Shown one piece after another: positions 1-64,000 of a DNA stretch of 64,000 nt (the stretch's first letter is position 1; each line of letters begins with the position of its first letter). A program made the translations under genes and the position numbers. Below the pieces are notes generated by a model. That model was not told where the DNA came from, ran no database searches, and saw only the letters and a list, made by a program, of their open reading frames with translations. This DNA is from Rhizobium sp. CF080 (GTDB lineage Bacteria > Pseudomonadota > Alphaproteobacteria > Rhizobiales > Rhizobiaceae), in the NCBI RefSeq assembly GCF_000282095.2, contig NZ_AKKC02000008.1, positions 310,001 through 374,000 on the forward strand, read 5' to 3'.

Positions 1-1477
1 CTTCCAGCAATCCCCAGCTGCCCCATTTGTTGGGTTCGCTCATCGACGAAAACGCCGCATAGAGGTCCCCGCCTGCTATTCGCCAGTTCTTGAGATGGCG
101 AAGATAGAGCTCGCCCATCCGGCGGTCCCGATTGGCTGCAATAAAGAGATTCGTCAGTCTTTCGTTGTTTTCCGCTCCGCTGTGGCCAACGAGATGCTGG
201 CCTCCCTCATAGGCGTAGAGCTTGACGCCGTATTGCCTGGCAAGCGCTGCCTGTGCCTGGATGGTTTTCTTGTTGTCGGTCTCGAGTTCGTTCTCGAGTG
301 CCGAGAAGAGGCGGTTGAGTGTCCATCTTGAAACCTCTTCCGCGCGATCCGGCGAACCGAGACCCCCACCGAAATAAGGCGCGATCGCAAGCACATCCGC
401 GTGAGCCTTCACGCCTTTCCACGACAGGATGGTTTCGCTGGTCCATCCGTTGGCGGATTGCGCCGCATAGACGCCGATGATCCTCTGTCTCGCGGCGCCG
501 AAAACATCCTCCCAGATGGCCAGCACTTCGCTTGTCCGTTGTGCGTAATAACGGAGCTGGGCTTCATAGTCGTTGCTCGAAAAACCGAGAGCAAGGCCGC
601 GGCTGCGCGCATGGTCGGCCTGATCGAATGACGTGTTCCAGACTTCGTTGGAATATTCCACATGGATTTTGAGATCCGGGTCGAGGTCCTTCTTGACCTG
701 CTCGGCGAACCGGCGAACATAGTCGTCGTCCGCAAGATGGGGCATGTTGAACCACGGATCCGATTTGACCAGGTTGCTGAGCTCGATCATGTATTCGAGC
801 GGCACGCCAAGTTCTGATTTACCGAACTGGCCGGGTCGCTGCCTGTCGCTCCAGCTCCGGACCGCAGAATTATTGGTTCCCATCCAGTCCATGAAACGCA
901 GGGCCGACATGCCGTTCAGCCGCTCCAGAAATGGCGCCCGGAATGTCTCTTTCGGCACTGGGCCGCGTTCATAGACACGGATATTGCGGATCGGGTCAGC
1001 TGGATCGGTTTCCATGACCATCGAGGTGAAGGGCGCATCTTTCCGCAGATTGCGCACGTCGTCGCGTCCTGGCGATCGAGACTCCAGTTCTGCACCGGCT
1101 ATATAGCCAAGTTTACCCTTGCCATCGTAATGGACCGAAAGCTGGACAGGCAGATTCTTCCGATGCGTGGTAAAGATCAGAAAACTCTCGACGAACGATT
1201 TTGCCGGCACCTCCTTGGGATACCCGTCCGGCGTCATCGGCGGCAGCGGGGTGTCCCATGTGAAGGGCGCGCCTTGGATTTGCACCCGCCAGGGGGAGGC
1301 GTTATAAGCGAGGTTGGAAAAGACCTGCTCCGTCGCCCAGTAACTCATTCCGGTGATGTTCAATCCCATTTCAGCGGGGAACAGGTCCTCGGCTGCGATG
1401 CAGTCGGAAGGCATGCCACCTAAGGTCGGCGCGATTGCGACACTCGACAGCATTTGGAGAAACGTTCGGCGGTTCAA
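1..1477 (-). CDS. Tat-exported glycoside-hydrolase-like protein (3' end outside window)
   Basis: An open reverse-strand frame runs from a TTG start at 1477 off the left edge, with about 492 codons visible. The TTG is chosen because GGAAAGGA lies 6-7 nt upstream and because it begins a twin-arginine signal: residues 2-7 read NRRTFL, followed by a short hydrophobic stretch. The mature part has the look of a TIM-barrel glycosidase or cellulose-binding-like family (for example VEYSNEVWN, RFMDWMGTNNS and a late YEGGQHL), which I know from proteins near bacterial polysaccharide genes. That family assignment is from memory. No catalytic pair was proven. It points away from the polymerase gene at 1779 and probably acts on the locus's polysaccharide in the periplasm or outside the cell. 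Confidence 0.75.
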   Translation of the reverse strand, partial: MNRRTFLQMLSSVAIAPTLGGMPSDCIAAEDLFPAEMGLNITGMSYWATEQVFSNLAYNASPWRVQIQGAPFTWDTPLPPMTPDGYPKEVPAKSFVESFLIFTTHRKNLPVQLSVHYDGKGKLGYIAGAELESRSPGRDDVRNLRKDAPFTSMVMETDPADPIRNIRVYERGPVPKETFRAPFLERLNGMSALRFMDWMGTNNSAVRSWSDRQRPGQFGKSELGVPLEYMIELSNLVKSDPWFNMPHLADDDYVRRFAEQVKKDLDPDLKIHVEYSNEVWNTSFDQADHARSRGLALGFSSNDYEAQLRYYAQRTSEVLAIWEDVFGAARQRIIGVYAAQSANGWTSETILSWKGVKAHADVLAIAPYFGGGLGSPDRAEEVSRWTLNRLFSALENELETDNKKTIQAQAALARQYGVKLYAYEGGQHLVGHSGAENNERLTNLFIAANRDRRMGELYLRHLKNWRIAGGDLYAAFSSMSEPNKWGSWGLLE

Positions 1478-1778
1478 GGCAGATCCTTTCCGATGCTGAC
1501 GCCGGCCCGTCGATTTCGGCCGGCGAGAACTGTGGGACGGTCGCCTTGAATCGAATGGCATAGCAGGACCGCAGGCAAGCAAGGCAAATGGCGGTATGGG
1601 GGGTACGATCGGCGTAGGCGCTAGCTCTTTTGGATATGTGTGGAAAGGCGAGCCGGGCGTGTAGCCTAAGCGGAGGCGCGCAGCTGGGGCTGCGTAGTGG
1701 CAAGGGGCAGCCATATGGGGAAAAATCGCAACGTGAGACGTCTTCGCAGGGGTGCGGTATTCAGCCGCGAGACTCTAA
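1478..1778. promoter_or_regulatory. Divergent intergenic region between the Tat protein and the polymerase gene
   Basis: This 301-nt gap separates two divergent genes, so both promoters should lie here. No convincing -35/-10 pair, operator repeat or additional gene was seen. The short reverse ORF that crosses it overlaps the start of the Tat protein in another frame and has no family features. Confidence 0.4.
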
Positions 1779-3353
1779 ATGCCTGAATATCTCCGCGCCC
1801 TAATTTATGTTCTGATCATCAGCGCTCCAGCGCTTTATATCGCCGGCAAGGTCGCCGTGCCCCTCATCGGCGAGGTAGAGTTCAGGCTTTGGCGCAATTG
1901 CTGGATCATTGCGACTTTTGTCACTTTCCTGTCGCGAAGCTTTTTCGATTTCGCGGTCGCGCTCGCGATCATGAGCATATACATCCATCGAAACTCAAGG
2001 CAGCCCCTCCTGCTCTATGTGATCCTGATGTTCGTGGCGCCCTGTGTTTCGGTCGGGGTTGGCATTCCCGGGGTTTTCAATAGGATCATCGATCTTGATC
2101 CCCCGCGGCTGCTGGCGATCACCATCCTGATGCCGCTCGCTATCGAGCTTTGGAGAGAGCACGACAACCGGGAGCTTCGCGGCCCGGATGTCCTGGTCAT
2201 TGTCTTCTTCGGCTATATATCGATCCTCGCCCTACGTCTGGGGGACATCAATTCCATTCTGCGCGTCGTACCCGGCTATTTTCTCGACATCCTGCTTCCT
2301 TACTTCGTCTTTAGCCGGTCGTTGCGCTCGGCGTCGGAGATAAATCAAGTCCTGCTTGCTTTCGTGGTCTCTGCGTTGCCGCTTGCCGCGGTCGGATTTT
2401 TCGAGATCTGGAGAAGCTGGCGGATCTACTATGTGGTGGTGCAGGAGTGGGATGTGGTGCTGATCACCATCTATCTTTTCCGCGACGGCTTTCTGCGTGC
2501 CGCCACCACATCGGTGGAGTCCATTGCCTTTGGCTTCCTGTGCATGACGGCGGGCGGCTGCCTTCTGGCGCTGCGAACGCCGAAATCGTTGGGGATCTGG
2601 CGATATGCAGCACTCGGCGTGCTGGTGATCGGGCTTCTGTCCAGTGTCTCGCGCGGCCCCTGGCTCGGCTTCGCACTCTGCGTGATGATGCTGGTGATGA
2701 CCAATCTGCGGGTCTCGGTCAAGCTGCTCGTCTGGACGATCCCGGCCGTCACTGCCCTGACATTTCTGCATCCGTCATTCATCGACCGCTTCACCAACCT
2801 GCTCCCATTTGTCGGTTCAGCGGATCGGGGCAGCGAGACCTATCGCTCCAGGCTTTTCGAAAACTCCATGATCGTCATCGAACGTTACCCGTTCTTCGGG
2901 TCGGACACTTTCGTGCGCGAGCCGGAAATGCAGACCATGATCCAGGGGCAAGGCATCGTGGATGTGGTGAACACCTATCTGCAGATTTCACTCCATTATG
3001 GATTGATCGGTCTGCTGTTGTTCGTGATGTTCTTCGGCATGCTTGGCATCAAGCTCGGTACTTTGTTCTGGACGAGCAAGTCGGATATCGTCAGCTACGA
3101 AGGCGTGCTCGCGCTCCTGGCTGCGATGCTCTTCACCATCGCGACCACCAGCAGCGTATCGATCATCCCGTATATCTATTGGCCTTTCTCGGGTCTCTGC
3201 GCAGCACTTCTGGCACGCGGCGCCGGCATTGAGTGGGAGGTTTATCCGAAGGTCAGAGGGAGGATGAAAAGCTTGGGAACCGGCCAGGCGCACCCGACCA
3301 TTCCGTCTCGCGACGGGGCTCGGAAAATGCGTGTTCTGGGGTCGAGCCGGTAA
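1779..3353 (+). CDS. Wzy/O-antigen-ligase-like polysaccharide polymerase
   Basis: The 524-residue protein has roughly a dozen hydrophobic segments spread over residues 1-470 and a basic cytoplasmic tail. A larger loop lies around residues 330-385, followed by more membrane segments. The motif SSVSRGPWLG near residue 290 is typical of the Wzy_C/O-antigen ligase family. The expected role is polymerisation of undecaprenyl-linked repeat units on the periplasmic face of the inner membrane. The ATG at 1779 has no strong Shine-Dalgarno sequence. The gene stands alone on its strand and converges on the GT2 gene ending at 3392. WaaL ligase is the alternative, but neighbouring Wzz- and Wza-like genes favour polymerase. 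Confidence 0.82.
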   Translation: MPEYLRALIYVLIISAPALYIAGKVAVPLIGEVEFRLWRNCWIIATFVTFLSRSFFDFAVALAIMSIYIHRNSRQPLLLYVILMFVAPCVSVGVGIPGVFNRIIDLDPPRLLAITILMPLAIELWREHDNRELRGPDVLVIVFFGYISILALRLGDINSILRVVPGYFLDILLPYFVFSRSLRSASEINQVLLAFVVSALPLAAVGFFEIWRSWRIYYVVVQEWDVVLITIYLFRDGFLRAATTSVESIAFGFLCMTAGGCLLALRTPKSLGIWRYAALGVLVIGLLSSVSRGPWLGFALCVMMLVMTNLRVSVKLLVWTIPAVTALTFLHPSFIDRFTNLLPFVGSADRGSETYRSRLFENSMIVIERYPFFGSDTFVREPEMQTMIQGQGIVDVVNTYLQISLHYGLIGLLLFVMFFGMLGIKLGTLFWTSKSDIVSYEGVLALLAAMLFTIATTSSVSIIPYIYWPFSGLCAALLARGAGIEWEVYPKVRGRMKSLGTGQAHPTIPSRDGARKMRVLGSSR

Positions 3354-3391
3354 AGGCGAGAACCGCGACGGTGCCCTTTTGGTAGCAGGCA

Positions 3392-4444
3392 CTATTTATA
3401 TTCGATGATCCGTTGCCGGCGGTTGATCAGCCGGTTTACATGAAACTGAGCGATGCCCTGCATTTCGGGAAACTTGCCCAGGACATCGAATGCGGCGAAG
3501 AGCCATCTATTGCCCGGTTTGGGCATCTTCCTGAGTGCCAGACGCAAGATCTGAAGCGGATAGACCAGCAGAAGCGTAAGCGCCGCCGGATGAAAAGCCG
3601 TGCCGGCGATTGCGGCGAGCGGCAGCAGACCGCCCCAGAAAACCGCGCGCCGGAGATTTCTCGTCCATATCCGGGATGGTGATGTCCGGTGGAGATGGAA
3701 CACCTGCGCATAGGCATGCCCGCAGCGGACGCTTCTCCGCCACCATTGGCTCAGCCGGCTTATATCCGCATCGTGGCGTGTCATTTCGGACGGCAGGCGC
3801 CATATCTTCCAGCCCTTCTCGCGCAGGCGGATACAAAGCTCCGGCTCCTCTCCCGCGATCAGCCAGTCGGAGTAGCCGCCGAAATCCTTCAGCACCGACG
3901 CTCTGATGAGGATATCACCACCGCATGCCGGGACTTCGCCGGGCGGGCCGTCCCATTCACGGTCACATATTGCGTTGAAGACCGTCCGATCCGGATACCG
4001 TTCACGTCGCCGCCCGAAGACCACCGCAACATCCTTGCGCATGACCAGAAAGGTTGCAGCCGTCGCGATCCATTTGGCGTCGAGTTCGCAGTCTCCGTCC
4101 AGGAACTGTATAAAGGCCGTATCCGGCCAGCGCTGCATGACAACATCGAAACCCGCGTTGCGCGCGCGCGCCGCCGTGAACGGAATTGTCATGTCCAGGG
4201 GGACAACCTCCGCGCACAGTTTGGCGGCCGCCTCGACGCTTCCATCCGATGAGCCGGAATCCACATAGATCGTGCGCTCACGAAGGGTCTTGAGCGAGTT
4301 GAGGCAGTCGATGAGGCGCTGTCCCTCGTTGCGTCCGATCACCACGACGCAGACATCCGCCCCGAGCCCCGAATAGCCTCGCTGCAACAGGATATCCGTG
4401 TCCATATGTGCGTATCCCCGGCCGTTGTTTTTGGCGGTATTCAT
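3392..4444 (-). CDS. GT2 family glycosyltransferase
   Basis: A 350-residue GT-A glycosyltransferase. The nucleotide-binding start VVVIGRNEGQ is at about residue 33, the metal-binding FLDGDCE at about residue 115, and the acceptor-side GEEPELCIRL at about residue 200. Two hydrophobic segments near residues 270-310 suggest membrane attachment at the C-terminus. It should transfer a sugar from a nucleotide donor to the growing lipid-linked repeat unit in the cytoplasm; the sugar cannot be read. An alternative ATG lies 13 codons in. It is divergent from the GT4 gene at 4649, with about 200 nt between them. Confidence 0.85.
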   Translation of the reverse strand: MNTAKNNGRGYAHMDTDILLQRGYSGLGADVCVVVIGRNEGQRLIDCLNSLKTLRERTIYVDSGSSDGSVEAAAKLCAEVVPLDMTIPFTAARARNAGFDVVMQRWPDTAFIQFLDGDCELDAKWIATAATFLVMRKDVAVVFGRRRERYPDRTVFNAICDREWDGPPGEVPACGGDILIRASVLKDFGGYSDWLIAGEEPELCIRLREKGWKIWRLPSEMTRHDADISRLSQWWRRSVRCGHAYAQVFHLHRTSPSRIWTRNLRRAVFWGGLLPLAAIAGTAFHPAALTLLLVYPLQILRLALRKMPKPGNRWLFAAFDVLGKFPEMQGIAQFHVNRLINRRQRIIEYK

Positions 4445-4648
4445 CCGTCGCGATCTCAGTCCGCAAACGGGATAAGCCCGTATACTGTCTGTAGAATTTC
4501 GGTTCGTTGCTGTAAATTTACCTCTTTGGTGGAAGCCGGTGCCACGACCTTAAGCTCTTTGTCGCACTGAGCCCTCGAAGCCCTTTTTGCTATACCGGAT
4601 TGGGATGGAATTGCCGGCGACCGGCAAACATGAAGGGACGCTTGTGGA

Positions 4649-5854
4649 ATGCGGATTGCGTATTTCACCAACCAGTATCCGGCGCCGAGCCACACGTTCA
4701 TACGGCGCGAAATCATAGCGCTGGAGGCAAGGGGGCATCGGGTAGAAAGATATGCCGTGCGTCCCTTTCGCGGCGCATTGAAGGATCCGGACGATATCGG
4801 GGAAGCCCGACGCACCCGTCATATCTTGCGGACCCCGGTGATAGGGGCCTTCGTAAGCGTCGCTCGCCAATTGTTTGGCCGCCCGAGACCCTCTTTGAAA
4901 GCATTGGGAAGCACGTTCCGGTTCGCGAGGACGTCCGGAGGGCATTACCTGCGCCACCTCGTCTATTTCCTCGAAGCGATGATCCTGGCCGATTGGTGCC
5001 GTAGGGATGAGATCGATCACCTGCATGTGCATTTCGGCACCAACCCTGCAACCGTCGCAACGTTGGCAAATCAGATCGGCGGCGTGAAGTTCAGTTTCAC
5101 CGTCCACGGGCCGGAGGAGTTCGACCGGCCTGAAACGCTGGGGCTTTGCGACAAGATCAGGGCGTCGTCATTCGTCGTGGCTGTCAGCTCCTATGGCCGC
5201 AGCCAGTTGCTGCGCTGGGCTGACCTTGGAGATTGGCGCAAGGTCGAGGTCGTTCATTGCGGCATCGACCAGCGCTATCTGAGCGAGGATGTGGAGCTGC
5301 ACGGCGCTGATCCGCGCCTTGTCTGCATCGCGCGGCTGTCCGAGCAGAAAGGCCATCTCCTTCTGCTTCAGGCGGCTGCAAACCTGCGGGCAGAGGGGAT
5401 GCGCTTTGAGCTTGTCCTTGTCGGCGATGGCCCGTTGCGGGCCGAAATTGGCCATGAAATCGAACGGCTCGATCTCGGCGACACCGTCGTCCTGACGGGC
5501 ACGATCTCGCAGGACGATGTGCGCAGCGAAATTCTTCGCGCCAAGGCTCTGGTTCTGCCAAGCTTCGCGGAAGGCTTGCCCGTCGTGCTGATGGAAAGCA
5601 TGGCGCTGAAGTGCCCGGTCATCTCGACCTATATCGCCGGCATCCCAGAACTCGTTCAACCGGACAACGGCTGGCTCGTCCCGGCGGGGGACCTTGAAGC
5701 GCTGACCGGCGCCATGCGGCAGGCGTTGTTTGCAAGCGATGTCGAGTTGTTCCGCAAAGGCGAGGCGGGGCGGCGCCGGACGCTCGAACGGCACGACATC
5801 AACAGATCGGCGGCGGCGCTGGAGATATTGATGGCCCGACCGGGAATAGCCTGA
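4649..5854 (+). CDS. GT4 family glycosyltransferase
   Basis: A 401-residue GT-B retaining glycosyltransferase of the WcaL-like group. The N-terminus MRIAYFTNQYPAPSHTFIRRE and the C-terminal ARLSEQKGH and EGLPVVLME (the E-x7-E motif) are clear. AAGGGA lies about 11 nt before the ATG. The same N-terminal pattern (Q/S-H-x-F-x-x-R/W-E) recurs in the product of the gene at 10871, so the two look like diverged paralogues within one locus. Its likely role is adding one sugar to the repeat unit in the cytoplasm. It converges with the GT2 gene ending at 5882. Confidence 0.86.
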   Translation: MRIAYFTNQYPAPSHTFIRREIIALEARGHRVERYAVRPFRGALKDPDDIGEARRTRHILRTPVIGAFVSVARQLFGRPRPSLKALGSTFRFARTSGGHYLRHLVYFLEAMILADWCRRDEIDHLHVHFGTNPATVATLANQIGGVKFSFTVHGPEEFDRPETLGLCDKIRASSFVVAVSSYGRSQLLRWADLGDWRKVEVVHCGIDQRYLSEDVELHGADPRLVCIARLSEQKGHLLLLQAAANLRAEGMRFELVLVGDGPLRAEIGHEIERLDLGDTVVLTGTISQDDVRSEILRAKALVLPSFAEGLPVVLMESMALKCPVISTYIAGIPELVQPDNGWLVPAGDLEALTGAMRQALFASDVELFRKGEAGRRRTLERHDINRSAAALEILMARPGIA

Positions 5855-5881
5855 GCCGGTTTGTTACTTGGGAAAATTTGG

Positions 5882-6871
5882 TCAGACCCTGCGAAACGGG
5901 CCTGAGTGATGGATGAAATCCTGCAGCAAATGCGGCGGTCCGCTGGAGGTCTTGCCTTCGGCAAGAAGGCGGATGCGCCAGGCGATGTGTCCGCAAAGCC
6001 AGGCAAGGTCCATGAGAACCGAATAGGTGGCTCCGTGATGCTTGAGATGGTAGCGCCGCCGGGACTCGAACCAGTAAGCCGGCCGCCTGGATGGTTTGAC
6101 ATGCCGTGTCACGCCGGTCGATTGGCCCACCAGGTGGATGATGCGGCTTTGCGGCACGTGCCAGCAGGACCATCCGGCGCGCGCCGCCCGAATACAGAAG
6201 TCGACTTCCTCGTAATAGAGGAAATATCCTTCGTCGAGCGTGCCGATCTGGTCGAGGACCTCGGTCCTGACCATCATGCTGGCCCCGGATACCCAGTCGA
6301 TCGGGCTCGGCTCCCTCGGCATGTCGGGGGCGATACGCCAACGCCCGAGCAGCCGCGTGACCGGCCCCAGCTTGGCCTCGCCCTCGAATTCGTTCGCAAT
6401 CGAGGGAAAGCGAAAAGCGCAGGCTTGGCCTCTCCCGTCCGGATGTTCCAGGCGGCTGCCGGCAATGCCGGCGTCAGGCTTGCCGTCCATGAACTCCACC
6501 AGACGCGTGATGCTGCCGGGGCGAGCAATGGTATCGGGATTGAGGAGCAGGACATAGTCCGGGCGGCCGAAGTTCGCCATGGCATATTCGATGCCGCGAT
6601 TGTTGGCGTAGGCAAAACCGCCATTCGTCTCCAGCGGGAGGCATGCCACGTTCGTCCAGCGGTTCTCCCTGATGGCGGCCGAGATCAGTTCGGCCGAGCG
6701 ATCGCCGGATCCCCCCTCGACGGCAACGATCCGCGCCCCGTCCGGTACGGTCCCGGGGACGCTCAGAGACGCCAGACAATCAATGACCAGATCGGCCGTC
6801 CGGTAGTTGACGATGACGACGACCAGTTTCAGCCGAGAGGCATCGTCTTGCCGGGTAAGTTCGACATCCAT
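5882..6871 (-). CDS. GT2 family (WbbL/rhamnosyltransferase-like) glycosyltransferase
   Basis: A 329-residue GT-A enzyme. VVIVNYRTADLV is near residue 18, LLNPDT (in place of DXD) near residue 110, and a C-terminal YYEEVDFCIRA box near residue 220. This arrangement is typical of WbbL-like rhamnosyltransferases. The ATG at 6871 shares one base with the TGA of the upstream ATPase-like gene (TGATG), indicating translational coupling. It is the last gene of a reverse-strand operon: exporter, Wzz, ATPase-like, GT2. Confidence 0.86.
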   Translation of the reverse strand: MDVELTRQDDASRLKLVVVIVNYRTADLVIDCLASLSVPGTVPDGARIVAVEGGSGDRSAELISAAIRENRWTNVACLPLETNGGFAYANNRGIEYAMANFGRPDYVLLLNPDTIARPGSITRLVEFMDGKPDAGIAGSRLEHPDGRGQACAFRFPSIANEFEGEAKLGPVTRLLGRWRIAPDMPREPSPIDWVSGASMMVRTEVLDQIGTLDEGYFLYYEEVDFCIRAARAGWSCWHVPQSRIIHLVGQSTGVTRHVKPSRRPAYWFESRRRYHLKHHGATYSVLMDLAWLCGHIAWRIRLLAEGKTSSGPPHLLQDFIHHSGPFRRV

Positions 6872-7677
6872 CAAAGGCCGTGCCTCTTCGTCTTGTTCAA
6901 GACCACCTGCATGCTTTTCTCGGAGCCGAGATAGCTCCGGCAGATCTCCAGTTCGGGAAGCTTTGACTTACCGATCGCGAGCACGATCACGGCAGTGTCC
7001 GACATGTCGACGAACGGGATCACCTCGTCCGAACTCAACATCGGCGGCAGATCGAAGAGAACGATTGTCGGTTTCAGCAGCTGGCGCGCGAATTCGACCT
7101 GCGCCGTCATGCGTGCCAGGTCGGCGGGCAGCGGAATTTTTCCCGCTCCCCAGGCCGCGCGCAGCAGATGGCTGCGAAGACCCCGGATATCCACCGTCGT
7201 CAGCCACCCGCGGATCGGGTCCTCGACCGGCGGTTTGGCCGATAGTCCGAGTATATTGCCTATCGAGGGATTCCGGGAGTTCGCATCCACCAGCAAGACA
7301 TTGGCTCCGGGCACGCGGGCGAAGCTGAGTGCCAGGTTGACCGCGGTTACGGTCGTGCCGCAGCCGATCGTGGGGGCGGTTACGGAAATCACCCGCGTCT
7401 CTCGGTCTTTGTGTTCGTTCAGCAGCTGGTTTCGCAGGACGTCGTAGGAGTGCGCCATCGGACTGTCGCTGTCGAAGGCGATGATGCGATTGGAATAAAG
7501 AAAGGTGGGAGAGACTGGCGAGATGTCCAGCAGCGGCGGACATTCCTCGTGGGCATGGTATCCATTGAGGTAACCGGTGTTCAGATCGGTGAGACCGGCG
7601 CCATCCAACCGATCCGGCATTCTGCTTCGAGATGTAATGTTCTTGATGATTTCCATGAAATTCGTGCCTTGTCCCAT
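6871..7677 (-). CDS. CpsD/CapB-like (Wzc C-terminal-like) ATPase with degenerate P-loop
   Basis: A 268-residue protein of the bacterial tyrosine kinase/MinD-like fold that controls polysaccharide chain length together with a Wzz partner. The Walker A' region VLLVDANSRNPS and a Walker B-like VLFDLPP are present. However, the P-loop at about residues 101-110 reads TIGCGTTVTA where family members read xxxxGKTTxx, so the invariant lysine is a threonine. There is also no tyrosine-rich tail; it ends NKTKRHGL. The ATG at 7677 is used, with a further ATG at 7656 preceded by ACAAGG as an equally good choice. It lies 46 nt downstream of the Wzz gene and is coupled to the GT2 gene. It may be a non-catalytic partner of the co-polymerase. 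Confidence 0.8.
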   Translation of the reverse strand: MGQGTNFMEIIKNITSRSRMPDRLDGAGLTDLNTGYLNGYHAHEECPPLLDISPVSPTFLYSNRIIAFDSDSPMAHSYDVLRNQLLNEHKDRETRVISVTAPTIGCGTTVTAVNLALSFARVPGANVLLVDANSRNPSIGNILGLSAKPPVEDPIRGWLTTVDIRGLRSHLLRAAWGAGKIPLPADLARMTAQVEFARQLLKPTIVLFDLPPMLSSDEVIPFVDMSDTAVIVLAIGKSKLPELEICRSYLGSEKSMQVVLNKTKRHGL

Positions 7678-7723
7678 CGATACGATTTTCAACTAAAGGC
7701 GGCTCGGACGCACCCGAATGACG

Positions 7724-9211
7724 TCACCCTCCCGCAAATGGACTTGGGTCCATGAATGCGGAATTGCGGAATGCCTTGGCTATGCGCCGCTTCGGCTTCC
7801 ATCGTGGAATGACGACAAGTGTTTCTCCCGCCAGAGCGTGGCTGAGATCAAACGTGCCGCGAATGGTTCGGTCAAACAGATGTGCGGCATAAATCCCCGC
7901 CGCCGCTGCCATAGCCGCTGCGGCGCAAGCCATAGCTGCCAGCTGGAGCCGCCGCGGTCCCGAAGACGCTCTGGCAACTTCCGGTTCCTCGACCACCTCG
8001 ATCTGCTGGGCGGCATCGCCTTCCTCCAGTCGCTCGCCAAGACGCGCGGCATCGAGCTTGGTCTGCATCTCGTCCATGTTTCGCTGCAGCGAGACCTTCT
8101 CGGCCTCGTTCGCCTCGATCTGCGCGCCGACTTCAGGAGCGTGAGAGATGAGCTCCCGCAGCTGGGCAATGCGCTCGACGATAGCTTTCCTTTGCACGAC
8201 ATTCTGTTCCTGTCGCGGCTTTGCCATGGCGATACGTTCGGCGATCAGCATGAGCTCGGGCGGAAGCGTCTTGATTTCTTCGGGCGTCGGCATGTTTGCC
8301 GATGCACCGCGCGGTGCCGGTGCAACCTGCGCCCGCATCTCCTCAAGACGTTGCTTCATGGCCCGAATCTGCGGATGCGTGTCCGAATAAATCACGGATT
8401 TGACTGCAAAATCACGTTCGAGCTCGGCGAGCTGTGCGTGAAAACGGGTGCCCTCAACCGTCTGTCCGACGCCCATGCGCAACTGGGCTTCGTAGATCCC
8501 GACCTCTTCATTCAGGGTAATGGTCGCCCGATCCAGTGTCGCGAGTTCCACTTCCTTTGCCTGAAGCTCAATCAGCAAGGTCGGGATTCGCGTCGGGTGG
8601 GATTCCTTGTTTTCTTCGAGATATCTGGTCCATACGCCTTCCCTCTCGCGAAAACGTTGGGTGACGCTATTGGCTTCCTGGGTCAGGAACTTCGTCGCTT
8701 CCGAGGCCCGAGCCGTGCGGATGCGCCGGTTTTCTTCGATGATCTGCGAAACCAGGTCCGAAACAACATTCGCGGAAATGACGGGATCGTCATATTTGAA
8801 CCCAATCCTGACAGAGGCATTGCTTGCAATGCGGTCGGCACCGTCGGTTACCGATATCTGGAGGGTGATCTGGTTGCGTATCAAACCTGCAAAATTGTTC
8901 TTGGTCAAATTCTGCGTCAGATTTGGGAAGAGACTGTACTTGTCAGCCAACGCCAGCAGGTTATTGCGCGATAATACGCGTTGTTCGATGAATTGCAGGC
9001 GGTCGTTCGACACGGTCGGCGATACGAGCGTCGCAGGTATCTGCTGGAATTCCATCAACAGCAGAGCCTCAGAGTAGTAGCTCCGGGGCATGGTATAGAT
9101 GAAATAGGCACCCATCATGACGGTAATCAATCCGGGTATGATGGCGTATAAAGGTTTGGCGAGTGCGATTTCGATAAAATAGAGGATATTGCGTCCCAAC
9201 TCGTTGATCAT
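7724..9211 (-). CDS. Wzz/GumC-type polysaccharide co-polymerase
   Basis: A 495-residue inner-membrane chain-length protein. The first membrane segment is at about residues 20-40, followed by a long periplasmic helical region rich in coiled coil (about 150-400). A second membrane segment lies near residues 445-465, ahead of a short cytoplasmic tail. There is no fused kinase domain; the ATPase-like partner is the next gene. GAGG sits about 7 nt before the ATG. It lies between the outer-membrane exporter gene and the ATPase-like gene in one operon, the usual OMA-PCP-kinase order. It should set chain length and link polymerase to exporter. Confidence 0.88.
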   Translation of the reverse strand: MINELGRNILYFIEIALAKPLYAIIPGLITVMMGAYFIYTMPRSYYSEALLLMEFQQIPATLVSPTVSNDRLQFIEQRVLSRNNLLALADKYSLFPNLTQNLTKNNFAGLIRNQITLQISVTDGADRIASNASVRIGFKYDDPVISANVVSDLVSQIIEENRRIRTARASEATKFLTQEANSVTQRFREREGVWTRYLEENKESHPTRIPTLLIELQAKEVELATLDRATITLNEEVGIYEAQLRMGVGQTVEGTRFHAQLAELERDFAVKSVIYSDTHPQIRAMKQRLEEMRAQVAPAPRGASANMPTPEEIKTLPPELMLIAERIAMAKPRQEQNVVQRKAIVERIAQLRELISHAPEVGAQIEANEAEKVSLQRNMDEMQTKLDAARLGERLEEGDAAQQIEVVEEPEVARASSGPRRLQLAAMACAAAAMAAAAGIYAAHLFDRTIRGTFDLSHALAGETLVVIPRWKPKRRIAKAFRNSAFMDPSPFAGG

Positions 9212-9264
9212 GCTGTCGCCTCACGCTTCGCGTACGAGATACTGGTGGTCATCACGAAGTCTCC

Positions 9265-10524
9265 TCATCGAGCCGCCGTCGTCGTCACTTCAGAGGAGGA
9301 GCGGTTCTCGGCTCTGGCCAGTGGCTGAGTCGCTTCCGCATCCCCGGACTTGTCTGGATCACTGTAGACGACCCGCAGCAGGTCACCCGGCAGGATCGGG
9401 GTCATCTCGGTTGCGGCGAACTCCCGTGTTTCACCGTTGGTGGTCCGTACGATGTGATAGCCGAGCACCCGCCGCTCTCTTTGCTGGCTTGAGGCGGCGC
9501 TCTGGCCATAGATCGTCATGATGCGCGTGCTATCGGCAAGCCGCGATGCGGCGTCTTCCTGTTCGCTGCGGGCTGCATTGAGCTCGACCAGCAATTGGGT
9601 CCTTTGCGCCTGGCGCGCGCTATCATAACGGGCAATCTCCGCCATTTTCACCCGCTCGGCGACCGCGATTTCAGATGTCATTCGGCTGATCTGTCCCTCA
9701 AGTTCGGCAATCGTGCCTTCCTGGACCATCTGCTGGGAGCCTTCAGTCACACCCTTGGCGACAAGCCCGCTGATGCTCTGGAGGCGACGCCTGGCAAGCT
9801 CGAGGCGTTTCGTCATGGTGTCGGCCTGCTCCTGCATCGCGAGACTGTTTCGCTCCGAGAGTTCGTTTGCCTGGGCCTGGGCTTTTTCCTCCATCGTGCG
9901 CGCTTCCGTCCGGGCGTTCAGGAGCGATTGTTCCTGGGCAAGAGCCGGATCGGCGGCAAGGGCTTCGGCCGTGCCGATGGATTTTTCTCCACGCATTTCC
10001 GCCTCCAGGCGGATGATGCGCGCCCGCAGCTCCTGCAGACGCTTTTGGGAGTGTTCGACTTCGCGTTTTACCACCACGGACCGGTCCTGATCGGCGGCCA
10101 GCAATGCCGCACGATAAACTCCACCGGCAACGCTGATACCATGAAGGACGGTCATGTTGGCGCGATACGGGTACGCACCGGGTGTGGCGACCTCGCCGAG
10201 GACATAGATCAACTGTGGGTTCTGGCCGTTGGGGCGCAGCATGATCGTAAGATTGGGACGGTCGTTGAAATAAGCCTTGAGGCGATCGAGAAGCTGCGCC
10301 TCCAGTTCCGAGAGGGAAAGCCCGGCGCTCTGAATGTGGCCGGCAAGCGGGAACGACAGCCATCCGTCCGGAGCAATGACGGCCTCTCGGGTAAGGTCAG
10401 GCTCCTGGGCGATCCATACCTGTAGTGTATCGCCCGGTTGCAGGCGATAGGTTGTCGTCTGGGCTGCCACGTCCCCAAATGTCAGGCAGAGCAAAAGCCC
10501 CGCGAGACTCGTTATCCCACGCAT
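9265..10524 (-). CDS. Wza/ExoF-type polysaccharide export protein
   Basis: The ATG at 10524 has GGGGG about 9 nt upstream and begins a typical signal peptide (MRGITSLAGLLLCLTFGDVAAQ). Another ATG-started frame begins 13 codons earlier, at 10563. The mature N-terminus has the Poly_export pattern YRLQPGDTLQVWI, followed by an SLBB-like segment containing VLGEVATPGAYPY. Residues of about 140-350 form a long alpha-helical coiled coil. The length of about 419 residues and the coiled-coil insertion match ExoF of sinorhizobia rather than enterobacterial Wza. It carries polysaccharide across the periplasm and outer membrane. It is the first gene of the reverse operon ending at 5882. Confidence 0.86.
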   Translation of the reverse strand: MRGITSLAGLLLCLTFGDVAAQTTTYRLQPGDTLQVWIAQEPDLTREAVIAPDGWLSFPLAGHIQSAGLSLSELEAQLLDRLKAYFNDRPNLTIMLRPNGQNPQLIYVLGEVATPGAYPYRANMTVLHGISVAGGVYRAALLAADQDRSVVVKREVEHSQKRLQELRARIIRLEAEMRGEKSIGTAEALAADPALAQEQSLLNARTEARTMEEKAQAQANELSERNSLAMQEQADTMTKRLELARRRLQSISGLVAKGVTEGSQQMVQEGTIAELEGQISRMTSEIAVAERVKMAEIARYDSARQAQRTQLLVELNAARSEQEDAASRLADSTRIMTIYGQSAASSQQRERRVLGYHIVRTTNGETREFAATEMTPILPGDLLRVVYSDPDKSGDAEATQPLARAENRSSSEVTTTAAR

Positions 10525-10870
10525 CCATAGACCCCCGATGATTGGTAACCCCTTCCCATCCAACTGGGATAAGAAGATTTATAGTACGGCGGCGTTCGGC
10601 ACCTGCAAACAAGGCACAAAGAGGTACGTGTCCGATCCTTGAGCCTAACTCGAACGGATGAGTTTCAGGCGATCCGTCCCCTTTAGGATAAGGCCATCCA
10701 CCGTCAAGAAAGCTTGTGAAACGGCGACCCGGCCCTAACCATGATCCTCCGACGTTCACCCGATGAACGCCTGCGGTGCCGGCCTGTTCGTGGCTCCATC
10801 ATACGAGTGCCGCAGCCGACAAGATCGCGCAGCGCGCCAAGATCGGGCGGCATCGGAACAAGGAGGGGTG
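10525..10870. promoter_or_regulatory. Divergent intergenic region, exporter operon versus GT4
   Basis: This 346-nt stretch separates the leftward export operon from the rightward GT4-GT61-acetyltransferase-ligase series, so it should hold both promoters. Several short ORFs cross it but none shows family features. No strong operator-like repeat was found. Confidence 0.4.
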
Positions 10871-12112
10871 ATGGGTCGTCGAATAGGTTTCTTCATACCG
10901 GAATTTCCAGGCCAGACCCATATCTTCCTGTGGCGTGAACACGAGGCCCTGTCCGAGCTCGGCATCGAGGCCCAATTCGTTTCGACGGCCCATCCTCCAA
11001 GGGCGATTGCTTCGCATGCCTGGGCGGACGAAGCCCGCCGGGAGACCGAATATCTTCTGCCGCTTGGTTTCGGCGGGGCGCTTGCCGCAATGAAGGAGAT
11101 CCTTCGTGCCGGTCCGCGCAGGATCGGCCGGAGCCTGGCCGCTGTCTTCGGCGCGGAAATCAAGTCTCCCGTCGGTCGATTGCGGATGCTCGCCATCCTG
11201 TTGGTTGCCGGCAAGCTCGTCCGGCTCGCCCGACGCGGAGAGTGGTCTCACATTCATGTCCATTCCTGCGCAGACGCGGCGAATGTCGCAGCGTTGGCCT
11301 CGCTTTTGTCCGGCATACCCTACAGCCTTACGCTTCACGGCCCGACGCTTGAGGGCTACGGCCCCAATCAGCGGCAGAAATGGAAGAATGCCGCCTTTGC
11401 GACGGTGATATCAAAGCGGCTGTTCAACGACATCGATGTGAAACTCAATGGCACGAAACCGTCCCGGATTGCGATTGCGCCGATGGGCGTGGATCTGGAG
11501 CAGATCCGCAGGAGCCGCCCCTACAGTCCATGGAAACCCGGGGAGCCCTGCCGGATCTTTACCTGCGGCAGGCTCAATCCGGTGAAAGGGCATGATCTTC
11601 TGCTTCAAACCGTCGAAATCCTGCGAAGACGCGATATCGATGTCCACCTGCAGATTGCCGGCGAAGATGAACAGGGTGGCAGCGGCTATCGCAGGACCCT
11701 GGAAGCCCTGATCGCGGAGAAGAAGCTTGCCGGCTGTGTCGAGCTTCTGGGAGCGGTCTCCGAAACCCGGGTGCGACAGGGGCTGGAGGACGCGCACATC
11801 TTCGTGCTCGCCAGCCTCAACGAGGGGATTTCGGTCGCCATCATGGAGGCGATGGCGATGGAGATGCCGGTGATCGTCACCGATGTCGGTGGAAACAGCG
11901 AACTCGTCGACCATGGCGTGGACGCCATGCTGGTCCAGGCGCAGCGTCCGGAGGAGATGGCTGTCGCCATCGAAAGAGTATTGCTGAACGGCGATCTCTC
12001 GCTTCGGTTGAGGCAGGCGTCACGGGCGAAGATCGCCGCGAAGTTCCACCATCGCATCAGCGCGCAGGCGATCGCCTCACTCCTGGAGCATGAGGAAACG
12101 ACGGTTGTCTGA
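10871..12112 (+). CDS. GT4 family glycosyltransferase
   Basis: A 413-residue GT-B glycosyltransferase. The ATG at 10871 is preceded by AAGGAGGGG, a strong ribosome site, so upstream in-frame codons from 10763 are probably untranslated. IGFFIPEFPGQTHIFLWRE at the start, CGRLNPVKGHDLL near residue 233 and EGISVAIMEAM (E-x7-E) near residue 318 define the family. It resembles the GT4 product of the gene at 4649. It is the first gene of a rightward run of six genes ending at 17061. The expected role is addition of one sugar to the lipid-linked repeat unit. Confidence 0.87.
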   Translation: MGRRIGFFIPEFPGQTHIFLWREHEALSELGIEAQFVSTAHPPRAIASHAWADEARRETEYLLPLGFGGALAAMKEILRAGPRRIGRSLAAVFGAEIKSPVGRLRMLAILLVAGKLVRLARRGEWSHIHVHSCADAANVAALASLLSGIPYSLTLHGPTLEGYGPNQRQKWKNAAFATVISKRLFNDIDVKLNGTKPSRIAIAPMGVDLEQIRRSRPYSPWKPGEPCRIFTCGRLNPVKGHDLLLQTVEILRRRDIDVHLQIAGEDEQGGSGYRRTLEALIAEKKLAGCVELLGAVSETRVRQGLEDAHIFVLASLNEGISVAIMEAMAMEMPVIVTDVGGNSELVDHGVDAMLVQAQRPEEMAVAIERVLLNGDLSLRLRQASRAKIAAKFHHRISAQAIASLLEHEETTVV

Positions 12113-12276
12113 TACTCCGAAATGAGTAGGCCGATAGCCCAAAGACTACGGCGAAACCATTGGCCGCTATGCGATTATCCTGCTGGGGGCGATGGTTTAA
12201 AGGCATGGAGCCTCCCCGTTTGAAGCGCCGATTGAAGGCTTGCGAGGATGGTTGATTGATATCGTTTCTGCCGATC

Positions 12277-13302
12277 ATGCACTCTTTGAGAAAGGCCGCC
12301 CGGATGCCTGTTCCGGATATCGAGGCGGTTGCATGCGAACGCTGGACGATCGCTCCGCAAACCAGACGCTTCGTCCGCCCGGCGAAATTTCTTCCGCACC
12401 ATCTCGATCGCATCAAGGGCGCCGAATTCGGTTCCGTCGCCGAGGTCCTGAAGGGTTTCAGGGGGAATTACGAAACCACCCAGGAGGCAACGCTCGGTTA
12501 CCGGCTCAAGAATATCGACCTGATCGACGGTGTACTCTATGGGCAGAGATCATCGAGGAGCCTCAGGCCGCGCAGCCGCCGGCTGCCGGTCTACGTGCCC
12601 CCCAAGCAATCGACCAGCGGTGCCTTGTTCGAGAGCTGGGTCGGTAACCGCTGGTTCGGCAACTGGCTTTCGGATGACTGCCTGACCTATCCGCTGGCGG
12701 ACGAATATGAAACGCCGGTGACGACGCGGCCGATCAAATGGGGCCACGAGCCGCAATATGCGCAAAAGCTCGGCCTCAAGCCGATCCATATCAGCGACAT
12801 CCATTTCGACGAGGTCATCCTCTTCAGGGACAAGGGGCAGAACGAGGGCAAGAAGAAACGCGCCGATCGGGCTCGTGAAAAGCTTCTGGCGTCGGTGCCG
12901 CCTTTTCCCGTCCATCCGGGCGTCTTCATCCTGCGGGGAAACAGGGGAGACAGCCGGTTGTTGTCGAACGAGACCGAGATCGCCGAACAGTTCGCATTAA
13001 AATACGGATTCCGGATCATCGATCCGGCGGCTTCGTCGGTTGACGAGATTATCCACGCCTGCGCCGGAGCGCGGGTCGTCGCCGGCGTCGAAGGCAGCCA
13101 TCTGGTCCACGGCCTGACGGTCATGCCGCCGGATTCGACCCTCTTCGTCATCCAGCCTGCAGACAGGGTGGTTTCAGCTCTCAAGGTCATCACCGATCGC
13201 CAGGGACAGGGCTATGCTTTCGTCGTCGGTGAGGGAACCTGCGAAAGCTTCAGGGTCGAATGGGGCGATATCGACCGCACATTGGAGATGGTGTTCGCAT
13301 GA
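12277..13302 (+). CDS. GT61 (DUF563) family glycosyltransferase
   Basis: The protein is about 341 residues with the GT61/DUF563 layout. A C-terminal half contains ILRGNRGDSR-LLSNETEIAE, then an acidic-hydrophobic block, and GVEGSHLVHGL near the end, equivalent to the family's hGSgLtN signature. The start is uncertain: TTG 12256 with GAGGATGG upstream, ATG 12277, and ATG 12304 with GAGAAAGG upstream are all in frame. GT61 enzymes transfer xylose, GlcNAc or related sugars in polysaccharide and glycoprotein pathways. Its last codons overlap the ATG of the acetyltransferase gene. Confidence 0.78.
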   Translation: MHSLRKAARMPVPDIEAVACERWTIAPQTRRFVRPAKFLPHHLDRIKGAEFGSVAEVLKGFRGNYETTQEATLGYRLKNIDLIDGVLYGQRSSRSLRPRSRRLPVYVPPKQSTSGALFESWVGNRWFGNWLSDDCLTYPLADEYETPVTTRPIKWGHEPQYAQKLGLKPIHISDIHFDEVILFRDKGQNEGKKKRADRAREKLLASVPPFPVHPGVFILRGNRGDSRLLSNETEIAEQFALKYGFRIIDPAASSVDEIIHACAGARVVAGVEGSHLVHGLTVMPPDSTLFVIQPADRVVSALKVITDRQGQGYAFVVGEGTCESFRVEWGDIDRTLEMVFA

Positions 13303-13928
13303 CGTCACGGCTTCGTTTTCTCTATCCTCAATCCAATGCGATGCAGGACCACGATAGTGAGGCATCTGCGCGGACGCCTCCCATCTCGCTTCGCGAATTG
13401 GTGCGGAAGGATTACCAGCGCCATGGGAGGACGATCCTCAATGCCGGTTTCATCTCGCTGCTGGTTTATCGCTTCGGCCGATGGGCGGGCAGCCGTCGAA
13501 ACTACGTGGCCAAGCGGCTCGCCCAGAAGGTCTACGGCGCGATCAACATGGTCGTTTCGACGGTTACGCGCGTATGGATCCCCGCGGAGGTGACACTTGG
13601 CGAAGGTTTTCACATCATTCACGTGGAGGGGTCGATATCGATCCATCCGGATACCGTGATCGGAAAACGATGCGGCATCATGCACAATGTTACGATCGGC
13701 ACGAACATGAGCGCCGGCGCGCCGAAGATCGGCGACGACGTCTTTATTGGCGTGAATTCGACCATTCTCGGCGATATCCGGATCGGCGACCGGGTGCGGA
13801 TCGGAGCCAATACGGCCGTCTCCACCGACGTGCCGTCGGATTCGATCGTTGTCGGCTCGCCCGCCAAGATTTACCCGCGCCTCGGCCCGTTTTCGAGCGA
13901 ACACACCAAGACCGATGCCAGTCCCTGA
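13299..13928 (+). CDS. CysE/WcaB-like left-handed beta-helix acyltransferase
   Basis: A 209-residue serine-acetyltransferase-like protein. The ATG at 13299 overlaps the previous stop (ATGA). Hexapeptide repeats run from about residue 105 (HVEGSISIHPDTVIGK) to about residue 190 and end in VVGSPAKIYPR, as in CysE and WcaB. The N-terminal half is helical and short, so it resembles polysaccharide O-acetyltransferases more than the longer housekeeping CysE. From context it most likely acetylates a sugar of the repeat unit using acetyl-CoA; a cysteine-pathway role is less likely. Confidence 0.8.
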   Translation: MTSRLRFLYPQSNAMQDHDSEASARTPPISLRELVRKDYQRHGRTILNAGFISLLVYRFGRWAGSRRNYVAKRLAQKVYGAINMVVSTVTRVWIPAEVTLGEGFHIIHVEGSISIHPDTVIGKRCGIMHNVTIGTNMSAGAPKIGDDVFIGVNSTILGDIRIGDRVRIGANTAVSTDVPSDSIVVGSPAKIYPRLGPFSSEHTKTDASP

Positions 13929-13955
13929 TCCACTCACCCGTTGGAGGAGTTTGCC

Positions 13956-15593
13956 ATGAACGCGTTAACCACCAACTTTTATCAGCTTCTGGCCGACAAT
14001 CTCGGCGCAAGGCCGGGCAAGCCGGCGATCATCGATGGTCATCGCGCAGCGAGCTATGCCGCCGTCGGGGCCGACGTGGATCGACTGGCGGGTTACCTTC
14101 AAAGCCGGAATATCCGGCCGGGCGACCGGGTGATCGTGCATCTGCGCAAGAGCCTCGCGGAGGTCACCGCCATGTTCGCCATCGCCAAGGTCGGTGGGGT
14201 GATCGTCAACGTCAACACGCAATGGACGGTCGAGCAGCTCGAATATGTGGCCAATGACTGCGGCGCACGCCTGATGATCGTCGAACCGAGGGTCGCCGAG
14301 GCTCTTGCCGCGCGTAAGCTGCCCGACACTGTCGACAATGTTCTGGTCAAAGGCAAATTGTCGGCCGAGACCGTATTCGATATCTGGGATCACCTTCCGG
14401 AAGATCTTTCGGGCGACGAGATCGCGCGCCTCGATACGGAACTTGCGATGATCATCTACACGTCCGGTTCGACAGGCATGCCGAAGGGCGTGATGCTGAC
14501 CCATCGCAACATCGTTGCCGGCGCCCGATCGGTATCGCGCTATCTGGGCCTGAGGGAAGACGACAGGTTGCTCAGCGTCCTGCCCTATAGCTTCGACTAT
14601 GGCCTGAACCAGCTGACGACGATGATGCTGATGGGCGGTACCGTCGTGCACCAGGCGGTGCCGATGGCCACCGAAATCGTCCTGGCGATGCAGCGGCATC
14701 GGGTGACCGGCGTCGCCGCCGTGCCACCGCTCTGGAGCCAGATCGTGCGGTTGCTGAAGGAGAATCCCGTGGAATTTCCGGCGCTCCGGCGGATCACCAA
14801 TTCCGGCGGCAAGATTTCGCTCAACATCCTGGAGCAGATACCCAGGGTCTTCCCGGACGCGGATGTCTATTTGATGTACGGGCTGACGGAAGCCTTCCGC
14901 TCGACCTATCTCTCGCCGCAGAAGTTTACCCGCAAGATGGGAGCGATCGGTCAGGCGATCCCCGGCGCCGAAGTCTATGTCATCAAGCATGGCGAGGGCA
15001 TCGCCCATCCCGGTGAGCAGGGTGAACTCGTTCATCGCGGCCCACTGGTGAGCCTCGGATATTGGGGTAAGCCGGAGGTGACGGAACAGAAGATCAGGCC
15101 GTGCCCCGAGCTCTGGCACCTGATCGGCGACGAACCGGTCGTCTATAGCGGCGATATCGTCCGGATCGATGCCGATGGTGACCTCTGGTTCATCGGCCGC
15201 AACGACGCGATGATCAAGACCAGCGGCTTCCGCATCAGTCCGGATGAGATCGAGGATCTCGTCTGCCGCAGCGGTGCGGTGGCGGAGGCGGTTGCCTTCG
15301 GCGTCGAAGACGAGGAACTGGGGCAGACCGTGCATGTGGCGATAACGCCAATCGGCGAGTTCGATGAAGAAGCCCTGCTGCGCTACTGCAGGCGCGCGAT
15401 GCCATCCTACATGGTGCCGCGTCAGTTCCATGTCTGGCCGGAAAGCATGCCTCGGACGTCGAGCGGCAAGCTGGCGCGGCCGGATGTGGTGCGCCTTTGC
15501 CGCGAGTTGATGCACGGTGGGGACGTTCCCTTGAGCGCGCCTCCGCCGGCAGCCCAGATCAAAGTGACCGAAAAAAGGGAGAACTTGCAATGA
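13956..15593 (+). CDS. AMP-forming acyl ligase, exosortase-locus type
   Basis: A 545-residue ANL-superfamily ligase. The ATG at 13956 follows GGAGGAG. The P-loop YTSGSTGMPKG is near residue 168, the MYGLTEAF core near 305, YSGDIVRIDADG near 400, and the catalytic lysine region RTSSGKLARPD near 505. It should activate a carboxylic acid as the adenylate and load it on the carrier protein encoded immediately downstream, whose ATG overlaps its stop (ATGA). The three-gene set of ligase, ACP and PLP decarboxylase is one I know from exosortase-A polysaccharide loci of other proteobacteria. The substrate is unknown; an amino acid later decarboxylated, or a fatty acid, are both possible. Confidence 0.86.
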   Translation: MNALTTNFYQLLADNLGARPGKPAIIDGHRAASYAAVGADVDRLAGYLQSRNIRPGDRVIVHLRKSLAEVTAMFAIAKVGGVIVNVNTQWTVEQLEYVANDCGARLMIVEPRVAEALAARKLPDTVDNVLVKGKLSAETVFDIWDHLPEDLSGDEIARLDTELAMIIYTSGSTGMPKGVMLTHRNIVAGARSVSRYLGLREDDRLLSVLPYSFDYGLNQLTTMMLMGGTVVHQAVPMATEIVLAMQRHRVTGVAAVPPLWSQIVRLLKENPVEFPALRRITNSGGKISLNILEQIPRVFPDADVYLMYGLTEAFRSTYLSPQKFTRKMGAIGQAIPGAEVYVIKHGEGIAHPGEQGELVHRGPLVSLGYWGKPEVTEQKIRPCPELWHLIGDEPVVYSGDIVRIDADGDLWFIGRNDAMIKTSGFRISPDEIEDLVCRSGAVAEAVAFGVEDEELGQTVHVAITPIGEFDEEALLRYCRRAMPSYMVPRQFHVWPESMPRTSSGKLARPDVVRLCRELMHGGDVPLSAPPPAAQIKVTEKRENLQ

Positions 15594-15823
15594 GCCTTAC
15601 CCATGGGAAGTTGATTGGTTATCTGCGGGATTCCCTGAATATCGCCCATGCCGACAGCGAGAGCGAACTCTTCTCCTCGGGCCTGCTCGATTCCGTTTCG
15701 ATGGTGAACCTGCTGGCCTTTGTCGAACAATCGACCGGCCTTGCCATTCGCGCCGAGGACGTCACGCTGGAAAATTTCGATACGCCCGCCCGGATCATCC
15801 GTTTTGCCGAAGCCAGCGCCTGA
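15590..15823 (+). CDS. Free-standing acyl/aminoacyl carrier protein
   Basis: A 77-residue carrier protein with the phosphopantetheine attachment motif LLDSVSMVNLL, the serine lying near residue 36 within the DSx signature. It overlaps the ligase stop by 4 nt and shares one base with the decarboxylase start (TGATG), so all three proteins are translationally coupled. It should be converted to the holo form by a phosphopantetheinyl transferase; the one encoded at 22111-22761 is a candidate. It is not the fatty-acid synthesis AcpP, which has a different, very conserved sequence. Confidence 0.87.
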   Translation: MSLTHGKLIGYLRDSLNIAHADSESELFSSGLLDSVSMVNLLAFVEQSTGLAIRAEDVTLENFDTPARIIRFAEASA

Positions 15824-17061
15824 TGAACCACTACCCGGCGCTCGATGTCTGGCTGCAGAGTGCGGCGGCATCATTCGGAACCCCGTCCTATGTTTATCTC
15901 GCGCCGGCAATCGAAAGCCGCGCAGCGCTCCTGAGGCAAGCCTTCGGGGGCCGGTTTGCGCTGAGCTTTGCCGCGAAGAGCAATCCCAATCCGGCCTTGC
16001 TTTCCCTGATCAGGCAACAGGCGGAATATCTCGACGTCTCCTCGATCGGCGAATTCAGGACTGCGATTGCGGTGGGATGGGAGGCCGAGCGCATCAGCTT
16101 CACAGGCCCCGGAAAACGGCAGTTCGAAATCCGGGAGGCGATCGAAGGCGGCATTGGCGAACTGATCCTGGAATCGGTGCGCGAGGCGGTGGTTGCGAAT
16201 GCGGTTGCCGGCGAGTTGGGACGTGTGCAGCATGTCCTGATACGCATCGCGCCGACCACGGTTCCCAAAGGGTTCGGCGATCAGATGGCCGGCCGGCCGT
16301 CAGCCTTCGGTATAGATTGGGAGGATGTCGCAAGAGACATCCCTGAGATTGCAGCTCTGCCCCATCTCAAGATCGTTGGACTGCACATCTATTCCGGCAC
16401 GCAATGTCTGAAGCCCGAGGCGATCTGCGAGAACTATCGCAACTTCATCGGCATTTTCCGGGAGATTTGCGAAGCTTATATTCCGCGGCCGGAAAAGCTG
16501 GTGTTCGGTTCCGGGCTTGGAATTCCCTATCATGACGGCGATCTGCCGCTCGACTTGTCCACTGTCGTTGCCGACATCGCGCCGGACCTCGACGGTCTGA
16601 AGGCACTGCCGCAATTTGCCGATACCCGACTGGTGCTCGAACTCGGGCGATACCTCGTGGGCGAGGCCGGATATTTTCTGACGCGCGTGGTCTCGGTCAA
16701 GGAATCGCGCGGCGTGCGGATTGGCATCTGCGACGGCGGCATGAACAATCATCTGCCGGCCTCCGGCCATTTCGGAATGGTGATGCATCGGAACTATACG
16801 ATGCACAAGGTTGGGGGGCAGGGTGAGCCGGAGAAAGTCAATCTCGTCGGCCCGCTTTGTACCTCGATCGACCGGCTCGCCGTCGGGGTGATGCTTCCGC
16901 GGATCGAAGAGGGTGATCTCGTCGCCGTGCATAACAGCGGCGCTTATGGGCTGACGGCAAGCCCGATCCATTTCATCAGCCACGCGCCGCCCCGCGAGAT
17001 ACTCATAGAGGCCGCCGGGATGCGAGATGTCACCCACATTCCGGCGCTGCCATCGGCTTAG
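15823..17061 (+). CDS. PLP-dependent group III/LysA-like decarboxylase
   Basis: A 412-residue fold-type III enzyme with an alanine-racemase-like barrel. The PLP lysine is in FAAKSNPNPAL near residue 52, the phosphate-binding glycines in FGSGLGIP near residue 232, and the C-terminal active-site cysteine in GPLCTSIDR near residue 345. Family members decarboxylate diaminopimelate, ornithine, lysine or arginine. With the ligase and ACP immediately upstream it probably acts on an amino acid, possibly while it is bound to the carrier, giving an amine used to modify the polysaccharide. This last step is inference from operon structure. It ends 24 nt before the convergent sugar phosphotransferase gene. 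Confidence 0.85.
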   Translation: MNHYPALDVWLQSAAASFGTPSYVYLAPAIESRAALLRQAFGGRFALSFAAKSNPNPALLSLIRQQAEYLDVSSIGEFRTAIAVGWEAERISFTGPGKRQFEIREAIEGGIGELILESVREAVVANAVAGELGRVQHVLIRIAPTTVPKGFGDQMAGRPSAFGIDWEDVARDIPEIAALPHLKIVGLHIYSGTQCLKPEAICENYRNFIGIFREICEAYIPRPEKLVFGSGLGIPYHDGDLPLDLSTVVADIAPDLDGLKALPQFADTRLVLELGRYLVGEAGYFLTRVVSVKESRGVRIGICDGGMNNHLPASGHFGMVMHRNYTMHKVGGQGEPEKVNLVGPLCTSIDRLAVGVMLPRIEEGDLVAVHNSGAYGLTASPIHFISHAPPREILIEAAGMRDVTHIPALPSA

Positions 17062-17085
17062 AACCTTCCAACCTCACAGTAAATC

Positions 17086-18525
17086 TCAATAGGCCTTGCC
17101 GAAATCGCAGACCTCGATCGCGGTGCGGACGATGATCTTCATGTCCAGCCAGAACGACCAGTTGTTGATGTACCAGAGGTCGTGGAATATCCGCTCTTCC
17201 ATCTTTTCGATATTTGGCGTCTCGCCGCGGCAATTGTTGACCTGGGCCCAACCTGTAAGGCCGGGTTTGACATGCCGTCTGAAGGCATATTTGGCGATCT
17301 GGGCGTCATAGAGTTCATCATGCGCGAGCGCATGCGGGCGGGGGCCGACGATCGACATTTCGCCTCGAAGGACGTTCCAGAATTGCGGCAACTCGTCGAT
17401 GCTCGCGGCGCGGATGATGGCCCCGACCCTCGTGACGCGAGGATCGTTCCGGGTTGCCTGGCGCACATCATCTGAGTCTTCCATGACGGTCATGCTGCGG
17501 AATTTCAGGATTCGGAACGAGCGGCCGCCATATCCTTTGCGGACCTGCCTGAACAGAACGGGACCTTTGGAATCGCATTTGATGGCGATCGCAACGACGA
17601 GCAACAGCGGAAACAGCGAAAGGATGGCCGTCAGCGAAAAGAGGATGTCGAATGCACGTTTGGTCCCGCGTTCATAAAGGCTCAACGGTGGCCGCTGCGT
17701 CTGGAACGCGGTCATGCTGCCGATCTTGCGGGCCGGGGCGCTGGTGAGCCGGCCGACGACACCATCGAAAATGACATTCACCGGCAAGGCGGAGCGCCTG
17801 AGTTCCCCGAGGTAGAATTCGAGATTGGAGACGTTCGGATCCCGCCAGACGATGAATACTTCATCTATGCTGCCGGTCTCGCTCTGCCTCAGTCTCTGAA
17901 GGGCGTTTGCGGGCAGCAGATTTTCATCCGACAGGCGTATGATCTGCGCGAGGGCCATGCCGCTCGCGGCAGCCTCATGCTGCCAATGGTCGGTAGAAAA
18001 CTCCTCGTGGCAGATCAGCAGTATCCGCTTCATCTTGAAGGAAGCCGCAGCTGCCGCCGACGGCAGATACCAGTGCCAGAACAGTCGGCTACAGATCAGC
18101 CCACATAGAGAGATGACAGCGGTCATCAAGATCGCCCCGCGCGAGAAGGTCGTGCCGATCTTCAGGAAGAAGATTACTGTCAGCAGGAACGCCAGGGCGC
18201 TGGGGATCAGAATGCAGATGAGCCGGATTTGCGGCCTCAGGAGCTGGATGTTCTCCGGGCTGTAGGCCTGAGCGCTGTGCATGGCGAGCACAAAGATCGT
18301 CGATAGAACCAGGCCGATCCCGATAAAGAGCGAGGGATCGGGGGCTGACCCGAAAACCACATATTGATAGCCCGTGAAGCCGACGCCGGCTGCTCCGAGA
18401 AGATAGAGGAAGTCCGCCGCGGCAGCCACATAGGCTATAACATGATACTCCAGACCTCCGCGTTGAGGCTTCTGCTCATATGATATGAAGTCAGTTCCTA
18501 TTTTTGGCTCGAACGGTGTGAACAT
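17086..18525 (-). CDS. Undecaprenyl-phosphate sugar phosphotransferase (initiating enzyme)
   Basis: A 479-residue polyprenyl-phosphate hexose-1-phosphate transferase of the WcaJ/EpsE/PssY type. Hydrophobic segments lie in the N-terminal 150 residues, followed by a CoA-binding-like middle domain. The catalytic domain starts at about residue 288 with KRAFDILFS, then a membrane hairpin, ILKFRSMTV, and the characteristic DELPQFWNVLRGEMSIVGPRP and KPGLTGWAQVN. It starts repeat-unit synthesis by moving hexose-1-phosphate from UDP-sugar to undecaprenyl phosphate. It is the only initiating enzyme found in the window. Glucose versus galactose cannot be decided from sequence. Confidence 0.93.
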   Translation of the reverse strand: MFTPFEPKIGTDFISYEQKPQRGGLEYHVIAYVAAAADFLYLLGAAGVGFTGYQYVVFGSAPDPSLFIGIGLVLSTIFVLAMHSAQAYSPENIQLLRPQIRLICILIPSALAFLLTVIFFLKIGTTFSRGAILMTAVISLCGLICSRLFWHWYLPSAAAAASFKMKRILLICHEEFSTDHWQHEAAASGMALAQIIRLSDENLLPANALQRLRQSETGSIDEVFIVWRDPNVSNLEFYLGELRRSALPVNVIFDGVVGRLTSAPARKIGSMTAFQTQRPPLSLYERGTKRAFDILFSLTAILSLFPLLLVVAIAIKCDSKGPVLFRQVRKGYGGRSFRILKFRSMTVMEDSDDVRQATRNDPRVTRVGAIIRAASIDELPQFWNVLRGEMSIVGPRPHALAHDELYDAQIAKYAFRRHVKPGLTGWAQVNNCRGETPNIEKMEERIFHDLWYINNWSFWLDMKIIVRTAIEVCDFGKAY

Positions 18526-18880
18526 CGTTAAAATACCCCTACCAGCGATACGAGTATAGCCGAGGAGAGGGTAGGCACAATGTATCCTACCTACCTCCTA
18601 AGAGTGATCTCCCTATTACCTACTTTTGTTGCTGGGCCGATTGAATACAATCGTTTCGCTATAAGGTCGAACTTGCCTTTGGAATTTTATGGACGATTCT
18701 GTTTTCCTTTAAGGATAACGTATACATCGATTTATATTTCGAATGGGAAGGCAGAACTACCTTGTTCTGCTAGCAAAATGGGGTGTTGGAAACCATTGGA
18801 ATGCTGGGCTCAGCCGCCGAAGGGGTCTCGTCGGCTGAAGGCTTAACGGCCACAGCCCTTGTATTGAGTTGGGGGTGTGG
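18526..18880. promoter_or_regulatory. AT-rich divergent region with a small hairpin
   Basis: This 355-nt stretch lies between the initiating transferase and the oxidoreductase. The left 220 nt are clearly AT-richer than the genes around them, as expected for promoters. A 7-bp inverted repeat, TCAGCCG at 18810-18816 and CGGCTGA at 18832-18838, lies about 40 nt before the oxidoreductase start and could form a hairpin in its leader. No gene was found in it. Confidence 0.4.
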
Positions 18881-20470
18881 ATGGAGTTTGAATGGGATGT
18901 TGCCATCGTCGGCGCCGGAATGGGCGGGGCGGCTATGGGATACGCGTTGGCAGCAGCTGGGCATCGCGTAGTTTTCATCGAAAAGGGCCTGGCTCAATTT
19001 TCGCAGGATGAAGATGATGACCCTGATAGTCTGGACGAAGCGAAACGCCTGAGAAATGGCCGGTGGCCGCAGCAGATTTCCGGCACGGTCGATACCCATC
19101 CCGTGCGCTTCTTTCCTGCACTCGGTTGTGGTGTTGGCGGTTCGACGCTCATCTATGCAGCGGCGCTCGAACGTCTTTCGCCAAGCGACTTCAAGATCGT
19201 CGATAAGTCCGGCCTGCCGGCCTGGCCGATCAATTACGACAATCTCGAACCCTTTTATCGCAAGGCGGAGCGTCTTCTGCACGTGCGTGGCAGCCAGGAC
19301 CCGCTGCAGCCGCGATCGGATGTCATTGAGCCTCCCGCCATGACGCGATGCGACCAGCACTTTTTCGACTCCGCGCAGTCGAATGGCATGCATCCCTATC
19401 GCGTTCACACGGCTTGTCGGTACATCGACGGGTGTGGCCAATGCGGCGGCTTCATCTGTCACAAATCCTGCAAGCAGGATGCACGGCGGGCATTCATCGA
19501 ACCGGCGCTCGCGACGGGCAATGCGACGATCATCGATCAATGCAACGTGGAAAAAGTCTCGGCCGATGACGAGGCGGTCAAGCAACTGTCCTGCCGGAGG
19601 AATGGAAAGGAGCTGGCGATCGTCGCAAAGCTCTATGTTCTCGCCGCCGGTGCGCTTTCAACGCCCTTGCTGCTCCTCAATTCCACCAACGAGTTCTGGC
19701 CCAACGGCCTTGCAAACACGTCTGATCTCGTGGGACGCAACCTGATGTTCCACGCGTCCGACTTCTTTGCGGTCTGGCCGCGTGGCAGAACCCGTGTTTC
19801 CGAGCCAGGAAAGTCGATCGGTCTTCGCGATTTCTATGAGTATCAGGGCCTTAAGCTGGGTGTCATCCAATCCACGGGATTGACCGCGACCGCCAGCAAC
19901 GTGCTTCACTTCCTGAAATCCCTGATCGACCAGCATGGCTGGATCTGGCTGAAGCCGCTCAAGCCTCTGATGCGGATCCCGGCGATGATCGGTGCTCTCA
20001 TCTCCGGCAATGCAACGATATTCACTTCTATTCTCGAGGATCTGCCCTATCCCGAAAACCGCGTGAAGCCCGATCCGAAAGAGCCCGGCAGCATCTATTT
20101 CGAATACACGGTTCACAACGAGTTGCGGCAACGCATGCAGGCGTTCCGTGAACTGTATCGAAAGGCATTCAAGCGGCACCGGATGATGATGTTCGGTTCC
20201 GAAGTCAATCTCAACTACGGCCACGCCTGTGGGACGTGCCGTTTCGGGCCGGATCCCTCCACTGCCGTATTGGATGTCAACAACCGCGCGCATGACCTGG
20301 ACAACCTTTATGTGGTCGATGCATCGTTCTTCCCGACCAGCGGAGGGGCCAATCCAAGCCTGACGGTTGCGGCAAATGCCTTGCGTGTCGGAGAGCATAT
20401 CGCTCAGAAATTGTCCGCGACAAAGGAGAGCCGATCACAGGCTGACCTTGCCGCGGACCCCGTATCCTGA
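18881..20470 (+). CDS. GMC-family FAD-dependent oxidoreductase
   Basis: A 529-residue flavoprotein. The ATG at 18881 has GGGGG 5 nt upstream; a TTG four codons earlier is less likely. The N-terminus carries the FAD dinucleotide-binding GAGMGG, followed by a second flavin block GCGVGGSTLIYAAALER. A Cys-rich segment near residues 180-205 (CRYIDGCGQCGG...CHKSC) is unusual. The GMC C-terminal block contains HACGTCRFG and DASFFPTSGGANPSLTVAANALR. GMC enzymes oxidise alcohols, sugars or sterols; the substrate here is unknown. It sits between the polysaccharide genes and the NRPS/PKS cassette and could serve either. Confidence 0.83.
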   Translation: MEFEWDVAIVGAGMGGAAMGYALAAAGHRVVFIEKGLAQFSQDEDDDPDSLDEAKRLRNGRWPQQISGTVDTHPVRFFPALGCGVGGSTLIYAAALERLSPSDFKIVDKSGLPAWPINYDNLEPFYRKAERLLHVRGSQDPLQPRSDVIEPPAMTRCDQHFFDSAQSNGMHPYRVHTACRYIDGCGQCGGFICHKSCKQDARRAFIEPALATGNATIIDQCNVEKVSADDEAVKQLSCRRNGKELAIVAKLYVLAAGALSTPLLLLNSTNEFWPNGLANTSDLVGRNLMFHASDFFAVWPRGRTRVSEPGKSIGLRDFYEYQGLKLGVIQSTGLTATASNVLHFLKSLIDQHGWIWLKPLKPLMRIPAMIGALISGNATIFTSILEDLPYPENRVKPDPKEPGSIYFEYTVHNELRQRMQAFRELYRKAFKRHRMMMFGSEVNLNYGHACGTCRFGPDPSTAVLDVNNRAHDLDNLYVVDASFFPTSGGANPSLTVAANALRVGEHIAQKLSATKESRSQADLAADPVS

Positions 20471-20512
20471 CCCAGGCCCTCCGAAGGGGCTGCGCCCTTA
20501 CCGGACCGCCGA

Positions 20513-21709
20513 TCAGTGAACCCTGTTTCGGTCGGTTCTGATCCAGGCCGCTCCGCCGATTTCGAGGATATGGCGCGGATAGAGCCTCAGCTTCCTGAAG
20601 ATATATGCCGGAACGTCTGCCAGTGTATGCAGGGGAAGCGTGCGCCTGCCATGGCGCCACCATGCCATCGAAAGCGCGGTGTCGAATGCCAGGATGCTGA
20701 TGGCCGAGACCACCAGCGGCGAGATCGCAATTCCGGCGGTGGCAAGAAGAACTGCCGGACACAATGCGAGCAGCAGAAGCGCTGCCAGCAATGTCAACGG
20801 CGGTATCAGTGCGTCGACGACCAGTGCCAGATAGGCACGGTTCCGGAAGGTGTTGATGTCGAGCAGAGTGGAGAGAAGGAAGGCCGTCAGTGCGAAGCGG
20901 CCTGCATCCCATCGGGAAGACTGTGTTTCGAGACCCTTCTTCGAATAGGGAAACCTGCTGCTGACCGCTGCGGCATCACAGAAAAGCGGAGCATAGCCGG
21001 CTTTCGCAAGGTCCAGTCCAAGTTTCATATCTTCAACCAGATTGCCGTTCGCAAGCGAAGCGTCCCGCAGAATGGCCCAGGGGAATGCCATCCCTGATCC
21101 GGTCAATTGCGCGGGAAGCCCGAGTTTCGCCAAGCCCAGAAGCCTGATCCGGTTTTTGAGAAGGAAAGCGAATTCGGACACGGCAAGATTGATGCTTGCG
21201 TCCGGCGGAGCGACCATCAGGTAGCGGGATTGCACAGGTCTGTTCGTTGCTGCGGCCATATGGGCGAGATTGTCGAGCGCTCCCGGTTCCAGCCAGCAAT
21301 CGGCATCGACGACGATGACGACATCCGGCGGCAGCAGGCTGAGATACCTGACGCCGGCATCGAGCGCGTATCCCTTGCCGCGGCGGACCGGATCATACCG
21401 TACAATGACATCTGCGCCCGCTTCGCGCGCCAGCGACGCGGTGAGATCGTTGCAATTGTCCGCCACGACGATCAGCCGGTCGCCCTCGCGCATCTGGCTT
21501 TGAATGCTCCGCAGGGTATCGACAATCTGGAGTTCTTCGTTATGTGCCGGAACAAGAACCGCGACTTGCGGCCGCCGCCCGTTCTGACGTCGCGGCGCCC
21601 CCCGCCCGCGGATGCTTCCGGCAAGACATTCGATCGTGAAGAAGACAGTTGGAATGAAAACAACAACGGACAATAGTAACGCTGCAGAGCTCAGTATGTC
21701 CTGTAGCAT
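20513..21709 (-). CDS. Membrane GT2 glycosyltransferase with QxxRW-type motif
   Basis: A 398-residue protein with one N-terminal membrane segment, a GT-A domain (VLVPAHNEE at about 52, VVDADCW at about 134, EDMKLGLDL at about 225, QSSRW at about 264) and three to four hydrophobic segments from about residue 270 to 350. The QxxRW box and flanking membrane helices are features of cellulose-synthase-superfamily or BcsA/NdvB-like enzymes, though it is shorter. It may therefore transfer or polymerise sugar at the membrane. It converges with the oxidoreductase gene, with 42 nt between them. Confidence 0.83.
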   Translation of the reverse strand: MLQDILSSAALLLSVVVFIPTVFFTIECLAGSIRGRGAPRRQNGRRPQVAVLVPAHNEELQIVDTLRSIQSQMREGDRLIVVADNCNDLTASLAREAGADVIVRYDPVRRGKGYALDAGVRYLSLLPPDVVIVVDADCWLEPGALDNLAHMAAATNRPVQSRYLMVAPPDASINLAVSEFAFLLKNRIRLLGLAKLGLPAQLTGSGMAFPWAILRDASLANGNLVEDMKLGLDLAKAGYAPLFCDAAAVSSRFPYSKKGLETQSSRWDAGRFALTAFLLSTLLDINTFRNRAYLALVVDALIPPLTLLAALLLLALCPAVLLATAGIAISPLVVSAISILAFDTALSMAWWRHGRRTLPLHTLADVPAYIFRKLRLYPRHILEIGGAAWIRTDRNRVH

Positions 21710-22110
21710 GATTTCACCCCTTCGACATGGCGTCTCAAGTGGTCAATCATAGCGGCAGGGCGGAGCGTTCTAAGCTGACCACGCTACACCGTTCGAGTGA
21801 GCGCGGGCTCATCCTATTTTGGGGCAGGTAGAGCCACCTCGAGCGTGTCTACGCCCATTTGATGCCAAGTGGGTCAATTGAAGCCGGATATTTGCGGCCA
21901 ATACGATTCCATCATGCAATTATTGAATGAATGCAGCTGGTTACGTGCAAAACACGGCGGCTGATCGTTGGCCTTCTGCCTCACAATGACACTGACTGGA
22001 AAGAGGTTGTCCATGGCGCCGCCATTGATGCCCTGCCGGATGAAGTGCGGCACCAAACGAGGCCGGCAGACGCCAAATCCCGGGCGCGCCGTTTGATCTG
22101 CTGAGCGCTT
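21710..22110. other. Intergenic region with one possible small ORF
   Basis: The 401-nt gap between the membrane GT2 start and the phosphopantetheinyl transferase end contains the GT2 promoter region (left side) and a 57-codon rightward ORF listed separately. No hairpin with a T-tract marking the end of the NRPS operon was found. Confidence 0.35.
21931..22104 (+). CDS. Possible small hypothetical protein (57 aa) or gene remnant
   Basis: An ATG-started ORF beginning MQLVTCKTRRLIVGLLPHND and ending KSRARRLIC. About two thirds of its codons end in G or C, close to but below the surrounding genes. There is no clear ribosome-binding site and no family was recognised. It is antisense to nothing and ends 7 nt before the 3' end of the phosphopantetheinyl transferase gene. 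It could be a real small protein, a decayed fragment, or chance. Confidence 0.25.
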   Translation: MQLVTCKTRRLIVGLLPHNDTDWKEVVHGAAIDALPDEVRHQTRPADAKSRARRLIC

Positions 22111-22761
22111 TCAGCGGATGATCATGCCGGCGACGACATATCCTTCGCGCAGCCGGATCTGCCCCACAAGCCGGTCACCGGTCTTGAAGGGCGGGACGTC
22201 GATCTCGAAATAGGCGGCGAAGTGCCCATCCGCCAGGTTCAGCTCGATGCGAATGGCCTCGAAGCCGAATATGGTTCGCGTCAGGCCGTACTGGCACTTG
22301 TAGGTGCATTCTTTGGCACTGAAGATCGCTTTCACCAACTGGCCCCGAATGCCCCATCGTTGTCGATTGAGCCACTGCCGCTCGCGGGGCGTACAGATTT
22401 CCTGTGCATAGGTATCGTCGAGCGGCGACGCTTCCTCCAGATCGAGGCCGAGCGCCTTGATGCCGTCCGAATGGCGGCCGATGGCTGCGACGCAGCGGGT
22501 GGTGGAGTGACTGATGCTGCCGGCGATACCGTCCGGCCAGATCGGGGCGCGGTCCGATCCCACCGGTATGGCCATGTGCGGCAGGCCCAGATGGGCCATG
22601 GCCTGCCTGGCGCAGGCGCGCCCGGCGGTGAACTCCTGCTGCCGGCTCTTCACCGCATTGACGATGGCGCTTCTCTCTTCGGGATAAAGCTTCGAGACAT
22701 CGCCGAGAAGGTCGGACTCGGCGACCGAAACGGAAGGGTCGAATAGGCCCTCTAGCAGCAT
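22111..22761 (-). CDS. 4'-phosphopantetheinyl transferase, Sfp/EntD type
   Basis: A 216-residue enzyme that transfers phosphopantetheine from coenzyme A to carrier-protein serines. Diagnostic blocks are GRACARQAM, the RAPIWPDGIAGSISHS stretch, the metal-binding LGLDLEE, and FSAKECTYKCQYG. These match the EntD branch. It starts 3 nt after the NRPS stop on the same strand, so it is co-transcribed with it. Its targets should be the NRPS carrier and the PKS carrier, and perhaps the free carrier protein at 15590. Confidence 0.92.
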   Translation of the reverse strand: MLLEGLFDPSVSVAESDLLGDVSKLYPEERSAIVNAVKSRQQEFTAGRACARQAMAHLGLPHMAIPVGSDRAPIWPDGIAGSISHSTTRCVAAIGRHSDGIKALGLDLEEASPLDDTYAQEICTPRERQWLNRQRWGIRGQLVKAIFSAKECTYKCQYGLTRTIFGFEAIRIELNLADGHFAAYFEIDVPPFKTGDRLVGQIRLREGYVVAGMIIR

Positions 22762-22764
22762 CGG

Positions 22765-25700
22765 CTAGACCTTCGTCTCCACGCGGACCAGCGTCGGTCG
22801 CCGTTCCATCGCGTTGCGGCGCAAGGCGGCGCGCTCGGACGCCCGGCTCAACTGGATCTCGGCTTTCCCCTTGCCGGAAATATGGTCCGCAAGAAGAGCG
22901 ACAGTCGGGAAACGGAAGAGGTCGGTGATCGTCAGATCCGGTGCCAGCTTCGCCTTCATCTCGCGATGGACCTGGACCGCCAATAGCGAATGCCCCCCAA
23001 GCGCGAAGAAGTTGTCGAATATGCCGACCTTGTCGATACCAAGCGCGCGGGCGAATACCTCGCTGATGTCCCGCTGGAGATTGCTGGATGGCTCGATGAA
23101 CGTCGCCGGCGGCGCCTGGACCTTTTCCATCGGGGCCGGCAGCTTGTTGCGGTCCACCTTGGCGTTGGGTGTCAGAGGGAACGCCTCCATCGTCACGAAA
23201 TGCGATGGTATCATCGCATCGGGCAGAGCCTCGGCGACATAAGCCCGCAGCTCCTGTTCGCAGATGGTGGTACCGTCGGTGCGGATATAGGCCACCAGGC
23301 GCACGTCGCCGGGATTGTCCTTGCGCGCGACCACGACGGCTTCGCGGATGCCGGCGAATGTGCCGATCCGCGCCTCGATCTCGCCGAGCTCGATGCGATG
23401 GCCGCGGATCTTGACCTGATGATCGGTGCGGCCGAGGAAATGCAGGACGCCGTTCCGGTCGAAGCGTGCAAGGTCGCCGGTCCGATAGATCCGGCCCTCC
23501 ATGAACGGGTTGGGCAGGAAGCGTTCGCGGGTGAGCTGTTCGCGGTTGTGATATCCGCGGGCAACGCCGTCGCCACCGATATAAAGTTCGCCGACATCGC
23601 CGGGTGGCACCGGATTGTTGGCGTTGTCGAGCACATAGAGCTGGGTGTTGGCGATCGGATGGCCGATCGGCACGACGCCCGTCGATGGGCCGGCCGTGAA
23701 GGTCGAAGACCAGATCGTCGTTTCCGTCGGGCCATACATGTTCTCGATCGTCGCATCGGTGACGGTTCGCAAGGCTGCAAGAAGCGAGCCCTGCAGCGCC
23801 TCGCCGCCCAGGAAGAGATGCCGGACGTCGCTCAGAGCGGCGCGATCCTCGTCGATCATCATGAACATGCGGGCCATCGAGGGCGTGCATTGGAGATGAG
23901 TGACGCGGTGTTTGCGGATCTCCTCGGCAAAACCGTCTCCGGTTTCTTCGCTGACGGGGTTCTTGCTCGTCTTGACCACTTCGGCCAGCAGTGGAAGTCT
24001 TTCCAGGACGATATCGTCGGCCAGGCCGAAATCGATGAGGCAGGCAATGTCGTCGACGCCGGCCGCCTTGACCTGATCCAGCCTTTCCAGCGCATCCTCG
24101 ATCGTGCCGAACAAGCCGCTGTCTTCGAAATAGCGCAGGAACGCGAATTCCAGGATGGCATCCATCTCGTCTGGCGCGAGCGACTGGAGGTCGATATCCA
24201 TCGGCTGGGCGATGCCCTGCGGTTTCTTGAATGCCGGAAACGCCCAGGCGTATTGCTTGATGAGGGCAGCCGCGCTGCGCAGGTATTCCTTCATCGGGCC
24301 GCGTGCCAGATCCCGCACCTCGTTGCGGTCTTCACCGATCAGCGTATGCAGCATCAACGTGACTTTATAATCAGCCGGATCGCGGCCGGTTTCGGCAAGC
24401 GTCTGCCTGTAGATGCGGATCTTTTCCGCAAGTTCGTCGACCGACTGGCCGAGCAAGTGGGTCAGCACGTTGGCGCCGAGCCGAGCGGCTTCCCGATAGC
24501 TTTCCGGATTGCCGGCGGTGGTCAGCCAGACAGGGAGTTCCTTCTGGACCGGCCGCGGCTGGGTCACGACCGCGACTGTGCCGGTGCCGAAGTCGAAATC
24601 GACGCTCTCGCCGCGCCACAATTTGCGGACGACCTCGATATCGCGGGTCAGGCTCGCCTTGTTCTTCGGCGGCGCGTTTTCCGGCCGGAGCACGAAGTCT
24701 TCGGGCATCCAGCCGGAGGCGAAGGCGAGGGCGACGCGACCGTTGCTGAGATTGTCGATAATCGCCCATTCCTCGGCGACACGCGCGGGATGATGAAGCG
24801 GCAGAACGCAGCTGCCAGCCCGGATCGAAAGGTTCTTGGTGACCGCGGCGACGGCTGCGCCGGTGACCGCCGGGTTCGGATAGGGACCACCGAACGCGTG
24901 GAAATGGCGCTCCGGCGTCCAGACGGAATCGAAGCCGTTCGCATCGGCAAATTTCGCGCCTTCGATCAGCAGCCGATATTTGTCCGGACCGGATCCGCCG
25001 TCATTACCCCAGTAGAAGAGGCCGAAATCCAGATTGGTACCTCTCCCGGCGGAAGACATGCCCTTCGCCTTGGCCTCGATGACTTCCGACGAATGGACGA
25101 CGACCTTGAAGCCGCGGGCAAGCGTCCAGAAGAGTTCGAGAACCGAGATATCGAAGGAAAGGCTGGTGACCGCCAGCCAGACATTGCGACGATCCGCGGT
25201 GTTCGGCACCCGTTCGTCCATGCCGGCGAAAAAATTCACGACGTTGCGATGCTCCAGCATCACGCCCTTCGGAAGGCCGGTGGAGCCCGACGTATAGATG
25301 ACATAGGCGAGGTTGGCGGAAGTCACGTCGCTTGTTGGCCGGTCCGCTGTAGCCTGATTTCTCAGGATATCCTCGACACACAGGAAGTTGGTACCATCGA
25401 GCGTCTCGGATTTTGCCAGCCGCCGCTCCGTCAGGACCAGTTTGGCACCGCTGTCCTTGATCATGAACGCAAGGCGATCGGCCGGGAAATGCGGGTCGAG
25501 CGGAATATAGGCTCCGCCCGCCTTCATGATCGCAAGCGCGCCGACGACCAGGTCGAGCGAACGTGGCAGGTAGAGGCCGACGGTGACGTCCGGGCCGACG
25601 CCCTGGCTCACGAGCGCCTGTGCGATGCGGTTCGCCCGCTCGTCCATTTCGCGATAGGAGAGGGAGCGGCCGTGGAATGCCAGAGCTTCCGCATCCGGTG

Positions 25701-27384
25701 TCCGATCGACCTGCCGCTCGATAAGCTGGTGGACGCAGGCGGCCGTTTCGTATGGGCGCTCTGTCCGGTTCCAGTCGAAGAGGACCATGTTCCTGTCCGC
25801 ATTCGACATCAGGGGCAGGTCCTGCAGCAGCGTCGTGCGGTCTTCGAAGGCGGAGGCAAGTATCGCAAATGCCGTCGCCAGATCCTGCGCCTGCCGCTCA
25901 TCAATGCGTGCCCGGTCGTAGATGAGGTCGCCCCCGGTTTCTCCGAGCCGGAAGGTCAGGGCGCAACCATCGATCCCGTCGGCGAGCGCCGGATTGGAAA
26001 TGTCAGCGACGCCGATCGTCAGCTGGGGCGCTGCAAGGCCGGGATACCTGTCCGCAAGATCGCGGCAATATCCCTGGCGCTCGTCCAGCGCTTTCAACGA
26101 ACGATCGACATGCCCGAGCAGGTCATCAACCGAGACTTGCCCCGTGGCGTCGATCCGCAGGGGAATGGATTTCGCGAAATAACCGGGATGGCGGGCACCG
26201 AGGTCCGCCATCCTGTCGTTGGCATAAGCGAGGTCGAATGTCGGTTGACCGGAAAGACGGATCAGGAAGGCGGCCGTCAGGGCGACGCGCTCCCGCCCGG
26301 AAAGCTGTCCGGAAAGGAGCAGCGGGATGCTGCGAATGTCCGGCATTTGGCCGGCTTCGGGTGCTTTCACATAGGGTAGTGCGATATCGGTGCAGGTTTC
26401 GAGCGCGCGGCGAAAGAAGCCTTCATGCCGCGCAAGGGCGGAAATTGCCTGCGACAGTGTGTCCTTTTCCAGGCCGTTCATCAGCGGCAGCCGGTCGCCG
26501 GGACGCAGCACCGAGGAAAGGGCGATCTGCCTGACGCCATCCTTGCGGACGGCTTCGAGCAGAACCGGCATGTCTGCGGTGCCGACCGTCACGCCATGGG
26601 CGCCCACCGACAGGACGAGGCCTGGTTCACCGTTCAGTTCGCCGTCGAGGACGCGAAGGTTCCTGACGGTGAAGACGTGATTGCCGAACCGGACCTTGGG
26701 CGTTGCTAGCGGGTTGAGATAGGTCGGGCCGAAATCCAGGCCGCGCACCAGGCGCGAAAGCTCGCTTGCCGAGGCGGTGAAATCGAGCGTGCCAGCGGCC
26801 GCGGGGCGCTTGAGTTGTTCGTAGTAGGTGCGGGTTGCGAAATCCTGGCGGCGCGGGTTCAAGGTGCCGCGCTCGATATCGCCGAGCATGTCGGAGAAGG
26901 TCGCGATCCCGGCCTCGAAACATTTCGTATTCAGCGTCAGGGCGGTCTCGTCCGCGTCGATCTCGAAACGCTGCTGCACGTAGATATCGCCTTCGTCGAT
27001 CCCTCCGGTGATCGCGTGCCAGGTGACGCCGTGCCGATTATGGCCCTCGAGGATGGCCCAGGCGGGTGTGTTGAGGCCGGCCATGTCCGGCAGCAAGCCG
27101 TCATGGAAATTGGCGGCGCCGATGCGCGCATGCTGCCAAACCGGGTCGGGTACCATTTTCAGATTGGCGATGCTGAAGAGCCAGTCGTAATCGTATCGGG
27201 TCAGCTTGCCGGCGTAGTCGCCCTCGGGTGCCATGACCGGAATCTCGTGGGCCTCTGCCCAGTTTCGGACCGATCCGTTCGACGTCGCTATGGCCTGGAT
27301 CCTATGTCCCCGCCCTCGCAGAATTTCAGCGCATTGAACCAGCAATAATCCGCCACCGATCAAAACACACTTCAATTCGCCCAT
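22765..27384 (-). CDS. Single-module NRPS: formyltransferase - partial C - A (monooxygenase insert) - PCP
   Basis: The ATG at 27384 (1,539 aa) is preferred over the GTG at 27399 because GGGGA lies about 8 nt upstream. Residues 1-300 are a methionyl-tRNA-formyltransferase-like domain with N92, H94 (ANFHDGLLP) and the catalytic-type aspartate in GGIDEGD. Residues of about 375-530 resemble only the C-terminal lobe of a condensation domain; no HHxxxDG was found. The adenylation domain follows (YTSGSTGLPKG, SFDISVLELFW, YGPTETTIW, YRTGDLARF, NAKVDRNKLP). It is interrupted between its A4 and A5 motifs by a luciferase-like monooxygenase. A carrier (LGGHSLLAV) ends the module, with no thioesterase. 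The pocket reads D-I-L-Q-F-G-M-I-W, close to the glycine code I remember. The chain probably passes to the divergent PKS. Confidence 0.93.
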   Translation of the reverse strand: MGELKCVLIGGGLLLVQCAEILRGRGHRIQAIATSNGSVRNWAEAHEIPVMAPEGDYAGKLTRYDYDWLFSIANLKMVPDPVWQHARIGAANFHDGLLPDMAGLNTPAWAILEGHNRHGVTWHAITGGIDEGDIYVQQRFEIDADETALTLNTKCFEAGIATFSDMLGDIERGTLNPRRQDFATRTYYEQLKRPAAAGTLDFTASASELSRLVRGLDFGPTYLNPLATPKVRFGNHVFTVRNLRVLDGELNGEPGLVLSVGAHGVTVGTADMPVLLEAVRKDGVRQIALSSVLRPGDRLPLMNGLEKDTLSQAISALARHEGFFRRALETCTDIALPYVKAPEAGQMPDIRSIPLLLSGQLSGRERVALTAAFLIRLSGQPTFDLAYANDRMADLGARHPGYFAKSIPLRIDATGQVSVDDLLGHVDRSLKALDERQGYCRDLADRYPGLAAPQLTIGVADISNPALADGIDGCALTFRLGETGGDLIYDRARIDERQAQDLATAFAILASAFEDRTTLLQDLPLMSNADRNMVLFDWNRTERPYETAACVHQLIERQVDRTPDAEALAFHGRSLSYREMDERANRIAQALVSQGVGPDVTVGLYLPRSLDLVVGALAIMKAGGAYIPLDPHFPADRLAFMIKDSGAKLVLTERRLAKSETLDGTNFLCVEDILRNQATADRPTSDVTSANLAYVIYTSGSTGLPKGVMLEHRNVVNFFAGMDERVPNTADRRNVWLAVTSLSFDISVLELFWTLARGFKVVVHSSEVIEAKAKGMSSAGRGTNLDFGLFYWGNDGGSGPDKYRLLIEGAKFADANGFDSVWTPERHFHAFGGPYPNPAVTGAAVAAVTKNLSIRAGSCVLPLHHPARVAEEWAIIDNLSNGRVALAFASGWMPEDFVLRPENAPPKNKASLTRDIEVVRKLWRGESVDFDFGTGTVAVVTQPRPVQKELPVWLTTAGNPESYREAARLGANVLTHLLGQSVDELAEKIRIYRQTLAETGRDPADYKVTLMLHTLIGEDRNEVRDLARGPMKEYLRSAAALIKQYAWAFPAFKKPQGIAQPMDIDLQSLAPDEMDAILEFAFLRYFEDSGLFGTIEDALERLDQVKAAGVDDIACLIDFGLADDIVLERLPLLAEVVKTSKNPVSEETGDGFAEEIRKHRVTHLQCTPSMARMFMMIDEDRAALSDVRHLFLGGEALQGSLLAALRTVTDATIENMYGPTETTIWSSTFTAGPSTGVVPIGHPIANTQLYVLDNANNPVPPGDVGELYIGGDGVARGYHNREQLTRERFLPNPFMEGRIYRTGDLARFDRNGVLHFLGRTDHQVKIRGHRIELGEIEARIGTFAGIREAVVVARKDNPGDVRLVAYIRTDGTTICEQELRAYVAEALPDAMIPSHFVTMEAFPLTPNAKVDRNKLPAPMEKVQAPPATFIEPSSNLQRDISEVFARALGIDKVGIFDNFFALGGHSLLAVQVHREMKAKLAPDLTITDLFRFPTVALLADHISGKGKAEIQLSRASERAALRRNAMERRPTLVRVETKV
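23965..25040 (-). other. Luciferase-like FMN monooxygenase domain inserted in the adenylation domain
   Basis: About 358 residues from TNLDFGLFYWG to AEVVKTSKNP separate the A4 motif (SFDISVLELFW) from A5 (THLQCTPSMARMF). Features of bacterial luciferase-like flavin monooxygenases are present: ANGFDSVWTPERHFH, SIRAGSCVLPLHHPARVAEEW, GRVALAFASGW and LPVWLTTAGNPES. The family I recall is the MupA/Atu3671 natural-product type. The myxothiazol enzyme MtaG carries a related insertion at the same place in a glycine adenylation domain, where it is proposed to alpha-hydroxylate carrier-bound glycine. Confidence 0.88.
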
Positions 27385-27635
27385 AAAGCTTGTCCCCACT
27401 CGTTGCTGTTCCAGGCACTTCGATAGAAACGGGGGGCGGTGTAAAACTCAACATGCGCCGGGCCACCCATGAGGATGATCGCGCCTAAGCCTGAATCGCA
27501 GGCCGTACCCGTCGCTCCCCCATACGGATGATGATGGCTTCCAAAGGAGTAATTGCGATTGCCTCCGGGCTGGAAGCACATTGAACCTGCGGGTTTGCGC
27601 TCGCGGATTTCAATGGGAAGCGGAACGAGGCTCAT
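27372..27635 (-). CDS. Possible small His-containing ORF ahead of the NRPS (87 aa)
   Basis: An ATG-started frame reading MSLVPLPIEIRERKPAGSMC, then a Gly/His/Tyr-rich stretch with SFGSHHHPYGG, and ending 13 nt inside the NRPS start in another frame. Roughly 60 per cent of its third positions are G or C, lower than in neighbouring genes, and no ribosome site precedes the ATG. It could be an upstream leader peptide whose translation overlaps and couples to the NRPS, or chance. No family was recognised. Confidence 0.25.
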   Translation of the reverse strand: MSLVPLPIEIRERKPAGSMCFQPGGNRNYSFGSHHHPYGGATGTACDSGLGAIILMGGPAHVEFYTAPRFYRSAWNSNEWGQALWAN

Positions 27636-27687
27636 GGCTCATTGGGGTGATGTCAGGGGCTGACCTCCGCCGGTTAGGGCGGTGTCG
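27385..27687. promoter_or_regulatory. Divergent region between NRPS and PKS
   Basis: This 303-nt stretch should contain back-to-back promoters for the NRPS-phosphopantetheinyl transferase operon and the PKS. No clear operator repeat was seen. A reverse 87-codon ORF, listed separately, fills most of it. Confidence 0.4.
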
Positions 27688-30600
27688 ATGCTTGAGGGGT
27701 CCAACCAGGTCTGTGCCAGCGATATTGCAATCGTCGGCATGGCTTTGAGAGTGCCGGGTGCGCGTAATGTCGCGGAATTCTGGCAAAACCTGCGTGACGG
27801 TGTGGAATCGGTCCGCACGTTTTCACCGGAAGACCTGATCGCCGAAGGCGAAGATCCCGAGCGGCTCCACCATCCCAATTACGTTCCCCGCGGCGCCGAC
27901 CTGCCCGATATGGAAATGTTCGACGCGGAGTTCTTCGGCCTAAACCCGAAGGAGGCGGCGATCATGGATCCCCAGCACCGCCATTTCCTGGAATGTGCCT
28001 GGGAAGCCATGGAGGATGCCGGCCGGACGCCGAACAATCAGCCCGGCCCGGTCGGGATCTTTGCCGGCTGCGGCATGGGGAGCTATTTCTACTTCAACGT
28101 CTGCAGCAACCGCAACCTGGTCGACCAGGTGGGCATGTTCCTGTTGCGCCACACGGGCAACGACAAGGATTTTCTGGCGACGCGCGCCTCGTTTACGTTC
28201 GACCTGCGCGGCCCGAGCGTCAACGTGCAGACCGCCTGCTCCACGTCGCTGGTCGCGGTCCATTACGCCTGCCAGAGCCTGATTTCCGGGGAGTGCGACA
28301 TGGCGCTTGCGGGCGGCGTGACGATCGAGTTCCCGCATCGCCGCGGATACACGTTCCAGGAGGGCGAGATCCTTTCGCCTGACGGGCACTGCCGGCCCTT
28401 CGATCATCGTGCGGCCGGGACCATTTTCGGCAGCGGCGTCGGGGTGGTCGTGCTTCGCCGGCTTTCGGATGCGTTGCGCGATGGCGATGTGATCCATGCG
28501 GTGATCAAGGGCACGGCCGTCAACAACGACGGCAGCAGCAAGGCGGGTTATCTCGCGCCGAGCGTCAGTGGGCAGGCCGAGGCGGTTCTCGAGGCTCAAG
28601 GGCTCGCAGGCGTCGATGCCGACACTATTCAATATGTCGAGTGCCATGGCACCGGCACGTTCCTGGGCGACCCGATCGAGATCGAGGCGCTGACGGCGGC
28701 CTTCAGGCAGAGCACCGACCGGACCGGCTTCTGTCATGTGGGATCCGTCAAATCGAATATCGGCCATCTCGATACGGCAGCCGGCGTCGTCGGTCTCATC
28801 AAGGCGACGCTTGCCGTCAACGAGGGCGAGATTCCGCCGACGCTCGGCTTCGAGCGCCCCAATCCGTCGATCGATTTCGAAAGAAGCCCGTTCCGGGTCA
28901 ACAACAAGCTGGTGAAATGGCCGCATGCGCCCGGCCCTCGCCGGGCGGCGGTCAACTCGCTCGGCGTCGGCGGTACCAATGCGCATGCGATCATCGAGCA
29001 GGCGCCGACCCGCTACGTGCCCGATGCGACTGAGGGCGACGCGCAGACTGGTGCCGATTCCGATCCCATGCTGCTGTTTCTGTCGGCCCGTCAGCGCAAG
29101 ACGATCGACCAGGCGGCCGAGCGGCTCGGATTGGCGATGTCTGCCCAGCCAGGTCTTTCGCTCGATGACGTCAGCTATACGCTGCAGCATGGCCGCAAGC
29201 ATTTCGACCATCGCATGGTACTGGCTGTCCGCAGCCGGGAGGACGCCGTCACCGCGCTTGCCAATCCCGGCAGCCGCGGCTTTGTCCATCAGCACGTCCC
29301 GAACAATGCGGGCGCCATTTTCCTGTTTCCCGGCGGGGGTGCCCAGTATGTCGGCATGGCGAAACGGCTCTACGAAGAGGACCGGACATTCCGGCGGATC
29401 GTCGAGGAAGGGCTTTCCCATCTGCCGGTCGATGCGGCGAAGGAGATCCGCGCGACCTGGCTGGACGAAAATTCCGCCGCGGCTGCAAAAACCTTTCTCC
29501 GTCCCTCGCTCCAGCTTCCGGCCATTCTGATCACCGAGGTCGGCCTTGCGCGTCTCTGGATGGATTGGGGCGTGAAGCCGAAGGCGTTGATCGGTCACTC
29601 CATGGGCGAAAACACCGCGGCCTGCATTGCCGGGGTGATGTCCTTCAGGGATGCCGTCAATCTCGTGCACCTGCGTGGAAAACTGTTCGAGACGATCCGG
29701 CCGAGCGGCATGATGAGTGTGCCGCTCGATCACGACAAGCTTTCCGAACTCCTGCCGACATCGCTCGACATCGCTTCGGTGAATGCGCCGTCGCTTTGCG
29801 TCGTGTCGGGCCTCAATGAGGATCTCGACCTCTTCCGGGAATTCCTGGCGAGGCAAGGTATTGATGCGACGCGTGTGCCGATCAACATCGCTGCCCATTC
29901 GCGGCTGGTCACGCCCATCCTGAAAGCATTCGAGGCCTTTTTGCGCGACATTACTCTCCGCGCCCCGGCAATTCCGATCCTATCGAACCGTACGGGCTTG
30001 CCCCTGAGCGCCGAAGAGGCGACCGATCCGATGTATTGGGTCGGTCACCTTCGTTCGACCGTTTATTTCGCGAACGGCATGGCGGCGCTTTCGACGGAAC
30101 CGGGACGTATCTACATTGAAGTGGGTCCCGGGCGTGTTCTGTCGTCACTGACGAAGGCGCAGGGGTCGATCCCCGCAAACCAGGTGATCAACAGCCTGCC
30201 GCATCCCGACGAGACTGGCGACGACCGGCTTTATTTCCTCTCTGCCGTCGGGCGTGCCTGGGCGACCGGCCTCGATGTCGATATCGACCGTCTCTGGCAG
30301 GGCCGTTCGCCGCGTCGGGTCAGGCTGCCGGCCTATCCGTTCCAGCACAAGCGCTTCTTCATCGATCTCGCCGGAGCGAACGAAAAAGGCAAAAACGCCG
30401 AACCCGTCCTTTCGAAGGAACCCGACATTGCACGCTGGGGCTATCGCCCTTCCTGGAAACAGACGCTGGCCGATTATGAAATCGGTGGGGAGAAAGAAGC
30501 GCAATCCTGGCTTTTCTTCCTCGACGAGACCGGGGCCGGACAGAAGCTGGTCGATGCGCTGAGGAACGTGGGGCATCGTGTCGTCACGGTCTCCTTGGGC

Positions 30601-33600
30601 GACGCCTTCATTCGCCGCAGCGCCGAGGACTATATGCTCTGCCCGGAATTGGGCCGCGCCGGATATGATGCCCTCGTCGCCGGACTTGTCGGCGATGGCG
30701 GCCTGCCGTCGCGCATCGTGCATATGTGGCTGCTGACGCAGGCGGAAACCTTCCGACCGGGCTCGAATTTCTTCCATCGAAACCAGGAATGCGGTTTCGA
30801 CAGCATGCTGCATCTCGCCCAGGCGCTGGGTGATGCAGCCAGCGTTCCGGAAATGCATTTCACCGTCATCAGCAATGGCATGCAGCAGGTCTCGGGCGAG
30901 CCCTTGCCCTATCCCGAAAAGGCGACCGTTCTGGGCCCCGGACTGGTGCTGCCGAAGGAGATGGCCGGCGCGACGGTCAGGGTGATCGATATCGATCTGC
31001 CGCCCGAGGCCGAGCGGCATGGCAAACGTTTCGCCTTGACCCGTGTGACGGGGCGGAGTGAGAAAAAGAATGCCGCAGAACCGGCGGCGTTGATCGAGCA
31101 GCTCTGGGAAGATCTGCATGCGACGCCGGGATCGGAAATCGTCGCATACCGCAAGGGGCGGCGCTGGTCGCAAGTTCATCAACGGATGCCATTGAAAGAC
31201 GTATCACCCGAGCAGGCGAAACTACGCCAGGGCGGTGTCTACTTCTTCTCCGGCGGCTTGAGCGACGTCGCTTTGGCACTTGCCGACGAGCTCGCCGGCC
31301 AGTTCCGCGCGCGGATCGTACTTGTGGGCCGCCTTGTCCTGCCGCCGCGAGCCGAGTGGGCGTTCTACGATCGCACCCACGGCCATGACGGCGTCCGGCG
31401 GGCGATCTCGGCGATCCGGAGGCTCGAAGACAGGGGCGCGGAAGTTCTTTACCTCATCGGCGATGTCGGCAATCCGGAGCAGATGAGCCGGGCGGTGGAG
31501 ACGTCGCTTTCCCGCTTCGGGGAGATCAACGGCGTCCTCCATGCGGCCGGCACGGTCGATGACGGCCTGATCCAGACCAAGACACGCGATAGCATCGACA
31601 GGGTTCTGACGCCGAAAGTACTCGGCACCACCGTGCTGGATGCAGCTTTCGAAACCGTGGCGCTCGATTTCTTCCTGATGTTTTCCTCCACCAGCACCGA
31701 CGTGGTGCGGGCAGGGCAGGTCGATTACGTCGCCGCCAACGCCTATCTCAACGCCTTCGCGCAGAGCCGTTCGCATCGCACCGACCGAGCCACCGTCGCG
31801 CTGCATTGGGGCGTCTGGAACGGGGTCGGCCTGGCGGCACGAGCGCTCGGCAATTCCGGAGATGACGACTGGATCACGCCCGTTGCCGGACCGGCGGTGG
31901 GTCCCTTTTTCCAGAACTGGAAAGAGGATGAGACCGGACTGCCGTGGCTCGAGGCCCTGGTCAGCCCTGAGACGGAATGGATGCTCGACGAACATCGGCT
32001 TCTCTCCGGCCAGGCGGTCATGCCGGGCACCGGCTATCTGGAACTGATTACCCAAGCGTCTCGGGAATACGGACTTCCGTTCGAAGCGGAAGTGGCGGAC
32101 CTCGTATTCCTGAGACCGCTTGTCTTTAACGACGGAGAGACGAAAGCCGTTCGTATCCGGCTGGAGCCGGTTGCGGAACATTTTCGCGTCGTCGTTCTGG
32201 CAGGCCCGGCGGACGGCGAGGATGCGCTGTTCGTCAAGCACGCCGAAGCTGTCCTCAAGCCACAACCGCAACGGAGGCGCGAGACCGTCGATATCGCTGC
32301 TACCGCCTCTGCATGCGATGAGACGCGGGTTGCCGGAGGCGGCAGCGCGCTTCGTGCGGTCCAGGAGAAACACATCCGCTTCGGCCCTCGCTGGGCGGTT
32401 CTGCGCTCCATGGCGATCGGAAACGGCAAGGCGATTGCAGAACTGAAATTGGATCCATCGTTTGCCGACGATCTGGCGAAAGGCGTTCTGCTGCATCCTG
32501 GCCTGCTCGACATAGCGACGGGCTTTGCCATGGAACTCGCCAAGGACTATGACGCCGAGACGTCGCTTTGGGCTCCGGCAACCTATGGCCGGGTGGTCCT
32601 TCATAAACCGCTGCCGGCGGAAGTCGTCAGTATCGTCAGGCTCGCCGACAGCAGCGATTTTGGCGAGGGTTATGCGGCCTTCGACGTTACGATCACCGAT
32701 CCTTACGGCAATGTTGTCTTCGAAGCCGAGAAATTCGTCATGCGCCGGCTGGAAAACGATCTTGCGCTCGGTGTCGCATCCCAAGCGGATGCGCCGGCTG
32801 CCGCCAAAGCGAAGCAGGCCGCCCTTTCTCCGGCGATGTTGAAGCTGGGCACCCAGGTGCGCAACGGCATCCTCCCGGCGGAAGGCTTCTCGGCGCTGCA
32901 ACGTGCGCTCGCCACATCCGAACCTCAGCCGATCATCAGTTCGATCGATCTCGAGACGCTGCGGGAATGGATTGCTGCCTCTGCCGAAACCGCGACGCCC
33001 TCCGGCGACAATTTCGAGAGGCCGGACCTCGAGAACGAGTTCGTCGAGCCGCGCAATCCGGTCGAGGAAACGCTGGCCGGTTACTGGCGGGAGCTCCTCG
33101 GCATTGCCAAGGTTGGCATCCACGACAGCTTCTTCGACATGGGCGGGCATTCGCTGATTGCGGTTCGCCTGTTCCGGATGATCAAGAAGCAATATGCGCT
33201 CGACCTGCCGATCTCGACGCTGTTCGAGGCGCCGACCATTGCCCAATGTGCCGAGCGGATCGCCGCCGAACTGCCGGATGGTGGGGAAGCCGCAGGGTCC
33301 GAAACCAAGGCGAATGCGCCGACGACGACGGCAAAGCCGGTTCATCTGGTGCTGATGAATCCGGGCAAGGACGCCAAGGCGGTGCCGCTGTTCATCTGCG
33401 CCGGGATGTTCGGCAATATCCTGAACCTGCGCCATCTGGCGATGACCATGGGGGCGGACAGGCCGGTCTATGGATTGCAGGCACGCGGACTTTACGGCGA
33501 CCACGAGCCGCATGCGACTTTCGAGGAAATGGCGCTCGATTACATCGCCGAAATCCGCTCGGTGCAGCCGAATGGTCCCTATCTCCTCGCCGGATATTCG

Positions 33601-34239
33601 GGCGGCGGCATAACCGCCTATGAGATGGCCCGGCAACTTCAGGAGGCGGGAGAAGAGGTTTCCCATGTGGTGATGCTGGACACGCCTCTGCCGCGGCAGC
33701 CGGGGCTGGATCTACGGGATCGTGTCAGCATGAAACTCCAGGATATCCGCCGTCACAAGGCCAATTACCTTGCCAAGTATCTCCAGGACCGTCTGCGCGA
33801 CAGGATGGACGGCCGCGCCAAGCAGGAGGCCGAGCACCAGGTAGGCTCGACAGAGCATTTCAACAACGAGAGAATAGAAGTGGCGTTCAGGCGTGCGGCT
33901 CATCAATACCAGGTGAAGCCATATGCGGGGGCGGTCACCCTGTTCCGGCCGAAGCCGGCCGTGTTCTACCGGCTTAGCGGCGGCCGCTGCCTCAAGGAGA
34001 ACCGCGACATTCTGCTGCTCGACAACGGCTGGACCGAGCATGTCACGCAGCTCACCGTTTCGGAGGTGCCGGGAGATCACGACAGCATGGTGCTCGACCC
34101 TTATGTTCGCGTGCTCGCCGAACGCATGCGCGCCGTCGTTGCCGAGGCCGTGGAAAAGCGGAGGCTTCAGGAAGCCGGATCGGCACAACTGGTTCAGAGG
34201 ACATCCGCCGCCTTGAACCCGGTCATCGAGCTTGCGTAA
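27688..34239 (+). CDS. Type I PKS: KS-AT-KR-DH-ACP-TE
   Basis: The ATG at 27688 follows AGGGCGG and gives 2,183 residues. KS: residues 11-430 with C184 in QTACSTSL and both histidines (VECHGTGT, NIGHLDTAAG). AT: about 540-830 with S638 in GHSMGEN. KR: about 930-1400, with S1333/S1334, Y1347 and a PKVLG lysine. Its nucleotide loop, however, reads GGLSDVA (1189-1195) instead of GGxGxxG. DH: about 1425-1690, with H1436 and D1608 (HPGLLD). ACP: S1822 in MGGHSL. TE: S1971 in GYSGGG. DH following KR is not the usual order. The PKS should extend the aminoacyl unit from the divergent NRPS by one two-carbon unit and release it. Chain hand-off between the two is inferred from adjacency. Confidence 0.93.
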   Translation: MLEGSNQVCASDIAIVGMALRVPGARNVAEFWQNLRDGVESVRTFSPEDLIAEGEDPERLHHPNYVPRGADLPDMEMFDAEFFGLNPKEAAIMDPQHRHFLECAWEAMEDAGRTPNNQPGPVGIFAGCGMGSYFYFNVCSNRNLVDQVGMFLLRHTGNDKDFLATRASFTFDLRGPSVNVQTACSTSLVAVHYACQSLISGECDMALAGGVTIEFPHRRGYTFQEGEILSPDGHCRPFDHRAAGTIFGSGVGVVVLRRLSDALRDGDVIHAVIKGTAVNNDGSSKAGYLAPSVSGQAEAVLEAQGLAGVDADTIQYVECHGTGTFLGDPIEIEALTAAFRQSTDRTGFCHVGSVKSNIGHLDTAAGVVGLIKATLAVNEGEIPPTLGFERPNPSIDFERSPFRVNNKLVKWPHAPGPRRAAVNSLGVGGTNAHAIIEQAPTRYVPDATEGDAQTGADSDPMLLFLSARQRKTIDQAAERLGLAMSAQPGLSLDDVSYTLQHGRKHFDHRMVLAVRSREDAVTALANPGSRGFVHQHVPNNAGAIFLFPGGGAQYVGMAKRLYEEDRTFRRIVEEGLSHLPVDAAKEIRATWLDENSAAAAKTFLRPSLQLPAILITEVGLARLWMDWGVKPKALIGHSMGENTAACIAGVMSFRDAVNLVHLRGKLFETIRPSGMMSVPLDHDKLSELLPTSLDIASVNAPSLCVVSGLNEDLDLFREFLARQGIDATRVPINIAAHSRLVTPILKAFEAFLRDITLRAPAIPILSNRTGLPLSAEEATDPMYWVGHLRSTVYFANGMAALSTEPGRIYIEVGPGRVLSSLTKAQGSIPANQVINSLPHPDETGDDRLYFLSAVGRAWATGLDVDIDRLWQGRSPRRVRLPAYPFQHKRFFIDLAGANEKGKNAEPVLSKEPDIARWGYRPSWKQTLADYEIGGEKEAQSWLFFLDETGAGQKLVDALRNVGHRVVTVSLGDAFIRRSAEDYMLCPELGRAGYDALVAGLVGDGGLPSRIVHMWLLTQAETFRPGSNFFHRNQECGFDSMLHLAQALGDAASVPEMHFTVISNGMQQVSGEPLPYPEKATVLGPGLVLPKEMAGATVRVIDIDLPPEAERHGKRFALTRVTGRSEKKNAAEPAALIEQLWEDLHATPGSEIVAYRKGRRWSQVHQRMPLKDVSPEQAKLRQGGVYFFSGGLSDVALALADELAGQFRARIVLVGRLVLPPRAEWAFYDRTHGHDGVRRAISAIRRLEDRGAEVLYLIGDVGNPEQMSRAVETSLSRFGEINGVLHAAGTVDDGLIQTKTRDSIDRVLTPKVLGTTVLDAAFETVALDFFLMFSSTSTDVVRAGQVDYVAANAYLNAFAQSRSHRTDRATVALHWGVWNGVGLAARALGNSGDDDWITPVAGPAVGPFFQNWKEDETGLPWLEALVSPETEWMLDEHRLLSGQAVMPGTGYLELITQASREYGLPFEAEVADLVFLRPLVFNDGETKAVRIRLEPVAEHFRVVVLAGPADGEDALFVKHAEAVLKPQPQRRRETVDIAATASACDETRVAGGGSALRAVQEKHIRFGPRWAVLRSMAIGNGKAIAELKLDPSFADDLAKGVLLHPGLLDIATGFAMELAKDYDAETSLWAPATYGRVVLHKPLPAEVVSIVRLADSSDFGEGYAAFDVTITDPYGNVVFEAEKFVMRRLENDLALGVASQADAPAAAKAKQAALSPAMLKLGTQVRNGILPAEGFSALQRALATSEPQPIISSIDLETLREWIAASAETATPSGDNFERPDLENEFVEPRNPVEETLAGYWRELLGIAKVGIHDSFFDMGGHSLIAVRLFRMIKKQYALDLPISTLFEAPTIAQCAERIAAELPDGGEAAGSETKANAPTTTAKPVHLVLMNPGKDAKAVPLFICAGMFGNILNLRHLAMTMGADRPVYGLQARGLYGDHEPHATFEEMALDYIAEIRSVQPNGPYLLAGYSGGGITAYEMARQLQEAGEEVSHVVMLDTPLPRQPGLDLRDRVSMKLQDIRRHKANYLAKYLQDRLRDRMDGRAKQEAEHQVGSTEHFNNERIEVAFRRAAHQYQVKPYAGAVTLFRPKPAVFYRLSGGRCLKENRDILLLDNGWTEHVTQLTVSEVPGDHDSMVLDPYVRVLAERMRAVVAEAVEKRRLQEAGSAQLVQRTSAALNPVIELA

Positions 34240-34371
34240 TGCTCACAGGCGAGCCGTTCCGTTGCTGCCGACCTCACCGACGGTTCAGGCCCACGGGCGG
34301 TGACATTTGCTGGCGGCCGCGTTGCCACGTGCGAAATCAGACCAATAGAATGATAAAGCAAGGAGTCTGCC

Positions 34372-35823
34372 GTGGCTGAAGCAACTATTTCTCCCGATTG
34401 GGATGGAAAACCCTCCGGCCCTGCAGACGTGCTCGTATCGTCCACCGCTCCGGCAGAGGCGAAGCCGCGTTTCCGCAAAGTCATCATGCGGGCTGCCGGC
34501 TGGTCGATGATGGGCTATGTCCTGTTGCAGGTGCTGCGCATCGCCAGCAGCCTTATCCTGACGCGCCTGTTGATCCCGGAAATGTTCGGTATCATGGCGG
34601 TTGCCACGATGGTTCAGGTTTCGGTCTCTATGCTCTCCGACCTCGGCCTCAGGCCGGCGGCTATCCAGAGCCGGATGGGAGACGAGCAATCCTATCTCGA
34701 TACCGCCTGGACGCTGCAGATCCTGCATGGATGCCTGATCTGGTTTGCCTGTGTACTGGTGGCGATCGGGATCGGGCGCGCAGCCCATTACGGTCTGTTT
34801 CCCGCCGGGTCGGTCTATACGGTTCCCGAGCTTCCCGCGATCATCATGGCACTGTCGTTCTGCACGGTCATCATGGGCCTGCAATCGACGAAACTGATCT
34901 CCGCCTTCCGGCATCTCAATCTCGGGCGGCTGACGATCATCGAGATCGCGGCACAAGTGATCAGCCTCACCGTCGCGGTCCTGCTCGCCTGGAATACGGG
35001 TTCAATCTGGTCTTTCGTCGTCTCGACATTTGTATCCTGCATCGTGACCACAATTCTCAGCCATGTGTGGCTCCCCGGCGTCAACAACAGCTTTTCCTGG
35101 GAGAAGGAGGCGGTCCGGGATCTCATCCGTTTCGGCCGGTGGATCATGCTGTCGTCGATCCTGACGGTGGTCGCGGCAAGTGGGGATCGTGTCTTTCTTG
35201 CCGGTTGGACGAGCCCGATGATGCTCGGCCTTTATAGCCTGGCCTTCAATCTCATCGCGATGCTGGAGGGCGCCGGCGGGCGGCTTTTTTCAACTGTTGC
35301 GATGCCGGCACTCAGCAAGGTCGCGCGGGAACGGCCCGATCAGCTGCGCGTCATGTTTCTGAAAATTCGCCTTCCCTTCGATCTTGTGTTCATAGGAAGC
35401 GCCGGGGCGATCTTCGCGGGCGGCAAAGCGATCATCGAATTTCTCTATGACGATCGTTATCTGGACGCGGCACCGATCATCCAGATCCTGTCCTTCAGCC
35501 TTCTGACCACGCGTTTCAGTTCGCTGTCGGCGATCTACCTTGCCGTCAACGAGCCCAGAAACCAGACCATCCTGAATTTTGTCCGGGCGATCTCGATTTT
35601 CGTCTGCATCCCGCTCGCTTATTATATGTTCGGATTTTACGGTGCGCTGTGGGCGATCGCGCTTTACGGGCTGCCGGTTTTTGCTGTCATATTCTATTTC
35701 AATCGGCGCCACGGCCTCCACAGCCTGCCTTATGAAGTCGGTGTCCTGCTGGCCTGGCCTATCGGCTTTCTGGCCGGAACCGTCGCGACGATGGTTTTCG
35801 AGCGCGTCGGCAGCATGTTTTGA
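34372..35823 (+). CDS. Wzx-like MOP-family polysaccharide flippase
   Basis: A 483-residue membrane protein with about 12-14 hydrophobic segments. The GTG at 34372 has AAGGAG 6-7 nt upstream. A Pro/Ala-rich cytoplasmic leader of about 35 residues comes first. The motif LTRLLIPEMFGIMAVA after the first segment is typical of Wzx/RfbX flippases. It should move the undecaprenyl-linked repeat unit to the periplasmic face for the Wzy-like polymerase (1779-3353). It lies 132 nt downstream of the PKS on the same strand, so read-through is possible. Confidence 0.88.
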   Translation: MAEATISPDWDGKPSGPADVLVSSTAPAEAKPRFRKVIMRAAGWSMMGYVLLQVLRIASSLILTRLLIPEMFGIMAVATMVQVSVSMLSDLGLRPAAIQSRMGDEQSYLDTAWTLQILHGCLIWFACVLVAIGIGRAAHYGLFPAGSVYTVPELPAIIMALSFCTVIMGLQSTKLISAFRHLNLGRLTIIEIAAQVISLTVAVLLAWNTGSIWSFVVSTFVSCIVTTILSHVWLPGVNNSFSWEKEAVRDLIRFGRWIMLSSILTVVAASGDRVFLAGWTSPMMLGLYSLAFNLIAMLEGAGGRLFSTVAMPALSKVARERPDQLRVMFLKIRLPFDLVFIGSAGAIFAGGKAIIEFLYDDRYLDAAPIIQILSFSLLTTRFSSLSAIYLAVNEPRNQTILNFVRAISIFVCIPLAYYMFGFYGALWAIALYGLPVFAVIFYFNRRHGLHSLPYEVGVLLAWPIGFLAGTVATMVFERVGSMF

Positions 35824-36134
35824 TCCAATCCAAATCAACAAGCCTTCCATCCTCAGCCGAGCGGAGGTGATGGAAGATTCCATCCTACCCCTAAAGCGGT
35901 AACGTTCTCCCACTTCCGATAGATTGATGAAGAGGGGAGCCCGAAATAATATTCATCATCAAAAGATACTTATGGCGGCTGGTGAGTAACGATTGGTCAA
36001 CCGTCATATTAATGTGATTTCATCAATTCTGTCTGGAAATACTCCATGTGCGAAAACATAAATTTGTTGAACGTTCCGGACGTGGCCGGATTTTGCCATC
36101 GGATGGTCCGCATCCAGAACAGAGAGTTTTGCCG
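35824..36134. other. Intergenic region upstream of GT4
   Basis: This 311-nt gap is partly AT-rich at 35935-36050. An imperfect inverted repeat around 35846-35872 (CCATCCTC then GGAGGTGATGG) might form a weak hairpin after the flippase gene, but there is no T-tract. A GTG-started extension of the GT4 frame reaches back to 36048. Confidence 0.35.
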
Positions 36135-37541
36135 ATGAGCATTGCGGGGCCGGATTCCAACAGCCTTCTGCAGGCCTCCTATGCATGGCCTCTCGCAAAT
36201 AACCTTTCCACGCAGAACCGTAGCGAAAACGGTGCCCCCTCCAGTGTCGCGAAATCGCCGGGCAAGGCGCTTCGGCCCTTGCTGATCGCGGAGGCGGCTA
36301 ATCCGGAATGGACCAGCGTGCCGCTGGTGGGCTGGAACCTTGCCCATGCGATCATGCAACGGACCAATGCTCTGCTCGTCACGCAGGTCCGGAACCGGGA
36401 TGCCCTGCTGCGCGCCGGGTTGATCGAGGAGCGCGATTTCGTCGCTATCGACAATGAAAGGGTAGCGCGTGCCTTTTATCGGCTCAGCGAGCGTCTACGG
36501 GGCGGCGACAACAAGGGTTGGACGGTCGTGACGGCTCTTTCCTCGTTCTCCTACTATAGTTTCGAACGCGAGGTCTGGAAGCTGCTGGGCAAGCGGCTGA
36601 TAGAGGGCGAATTCGACCTCGTGCACAGGATCACGCCGCTCAGTCCCACGAGCCAAAGCCCGATCGCGCGGAAGCTGAAAAAGCATGGGATCCCGTTTGT
36701 TCTGGGACCCCTCAATGGTGGCGTGCCGTGGCCGAAAGGTTTTGCGGATGTGCGAAGCCGTGAGCGGGAGTGGTTATCGGCCATCCGGAAGCTCCATTTC
36801 CTGATGCCGTCCTACCGGGCGACGCGATCAGAGGCGGCAGCCCTTATCGCCGGATCCCGTCATACTCTCAGCGAGCTTCCCGCGAGCTGCACGGAGCGGG
36901 CTTTTCTCATTCCGGAAAACGCGGCCGATCCGGACCGTTTTCCATTTCATCCGCGGGAACTCTCCGGCGACAGGTTGTCGGTCGCCTTCATCGGCAGGCT
37001 GGTGCCCTATAAAGGCGCGGACATCCTGATAGAAGCCGTGGCCGCCTATCGCGGGCGTTTGAATATCGAGGTTCTCATCGTCGGGGATGGTCCCCAGCGA
37101 AAAGAACTGGAAGAGACCGTGCGCCGGAAGGGGCTTTGGAAATCCATCAAGTTCGCGGGATGGGTGGAGCAGAAGGACCTGGCTTCCAGGCTCGCAGGAT
37201 ACCAAGTGCTGGCATTGCCGAGCGTTCGGGAGTTTGGAGGCGGCGTCGTTCTGGAGGCTATGTCGATGGGGCTGGTCCCGATCGTTGCGAATTACGGCGG
37301 CCCGCCGGAGCTCATCGACGATCAGTCCGGCATATCGGTCGATTTTCAGGATCGCGAGACGTTGATTGCCGGCTTCAGGAAGGCATTCGAATACCTGGAA
37401 ATCAATCCAGGACTGGTGGCTTCGCTTAGTAATGCAACCGCAAGGCGTGTTCGAATAAGATACAGCTGGCAGGCCAAGGCAGCTCAGATGGCCGAGATCT
37501 ACAACTGGATCCTGTATCGCGGACCTAAGCCTATATTTTGA
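36135..37541 (+). CDS. GT4 family glycosyltransferase
   Basis: 468 residues from the ATG at 36135, which has an AGAGAG site about 8 nt upstream; a GTG at 36048 would add 29 residues. The first 50 residues are low-complexity. The GT-B core shows GPLNGGVPWP, ENAADPDRF, FIGRLVPYKGADIL and EFGGGVVLEAMSMGLVPIV with the E-x7-E motif. It is a cytoplasmic glycosyltransferase for the same polysaccharide, as judged by the flippase next to it. It is followed by 227 nt of AT-rich DNA before the regulator gene. Confidence 0.85.
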   Translation: MSIAGPDSNSLLQASYAWPLANNLSTQNRSENGAPSSVAKSPGKALRPLLIAEAANPEWTSVPLVGWNLAHAIMQRTNALLVTQVRNRDALLRAGLIEERDFVAIDNERVARAFYRLSERLRGGDNKGWTVVTALSSFSYYSFEREVWKLLGKRLIEGEFDLVHRITPLSPTSQSPIARKLKKHGIPFVLGPLNGGVPWPKGFADVRSREREWLSAIRKLHFLMPSYRATRSEAAALIAGSRHTLSELPASCTERAFLIPENAADPDRFPFHPRELSGDRLSVAFIGRLVPYKGADILIEAVAAYRGRLNIEVLIVGDGPQRKELEETVRRKGLWKSIKFAGWVEQKDLASRLAGYQVLALPSVREFGGGVVLEAMSMGLVPIVANYGGPPELIDDQSGISVDFQDRETLIAGFRKAFEYLEINPGLVASLSNATARRVRIRYSWQAKAAQMAEIYNWILYRGPKPIF

Positions 37542-37768
37542 CGTGCACGTTAACTATAAACAGATATCCAATTCCGTATCGGAACTTAGGCCTGCGTTTT
37601 GATAAATATTTTTATCTATTTGCTTACTTGCTGATAGACTAAATTACGTATCAGTTGTATATTGACGTTAATAAAAGGTTGAGAGGTGATAAGACAGTCT
37701 GTTGGCGTACTTCTAGTTGCGGTTCCTGAGGGGGACAATCCATCCTAGACTTCAGGTAAGGGGGTAAC

Positions 37769-38554
37769 ATGAGTTCCACACCAAGCGGCTACAGCCGTTC
37801 TCCTGCTGTGGCAGAATCCTTTCGCATTATGAATGACATCCCAAAGCTCGCCGAGAGAGATGATCGGGGCAGTGAGGGAATAAGTCACGACGGATGCCTG
37901 GTGATCATCGACGCGAGAGCGCTTGATCGCGAATGCCTTGCCAAAGCCCTCATCGGGCGTGGCCTCGAGATGGATGTCTGTGCTGTCGGCTCCATCGAGG
38001 AATGGAAGTTAGAAAAAGATCTTTATCCGCCTGTTCAAGCCGTTCTATTCAATATAGGCGGCCGAAAGGCAGACGATCCCGCACTCGCGACCGACATCTC
38101 GAAATTGACGTCCGAGTTCAAGGCGCCGCCGATCATCGTGCTTTCCGACTCCGACGATCTCGCGCAGGTCGTGAAAATGCTGGAATATGGGGCTCGAGGC
38201 TTCATTCCCTCCTGCGTCGGCATCGGCGTCTGCGTGGAAGCGATCGGCCTGGCGGTTGCCGGCGGGATTTTCGTTCCGGCAAGCAGTGTTCTCTCCATGC
38301 GGCATCTGGTCAGCGCCGCAACGCCATCGGCGGAACACCGGCCACTCTCGGGAATGTTCACGCTGCGCCAGGAAGCGGTTGTCGAAGCCCTTCGCAAGGG
38401 CAAGGCCAACAAGATCATCGCTTACGAGCTCAATCTTCGCGAAAGTACGGTCAAGGTTCATATCCGTAACATCATGAAGAAGCTGAAAGCGACCAATCGA
38501 ACCGAGGTCGCCTACAAACTCAACGACCTCTTCCCGTACGGAGCGGCCAACTAA
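37769..38554 (+). CDS. LuxR/FixJ-type transcriptional regulator with degenerate receiver
   Basis: A 261-residue protein; the ATG follows AAGGGGG. Residues of about 45-165 have the receiver fold (CLVIIDARALDREC at the acidic end). The phospho-acceptor position, however, is N95 (AVLFNIGG), and the beta-5 lysine is absent (GARGFIPSC). Residues of about 195-255 form a LuxR helix-turn-helix (TLRQEAVVEALRKGKANKII...STVKVHIRNIM). It should bind DNA without classical phosphorylation control, and its position among surface-polysaccharide genes suggests it regulates them. The preceding 227 nt are AT-rich and look like its own promoter region. Confidence 0.87.
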   Translation: MSSTPSGYSRSPAVAESFRIMNDIPKLAERDDRGSEGISHDGCLVIIDARALDRECLAKALIGRGLEMDVCAVGSIEEWKLEKDLYPPVQAVLFNIGGRKADDPALATDISKLTSEFKAPPIIVLSDSDDLAQVVKMLEYGARGFIPSCVGIGVCVEAIGLAVAGGIFVPASSVLSMRHLVSAATPSAEHRPLSGMFTLRQEAVVEALRKGKANKIIAYELNLRESTVKVHIRNIMKKLKATNRTEVAYKLNDLFPYGAAN

Positions 38555-38966
38555 CCGTTTCGGGGCTCAAATGGCGGCCCAAATCCGAAAATAACGACTG
38601 CGAAATCAGAGGCTTCGCAGTTGCAGTAACCGAGTATGATAAAAACCACGTCAGCGCTGACAGGGGCGTTGTCGCGGTACTTCCTCCTGGCTCCAAAGAC
38701 CTCCCGACAGGGATCGTTCATTGAAGCTGGCGGTTGTCCATACGCCACGACATTTGGCGAAAGACCATGAGAACGGCGCAGTGCGCAAGTTCTCAGCAAA
38801 CGGCTCGATCAATCCGTGCGTCTTCATCTGACAGTCAGGCAATACCGGAAGGGGTCCGGTTGCCGCGACTGTGAGATCGGCCCCGCGCGTCCTGGCGATC
38901 AGATGCGATTGCTATCATTAATCTCGGATAGACGTTCTCATCACGGCGATGGAGAAGGAGCTACGG
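38555..38966. other. Intergenic region between convergent regulator and SGNH genes
   Basis: This 412-nt stretch lies between the 3' ends of two convergent genes, so it needs no promoter. Short ORFs on both strands lack family features and ribosome sites. The only notable content is the cobalamin-riboswitch-like segment listed separately. Confidence 0.35.
38821..38925 (+). ncRNA. Possible degenerate cobalamin-riboswitch-like element
   Basis: The segment has ACCGGAAGGGGTCCGG, able to form a stem, followed within 3 nt by CCGCGACTGTGAGATCGG and later by TCCTGGCGATCAGA. Cobalamin riboswitches contain CCGG-stem then CCCCGCAACTGTGA in this order. The upstream stems of the class and about four bases before CCGCGACTG are missing. 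No rightward gene lies downstream before 40856; the next gene is on the other strand. If real it is a remnant without its gene. Confidence 0.25.
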
Positions 38967-40091
38967 CTACGGCTTTGGCAGGGCCTTCCAATTCGGATCC
39001 GGCCAGACAAAAGGATTGTCTCCGGGTTTGGGATGGGTCTCGGCAAAATAGCTCTGGCAGCGGCCGACCTCGTTCGGTTCGTTGGCATGCGTCCAGTAGC
39101 TTCGGCAGACCTTTTCGACGATGACGCGCCGGCATTCTTCCATGCTTGGCGGGTGCAGGCTTTCACGCCTCAGAAAATCCCGGGTTACGACCCATGCGAT
39201 CCTCTGCAGCTCCTTGGCAATATCCTGGGGCACGGTCGGCGGTGCCGCGGCACCCTCCGGCGACTGACGATAGATTGATGCATAGTGGACCGCGGCCACG
39301 AAATAGATGCCGATATCGGTCAGATGGACATCGTCGCGGAAGATCCGATCGAGCTTTTTCCTGGTGCTTCCGGTCAGGCCGACAACCTCACCGTCAAGCG
39401 TTCTTTTCACCAGTTCCACAAGAGCCGATCCGGCAGGCACGACGGAAAGGTTGGCCGGGCGTTTTTCCGCCTGCAGTGTCAGCTTCACTTTCTCCGCCAC
39501 GCATTGCCACACGACCGACGTGTTTGTCTCGTGTTCCAACCACGGCGCCGGGTTGTCCTTGTCGACACCCAGCCAGGTGTGGACATAAAGCGTTCGCCCT
39601 TTCGGGTTCCCGTCGAGAAGACGGTCGTGAAAATGGCGTAGATAGCCTATCGCATTTTCCCATATGATCGAGCCGAGCGAGCCATGGCCTTCCGCCACGA
39701 CAAGAGTGTCATAGGGCTGGCCGGTGCGGACATGGGTCGGGTGGCGCAGCTCCTCGATGACATTCATTTCATCGCCGTTGCGGTTCTTTCCATATTTGTA
39801 TCCGGCCCAGCCGGTACTTTCGGCGTCATCGCCGCGGGTGCGGACTCTCAGAGGCGACCCGATGACGATCTGCTCCTCCCAGGCGATGGACTTGCCTTGG
39901 CTCTTGGCGATCAGTTCCACCCAGTCGGGCAGGGGATTGTCGATCAGGCTGTGGCCGGTGAAGAAAATCTGTGCGGAATTTTGCGCGCCGGAGACCGGTG
40001 CGATGTCTTGCGACAGCGCCGCGCCGGACAACAGCCATCCGAGAGACGCGGCAACGAGGCGCTTGCGCCCTCTAGATCCGGTCGGGAGCAT
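38967..40091 (-). CDS. Secreted SGNH/GDSL-hydrolase-like protein
   Basis: From the ATG at 40089-40091, which follows GGAGAAGG, the protein is 374 residues with a basic N-terminus and hydrophobic signal (RKRLVAASLGWLLSGAALSQ). The block IFFTGHSLIDNPL has the position of the GDSL nucleophile serine. DDVHLTDIGIYF near residue 270 supplies the DxxH catalytic pair, and the block NAIGYLRHF is also present. It probably acts in the periplasm as an esterase or deacetylase on polysaccharide substituents. Its first 20 nt overlap the end of the GtrA gene, so the two are co-transcribed. The C-terminal 60 residues contain several cysteines (ECRRV, KVCRS, GRCQS). Confidence 0.72.
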   Translation of the reverse strand: MLPTGSRGRKRLVAASLGWLLSGAALSQDIAPVSGAQNSAQIFFTGHSLIDNPLPDWVELIAKSQGKSIAWEEQIVIGSPLRVRTRGDDAESTGWAGYKYGKNRNGDEMNVIEELRHPTHVRTGQPYDTLVVAEGHGSLGSIIWENAIGYLRHFHDRLLDGNPKGRTLYVHTWLGVDKDNPAPWLEHETNTSVVWQCVAEKVKLTLQAEKRPANLSVVPAGSALVELVKRTLDGEVVGLTGSTRKKLDRIFRDDVHLTDIGIYFVAAVHYASIYRQSPEGAAAPPTVPQDIAKELQRIAWVVTRDFLRRESLHPPSMEECRRVIVEKVCRSYWTHANEPNEVGRCQSYFAETHPKPGDNPFVWPDPNWKALPKP

Positions 40092-40635
40092 TGGCCTTCT
40101 CCATTGTCCTGGGGGCATTCCCCCGGAAAGTTGCGGCATGCCCCGGTAGCGTCTTTTCGGGGGGCTCGATTTGAACCGGCTGGCCCGCCGCAGATGCGCC
40201 GCCGAATACCCAATACTTGTTGAGAAGAAAAAGCGCTGCCGGGACGAGGGTCGCCATGAAGGGCAGGGCATAGATGCTCGGATAACCGAGCGACGTGACG
40301 ATCACGAAGACGATCAGAGTATTGAGGAGGAAACCCGCGATACTTGCGGCCAGAAAGCGGATCAGGCGGGCGGATGTAAGCCAGCGCCCCTCCTCATCGT
40401 CTCGAAAGGTCCAACCCGCCTGGCCGGTGAAAGAAATTCCGAAGGCCAGAACAAAGGCAGTGGCATTGGCCGTCAGCGGTTCGACACCGAGAAGTTCCGT
40501 GAGCGCGGAGTAGATGCTTAGATGGGCGGCCGTCGCAAGGACGCCGACGGTTCCAAAGCGCCAGATCTGTCCGATGAGCGCGGCCGTTCCGGACCTGCGT
40601 CGAGTTCCGGTCTTTGATCTCGTCAATTCAATCAT
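40072..40635 (-). CDS. GtrA-family membrane protein (Und-P-sugar flippase component)
   Basis: A 187-residue protein with four hydrophobic segments between residues 25 and 145 and the GtrA signature QIWRFGTVGVLATAAHL, followed by FLLNKYWVFGG near the end. GtrA proteins are thought to flip undecaprenyl-phosphate-linked single sugars made by GtrB. The tail of about 40 residues is polar. It is divergent from the GtrB-like gene, 220 nt away, and overlaps the SGNH gene. Confidence 0.86.
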   Translation of the reverse strand: MIELTRSKTGTRRRSGTAALIGQIWRFGTVGVLATAAHLSIYSALTELLGVEPLTANATAFVLAFGISFTGQAGWTFRDDEEGRWLTSARLIRFLAASIAGFLLNTLIVFVIVTSLGYPSIYALPFMATLVPAALFLLNKYWVFGGASAAGQPVQIEPPEKTLPGHAATFRGNAPRTMEKANAPDRI

Positions 40636-40855
40636 CAGAGCCCGCCCAATCAGGGGTGCGAATGACTTGGTGGACAGAGAGGTCTGCCGAAAATCTTCGC
40701 GAGGCGACCATACACGCCGGATAACCGCGCTATCATCATGCCCAAAAGGCGTAGCTTAACCGCATCGGGCACATAGGCGGTTCCATCAAAAGCATAGGTG
40801 GGCAAGAGCGGAGCTGTCAGCCTAGGATTGTCGCATCGAACCCGCGAGGACCGCG

Positions 40856-41884
40856 ATGCCGAAGCGCCCAATTGAGAGTAGGCCCACATCGACAATCAGC
40901 CTGATCATACCGGTCCACAACGAGGAAGAGGCCATCGCGCCATTTCTCGAAGCGGTTCAGGAAACCCTCGATCCGTTGCGCGAGGACGGTCTCCTGTTCG
41001 AATTCATCTTCATCAACGATGGCAGCCGCGATCATACTCTCGAGCGCCTGACGGAGGCACAGCACGACGAGCCGCGCATCCGGATCATCGACCTGTCGCG
41101 CAATTTTGGCAAGGAAGCGGCGATGACGGCAGGGCTTGATGCCTGTCAAAGCGATGCCGCGATCCCGATCGACGTCGATCTCCAGGATCCTCCGAGCGTC
41201 ATCCCCATGCTGATCGCGAAATGGCGCGAAGGTTTCGACGTGGTGCTGGCCAAGCGTGCGGACCGTTCAAGCGATGGCTTTCTAAAGCGCCACACGGCCT
41301 CGATGTTCTATGGATTGCACAATCTGATTGCCTCGCAGGAGATACCGCCCAATGTCGGTGATTTCCGGCTGGTCGACCGCAAAGTGGTGGACGCATTGAG
41401 GCAACTGCCGGAGCGTCGTCGTTTCATGAAGGGCCTGTTTGCCTGGGTCGGCTTCAAAACGACGGTCGTCGAATATGTGCGAGAGCCTCGCGTCGCCGGG
41501 CATTCGAAATTCTCCGGGTGGCGCCTTTGGAATTTTGCGCTGGAGGGCATTACGTCCTTCTCCAGCGTACCGCTGGAAATCTGGACCTATGTCGGGGCAT
41601 CGATCTCCGTGGCATCCTTCGGTTACGGCCTGCTGACCATCTTCAAGACGCTGTATTTCGGCGTCGAAGTGCCCGGTTACGCGTCCCTGCTGGTCAGCAT
41701 GCTGTTCCTCGGGGGAATTCAGCTCATCGGCATCGGCATACTCGGCCAGTATCTCGGGCGCGTCTATGCCGAGATCAAGCAGCGACCGATCTACATCGTG
41801 CGAGAAAACCTCACCGCACAGGCTCCCCGGGACAACCTGGTTTCGATCGGCCCGAGAGTGCGCCGCCGGCGTGCCACCACATGA
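40856..41884 (+). CDS. GtrB/DPM1-like polyprenyl-phosphate glycosyltransferase
   Basis: 342 residues; the ATG follows GAGGA. The GT2 domain shows LIIPVHNEEEAI, FINDGSRDHTL, the block DLSRNFGKEAAMTAGLD, and DVDLQDPP. Two membrane helices at about residues 235-305 follow, as in GtrB. The reaction is transfer of a sugar, usually glucose, from UDP-sugar to undecaprenyl phosphate. Its stop overlaps the start of the GT-C gene (ATGA), and it pairs with the divergent GtrA. Confidence 0.9.
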   Translation: MPKRPIESRPTSTISLIIPVHNEEEAIAPFLEAVQETLDPLREDGLLFEFIFINDGSRDHTLERLTEAQHDEPRIRIIDLSRNFGKEAAMTAGLDACQSDAAIPIDVDLQDPPSVIPMLIAKWREGFDVVLAKRADRSSDGFLKRHTASMFYGLHNLIASQEIPPNVGDFRLVDRKVVDALRQLPERRRFMKGLFAWVGFKTTVVEYVREPRVAGHSKFSGWRLWNFALEGITSFSSVPLEIWTYVGASISVASFGYGLLTIFKTLYFGVEVPGYASLLVSMLFLGGIQLIGIGILGQYLGRVYAEIKQRPIYIVRENLTAQAPRDNLVSIGPRVRRRRATT

Positions 41885-43512
41885 GCGCGAATATGGACGC
41901 CGTGCGAACCGCCTATCAAAGGGCAATGAGGCGGGAGGATGCCGCCGCCGACTATGAAAAATCCTCTCCGAAGGGCGGAAAGCCATCGAGCCTGTCGGGC
42001 GATACACGAAAGTGGGACAGCGTCCCAATTCTCCTCGTCGCTCTGATCACGGCCGGAATTGTGCTCCGAATTCTCAACCTTCTCCTCGATGCCTCGCTGT
42101 GGGAAGACGAGGTCTTTTCCGTCGCGCTGGCCGAAAGCCCGCTGATCGATCTGCTTTTCGCGGCCTTGCGCTTCGATACGCATCCACCGCTCTATTATGT
42201 CCAGCTGCATCTCTGGGCGGCATTCGGCGACAGCGATCGCTGGTACATCCTCAATTCGACGCTTCTCAGCGTTGCAGCCATCGTGGCGATCTATGAGGCC
42301 TGCAGGCGCATCTACGATCGCAGCGTTGCGCTCTGGGCAGGCGCGATCTTCGCCGTGATGCCGCTGCAGCTTTTCTTCGCGGAAAATGTCCGCATGTACC
42401 CGATGCTCGCGATATTGGAGATCGGCCTCTGGTACGTGCTGCAGGCGATGGTGAGAGACCGTCATGCGTCGAAGGGAAGGCTCATTGCAGCGTTATGCCT
42501 GGGGCTCGCGGTCACCCTGACGCATGGGCTCGGGTTCTTCGTGGCCTTCTTCCTGTTCCTGCATGCGGCGATCCGGCTTAGGCAGGGTGCGCCGGGCCGG
42601 GATCTGCTATTTCTGATCGCGACATATGTGGTGGTGGCCCTGGCCGCGCTTTATCCGCTGGTGATCGGTGCCATTCGCCAGACCGAGGGCATAGCCGGTT
42701 TCGATCTCCCGACCATCGGCATCCATCTGACGCTGACGCTTCTCGGCCTCGAATTTCCCTGGCCCACCATCGCGGGCTTTCTAATCCTGCCTCTGTTAAC
42801 GCTTCTGCCCCTTTCCGAACCCCGGGCGCGCTGGATCGGTGGGGCGCTGGTATTTCTGCCGTTCTTGGTGCTCCTCGCCATCTCACTGCTCGCCAAGCCA
42901 GTCTTCATCTATCGAACACTTGGTCTTTTCTTGCCGTTTCTCGCCATTTCGCTGGCGCTTTATGCGGATGCCGTCTTCAAGGCCCAGACCATCGTCCAGC
43001 GCATCGTCGTTTCCGCCATTGCCCTCGTCATGCTGGCGGGCGGCATCAACTATACGATGAGTTTCGAGAAGCGGGGGTATCGCGAGATCGTCGCGGCATG
43101 GGAGGCCAGCTCTCCGGCTGACGCCGTCATCATGACGAATGGGCCTTCCGAATTCTGGGCGGTGATGCGGTATCTGAACAATGGAGAGGGAAGACGGAGC
43201 GCCCTGGAAATTCAGGCGCCTGTCCGGGACGGGATGTTGCGGATCAAGCAGAAATTGGAGGGAATGGGCGCCGCGAGCCTGGGGCTGTTCGGGCGATTGA
43301 ACTACGCCCAGGTCGGGGGCCGCCGGATCTATCCGTATCTCGCCGAGGACGTCGCGTCCGACCTGCCGGCGTTCTGGATCCTCAACCCACCCAAAGCGAA
43401 CTGCATCTTGGCGGAGGCGGGAACTGGCACGGGTGTTTCCGATTACCAGGAAGAGGCCGATATTTCGCTTGGCGGCAACCATCTTACGCAATGCCGCAAT
43501 TTGCGGCTCTAG
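41881..43512 (+). CDS. GT-C membrane glycosyltransferase (ArnT/GT39-like), Gtr third component
   Basis: 543 residues from the ATG overlapping the GtrB stop. A polar leader of about 45 residues comes before the first membrane helix. The first periplasmic loop has LLDASLWEDEVFSV, the acidic GT-C motif, then RFDTHPPLYYVQLHLW, a signature of ArnT/PMT-like enzymes. About ten further hydrophobic segments follow, then a periplasmic C-terminal domain of about 150 residues. It should use the undecaprenyl-phosphate sugar supplied by GtrB and GtrA to decorate a glycan or lipid on the periplasmic side. The C-terminal domain holds two cysteines (ANCIL, QCRNL). Confidence 0.87.
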   Translation: MSANMDAVRTAYQRAMRREDAAADYEKSSPKGGKPSSLSGDTRKWDSVPILLVALITAGIVLRILNLLLDASLWEDEVFSVALAESPLIDLLFAALRFDTHPPLYYVQLHLWAAFGDSDRWYILNSTLLSVAAIVAIYEACRRIYDRSVALWAGAIFAVMPLQLFFAENVRMYPMLAILEIGLWYVLQAMVRDRHASKGRLIAALCLGLAVTLTHGLGFFVAFFLFLHAAIRLRQGAPGRDLLFLIATYVVVALAALYPLVIGAIRQTEGIAGFDLPTIGIHLTLTLLGLEFPWPTIAGFLILPLLTLLPLSEPRARWIGGALVFLPFLVLLAISLLAKPVFIYRTLGLFLPFLAISLALYADAVFKAQTIVQRIVVSAIALVMLAGGINYTMSFEKRGYREIVAAWEASSPADAVIMTNGPSEFWAVMRYLNNGEGRRSALEIQAPVRDGMLRIKQKLEGMGAASLGLFGRLNYAQVGGRRIYPYLAEDVASDLPAFWILNPPKANCILAEAGTGTGVSDYQEEADISLGGNHLTQCRNLRL

Positions 43513-44149
43513 CCGAAAGTATAGCGTGGTGCGAAACAGGATGGCTCTATCAATACCAGTTGAGCTTATCCGGATCTGATCGCGACCACATTCCAAAGCC
43601 GTTTCCGGAACCGGTGGCCAGCGTGCCGCGGGGGAATGATGCAAATTTTACTAAAATTTAATATAGTATAGTCCGTCGATTTGCTTTGGCTCTTGTCAGG
43701 AATTTATTGGATGGCCGAATATTCATTGATTTCGGCGGCTGGCCTGCCAAAGCAGATGCTGCCTGCCGGTCAATAAAATCACGGCGTTACAGCTTACTTA
43801 GCTTGTTTCGCATCCATCTGCTCGTGTCTCCCGGCAGCCAGTCAGGCGAAGTTGAAGACCGAATCAGCCCCCTTTCAGCTGACAAATCGATCGCCTGAGG
43901 CGGCAGTAGCTCGATCAGGCCGGGTGTATGCCTGTAGCAACCACCCCGGATACCTTTCGGAAACCATGATTTCCCGCCGACAGGGCCAAGATGTGTGGCT
44001 TTAATACGTCTTCGGCCACCGCAGTTAACCTTCTGTCAATAATTCCTTTTCCACCACATAACCGGCTATATCCCGAAGGTTAAGGAACTCTTGCTTTATA
44101 TTTGGGGGCGGAGTTGATTGCGGCACAGTTTTTATTGGGGGTTAGAGTC
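43513..44149. promoter_or_regulatory. Long leader/promoter region of the adhesin gene
   Basis: This 637-nt non-coding stretch is AT-richer than the flanking genes, notably at 43640-43690 and 43985-44100. A 70-codon ORF at 43686-43898 has no family features and no ribosome site. A perfect 9-bp inverted repeat lies just ahead of the adhesin gene (separate entry). The length suggests complex control. Confidence 0.5.
44025..44083. promoter_or_regulatory. 9-bp inverted repeat upstream of adhesin gene
   Basis: TTAACCTTC at 44025-44033 and its exact reverse complement GAAGGTTAA at 44075-44083 are separated by 41 nt. The right arm lies 66 nt before the adhesin ATG. It may be a pair of regulator half-sites or a hairpin in the messenger leader. 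No known regulator motif was matched. Confidence 0.35.
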
Positions 44150-47100
44150 ATGTCCGTTGAAGATCCGCGCCTGTCGAACATCTCGGAAGAAAATCTGACT
44201 GAGAATTTCTCGTCGGAAATCCAGGAGGAGATCGCTTCTTCTTCTTCGACGCCTTCGCCGATCGAGCATGAGATCCAGGTGGCGCAGGCCGGCGATGGCC
44301 GCACCCCGACGACGGGCCGCATTCCGACCGATCCGAACGCGCCGGCCGCTCCTCCTGCAGCTCCGGCTGCGGAAGTGACCCCGGACGCGAACAACATCAT
44401 TCACCTCGCGGCGAATGTCTCGATCGATGATGTCCGCGTCGACGGCGCGAACCTGATCCTGGTCCAGGCGGATGGTACCGAGATCGTCATCGTCAACGGC
44501 GCTGCCAAGATCCCGACAATGCTGATCGGCGAGGTGGAAGTTCCCCAGCAGGTACTCTTTGCCGCGCTGGAAGACAGCGGCATCAACGTCGCCGCCGGCC
44601 CGGATGGATCCTTCAGCGCAACCGGACGGCCCGACAGCTCCGGCGCCGAATTCGAAGACTCGATTCAGCAGAGCCAGAATGGCCCCATTCAGCTGGCCTC
44701 CCTGCTCGGCGACACGGAATTTGGTGATGGCGGACCGTTTGGCCCCCAGACGACGGGCGACGATCAGCCGATCGCAGTCGACATGTCGACGCCGTTCGGC
44801 CTGACGGAATCGGTGCTGGTCGATGATATCACTGGCAACGAGACCATCACGGGCGTGCTGCAGTTTGACGGCGGCGATGATTTCGGAATCGTGACTTCGG
44901 TCAATTTCAACAACGCCAACAACCTGAACGAGGCCCCGACCCCTACTCCTGGTGATACAGAGACGCTGTCCTCGGGCGGACATCCTGTCACCGTGACGAC
45001 CTCTCCGGACGGCTTGACGGTAACCGGAACGATTACGGTTGGTGGTGTAACCAGCACGGTGTTCGCGTTTCAGGTCACGAATGCGATCACCGGCGAGTTC
45101 ACATTCACGCAGTCCCAGCCGCTCGATCATCCGGACGGCAATGAAACCAGCGCCGACGATATTCTGCGGTTGAATTTCTCGTTTACGGTTACCGACAAGG
45201 ACGGCGACGCGTCCACGGGTTCGTTCATGATCGATATCGCTGACGACGGTCCGTCGATCAGCGGTTCGGTGACGCTCGTTTCGGTGAACGAGGACGATCT
45301 TTCGGGCGGCAATGACGAAGGCGAATCCCACGAGAGTCTCGTCACTTCGGCAGGCCTTGGCATCTCCTGGGGCGCCGACGCCAATGTGAAGGGCGAGTCG
45401 GAAGGCGATACCTTCGGCCGTTCGATTGCCTTCAATAGCGACGGCCTGCCGCAGAACCTGACTTCGGGTGGCGTTGCGGTTGTCTATGGCGCGCCAACGG
45501 TCTCGGCCAACGGTACGGTTACCATCACGGCATACAAGGGCACTATCGAAGGTCCGGCGGTCTTCACCGTCACCCTCGATCCGACATCCGAACATGGCAC
45601 TGCGACGTTCGAGCTGAAAGGTCCGCTCGACCATGCTTCCGAAAGCAACAGCCTTCCGCTGACTTTCAATTATACGGCAACGGATGCCGACGGCGATTCG
45701 CAGACCGGTAACTTCTCCGTCACAGTCGACGACGATATTCCGACGATCGGCGAGAATTCGCTGGTCCAGCTCGATGACGACGCTCTCGAAGGCGGCATCG
45801 AGGGTGGCAACGGCGATGACGCCGATTCCGTCAACGCCACGGGTGTGCTCGCGCATGCCTACGGTGCCGATGGCGCCGGTTCGGTGCTGTGGCTTTCCAA
45901 CGGCCTGACGCTGCCTGAGGGCTTCACCGCCTCTCCGTCCGAAGACGGCAAGGTGATGACGATCTATCAGGGCGAACGTGCGGTCGTCTCGATCACCATC
46001 ACCGACACGGTGACGGGTGCCTATGAGGTCACCCAGCTTGCACCGATCAACCATCCGCAGGGAACCATCCCCGGCACGGAAGACAATGTGCAGTTCACGG
46101 TTTCCTATCAGGCCACCGACAAGGACGGCGACGCCGCTGCAACGCCCGGCACACTCACCATCAATGTCGACGACGATATTCCGACGATCGGCGAGAATTC
46201 GCTGGTCCAGCTCGATGACGACGCTCTCGAAGGCGGCATCGAGGGTGGCAACGGAGATGACGCCGATTCCGTCAACGCCACGGGTGTGCTTGCTCATGCC
46301 TACGGTGCCGATGGCGCCGGCTCGGTGCTGTGGCTTTCCAGCGGCCTGACGCTGCCCGAAGGCTTCACCGCGACGCCGTCTGAAGACGGCAAGGTGATGA
46401 CGATCTATCAGGGCGAACGTGCGGTCGTCTCGATCACCATCACCGACACGGTGACGGGTGCCTATGAGGTCACCCAGCTTGCACCGATCAACCATCCGCA
46501 GGGAACGATCCCGGGGACGGAAGACAATGTGCAGTTCACGGTTTCCTATCAGGCCACCGACAAGGACGGCGATGCGGCTGCAACGCCCGGCACGCTGACC
46601 ATCAATGTCGACGACGATATTCCGACGATCGGCGAGAATTCGCTGGTCCAGCTCGATGACGACGCTCTCGAAGGCGGCATCGAGGGTGGCAATGGCGATG
46701 ACGCCGATTCCGTCAACGCCACGGGTGTGCTTGCGCATGCCTACGGTGCCGATGGCGCCGGCTCGGTGCTGTGGCTTTCCAGCGGCCTGACACTGCCCGA
46801 AGGCTTCACCGCGACGCCGTCTGAAGACGGCAAGGTGATGACCATCTATCAGGGCGAACGTGCGGTCGTCTCGATCACCATCACCGACACGGTGACGGGT
46901 GCCTATGAGGTCACCCAGCTTGCACCGATCAACCATCCGCAGGGAACGATCCCCGGCACGGAAGACAATGTGCAGTTCACGGTTTCCTACCAGGCCACCG
47001 ACAAGGACGGCGACGCCGCTGCAACGCCCGGCACACTGACCATCAATGTCGACGACGATATTCCGACCGTTGGGAAGCCGGTCCAGCTCAATGGCGTAGA

Positions 47101-50100
47101 TGAAGACGATCTCCCGCTCGGCAACGACTTCTCCAAGGAACCGCGGACAAGCTCCGCTGAGCTGGGCATTTCCTGGGGTGCTGACGATGCGAAGGTCGGC
47201 GATGCCGGTGCGACCACGCACCGTGCGTTGAGCTTCAGCGGGTTGTCATCGGCTCTCGCAGGCCTGACATCGGATGGCTACGCGTTGCAGGTTGGGCCTG
47301 ATGGGGTTACCTCGTTGCCCAATGGCGGTGAGACTGTCACCATCTACAATACGCATGGCGATGCGGTCTTCAGGCTGACGCTCGATCCGACGACCGATGG
47401 CGGCAATGCCAAGTTCGAGCTGCTGGGCAATCTGGACCATCGTGCCGGCGGCGAAGCCGTCGATCAGCTCACCCTCAATTTCGGCTTCACGGCGACCGAT
47501 TCCGACGGCGATGCCGTCGATGGCGGCTTCTCGATCATCGTGGCGGATGACGCGCCGATCTGGCTCGGTGCTATCAACAGCAGCGTCGAAGAAGAGGAAC
47601 TGCCTGGCGGCAATGAAGATACGTCCGGTTCGGGCGATAATGACTTCACGGTCTTCGGTGGCCTCGTCGACGTAACCCAGAAGTCCTCCTTCGGTTCGCT
47701 CGGCATTCTCTGGGGTGCCGACAACAATAACCCGACGCCCGGCGCCGGTCTCAACGATCGCTCCGTTGTTTTCGGCGGCATCGTCGAAGGCGCTGTGGCG
47801 ACCTATGGCAACGATGTTGCCCTCAAGTCCAACGGCGAAGATGTCAAGTATAATCTTGCTGACGACGGCTGCACTCTGATCGGTTATACTGGCGAAAGCT
47901 TCGAAGGCGGCACGGTCGTCTTTACCGTCACCGTGAGCGACGACGGCTTTCTCGGTGCGGGTCGCTATGACTTCACTCTCAACGCGACGCTCGATCATCC
48001 GGCCGGTAGCAACGAAAACAAGATCAATCTCGATTTCGACTTCATCGCGAAGGATTCCGACGGCGATAGCGTTGGTGGTTCCTTCACCGTATCGGTGATC
48101 GACGACACGCCGGTCCAGGGGACTGTCGGCACCAATGCCGGCCTCAACGAAGATGATGTCTCAACCTATTCGGCGACCGATGCGACGTCTGCGGATGTGG
48201 TCAAGACGAATGCTGCTTCGCTCGGCATTTCCTGGGGGGCTGACAACGACGTTCGCGGCGCCGGCGACACCTATGGCCGCACGGTCGGTTTCTCGAATTC
48301 TGCCGGTGCCATTGCTTCGGCGATCACCACGACCGATGCCTCGACCTTCGGCCTGAGCATCACCGGTGGCGCGCTGACCTCGGGTGGCAACGCGCTGAAC
48401 TACGTGCTGACCAGCGACGTCAACGGTGGCCAGACCCTGACCGCCTACATCCAGGGCACGGAAACCAAGGTTTTCCAGATCGTTCTCGATCCGACCGCCT
48501 CGAAGGGCTCCTACACGGTCGAGATCTTCAACGAACTCGATCACGCCGAAGGTTCGAATTCTGCAACCCTGTCGTTCAAGTTCGTTGGAACGGATGCGGA
48601 CGGCGACCACGCGGCAGTCGGGACGGCGACCGTCACGATCGCGGATGACCAGCTCGTGGTTGGCACTCCGCAGAATGGCGACGTCGATGAAGACGGCTGG
48701 ACCCAGCTCGCATCCGGCGCCGGCAATCCGGGCCCGCTCTTCGGCGGCGGGGATTCGCTGCTCGTGGATACGGTCACGACCCGCAACCTCAACATTTCCT
48801 GGGGCGCGGATGATGCGAACAAGAACGTCAACGGCGGCTACGTTGGCGCGCAGGTCGCAGGCGATCGCTCGGTTGTCTTCGGCACGAATTCTGTCCCTGC
48901 AGATCTGACCTCGAACGGCTTCAAGATCGTTTACGAAGTGGGCGCGAACGGCACTGAACTCATCGCTTATCGTCAGCAGAACGGCAGCTACTATGACGCC
49001 GACGGCCATGCCGTTGACGCTGCATCGAAAGCCTCGGCCGCGGTCTTCAAAGTCTCGCTTTCAGATGCCGGCTCCGGCTCGTACACGTTCACGCTGCTCG
49101 ACAATATCGACCAGGCACGTGGCAATGAAGAAAACAACACCGACCTCAACTTCCAGTTCATCGCTCGGGACGCGGACGGTGATCAGGTCACCAAGAGCTT
49201 CTCCGTATCGATCGACGACGATACGCCGGTTCTGGGCCTCTTCCCGAGCTCCAGTGGCGTCGACGAAGACGATATCGGTACCGCCGCCGGGGCCACGACC
49301 AACTCGCTCAACATCTCCTGGGGCGCCGACCAGGGCAATTCCGCAGTCAATGCCGGCTCTTCCAACGTGGATGGCGACCGTTATGTCGTGTTCGACAGCA
49401 ATTCCGCTCCGAACGGCCTGACCTCCAATGGTCATGCGATCCGTTACGAGACCAGCTTGAACGGCACCCTGCTGACCGCCTATCGGTATGAAGACGGCCA
49501 TTATGTCGGTGCAAACGGGGAAAATCTCGGTGCCGACAAGGCAGGCGCTGCGGTCTTTACCGTCGGCCTGTCCGATCAGGACTCCGGTTCCTACACATTC
49601 ACGCTGATCGACAACCTCGACCATAGCGGTTTCCAGGGCGGCAGGATCACGCTGGGCTTCGACTTCACCGCGGTCGACGGCGATGGCGACGATGCCGATG
49701 GCGCGTTCTACGTTTCTATCGATGACGACACTCCGTCGCTCACCAGCGTCGCTGCTTCGTCCGTGGACGAAGACGGCCTGCTCGGCGGCAATGCCAGCGA
49801 GAGCTATCCGGGCGCTACGGGCACCAACGCGGACCTCGCCGGTGCATCGACGACGACGGGCGCCGTCAGCCTCGGCGTCAACTGGGGTGCTGATGCGGAC
49901 GTCAAGTCGGAATATCTGGGCGACAACCGCGATTACGATGACGATCCGATCGGCCGCGAGATCAATTTCGTGCGCGCTGGCGGTCAGGTCGTCGAAATCA
50001 GCACCGGCAAGATCAGCGACAACAATGTGTCGAGCTATCTCGGCTCTGCTTTCGCCAACCTGACGTCGGATGGCGTCTCGCTCGACTACCGCATCGATTA

Positions 50101-53100
50101 CCTGCGCGATGGTTCGGGCAACTGGAACGGCGGCTACGTCCTGACGGCTTACAAGGACGGCACCGATCCGACTGCCGCCGCAAACCAGGTCTTCAAGGTT
50201 ACGCTTGACCCGACCGCGGCAAACGGCAGCTACAAGTTCGATCTCCTCGGCAATCTCGACCACAGCGGCACGAATGCCGAAGACAATCTCGACCTGACCT
50301 TCAACTTCCGCGCGACGGACTCCGATGGCGACTCGACCGGTCGCGGCAGCTTTACCGTGACGATCGATGACGATGCGCCGATTGCAAGCGTTGTGACCGT
50401 TGCCGGCAACACCCTTCTGGGCGACGAGACTGCGGGCGCTGACGCCGGCACGGACGATATGGCGGGCGCACTTCCCAGCGCATTCTCCAGCCTCGGCACG
50501 GCGCTCGGATGGTCGCAGCAGGCAAATATGGTTTCCACGGCCGGCAACAGCTACGGCGCCGATGGAGCCGGTTCTCAGTCACTGGCGCTGACCAAGGCTG
50601 ACGGTAGTGTCTTCAACGGTGAAAACTCCGGCATCCAGACGCTCAACGGTTCGGATGTGAAGCTTTACACCGAAGGTAACCTGGTCGTCGGCAAGGTCGG
50701 TGCGACCGTCGTGTTCGCCCTGTCTATCGACGGCAACGGTACGGTGTCCATGGCCCAGTACCAGCCGATCAAGCATGGCGATGCCGCCAATGCCAACGAA
50801 ACCGCAAGTGTCAACGGCGTTTACGTCACCACGACGATTTCCGATCGCGAAGGCGATACGACGCATGCCACGACATCGACCGCTCTCGACATCAAGGTCC
50901 GGGACGACGCGCCGACCGTTTCGCCGACGCAGACGGGTGTGACGGTCGACGAGGACGGGCTCTCCAGCGGCAATGGTGCGGGTCCTGCATATACGGATGA
51001 CGCCGCCTCCAACGCCAAGACCGCCAGCGCCAACCTCAGCTACAATTTCGGCACGGATGGTCTCGCCGGTGAAGCGACGAACGTTGTCTTCCAGACAAGC
51101 AATCTCGCAAGCCTCGGATTGAAGTCGTTCGGCACCAGCCTCAGCTACGCCTGGGATAACAGCACCAATACGCTGACGGCGACCGCCGGCAATGCTGGCC
51201 CCGTCGTCTTTACACTCAAGGTGACGGATGTCGCCACGGGCGCTTACACGTTCACCCTTGAGCGGCCGCTGGATCACAGCACCACGTCCGGAGCGAACAA
51301 GGAAGACGATATCAATATCGACTTCAACTTCACCATCCGGGATGGCGACGGCGACCCGGCAAGCGGTACCGTTCGGGTGACCATTGACGACGACGCGCCA
51401 TATATCGGTTCGCCGGAAGGGGAAACCGTCTCGGAAGTCAATCTTCCCTACACACTGGGCGACGAAGCAAACGCAGACAGCGATAGCTCCACCGTCCAGC
51501 GCGGCAACCTCGACATTCATTGGGGGGCCGACAACCGCGATGCCAATTTCGGCCCGGACGTCTCCGTCCGTTTTGGTGCCAACAGTGCGCCTTCAGGCCT
51601 GACGTCGAACGGCGAGACCATCAGGTACGATGTCGATGGAACGACGCTGACTGCCTATACGGGTAGCGGTTTCGGCGCCCGGATCATCTTTACTGTTTCT
51701 CTCGATGACAACGGTTCTGGTCAGTATACATTCAAGCTCTACGACAATATCGACCACACCAATGCCGACGCGGCGAGCAAGACGCTCAGCTTCAATTTCA
51801 TTGCGGAAGATTCCGACAATGACGAAGCATCGGGCAGCTTCAACGTCACCATCGCAGATGGAGGACCTTCGGTTGGGGTCGTTGAAAACGAGACCGTCAA
51901 CGAGAACAATCTGCCGACAGATCTTGGCGACGCATTCCTGGCCGACACCGATTATTCGACGATCCAGCGCGGCGATCTCAACATCAACTGGGGTGCCGAC
52001 GACAACAATTCCGGTTCGTTCAACCGCTCCGTGACCTTCAATGCCGCTCTCAACGGTGCAGACTCGGGTCTGACCCATGACGGCACGGCGATCATGTATA
52101 CGCTGTCGCCTGATGGAACCGTGCTGACTGCCACGGCAGGTGCTACCACCGTTTTCACCGTCTCGCTCTCCGACTCGGGTGACGGCTCTTACACTTTCAT
52201 CCTCAATGACAATATCGATCACCTCGGTGCCAATGGTTCCAGCGCAACGCTGAACTTCGGCTTCACTGCCAAGGACAGTGATGGTGATACGGCACCCGGT
52301 TCGTTCGCTGTCACCATCGTCGACGACACGCCGGAAGCCGACACGCCTTCGCGCCAATTCCTCGAAGAGCACAGCGGCAGCCCGGCGGTCAGCAATGTTT
52401 CGCTCGGGATCGATTGGAAGAGCGACGACAACAACAGCGGAAGCGCAAACCGCTCGGTGGCCTTCGCCAACGCAACTCCGGCAGCCAACATCACCAATGC
52501 GGCTGGTCAGCCGATCACGCTGACATCCAACGGACAGACCTTGTCTTATGCCTTGCTGGCGGGTGTCCTGGTTGCCTATGTCAATGGCGACCCGGCAATC
52601 GCGGCCAATCGCGTGTTCGAAGTGTCGCTCAACGACAACGGCAGCGGCAGCTATACCTTCACCCTGCATCAGCCGCTGGATCATGGCGCGCCGATCAGCA
52701 ATGACGACGCCTATCTGGATCTGCGCTTCCTCTACACGGCAACCGACAGCGATGGCGACGGCGACAATGCCAGCTTCACGGTCCGCGTGGATGCCGCCGG
52801 CAATGTCACCAACAACGGCAACAACATCAGCTACGACGACCTGAACTCCGGCGTATTCGTCAACCTCGGTGACAACTCCGTCACCGTGAACGGCCAGACG
52901 GTGGCAGGCGATACGGCAACCGACCTCACTGCCGTTACCGACAAGGTTCTCGGCATCGACAGGATGAATGGTATCGTCAACGTCACCGGCGGTGACGGCA
53001 ACGACATCCTCGTTGGCAGCAGCCAGGCCAACACGATCCGCGGTGGCGACGGCAACGACACCATCATCGGCAACGGTGGCGACGACACGCTGGAAGGCGG

Positions 53101-56100
53101 CGCCGGCGACGACCTGTTCATCTACAAGGTCGGCGATGGCAATGACCGCATCAACGGCGGCACGGAAACATCCGTTACTTCTCCGAATTACGACGTTCTG
53201 CGTGTGGAGGGCGACGCTCAGGCTCGCACCTTCAACATCGGCCTGGCTTCAGGTGGTACGGCGATCAATGCGGGATCCGGCAATGCCGATGATATCTCGG
53301 TAAGCTACAACGGTTCGAACAGCGCTTCGATCCGTGCCGACGAAATCGAAGGTATCGACATCGTTGCCGGCAGCGGCGCAATCACGGTCAATGTCGGCAG
53401 CCTCGCCGGCACTGCGGTTCTGCCGAACACGATCCATGTGACCGGCAGCAATTCGGCCACCGGCGACGTGGTCGACGCGAGCGGTATTACCGCCGCAAAT
53501 CCTGTCTCCGTGATTTTCGATGGCAACGACGGCAATGACAGCTTCATCGGCGGCGCTGGCAAGGATACCGCGAGGGGCGGCAACGGCAACGACACGCTTA
53601 CGGGCGGCCTTGGTGCCGACATCATCGAAGCTGGCGCCGGAAGCGACACGATCAACCTTGGCGCAGACACGACGTTTGCCGCGGGTGCCGTACGCAGCGG
53701 CGTTCCTCTGGTCGGGCTTACGGCCATCGACGTCAATATTGCTGGCAAGGCCGGCACGCTTGATACGATCAACGGCGGTTTTGACCTTGGTGACACCGTT
53801 TATCTAAAGACCGGCGCTCAGGGCTTCGTGCTCGACGGCTATCAGACCAACATCGTGGGCGTCGAGCGTATCGTCGGCACGGATGGCGACGATCTGATCA
53901 TCATGAGATCGGACTACGTCACCGACGAAGTTGCGGGCCGCACGACCATCGAAGGCGGTATCGGCAACGACACGATCGTCGGCGGCGCCGGCAATGATGT
54001 CCTCGACGGCGGCCAGGGCATTGATACGCTTGCCGGTGGCGACGGTGCAGACATCCTCAAGGGTGGCGCTGGCGACGACAAGCTTTGGGGCGGCAAGGCG
54101 GCCGATAGTCTCTTCGGCAATGGAACCAGCAACACGGGTTCAGACCTGAATGCGACCATTGGTGAAGCCGATAGCGCGAACTATGGCGGCGCCGCGGACA
54201 AATATCATGTCTTCTTCGACACCTCGGTCCTCGGTGGCGGTCTCGGCATCTGGAGAGTCCAGGCACTGGACGGCGCTCCGGAATTCATCGGCAGCAATGT
54301 CAGTGTCGATACCGACAACCTTTACGGGATCGAGAAGATCCAGTTCAATAACCTGACTCTCGATCTGCTGGCACCTGTCCGGTTGTTCGACGGCAACAAT
54401 CTGGTCGGTACGTTCACGACGATTACCGACGCGAACACTGCAGCGTCTGCCGGGTTCCGCATCGAACTGGTTGGCACGGTTACCAACCAGTCTGCGACGA
54501 TCACCAAGGAGAACCTGACGGTTGTCGGCGGCGCCGAGGATACCGGTATCGTGCTGACGCTGGACGGGGTTCAGAACATCACGCTGCAGGGCGAAGCTCC
54601 GATCAAGGTTATCGGCGACGGCCTCAACAACACGATCAACGGCAACGACGGCGCCAACATCCTCGAAGGCGGTGACGGCAACGACGTTCTCAACGGCAAC
54701 GGCGGTGACGATAGCCTCTATGGTGGTGCGGGCAATGATCGCTTCGGCGGCGGTACCGGCACCAACAAGATGGTCGGCGGCACGGGCAATGATCAGTTCT
54801 TCGCAACCGGCGGCACGGACACGATCTACGGCAATGGGGAAGCCGATATCGCGGCGACTGCCGGCGAGAACGATATGGTTGTCTATTACGGCAATCAGTC
54901 GAACTTCGCGATCACCAGGATGCTCGATGGCGGCTGGCAGGTACTGAATACCGTCAATGGCGAGATCGACAAGCTGTACGGTGTCGAAAGCATCAACTTC
55001 AATGGCGGTGCGGTCGAGCTGGATCTGACTGCGCCGATACAGCTTTTCGACGGCAACAATCTGGTCGGTACGTTCACGACGATTACCGACGCGAACACTG
55101 CAGCGTCTGCCGGGTTCCGCATCGAACTGGTTGGCACGGTCACCAACCAGTCTGCGACGATCACCAAGGAGAACCTGACGGTTGTCGGCGGCGCCGAGGA
55201 CACCGGCATCGTGCTGACGCTGAACGGAGTACAGAACATCACGTTGCAGGGCGAAGCTCCGATCAATGTTATCGGCGACGGCCTCAACAACACGATCAAC
55301 GGCAATGACGGCGCCAACATCCTCGACGGCGGTGACGGCAACGACGTTCTCAACGGTGGCGGAGGCAACGACACCTTCGTTCTCGGCGCGGACGTGACCG
55401 GTTCCGGTACCCGCAACATTCAGCTGGGCGACGGCAGCCTCCTGGCGGTCAACATTACTGGTCTTGCCGGCACTGGCGACAAGGTCACCGGCGGTACAGG
55501 AAGCGACACGATCATCCTTGAGCGGGATGGCAAACCGGGCTTCGTAGCCGATTACACCACGGCTCCCAATTATCTCTCCGGCGTCGAGAAGATCGTGGGT
55601 ACCGATGGCAATGACGTCATCCTCCTGGCGGCAGGCTCAACGGCTGACGGCGGGCCTATCACGATCGAAGGCGGCGAAGGCAATGACGTCCTCGGCGGCT
55701 CGAATTCAGCGGATATCATCAACGGCGGTGACGGCAGCGACCTGATCTCAGGCCTCGGCGGTGACGACATCCTCGAAGGCGGCGCCGGCAGCGACGAAAT
55801 CTGGGGCGGCGCCGGCAACGATCAGATCAATGGCGGAAGCGGCATTGACAACATCACCGGAGGTCTCGGCAACGACACGATCGACGGCGGGATCGGTGGC
55901 GATACCTTCAACTATGCCATTGGCGATGGTGTTGACACCATCGATGGCGGCACCCAAGGTGACGTTCTCCTGACTTCCGGAAACGCCACTGCGGAATCCG
56001 CAGTTCTTACGGTGACCTCGACCGGTTTCACCCTTGATGTCGAGGGCGATGGGATTGTCGATGTGAACGCCACCAACATCGAATCGGTGGTGCTCTATCA

Positions 56101-59100
56101 GGCCGACGGTGCCGACAAGATCACGGTCCGCAGCCAGGATACGGCCGAGACGATTACGATCGAAGGCAACTCCAATCTCCTGCAGGTCTATGGCAACGGC
56201 ATCCCGTCCGTTTCGGGGATCAGCACGTCCGAGCTGACCATCGAAGGCAAGGGCGGCAATGATGTCATCAATGCCAGCAACCTCAATACTGTCGCGCTGC
56301 CTGCTGTAGCGCTCACCCTGGACGGCGGTGCCGGCAACGACACCATCACCGGCTCGGCCGGCGCTGACACGATCTTTGGCGGCGAAGGTAACGATACGAT
56401 CCTCTACAAGGTCGGCGCCGGCGCGGACATCATCGACGGCGGCTCGGAAACCGGGGCAAGCAACCCGGACTACGACGTGCTCAAGATCGCTGGTGATGCC
56501 GTTCAGCGCAGCTTCAACATCGCCAAGGCCACCAGCGGGACCGATATCGTCGCGGGCGTCAATGCCACCGACATCCTGGTCAGCTACACCGGTGCCAACG
56601 GTGCAACCGTCCGCGCCGATGAAATCGAGCGTATCGAAGTCACCCTGGGCAGTGCCGGCGACAGCATCGCTGTAGGCGACTTGAGCGGCACGGCAATCGC
56701 GCCGACGACCGTGGTGATCAACGGCGGCCTCGGCAGCGACACTATCGACCTGACCGGTCTGGTCGGCACCAAGGTCGAGATCAATGACATTGACGACACA
56801 ACGGGCGGGGACGCCGATACGGTGAAACTGGCCGGCAAGTGGGCTGATTATGTCATTACGCGCGCATTCGATGGTACCTTCACCTTCAGCCTAGGCGGCA
56901 GCGTCGTGGCGACGGCGAAGAATGTCGAGCAGTTCACCTTCCAGGGTGAGAATGGTGGTGCTGGTGGCACCATGCAGGCGGCGGATCTTCTCAACGACGC
57001 TCCGCATGCGGGTGCCGACAGCAATGCCGGCGACCCGGTGGTCGAAGCCGGTGGTGTTTCCAACGGCACGCTTGGCGATCCTTCGGCGACCGGTAACGTC
57101 CTGAGCAACGACACCGACGCGGATGGTGTTTTCGACAGCAAGCAGGTGACTGCGATCCAGTTCGGTGCAGGTCCGGCAGTGACCGTTCCGGCCGATGGCA
57201 GCGACCTGACGATCGCTGGTACCTACGGTACGCTCACCATCCATTCCGATGGCAGCTATGCCTATGCGCTGGATAACAACGACGGCGACACCCAGGCGCT
57301 TGCCAAGGATGCGGCCGCGAGCGACGTCTTCACCTACACGATGGCGGACGCCCATGGCCTGACATCGAGTGCTGAGCTGACCGTCAATATCACCGGGTCG
57401 AACGACGCGCCGGTGCTGGTTGCCGACGCAGTGAGCTTGACGGATACTTCAGCCAAGGACGCTGGAACGGTGCTCAACGGTACCGTCGGCGTCTTGGCCA
57501 ATGACACTGATCCGGATCACGGCACATCTCTCAGCGTTATCACGATCCGCGCTGTGACCAGCGACCAAGTCTTCAGTCCGGTTTCGGCAGGCGGAAGTGC
57601 AGTTGCGCATGGCGTCTATGGTGATCTGACGATCCATTCGGACGGTACCTACACCTACACGCCGAACGCCACTTACGATGCGTTGCCGGCGGGCGGGCAG
57701 CCGGTGCAGGACGTCTTCAAGTACGGTGTCAGCGATGGCCTGACGTCCGCCACATCGACCCTGACCTTCACGATAACCGGGGCAAACGATGCTCCGACCA
57801 CGGCGAATGAGGTCTATTTCGTCAACGAAGACCAGGAACTCTCCGGAGTGAATGTGTTGGCGAACGATAGTGACGTCGATGGCGACGCCATCTCCAGGGT
57901 GAATATCATCACCGCAAACCCGTACGGACCGCTAGAATACGCTTCGATGACCTCGAACGGCACGTTCTTCTACCGGCCGATCGCAAATGAAGCCGGCTAT
58001 TCGATCATAAACTACACCGTGTCCGACGGGAGCCTCACGAGCCCCGCGACCGTCACGGTCAATGTTCGTCCGATCGCCGATACCGCCACCATCTCCGGTT
58101 CCGGATCCGGCAGCGAAGATGCATCGGCTGCCATCGGCCTCAACATCGCCGTTGGCGACACCGATGGTTCCGAGAAGGTCACGAGGATCGAACTGTCCGG
58201 CTTCCCGGCGGGTGCGACCTTCAACCAGGGCGCGCTGGAAGGCGCGGTCTGGGTCATCGCCAATACTGCCGGGGTCAACACCACCGGCCTAACGATGACG
58301 CCGCCGCACGATTTCGCCGGCAACTTCAACCTCGGCGTTTCGGCAACCGTCGTTGATAGCGCCACGCTCTCCGATCTTGCTGTCCACACTGATACCAAGG
58401 TGTCTACCGGCTCGATCGGCGTCAGCATCACGCCGGTGAACGACGCACCGACTGCGGTCGACGACATTCTGTCCTCGGTTGCCGAAGACAGCGGCGTGCG
58501 GATTATCAGCTTCGACTCGCTGCTCGGTAACGATGGCAAAGGTCCGGCCAACGAGTCGGGGCAGACCCTGACGATCACGGCACTCTCCAACATCGTTGGC
58601 GGCACTGCGGTCATCAACGGCACGAACATCGAGTTCACGCCGTCCGCGAACTTCAACGGTGCAGCTTCGTTCGACTACACGGTCCGTGACAACGGCCAGA
58701 CCAACGGCGCCAACGACTTCAAGACGGACGTCGGTTCTGTCTCGTTCACGGTGACGCCGGTCAACGATGCGCCGACTGCGGGTGACGACATTCTATCCTC
58801 GGTTGCCGAAGACAGCGGCGTGCGGATTATCAGCTTCGACTCGCTGCTCGGTAACGATGGCAAAGGTCCGGCCAACGAGTCGGGACAGACCCTGACGATC
58901 ACGGCACTCTCCAACATCGTCGGAGGCACTGCGGTCATCAACGGCACGAACATCGAGTTCACGCCGTCCTCGAACTTCAACGGTGCAGCCTCGTTCGACT
59001 ACACGCTCAGTGACAACGGCCAGACCAACGGCGCCAACAACTTCAAGACGGACGTCGGCTCTGTCTCGTTCGCGGTGACGCCGGTCAACGATGCGCCGAA

Positions 59101-61183
59101 TGCAGTCGATAACGTTCTGTCCTCGGTTGCCGAAGACAGCGGCGTGCGGATTATCAGCTTCGACTCGCTGCTCGGTAACGATGGCAAAGGTCCGGCCAAC
59201 GAGTCGGGACAGACCCTGACGATCACGGCACTCTCCAACATCGTCGGAGGCACTGCGGTCATCAACGGCACGAACATCGAGTTCACGCCGTCGGCGAACT
59301 TCAACGGTGCGGCCTCGTTCGACTACACGGTCCGTGACAACGGCCAGACTAACGGCGCCAACGACTTCAAGACGGATGTCGGTTCCGTCTCGTTCACGGT
59401 GACATCGGTCAACGATGCTCCGGTCATGGCGGATGCGACACCGTCCCTCACGACGATCAACGAAGACCAGACCACGAACAGTGGCCAGACAGTTGCTTCT
59501 ATCCTGGGGACTTCGGTCACGGATGCCGACAGCGGTGCTCTCGAAGGCATTGCGATTACCGGGAAGTCCAGCGGCAACGGCCAGTGGCAGTATTCGCTGG
59601 ACGGCACGACCTGGACCAACTTCGGCAACTACAGCAACGGTAATGCGTTGCTGCTTGCGGCAGACGACAAGGTCAGGTTTGTCCCGAATGCTCAGAATGG
59701 AACAACTGCGTCCTTCGACTACGTTGCCTGGGATCAGACATCCGGTACGGCGGGCTCGACCGCGAACGTGCCCCTGCCGCAGCGAGGCGGCAGCACGGCA
59801 TTTTCAACGGAGATGAATACGGCTTCGATTACCGTCACGGAAGTACCGGACACCAAGACGAAGGCTTGGGAGTCGAATCTGCAAACCGAGCCGCTGAACT
59901 ACTTTAGCGAAAGCCACACGTTCGGGTTTAGCTTGCCCGGCACGCTCACGGGCAATCAAACGATTACCATTTCGGCAAAGGGAGACTTCAGCACCGACAA
60001 TTCGAGCGAATTCATCAGTGTTCGCTTCTGGAACGGATCCGATTATCAGTTCTTGGGTAATTTTGGCCCGGGACTAGGGAACGTCACTGTTCAAGCGACC
60101 CCTGACCGCGACGAAGTAAGGTGGAGCGTCGATATCACTTTGACGGCTCAGCAGCTTCAGGCCGGGCTGTATGCCGGGCAGGTATTCTTCCTACTGGACA
60201 ATTCCGACGACATTAACTTGTTTAGTTGGAACGACTTCTATGGCGTCAAGCTGAAGGGCAATTACCTCGTTGACGCAGCCGATCCCATCATCCTCGATCT
60301 CGATCACAACGGCCTCACCTTCACCTCGGTGGAAGACGGCGTGAAGTTCGACATCAATGCGGATGGCAAGCTGGATCAGGTAGCCTGGACCAAGACCGAC
60401 GGCATCCTTGCCTATGATGTCGACGGCAATGGCAAGATCGACAACGGTTCGGAGATCTTCACTCCGAACTTTGCCGGCGGCGCGCATGCCGGCGGTGTGG
60501 CGGCGCTCTCGACGCTTGACGTCAACCATGACGGCAAGATCGATGCCTCCGACACCGGCTTCGACAAGCTGCTGGTCTGGCAGGATGCCAACGGCAACGG
60601 CATCAGCGATGCCGGCGAGCTGAAGGGCCTCCACGACTATGGCATCACCGGCATTTCGCTCGATGCCCACGCCGCGGAAGGTTATATCGACGGCCAGACG
60701 CTGTTTGCCGAAGGCACGTTCAACTACGCAGACGGATCGACCGGCTCCTTCGTCGAAGTCGGGTTCGACACTCTGTTCAGCGATGCGCCTGATCACGTGC
60801 TGGTCGGAACGGACGGTGACGATATCCTCGCCGCCATGCCAGGCATGACGCAGATGACCGGCGGTGCCGGTGCGGATACGTTCGTGCTCGATCCTTCGGC
60901 CCTGCACGAACTCGACATGGCCGACGTCATCACCGACTACAAGTCGAACGAAGGCGATGCGGTCGACGTTTCGAAGCTTCTCGACACCCTGCTTGGCCAT
61001 CAGGCAACCGGTGAAGAGGCTGCCGCGAATGTCCGCACGACGATTGCCGGTAACGACACGACCGTCAGTGTTCAGGTTGCGACCGACAGCTGGAAGGACG
61101 TTGCCGTGCTTCAGAACCACACCGAAGCCGTCAAGATCCTCTTCGACGACGACAAGCACTCGGCAAACATCTCTCACGTCTAA
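44150..61183 (+). CDS. Giant T1SS-secreted calcium-binding adhesin (about 5,677 aa)
   Basis: The ATG at 44150 follows GGGGG by 8 nt; an upstream TTG is less likely. Approximate layout: residues 1-190 an acidic head with a retention/prefix-like domain (IHLAANVSIDDVRV..DGTEIVI), and 220-2885 about 15 repeats of the T1SS-143 type. Next, 2945-4090 holds clusters of GGxGxDx RTX nonapeptides with linking beta domains. Residues 4285-5090 are VCBS and cadherin-like repeats, 5240-5380 a possible ligand-binding domain, and 5380-5490 five DxDxNG EF-hand-like loops. The last stretch, 5548-5677, has a final RTX and a T1SS target domain. The composition is acidic and nearly cysteine-free, as usual for such adhesins. 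It probably mediates surface attachment and biofilm formation; the exporter genes follow directly. Confidence 0.94.
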   Translation: MSVEDPRLSNISEENLTENFSSEIQEEIASSSSTPSPIEHEIQVAQAGDGRTPTTGRIPTDPNAPAAPPAAPAAEVTPDANNIIHLAANVSIDDVRVDGANLILVQADGTEIVIVNGAAKIPTMLIGEVEVPQQVLFAALEDSGINVAAGPDGSFSATGRPDSSGAEFEDSIQQSQNGPIQLASLLGDTEFGDGGPFGPQTTGDDQPIAVDMSTPFGLTESVLVDDITGNETITGVLQFDGGDDFGIVTSVNFNNANNLNEAPTPTPGDTETLSSGGHPVTVTTSPDGLTVTGTITVGGVTSTVFAFQVTNAITGEFTFTQSQPLDHPDGNETSADDILRLNFSFTVTDKDGDASTGSFMIDIADDGPSISGSVTLVSVNEDDLSGGNDEGESHESLVTSAGLGISWGADANVKGESEGDTFGRSIAFNSDGLPQNLTSGGVAVVYGAPTVSANGTVTITAYKGTIEGPAVFTVTLDPTSEHGTATFELKGPLDHASESNSLPLTFNYTATDADGDSQTGNFSVTVDDDIPTIGENSLVQLDDDALEGGIEGGNGDDADSVNATGVLAHAYGADGAGSVLWLSNGLTLPEGFTASPSEDGKVMTIYQGERAVVSITITDTVTGAYEVTQLAPINHPQGTIPGTEDNVQFTVSYQATDKDGDAAATPGTLTINVDDDIPTIGENSLVQLDDDALEGGIEGGNGDDADSVNATGVLAHAYGADGAGSVLWLSSGLTLPEGFTATPSEDGKVMTIYQGERAVVSITITDTVTGAYEVTQLAPINHPQGTIPGTEDNVQFTVSYQATDKDGDAAATPGTLTINVDDDIPTIGENSLVQLDDDALEGGIEGGNGDDADSVNATGVLAHAYGADGAGSVLWLSSGLTLPEGFTATPSEDGKVMTIYQGERAVVSITITDTVTGAYEVTQLAPINHPQGTIPGTEDNVQFTVSYQATDKDGDAAATPGTLTINVDDDIPTVGKPVQLNGVDEDDLPLGNDFSKEPRTSSAELGISWGADDAKVGDAGATTHRALSFSGLSSALAGLTSDGYALQVGPDGVTSLPNGGETVTIYNTHGDAVFRLTLDPTTDGGNAKFELLGNLDHRAGGEAVDQLTLNFGFTATDSDGDAVDGGFSIIVADDAPIWLGAINSSVEEEELPGGNEDTSGSGDNDFTVFGGLVDVTQKSSFGSLGILWGADNNNPTPGAGLNDRSVVFGGIVEGAVATYGNDVALKSNGEDVKYNLADDGCTLIGYTGESFEGGTVVFTVTVSDDGFLGAGRYDFTLNATLDHPAGSNENKINLDFDFIAKDSDGDSVGGSFTVSVIDDTPVQGTVGTNAGLNEDDVSTYSATDATSADVVKTNAASLGISWGADNDVRGAGDTYGRTVGFSNSAGAIASAITTTDASTFGLSITGGALTSGGNALNYVLTSDVNGGQTLTAYIQGTETKVFQIVLDPTASKGSYTVEIFNELDHAEGSNSATLSFKFVGTDADGDHAAVGTATVTIADDQLVVGTPQNGDVDEDGWTQLASGAGNPGPLFGGGDSLLVDTVTTRNLNISWGADDANKNVNGGYVGAQVAGDRSVVFGTNSVPADLTSNGFKIVYEVGANGTELIAYRQQNGSYYDADGHAVDAASKASAAVFKVSLSDAGSGSYTFTLLDNIDQARGNEENNTDLNFQFIARDADGDQVTKSFSVSIDDDTPVLGLFPSSSGVDEDDIGTAAGATTNSLNISWGADQGNSAVNAGSSNVDGDRYVVFDSNSAPNGLTSNGHAIRYETSLNGTLLTAYRYEDGHYVGANGENLGADKAGAAVFTVGLSDQDSGSYTFTLIDNLDHSGFQGGRITLGFDFTAVDGDGDDADGAFYVSIDDDTPSLTSVAASSVDEDGLLGGNASESYPGATGTNADLAGASTTTGAVSLGVNWGADADVKSEYLGDNRDYDDDPIGREINFVRAGGQVVEISTGKISDNNVSSYLGSAFANLTSDGVSLDYRIDYLRDGSGNWNGGYVLTAYKDGTDPTAAANQVFKVTLDPTAANGSYKFDLLGNLDHSGTNAEDNLDLTFNFRATDSDGDSTGRGSFTVTIDDDAPIASVVTVAGNTLLGDETAGADAGTDDMAGALPSAFSSLGTALGWSQQANMVSTAGNSYGADGAGSQSLALTKADGSVFNGENSGIQTLNGSDVKLYTEGNLVVGKVGATVVFALSIDGNGTVSMAQYQPIKHGDAANANETASVNGVYVTTTISDREGDTTHATTSTALDIKVRDDAPTVSPTQTGVTVDEDGLSSGNGAGPAYTDDAASNAKTASANLSYNFGTDGLAGEATNVVFQTSNLASLGLKSFGTSLSYAWDNSTNTLTATAGNAGPVVFTLKVTDVATGAYTFTLERPLDHSTTSGANKEDDINIDFNFTIRDGDGDPASGTVRVTIDDDAPYIGSPEGETVSEVNLPYTLGDEANADSDSSTVQRGNLDIHWGADNRDANFGPDVSVRFGANSAPSGLTSNGETIRYDVDGTTLTAYTGSGFGARIIFTVSLDDNGSGQYTFKLYDNIDHTNADAASKTLSFNFIAEDSDNDEASGSFNVTIADGGPSVGVVENETVNENNLPTDLGDAFLADTDYSTIQRGDLNINWGADDNNSGSFNRSVTFNAALNGADSGLTHDGTAIMYTLSPDGTVLTATAGATTVFTVSLSDSGDGSYTFILNDNIDHLGANGSSATLNFGFTAKDSDGDTAPGSFAVTIVDDTPEADTPSRQFLEEHSGSPAVSNVSLGIDWKSDDNNSGSANRSVAFANATPAANITNAAGQPITLTSNGQTLSYALLAGVLVAYVNGDPAIAANRVFEVSLNDNGSGSYTFTLHQPLDHGAPISNDDAYLDLRFLYTATDSDGDGDNASFTVRVDAAGNVTNNGNNISYDDLNSGVFVNLGDNSVTVNGQTVAGDTATDLTAVTDKVLGIDRMNGIVNVTGGDGNDILVGSSQANTIRGGDGNDTIIGNGGDDTLEGGAGDDLFIYKVGDGNDRINGGTETSVTSPNYDVLRVEGDAQARTFNIGLASGGTAINAGSGNADDISVSYNGSNSASIRADEIEGIDIVAGSGAITVNVGSLAGTAVLPNTIHVTGSNSATGDVVDASGITAANPVSVIFDGNDGNDSFIGGAGKDTARGGNGNDTLTGGLGADIIEAGAGSDTINLGADTTFAAGAVRSGVPLVGLTAIDVNIAGKAGTLDTINGGFDLGDTVYLKTGAQGFVLDGYQTNIVGVERIVGTDGDDLIIMRSDYVTDEVAGRTTIEGGIGNDTIVGGAGNDVLDGGQGIDTLAGGDGADILKGGAGDDKLWGGKAADSLFGNGTSNTGSDLNATIGEADSANYGGAADKYHVFFDTSVLGGGLGIWRVQALDGAPEFIGSNVSVDTDNLYGIEKIQFNNLTLDLLAPVRLFDGNNLVGTFTTITDANTAASAGFRIELVGTVTNQSATITKENLTVVGGAEDTGIVLTLDGVQNITLQGEAPIKVIGDGLNNTINGNDGANILEGGDGNDVLNGNGGDDSLYGGAGNDRFGGGTGTNKMVGGTGNDQFFATGGTDTIYGNGEADIAATAGENDMVVYYGNQSNFAITRMLDGGWQVLNTVNGEIDKLYGVESINFNGGAVELDLTAPIQLFDGNNLVGTFTTITDANTAASAGFRIELVGTVTNQSATITKENLTVVGGAEDTGIVLTLNGVQNITLQGEAPINVIGDGLNNTINGNDGANILDGGDGNDVLNGGGGNDTFVLGADVTGSGTRNIQLGDGSLLAVNITGLAGTGDKVTGGTGSDTIILERDGKPGFVADYTTAPNYLSGVEKIVGTDGNDVILLAAGSTADGGPITIEGGEGNDVLGGSNSADIINGGDGSDLISGLGGDDILEGGAGSDEIWGGAGNDQINGGSGIDNITGGLGNDTIDGGIGGDTFNYAIGDGVDTIDGGTQGDVLLTSGNATAESAVLTVTSTGFTLDVEGDGIVDVNATNIESVVLYQADGADKITVRSQDTAETITIEGNSNLLQVYGNGIPSVSGISTSELTIEGKGGNDVINASNLNTVALPAVALTLDGGAGNDTITGSAGADTIFGGEGNDTILYKVGAGADIIDGGSETGASNPDYDVLKIAGDAVQRSFNIAKATSGTDIVAGVNATDILVSYTGANGATVRADEIERIEVTLGSAGDSIAVGDLSGTAIAPTTVVINGGLGSDTIDLTGLVGTKVEINDIDDTTGGDADTVKLAGKWADYVITRAFDGTFTFSLGGSVVATAKNVEQFTFQGENGGAGGTMQAADLLNDAPHAGADSNAGDPVVEAGGVSNGTLGDPSATGNVLSNDTDADGVFDSKQVTAIQFGAGPAVTVPADGSDLTIAGTYGTLTIHSDGSYAYALDNNDGDTQALAKDAAASDVFTYTMADAHGLTSSAELTVNITGSNDAPVLVADAVSLTDTSAKDAGTVLNGTVGVLANDTDPDHGTSLSVITIRAVTSDQVFSPVSAGGSAVAHGVYGDLTIHSDGTYTYTPNATYDALPAGGQPVQDVFKYGVSDGLTSATSTLTFTITGANDAPTTANEVYFVNEDQELSGVNVLANDSDVDGDAISRVNIITANPYGPLEYASMTSNGTFFYRPIANEAGYSIINYTVSDGSLTSPATVTVNVRPIADTATISGSGSGSEDASAAIGLNIAVGDTDGSEKVTRIELSGFPAGATFNQGALEGAVWVIANTAGVNTTGLTMTPPHDFAGNFNLGVSATVVDSATLSDLAVHTDTKVSTGSIGVSITPVNDAPTAVDDILSSVAEDSGVRIISFDSLLGNDGKGPANESGQTLTITALSNIVGGTAVINGTNIEFTPSANFNGAASFDYTVRDNGQTNGANDFKTDVGSVSFTVTPVNDAPTAGDDILSSVAEDSGVRIISFDSLLGNDGKGPANESGQTLTITALSNIVGGTAVINGTNIEFTPSSNFNGAASFDYTLSDNGQTNGANNFKTDVGSVSFAVTPVNDAPNAVDNVLSSVAEDSGVRIISFDSLLGNDGKGPANESGQTLTITALSNIVGGTAVINGTNIEFTPSANFNGAASFDYTVRDNGQTNGANDFKTDVGSVSFTVTSVNDAPVMADATPSLTTINEDQTTNSGQTVASILGTSVTDADSGALEGIAITGKSSGNGQWQYSLDGTTWTNFGNYSNGNALLLAADDKVRFVPNAQNGTTASFDYVAWDQTSGTAGSTANVPLPQRGGSTAFSTEMNTASITVTEVPDTKTKAWESNLQTEPLNYFSESHTFGFSLPGTLTGNQTITISAKGDFSTDNSSEFISVRFWNGSDYQFLGNFGPGLGNVTVQATPDRDEVRWSVDITLTAQQLQAGLYAGQVFFLLDNSDDINLFSWNDFYGVKLKGNYLVDAADPIILDLDHNGLTFTSVEDGVKFDINADGKLDQVAWTKTDGILAYDVDGNGKIDNGSEIFTPNFAGGAHAGGVAALSTLDVNHDGKIDASDTGFDKLLVWQDANGNGISDAGELKGLHDYGITGISLDAHAAEGYIDGQTLFAEGTFNYADGSTGSFVEVGFDTLFSDAPDHVLVGTDGDDILAAMPGMTQMTGGAGADTFVLDPSALHELDMADVITDYKSNEGDAVDVSKLLDTLLGHQATGEEAAANVRTTIAGNDTTVSVQVATDSWKDVAVLQNHTEAVKILFDDDKHSANISHV
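44810..52800 (+). repeat. Tandem T1SS-143-type repeats in the adhesin
   Basis: About 15 full units and one leading partial unit, each roughly 125-200 residues. Units are marked by a DDxP boundary (IPTIGE, TPVQGT, APYIGS and so on), a (L)xISWGADxx strand, a xxDHxxxx...LxFxFxAxDxDGD strand and G(S)FxVxIxDD at the end. Most units are diverged from each other, in contrast to the three near-identical copies at 45725-47047. Confidence 0.85.
45725..47047 (+). repeat. Three near-identical 441-bp tandem repeats
   Basis: Units 45725-46165, 46166-46606 and 46607-47047 are in frame (147 codons each) and differ by only scattered, mostly synonymous bases. Each begins GTCGACGACGATATTCCGAC and encodes VDDDIPTIGENSLVQLDDD. 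The near identity contrasts with the diverged neighbouring units and implies recent duplication or gene conversion. Confidence 0.95.
52984..56410 (+). repeat. RTX nonapeptide clusters in the adhesin
   Basis: At least seven clusters of GGxGxDxLx-type calcium-binding repeats, near 52984-53127, 53521-53655, 53943-54125, 54643-54800, 55303-55370, 55660-55925 and 56320-56410. They are separated by beta-rich stretches. Examples are GGDGNDILVG and GGAGDDLF. These bind calcium after secretion and drive folding outside the cell. Confidence 0.9.
54386..55357 (+). repeat. 312-bp duplicated block at 660-bp spacing
   Basis: The block at 54386-54697 (FDGNNLVGTFTTITDANTAA onward, into an RTX run) is repeated almost exactly at 55046-55357. 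Only a few base changes separate the two, giving for example a LDGVQ/LNGVQ and an IKVIG/INVIG difference. The segment between the copies is not duplicated. Confidence 0.92.
58433..59404 (+). repeat. Three near-identical 324-bp tandem cadherin-like repeats
   Basis: Units 58433-58756, 58757-59080 and 59081-59404 (108 codons each) start at PVNDAP and include ILSSVAEDSGVRIISFDSLL, EFTPS(A/S)NFNGAASFDYT and GSVSF(T/A)VT. They differ at a handful of codons. They are VCBS/cadherin-like modules close to the C-terminal end of the adhesin. Confidence 0.95.
60295..60620 (+). other. EF-hand-like calcium loop cluster in adhesin
   Basis: Five DxDxNG/DxNxDG loops (DLDHNGLTF, DINADGKLDQ, DVDGNGKIDNGSE, DVNHDGKIDASD, DANGNGISDAGEL) lie within about 110 residues, between a possible ligand-binding domain and the C-terminal secretion domain. 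This is a dockerin-like arrangement common just upstream of T1SS signals. Confidence 0.75.
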
Positions 61184-61572
61184 GTGAAGATTGCCCAAAA
61201 TCGAAAACAACGGGAAGGCGCGCAAGCGCCTTTTCTTGTTTCAGCAACCGCTGATCAATAAAATAACGCTAAAACTTGAGTCTCTCGAATTTTATACACT
61301 TTTAGGACGCCGCATGATTTGCGGCCAACTATGGGGGCCTGCTCGCCAATGTGTCTCGGCGGCTACACAAGAGGTAAATGTATACGTCTGCGTAACTGGA
61401 CGCCAACCCACAAGTTTTTAAGCTACTATTTTTCATTCTTAATTTCGTCTTAAGAAACAGATAGATAGATGGTTTACATTTGGTAATTAACCCTAGGCCA
61501 TGGAATATTCGAAGTGGGCTTGGGCGCCTAAATCAAAAATGATAATACTTTCCAACGAAATCGCCGCAGTAT
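61184..61572. promoter_or_regulatory. Region between adhesin and TolC-family gene
   Basis: This 389-nt stretch begins with an intrinsic terminator (separate entry), followed by about 300 nt of AT-rich DNA (especially 61410-61570) that probably carries the promoter of the exporter genes. A 76-codon ORF at 61191-61421 overlaps the terminator and is not credible as a gene. Confidence 0.5.
61215..61240 (+). terminator. Rho-independent terminator after the adhesin gene
   Basis: The perfect 7-bp stem AAGGCGC (61215-61221) and GCGCCTT (61226-61232) encloses the stable GCAA tetraloop and runs into TTTTCTTGTT. It starts 31 nt after the adhesin stop, so adhesin and exporter genes are probably separate transcription units. 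Confidence 0.88.
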
Positions 61573-63054
61573 ATGAATGCCGTTATGGGATTTAGATCGG
61601 CGAGGGGCTTCCGATTGTTTAAGAGCAGAAGAATTTGGGCGACGCTGTTGGCGACTGTAGCCTTGGGGGTTGTGTTTAGCGCACCCGCCAACGCCATGAC
61701 GCTTGATGAAGCAGTAGCAAAGACCCTGAAAACCAACCCGCAGATCATGCAGGCGGTAGAAAACCGCGAAGCTGTGGAGTTTGAACTGCGGCAGGCCCGG
61801 GGGCTTTATCTTCCTTCCATAGATCTGCAGGCGGGAGTTGGTCGTCGTAGACTGTCGAACAGCAGTACTGGCACGCTGAGCCGTGACTACGAAACCTATA
61901 CGCCGTCGGATACGAGCCTAACGATTACACAAACGTTGTTTGACGGCGGCAGTCGCCGTTCTCAGGTCGAGCAGCAGGCTTCACGTGTTGACGGCGCTTC
62001 GTTCCGCGTCGTCGAGCGTTCCGAGTCGCTGGCTCTTCAGGTTACTCAAGATTATCTTGAGTATATCCTGCAGTCCAAGATCGTCGGCATCGCCCAGCAG
62101 AACGTCGCTGCCCACAATCAGATCCTCGGTGATATCGGCGCAAGCATCCAGGGCGGTGCCCTGACCGACGCTGATCGTCTGCAGGGCCGTGAGCGACTCG
62201 AAGCGGCGCGTGCCCGGTTGCGGGAAGCCCAGGAAGAGCTGGAACTCACCAAGATCCGCTTCCTGAAGACGGTCGGCGAGCCGATCGGCCCGGTCAAGGT
62301 GCCGGTATCGCTCGCCAAGTTCATTCCGAAGACGCTCAACGACGCGATCTTCATCGCCAAGAAAAACAGCCCGCAGATTCATGCGGCTGATGCCGACGTC
62401 GATGCGGCGGATGCGGGCGTTCGCGGTTCGCGCTCCAGCTATCTTCCGAAGGTCGACCTTCAGGGAAGTGCCCGCGTCGGCAACGACATCGACGGCAACC
62501 AGGGCAATACCAACGACGTTCAGGTCGGTGTGACCGCCCGTTGGAACCTCTATCGCGGCGGCATCGATCAGGCTCGCGAGCAGGAGCAGATCCGTCGTGC
62601 TAGCGAACAGCGTTACGGTTTGGCGCAGGCCCATCGCGAGGTCGAGGAATCGATTCGCTCCGCATGGAACGAGCGCAGCGGCCGCGGCGAACTGTCCGCG
62701 ATCCTGGCGCGCCAGTCCTCGACGAACGGCAGCCTCGTCTCGTCGTATCGCGAGCAGTTCAAGGTCAACCAGCGTTCGCTTCTCGACGTGCTGGACGCCC
62801 AGAACACCCGTTTCAACACCAGCATTCTTGCGGAAACCGCACGATTTGCTTCTCTTTTCGCCGAATATAAAATCTTGGCCGCATCAGGCAGTCTGCTTCA
62901 GTCGATGAAGCTCAAGCCCGTCGGCCAGGCTGAGGCGTATGCCCGGAATGAGTTCACTGTCCCGGGTGGCGTCACGAATCCTGGCTATGTCGAAATTGAC
63001 TCCCGTCAAAAGGCTGGCATGCCCATGGATCTCCTGGCGCCGATCCGACAGTAA
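61573..63054 (+). CDS. TolC-family outer-membrane channel of type I secretion
   Basis: 493 residues from the ATG at 61573; a second ATG lies four codons in. A signal peptide (SRRIWATLLATVALGVVFSAPANA) precedes TLDEAVAKTLKTNPQI, the usual start of mature TolC/AggA proteins. Two homologous halves follow, each with LPxxxLxAxxG-like strands and long coiled-coil helices. The second half has ARWNLYRGG and ends with the conserved ...RSLLDVLDAQNTRFNT helix. It forms the outer-membrane channel for export of the adhesin, with the ABC protein encoded 18 nt downstream. Confidence 0.92.
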   Translation: MNAVMGFRSARGFRLFKSRRIWATLLATVALGVVFSAPANAMTLDEAVAKTLKTNPQIMQAVENREAVEFELRQARGLYLPSIDLQAGVGRRRLSNSSTGTLSRDYETYTPSDTSLTITQTLFDGGSRRSQVEQQASRVDGASFRVVERSESLALQVTQDYLEYILQSKIVGIAQQNVAAHNQILGDIGASIQGGALTDADRLQGRERLEAARARLREAQEELELTKIRFLKTVGEPIGPVKVPVSLAKFIPKTLNDAIFIAKKNSPQIHAADADVDAADAGVRGSRSSYLPKVDLQGSARVGNDIDGNQGNTNDVQVGVTARWNLYRGGIDQAREQEQIRRASEQRYGLAQAHREVEESIRSAWNERSGRGELSAILARQSSTNGSLVSSYREQFKVNQRSLLDVLDAQNTRFNTSILAETARFASLFAEYKILAASGSLLQSMKLKPVGQAEAYARNEFTVPGGVTNPGYVEIDSRQKAGMPMDLLAPIRQ

Positions 63055-63072
63055 CGGATTGGCAAGGACCAT

Positions 63073-64000
63073 ATGCTCAACGTAAAGCTCGACCACGCAG
63101 ATACGACGCCGTTTCGGACATTTAAAACTGCTTTCAGGTCTGTTGCGAGCTTTTACGGACGCCCGACGTCAGACATCGTTCTGTTTTCCGGATTGCCGGA
63201 CGAGGTTTCCGAATCTCTTGAACTGGACGATGTCGAGCATCTTGCGCAGCGCATCGGGCTGGAAGTCATGCGCCATGGCGAGCGCGAGTGTCGCGAGGGT
63301 AATTTCGACTGCCCCGCCATCATCGTCTTCGAGAACGGCGGCGTCCTGCCGCTGCTGGAAACCGATCCTGATGGAAACTACGTCACCGACCTGGTTCCCG
63401 CCTCGGGAAATGCCGTCAAGCTGACGCGGCAGGAGCTCGTGGCACTGAAGCCGAGCTTCGGTTTTGCCTTCACGCTTTACTATCAGAATGCGTCCGAGAA
63501 TGCCTCGGTCGGCGAGGCGGGAGAAATCGAGCGCCGCCACTGGTTGTTGCGGGCGCTGGTTCCCTATTGGCGCACCTATATGCGCGTCATCATGGCCGCG
63601 CTGTTCATCAACCTGATTGCGCTCGGTTCGCCGCTGTTCACGATGAACGTCTATGACCGCGTGCTTCCCAACAAGGCGTTTCCGACGCTCTGGGTGCTGG
63701 CCATCGGCATCACGCTTGCCTACACGTTCGATTTCCTCTTGAAGACCGCCCGCGCCGCGCTCATCGATCATGCGGGGCGCAACGCGGACCTGCGTCTTTC
63801 CCAGATGATCTTCGACAAGGTGTTGAACTCGACGCTTGCGTCACGTCCGCTATCGACGGGCGAATATGCCAACCGGGTCACTCAATATGAGTTCGTGCGT
63901 GAATTCTTCACGTCCAACACGATCGGCCTGCTGATCGATACGGCGTTCGTGTTCATCTTCCTGATCGTGATCTATCTGCTTTCCGGTTGGCTTGTCGTGA
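63073..64000 (+). CDS. Type I secretion ABC transporter (permease/ATPase), 3' end outside window
   Basis: The ATG at 63073 follows AAGGA and opens a frame of 309 visible codons. Residues 1-140 resemble the C39-peptidase-like domain of LssB/LapB/HlyB-type exporters, but without a catalytic cysteine near the N-terminus. From about residue 165 the membrane domain begins (RVIMAALFINLIALGSPLFTMNVYDRVLPNKAFPTLW), a signature of this family, with three or more helices before the edge. The ATP-binding domain lies outside the window. It should energise export of the adhesin with the TolC protein; a membrane-fusion protein gene is expected next. Confidence 0.92.
   Translation, partial: MLNVKLDHADTTPFRTFKTAFRSVASFYGRPTSDIVLFSGLPDEVSESLELDDVEHLAQRIGLEVMRHGERECREGNFDCPAIIVFENGGVLPLLETDPDGNYVTDLVPASGNAVKLTRQELVALKPSFGFAFTLYYQNASENASVGEAGEIERRHWLLRALVPYWRTYMRVIMAALFINLIALGSPLFTMNVYDRVLPNKAFPTLWVLAIGITLAYTFDFLLKTARAALIDHAGRNADLRLSQMIFDKVLNSTLASRPLSTGEYANRVTQYEFVREFFTSNTIGLLIDTAFVFIFLIVIYLLSGWLVV

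Follow-up and report, generated by a model that had tools for sequence, protein, structure and literature searches.

A formyltransferase- and monooxygenase-bearing NRPS module and its partner PKS among exopolysaccharide-type genes of Rhizobium sp. CF080

The locus and the domain layout of the NRPS protein

The window (the whole 64,000-nucleotide stretch of Rhizobium sp. CF080 DNA that was analysed) looks, between 1.8 and 37.5 kb, like a Wzx/Wzy exopolysaccharide (EPS) gene cluster with many glycosyltransferases. Encoded on the forward strand are an O-antigen ligase/polymerase-like membrane protein (1779..3353; 555 bits against a Shinella O-antigen ligase family protein), the GT4 glycosyltransferase EpsE (10763..12112; 551 bits, cut-off 400), a GT61-family glycosyltransferase (12256..13302), a Wzx-type polysaccharide flippase (34372..35823) and an EpsH-like GT4 glycosyltransferase scoring below that model's cut-off (36048..37541). 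The reverse strand encodes a chain-length determinant-like protein (7724..9211; TIGR03007, 117 bits, below cut-off), a polysaccharide export protein (Poly_export, SLBB; 9265..10563), a WcaJ/EPS-type undecaprenyl-phosphate sugar transferase (17086..18525) and a GT2 glycosyltransferase, EpsU-like and below that model's cut-off (20513..21709). The kinds of gene expected of a Wzx/Wzy cluster occur here together (1779–37541), with the polymerase and the chain-length protein assigned by similarity only.

Set among these genes, on the reverse strand, is the gene for a 1539-aa NRPS protein (22765..27384) with the layout formyltransferase (FT) - condensation domain (C), C-terminal lobe - adenylation domain (A), N part - luciferase-like flavin monooxygenase (LLM/MOX) - A, C part - peptidyl carrier (PCP). 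The open reading frame spans 27399..22765; an in-frame ATG lies at 27384 and a GTG start at 27399 is also possible. Three bases downstream, on the same strand, is a gene for a 4'-phosphopantetheinyl transferase (PPTase; 22111..22761), and divergent from the NRPS gene, on the forward strand, is one for a 2185-aa type I PKS of a single module, KS-AT-KR-DH-ACP-TE (27682..34239). The EPS-cluster setting of the NRPS-PKS pair, to our minds the most informative fact about it, was absent from an earlier, sequence-only reading of the NRPS gene.

All parts of the NRPS lie on the reverse strand. The FT domain (residues about 9–305; 26485..27375) carries N97, H99 and D135, which we take to be the catalytic residues, and is followed by the C-terminal lobe of a condensation domain (residues about 357–548; 25756..26331). 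The N part of the A domain (25075..25734) runs up to motif A4 and holds the specificity-code residues D750, I751 and L754; the MOX (residues 792–1141; 23977..25026) stands between A4 and A5; the C part of the A domain (23137..23940) supplies Q1170, F1196, G1198, M1221, I1229, W1230 and K1414, completing the code DILQFGMIWK, and the carrier (22879..23070) has Ser1471. An hmmscan search returned Formyl_trans_N and Formyl_trans_C, a split AMP-binding domain with TIGR04020 in the gap, AMP-binding_C and a carrier, and together with family-profile searches it bore out the domain reading made earlier from the sequence. The TIGR04020 (MupA/Atu3671 LLM) match reached 471.6 bits over 350 residues, above the curated cut-off of 244.45, and the insert sits between FDIS (750) and YGPTE (1222). 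The MOX part also matched the OX domain of PuwE (PDB 6ket; 348 bits, 45% identity in the structure match), which is likewise an LLM domain, PuwE being another enzyme.

That only the C-terminal condensation lobe is present, as had been claimed, was upheld by a family-profile match of residues 357–548 to residues 251–469 of the McyB condensation domain (52.7 bits, E 3e-13); since the match covers 251–469 only, the C-terminal lobe stands alone in the NRPS. The N-lobe with HHxxxDG is missing, a motif search finding no HHxxxD anywhere in the NRPS protein. From the window sequence alone, without the family profile, the lobe was barely detectable (best E 0.014); in the VIA-align table for residues 310–556 one domain fills the list, and no condensation domain is among the matches listed. 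The search of the strain's own genome gave no Condensation match at E <= 1e-40.

In a search of solved structures with the family profile, the FT region (positions 25–299) matched ArnA at 120 bits; the FT part scored 108 bits against methionyl-tRNA formyltransferase (FMT) and 74 bits against LgrA. Solved structures of LgrA matched both the FT and the A parts of the window protein. AlphaFold2 models made from family alignments agreed with the domain reading: the FT fold, which several sugar formyltransferases also have, was obtained with high confidence, and the adenylation fold picks up again after the monooxygenase in a second model with a pTM of 0.54 only. The window protein is like the initiation module LgrA of linear gramicidin in its FT-A-PCP logic, and unlike it in having a MOX and an FT that scores closer to ArnA and FMT; LgrA reportedly activates an amino acid other than glycine. 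The order of these scores, and the fold shared with sugar formyltransferases, would suit an FT whose substrate is an EPS amino sugar nucleotide instead of carrier-bound glycine. We find this scarcely credible: the FT is fused to a glycine-type A-PCP module even in a basal clade where EPS genes are few or absent (described below), and in the LgrA precedent, as cited in the portions of PMC4504003 used here, it is the carrier-bound amino acid that is formylated.

Conserved residues, glycine-type code and related modules

The NRPS alignment was made from ORFs of more than 900 aa and more than 800 bits (91 rows including the reference, window duplicates excluded). The FT residues N, H and D were present in 89, 90 and 89 of the 91 rows, the rest being gaps without any substitution; the residues had earlier been called intact, and a degenerate FT is rejected. 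The specificity code, read by motif anchoring, was DILQxGM[I/V]WK in all 86 rows that include the C part of the A domain (the final K being cut off in two of them), code position 299 being variable (F, M, L, Y, H or A), and the carrier Ser was kept in 83/83 rows reaching it. Glycine can be proposed as the amino acid, the code being glycine-type and fixed in the family; the unspecified "aminoacyl" of the sequence-only reading was incomplete in this respect.

Modules of the order C-A(MOX)-PCP reportedly occur as MtaG-type enzymes in myxothiazol and melithiazol synthesis, where the C domain is said to yield N-acyl-glycyl-PCP and the MOX to hydroxylate the glycine alpha-carbon. The likeness to MtaG seen earlier in the A4/A5 insertion held up, and the insertion after A4 is common to the window protein and to FT-less relatives encoded on two Streptomyces plasmids and in Nostoc C052; the latter have a complete C domain (HHxxxDG), the same post-A4 junction and the codes DMVQLGMVWK, DILQVGMIWK and DILQMGMIWK. 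The protein probably descends from an MtaG-like C-A(MOX)-PCP module specific for glycine, and the simplest history is that the FT replaced the C-domain N-lobe in such a module, the C-terminal lobe being kept as a platform. FT and C domain would both N-acylate carrier-bound glycine, so the MOX would still meet an N-acylglycine. The window protein differs from MtaG-type modules (MtaG being taken here from description only) in having the FT in place of the C N-lobe, without a complete C domain, and in that its module is not terminal and feeds a PKS, with no TE in cis. In its way of working it resembles a formylating loading module coupled to an MtaG-type MOX module and is a full member of neither.

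A survey of A-domain signatures (PMC12283262, as far as its text was available, where fabrubactin is also mentioned) offers the same likeness of a monooxygenase inside a Gly-type A domain: every MOX module it covers lies in a Gly domain, and the four MOX-bearing Gly-activating domains found there have the common code DILQLGMIWK. The introduction of that survey gives A8/A9 as the site of such inserts, whereas that of the window lies between A4 and A5. According to the same portions of PMC12283262, Gly-embedded MOX domains perform "beta-hydroxylation" (its word) and then cleave the backbone, leaving a terminal amide. This precedent, and the FT's occupation of the former place of the C-domain N-lobe, would suit a full MtaG reaction in which formamide is expelled and the KS extends a glyoxylyl-S-PCP, the formyl group being a temporary N-acyl handle. 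We rate such a glyoxylyl starter as rather improbable: the cleavages described end the line with an amide, whereas a KS follows here, and formyl-folate spent only to be lost seems wasteful.

The FT-A(Gly)-PCP modules CongA, OzmO and PtxE (conglobatin, oxazolomycin and phthoxazolin) are proposed, in the portions of PMC4504003 and PMC5764310 consulted, to formylate glycine and pass it to a KS, and the window protein is like them in carrying an FT with N/H/D ahead of A and PCP. The sequence-only reading, which was aware of no characterised product for an enzyme combining the A-domain insertion with a leading FT, was incomplete in that FT-led loading modules are known, glycine-specific ones feeding a PKS among them. 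This shared loading logic (FT-A(Gly)-PCP, then KS) raised an oxazole or other heterocycle starter, formed from N-formylglycine and malonate followed by cyclodehydration, as an alternative. It is very unlikely and was rejected on a motif search: the proposed cyclodehydratases OzmP, CongE and PtxD carry the ATP-pyrophosphatase-type motif SGGKDS (same portions of both papers), which was found in none of 6168 ORFs at 93 member loci with flanks of mostly 10 kb only, and no cyclodehydratase partner was found for the window family. In addition, the KR and DH of the PKS would act on the ketone needed for the ring, and those portions describe neither a MOX insert nor a half C domain for the CongA, OzmO and PtxE loading modules, whose products are free polyketides.

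The partner PKS, distribution and polysaccharide neighbours

The PKS alignment was made from ORFs of more than 1500 aa and more than 1000 bits (77 rows including the reference, window duplicates excluded). The KS Cys/His/His and the AT Ser were present in 77/77 rows, the DH His in 76, the DH Asp in 75 and the ACP Ser in 74; the TE Ser and Asp were each kept in 73 and the TE His in 71, with Gly in place of the TE Ser in one row. The KR nucleotide motif is T-GGxG in most of the family and SGGLSDVA in the window, which makes ketoreduction doubtful in the window strain. The PKS was found in 71 of 80 named loci (none shown in nine) and the PPTase in 64 of the 80. Where both genes could be assigned (n=69), 35 loci had PKS-GT2-NRPS on one strand and 24 were divergent like the window. 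At L013, of the basal clade, the PKS protein runs on into C-A-PCP-TE, an extension that would bring in an amino acid.

The first 520 residues, used as the query of a protein search, gave 297 relatives at E <= 1e-3; most of the 120 relatives listed are about 1520–1570 aa long, with formyltransferase, AMP-binding, luciferase and carrier domains. A scan of the genomes of 84,980 species gave at least 572 encoding stretches, of which the best 80 were kept as loci; being the best-scoring, these are skewed towards the window's own clade. The best 80 came from Rhizobiales, Rhodobacterales, Hydrogenophaga and Salinivenus and from myxobacterial, deltaproteobacterial, gammaproteobacterial and Anaerolineaceae MAGs. 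A Deinococcus plasmid also carries the fusion, its FT part annotated as a separate ORF. Independent genomes encode the same single ORF, and an assembly artefact is rejected; a comparison with other genomes, proposed earlier as a check, thus found the fusion in many of them, beside PKS and polysaccharide genes.

Within its own family the NRPS is patchy: 18 of 247 sampled genomes (own included) matched at E <= 1e-60, two of them only partly similar. In the class sample a first profile matched 130 of 385 genomes, most of the listed matches spanning only about positions 1–300 and taken to be ordinary formyltransferases; at 267 bits or more there were 11 places in 10 genomes, own included. Within the genus, G431 and G524 had the NRPS, EpsE and the flippase, with a PKS match of about 3900 bits; in G588 the NRPS profile, EpsE and the flippase all went unmatched at the limits applied, and the highest PKS score was 455 bits. 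This pattern, in four genomes only, is consistent with gain or loss of the cassette as a block.

For the linkage count, the ORFs of each locus were searched with polysaccharide proteins from the window and from annotated plasmids. Among the named loci 17 kb or longer, 62 of 67 had at least two polysaccharide genes, as did 64 of all 80 (the best 80 of at least 572). A strict recount, with a 100-bit minimum and the operon GT2 labels removed, gave 63/67 loci with at least one and 56/67 with at least two. The controls gave 0/20 for arbitrarily chosen 20-kb stretches (ten each from the window's genome and from the genomes of other members) and 0/18 for stretches at or beside other alphaproteobacterial NRPSs, with the proviso that, the queries being from member clusters, the count may be too low for controls whose glycosyltransferases are very different. 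A chance neighbourhood is rejected by the two controls. The polysaccharide company is kept although gene order varies between lineages, and a similar setting was seen on annotated plasmids of Shinella, Aminobacter, Ruegeria, Paracoccus and Deinococcus. In Aliiroseovarius the gene lies outside such a cluster, glycosyltransferase genes being at least 15 kb away, and the unannotated record of Methylobacterium bullatum gave three weak polysaccharide matches (33–48 bits).

To the family sample 17 other genomes contributed 18 copies, each taken with as much as 20 kb of flank per side. Twelve of its 13 EPS-type copies had at least three polysaccharide genes (two copies lying in one genome, with equal scores); among these twelve, G595 showed no PKS, and in G532 and G534 the PKS matches within the flank taken were only truncated or weak. 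The remaining one, G558, had no polysaccharide gene in 22.5 kb cut by a contig end, and its PKS is of the EPS type. Three copies of basal type by score (G438, G502, G529) were without polysaccharide genes, and two copies were only partly similar. The class-wide sample was weaker: in nine member loci (9/10 genomes, the own genome left out and one of the two G235 places used) at least two polysaccharide genes were found in 3/9 and at least one in 5/9, three of the nine being on short contigs or only partly similar. L146 and L150, both complete, had one weak or no polysaccharide gene, and L148, of the EPS clade, had one only in 20 kb. In a midpoint-rooted NRPS tree (90 rows of more than 1350 aa and more than 1000 bits) L146 and L150 fell with L013, L014, L054 and L077 in a basal clade having few or no polysaccharide genes, which explains the class-wide weakness in part. 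These data show the polysaccharide link to be a property of one large clade and not of every FT-MOX module.

The basal clade is also the main reason to weigh a pathway to a free small molecule, i.e., a diffusible signal, chelator or weapon, with the EPS genes as neighbours only or serving to glycosylate or export the product. The same loading module occurs there (in the tree, and by score in G438, G502 and G529) with few or no EPS genes, the L013 PKS goes on with C-A-PCP-TE, and TE domains commonly hydrolyse or cyclise. We regard a free product as unlikely, though it deserves serious weight. In the main clade the 62/67 loci with polysaccharide neighbours stand against 0/38 control stretches; the neighbours are kept in Rhizobiaceae, Rhodobacterales, Methylobacterium, Hydrogenophaga and a myxobacterial MAG under different gene orders, and in the 35 collinear loci a GT2 gene stands between PKS and NRPS.

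A proposed pathway to an EPS substituent

The domains, the conserved catalytic residues, the glycine-type code, the PKS, the PPTase and the EPS linkage are all established at the level of sequence. We lean, by a little, towards the NRPS acting as loading module in an NRPS-PKS line of two proteins, which would work for EPS synthesis and pass a four-carbon acyl group to the EPS. The chemistry, from glycine loading to TE transfer, and the glycan as acceptor are what we infer. The PPTase would arm the carriers and the A domain would load glycine; the FT, with formyl-tetrahydrofolate, would give N-formylglycyl-S-PCP, and the MOX (FMNH2, O2) would oxidise the alpha-carbon to N-formyl-alpha-hydroxyglycyl-S-PCP, which may persist or may shed formamide to leave glyoxylyl-S-PCP. 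The N-formylated, alpha-oxidised aminoacyl thioester named as the product in the sequence-only reading would accordingly survive as a starter unit only, as a conserved one-module PKS with a TE adjoins. This PKS would add one C2 unit, subject to KR/DH processing, and the TE would pass the four-carbon acyl on to one of the sugars in the EPS repeat unit or free it for attachment; it could simply release the free acid.

The first half of the pathway (loading, formylation, oxidation) is suggested by the conserved residues, the code and precedents; the last half is drawn from the company of the genes. We know of no metabolite, mutant or EPS structure for the pathway. As a precedent that works alike only, DltA-C (teichoic acids) and AlmEFG (glycine on lipid A) reportedly use adenylation and a carrier to supply an amino acid to an envelope polymer; the Dlt and Alm systems lack a PKS, FT and MOX and have a dedicated acyltransferase. 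For formylation, the precedents are LgrA, CongA, OzmO and PtxE (PMC4504003, PMC5764310), and alpha-hydroxylation by a TIGR04020 enzyme has been proposed for palmerolide (PMC8739492), in each case in the portions of these papers used.

More tentatively, and with slightly less than even confidence, the family may be a widespread NRPS-PKS class dedicated to a non-sugar acyl substituent of exopolysaccharides, made from glycine that is N-formylated where a peptide bond would otherwise be made, oxidised by the embedded monooxygenase, extended once and TE-transferred. The EPS-tied pair spans alpha- and betaproteobacteria, a myxobacterial MAG and a Deinococcus plasmid. Genome mining usually treats thiotemplate enzymes as makers of free natural products; if the proposal is true, part of the "cryptic" biosynthetic potential decorates biofilm polymers, and, were formamide also lost, the EPS would carry an unsaturated aldehyde as substituent, through which the slime layer could be cross-linked. 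The proposal would account for a fusion that turns up repeatedly, often under the sole annotation "MupA/Atu3671 family luciferase-like monooxygenase", and would give a testable case of a formyltransferase in place of one condensation-domain lobe.

Each part of the system is already known; the combination of FT-half C-A(MOX)-PCP and a one-module PKS in EPS clusters did not turn up among the titles and abstract openings searched in the open-licence literature. Within that literature we also found neither a characterised product for FT with A(MOX), as had been supposed, nor an identical architecture assigned to a compound, and a search of open-licence PMC papers by title and first part of the abstract gave none dedicated to the fusion or to NRPS-PKS genes as part of EPS clusters. 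For the specialist the strongest point is the tie to polysaccharide genes. In PMC4062626 and PMC11225332, in the portions available, PKS/NRPS genes and polysaccharide genes of roseobacters both appear, with no connection drawn between the two, and PMC12144821, likewise in part, lists an LLM gene in the ichizinone cluster.

Ketoreductase of the partner PKS

The nucleotide-binding motif of the ketoreductase domain within the divergent type I PKS (window 27682-34239) that accompanies the formyltransferase-monooxygenase (FT-MOX) module is degenerate at residues 1188-1197, reading SGGLSDVA where most relatives have T-GGxG. From this motif, ketoreduction by the partner PKS may have been lost in the window's lineage.

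Relatives of the module in other genomes

Basal relatives, at L013:20001-33740 and in the three family-sample genomes with basal-type copies (G438, G502 and G529), consist of two genes, FT-A(MOX)-PCP and KS-AT-KR-DH-ACP-C-A-PCP-TE. These domains were read in L013 only; in the three family-sample genomes there is an open frame of 3115-3174 aa. No EPS genes were found in the flanks of the two-gene set in these three genomes. The set in all four likely yields an undescribed free metabolite. On a Deinococcus plasmid (L015:14947-20270) the FT part is annotated as its own ORF, preceding the A(MOX)-PCP part; this may reflect either a genuine split or a frameshift from sequencing. A Paracoccus EPS cluster, which has the FT-MOX module and its PKS, also contains a separate C-A-PCP-TE NRPS (L012:2775-6653).

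Other genes in the window

A second thiotemplate-like gene set lies at 13941-17061 (+) within the EPS cluster that houses the NRPS-PKS pair; it comprises a stand-alone adenylating enzyme (TIGR03098-like, 534 bits, under the model's cut-off), a small carrier-like protein at about 15590-15823 with GLLDSVS, and a PLP decarboxylase (TIGR03099-like, also under cut-off). Exosortase-A systems have such a set. A GMC oxidoreductase gene (18869-20470, +) adjoins the cluster, and similar GMC genes, often with an SDR, recur in the EPS clusters of other bacteria, Ruegeria and Paracoccus among them.

An ORF of 5693 aa (44102-61183, +), with four DUF5801 stretches in residues 1-1966, perhaps encodes a giant secreted adhesin; it is followed by an outer membrane efflux protein gene (61573-63054).
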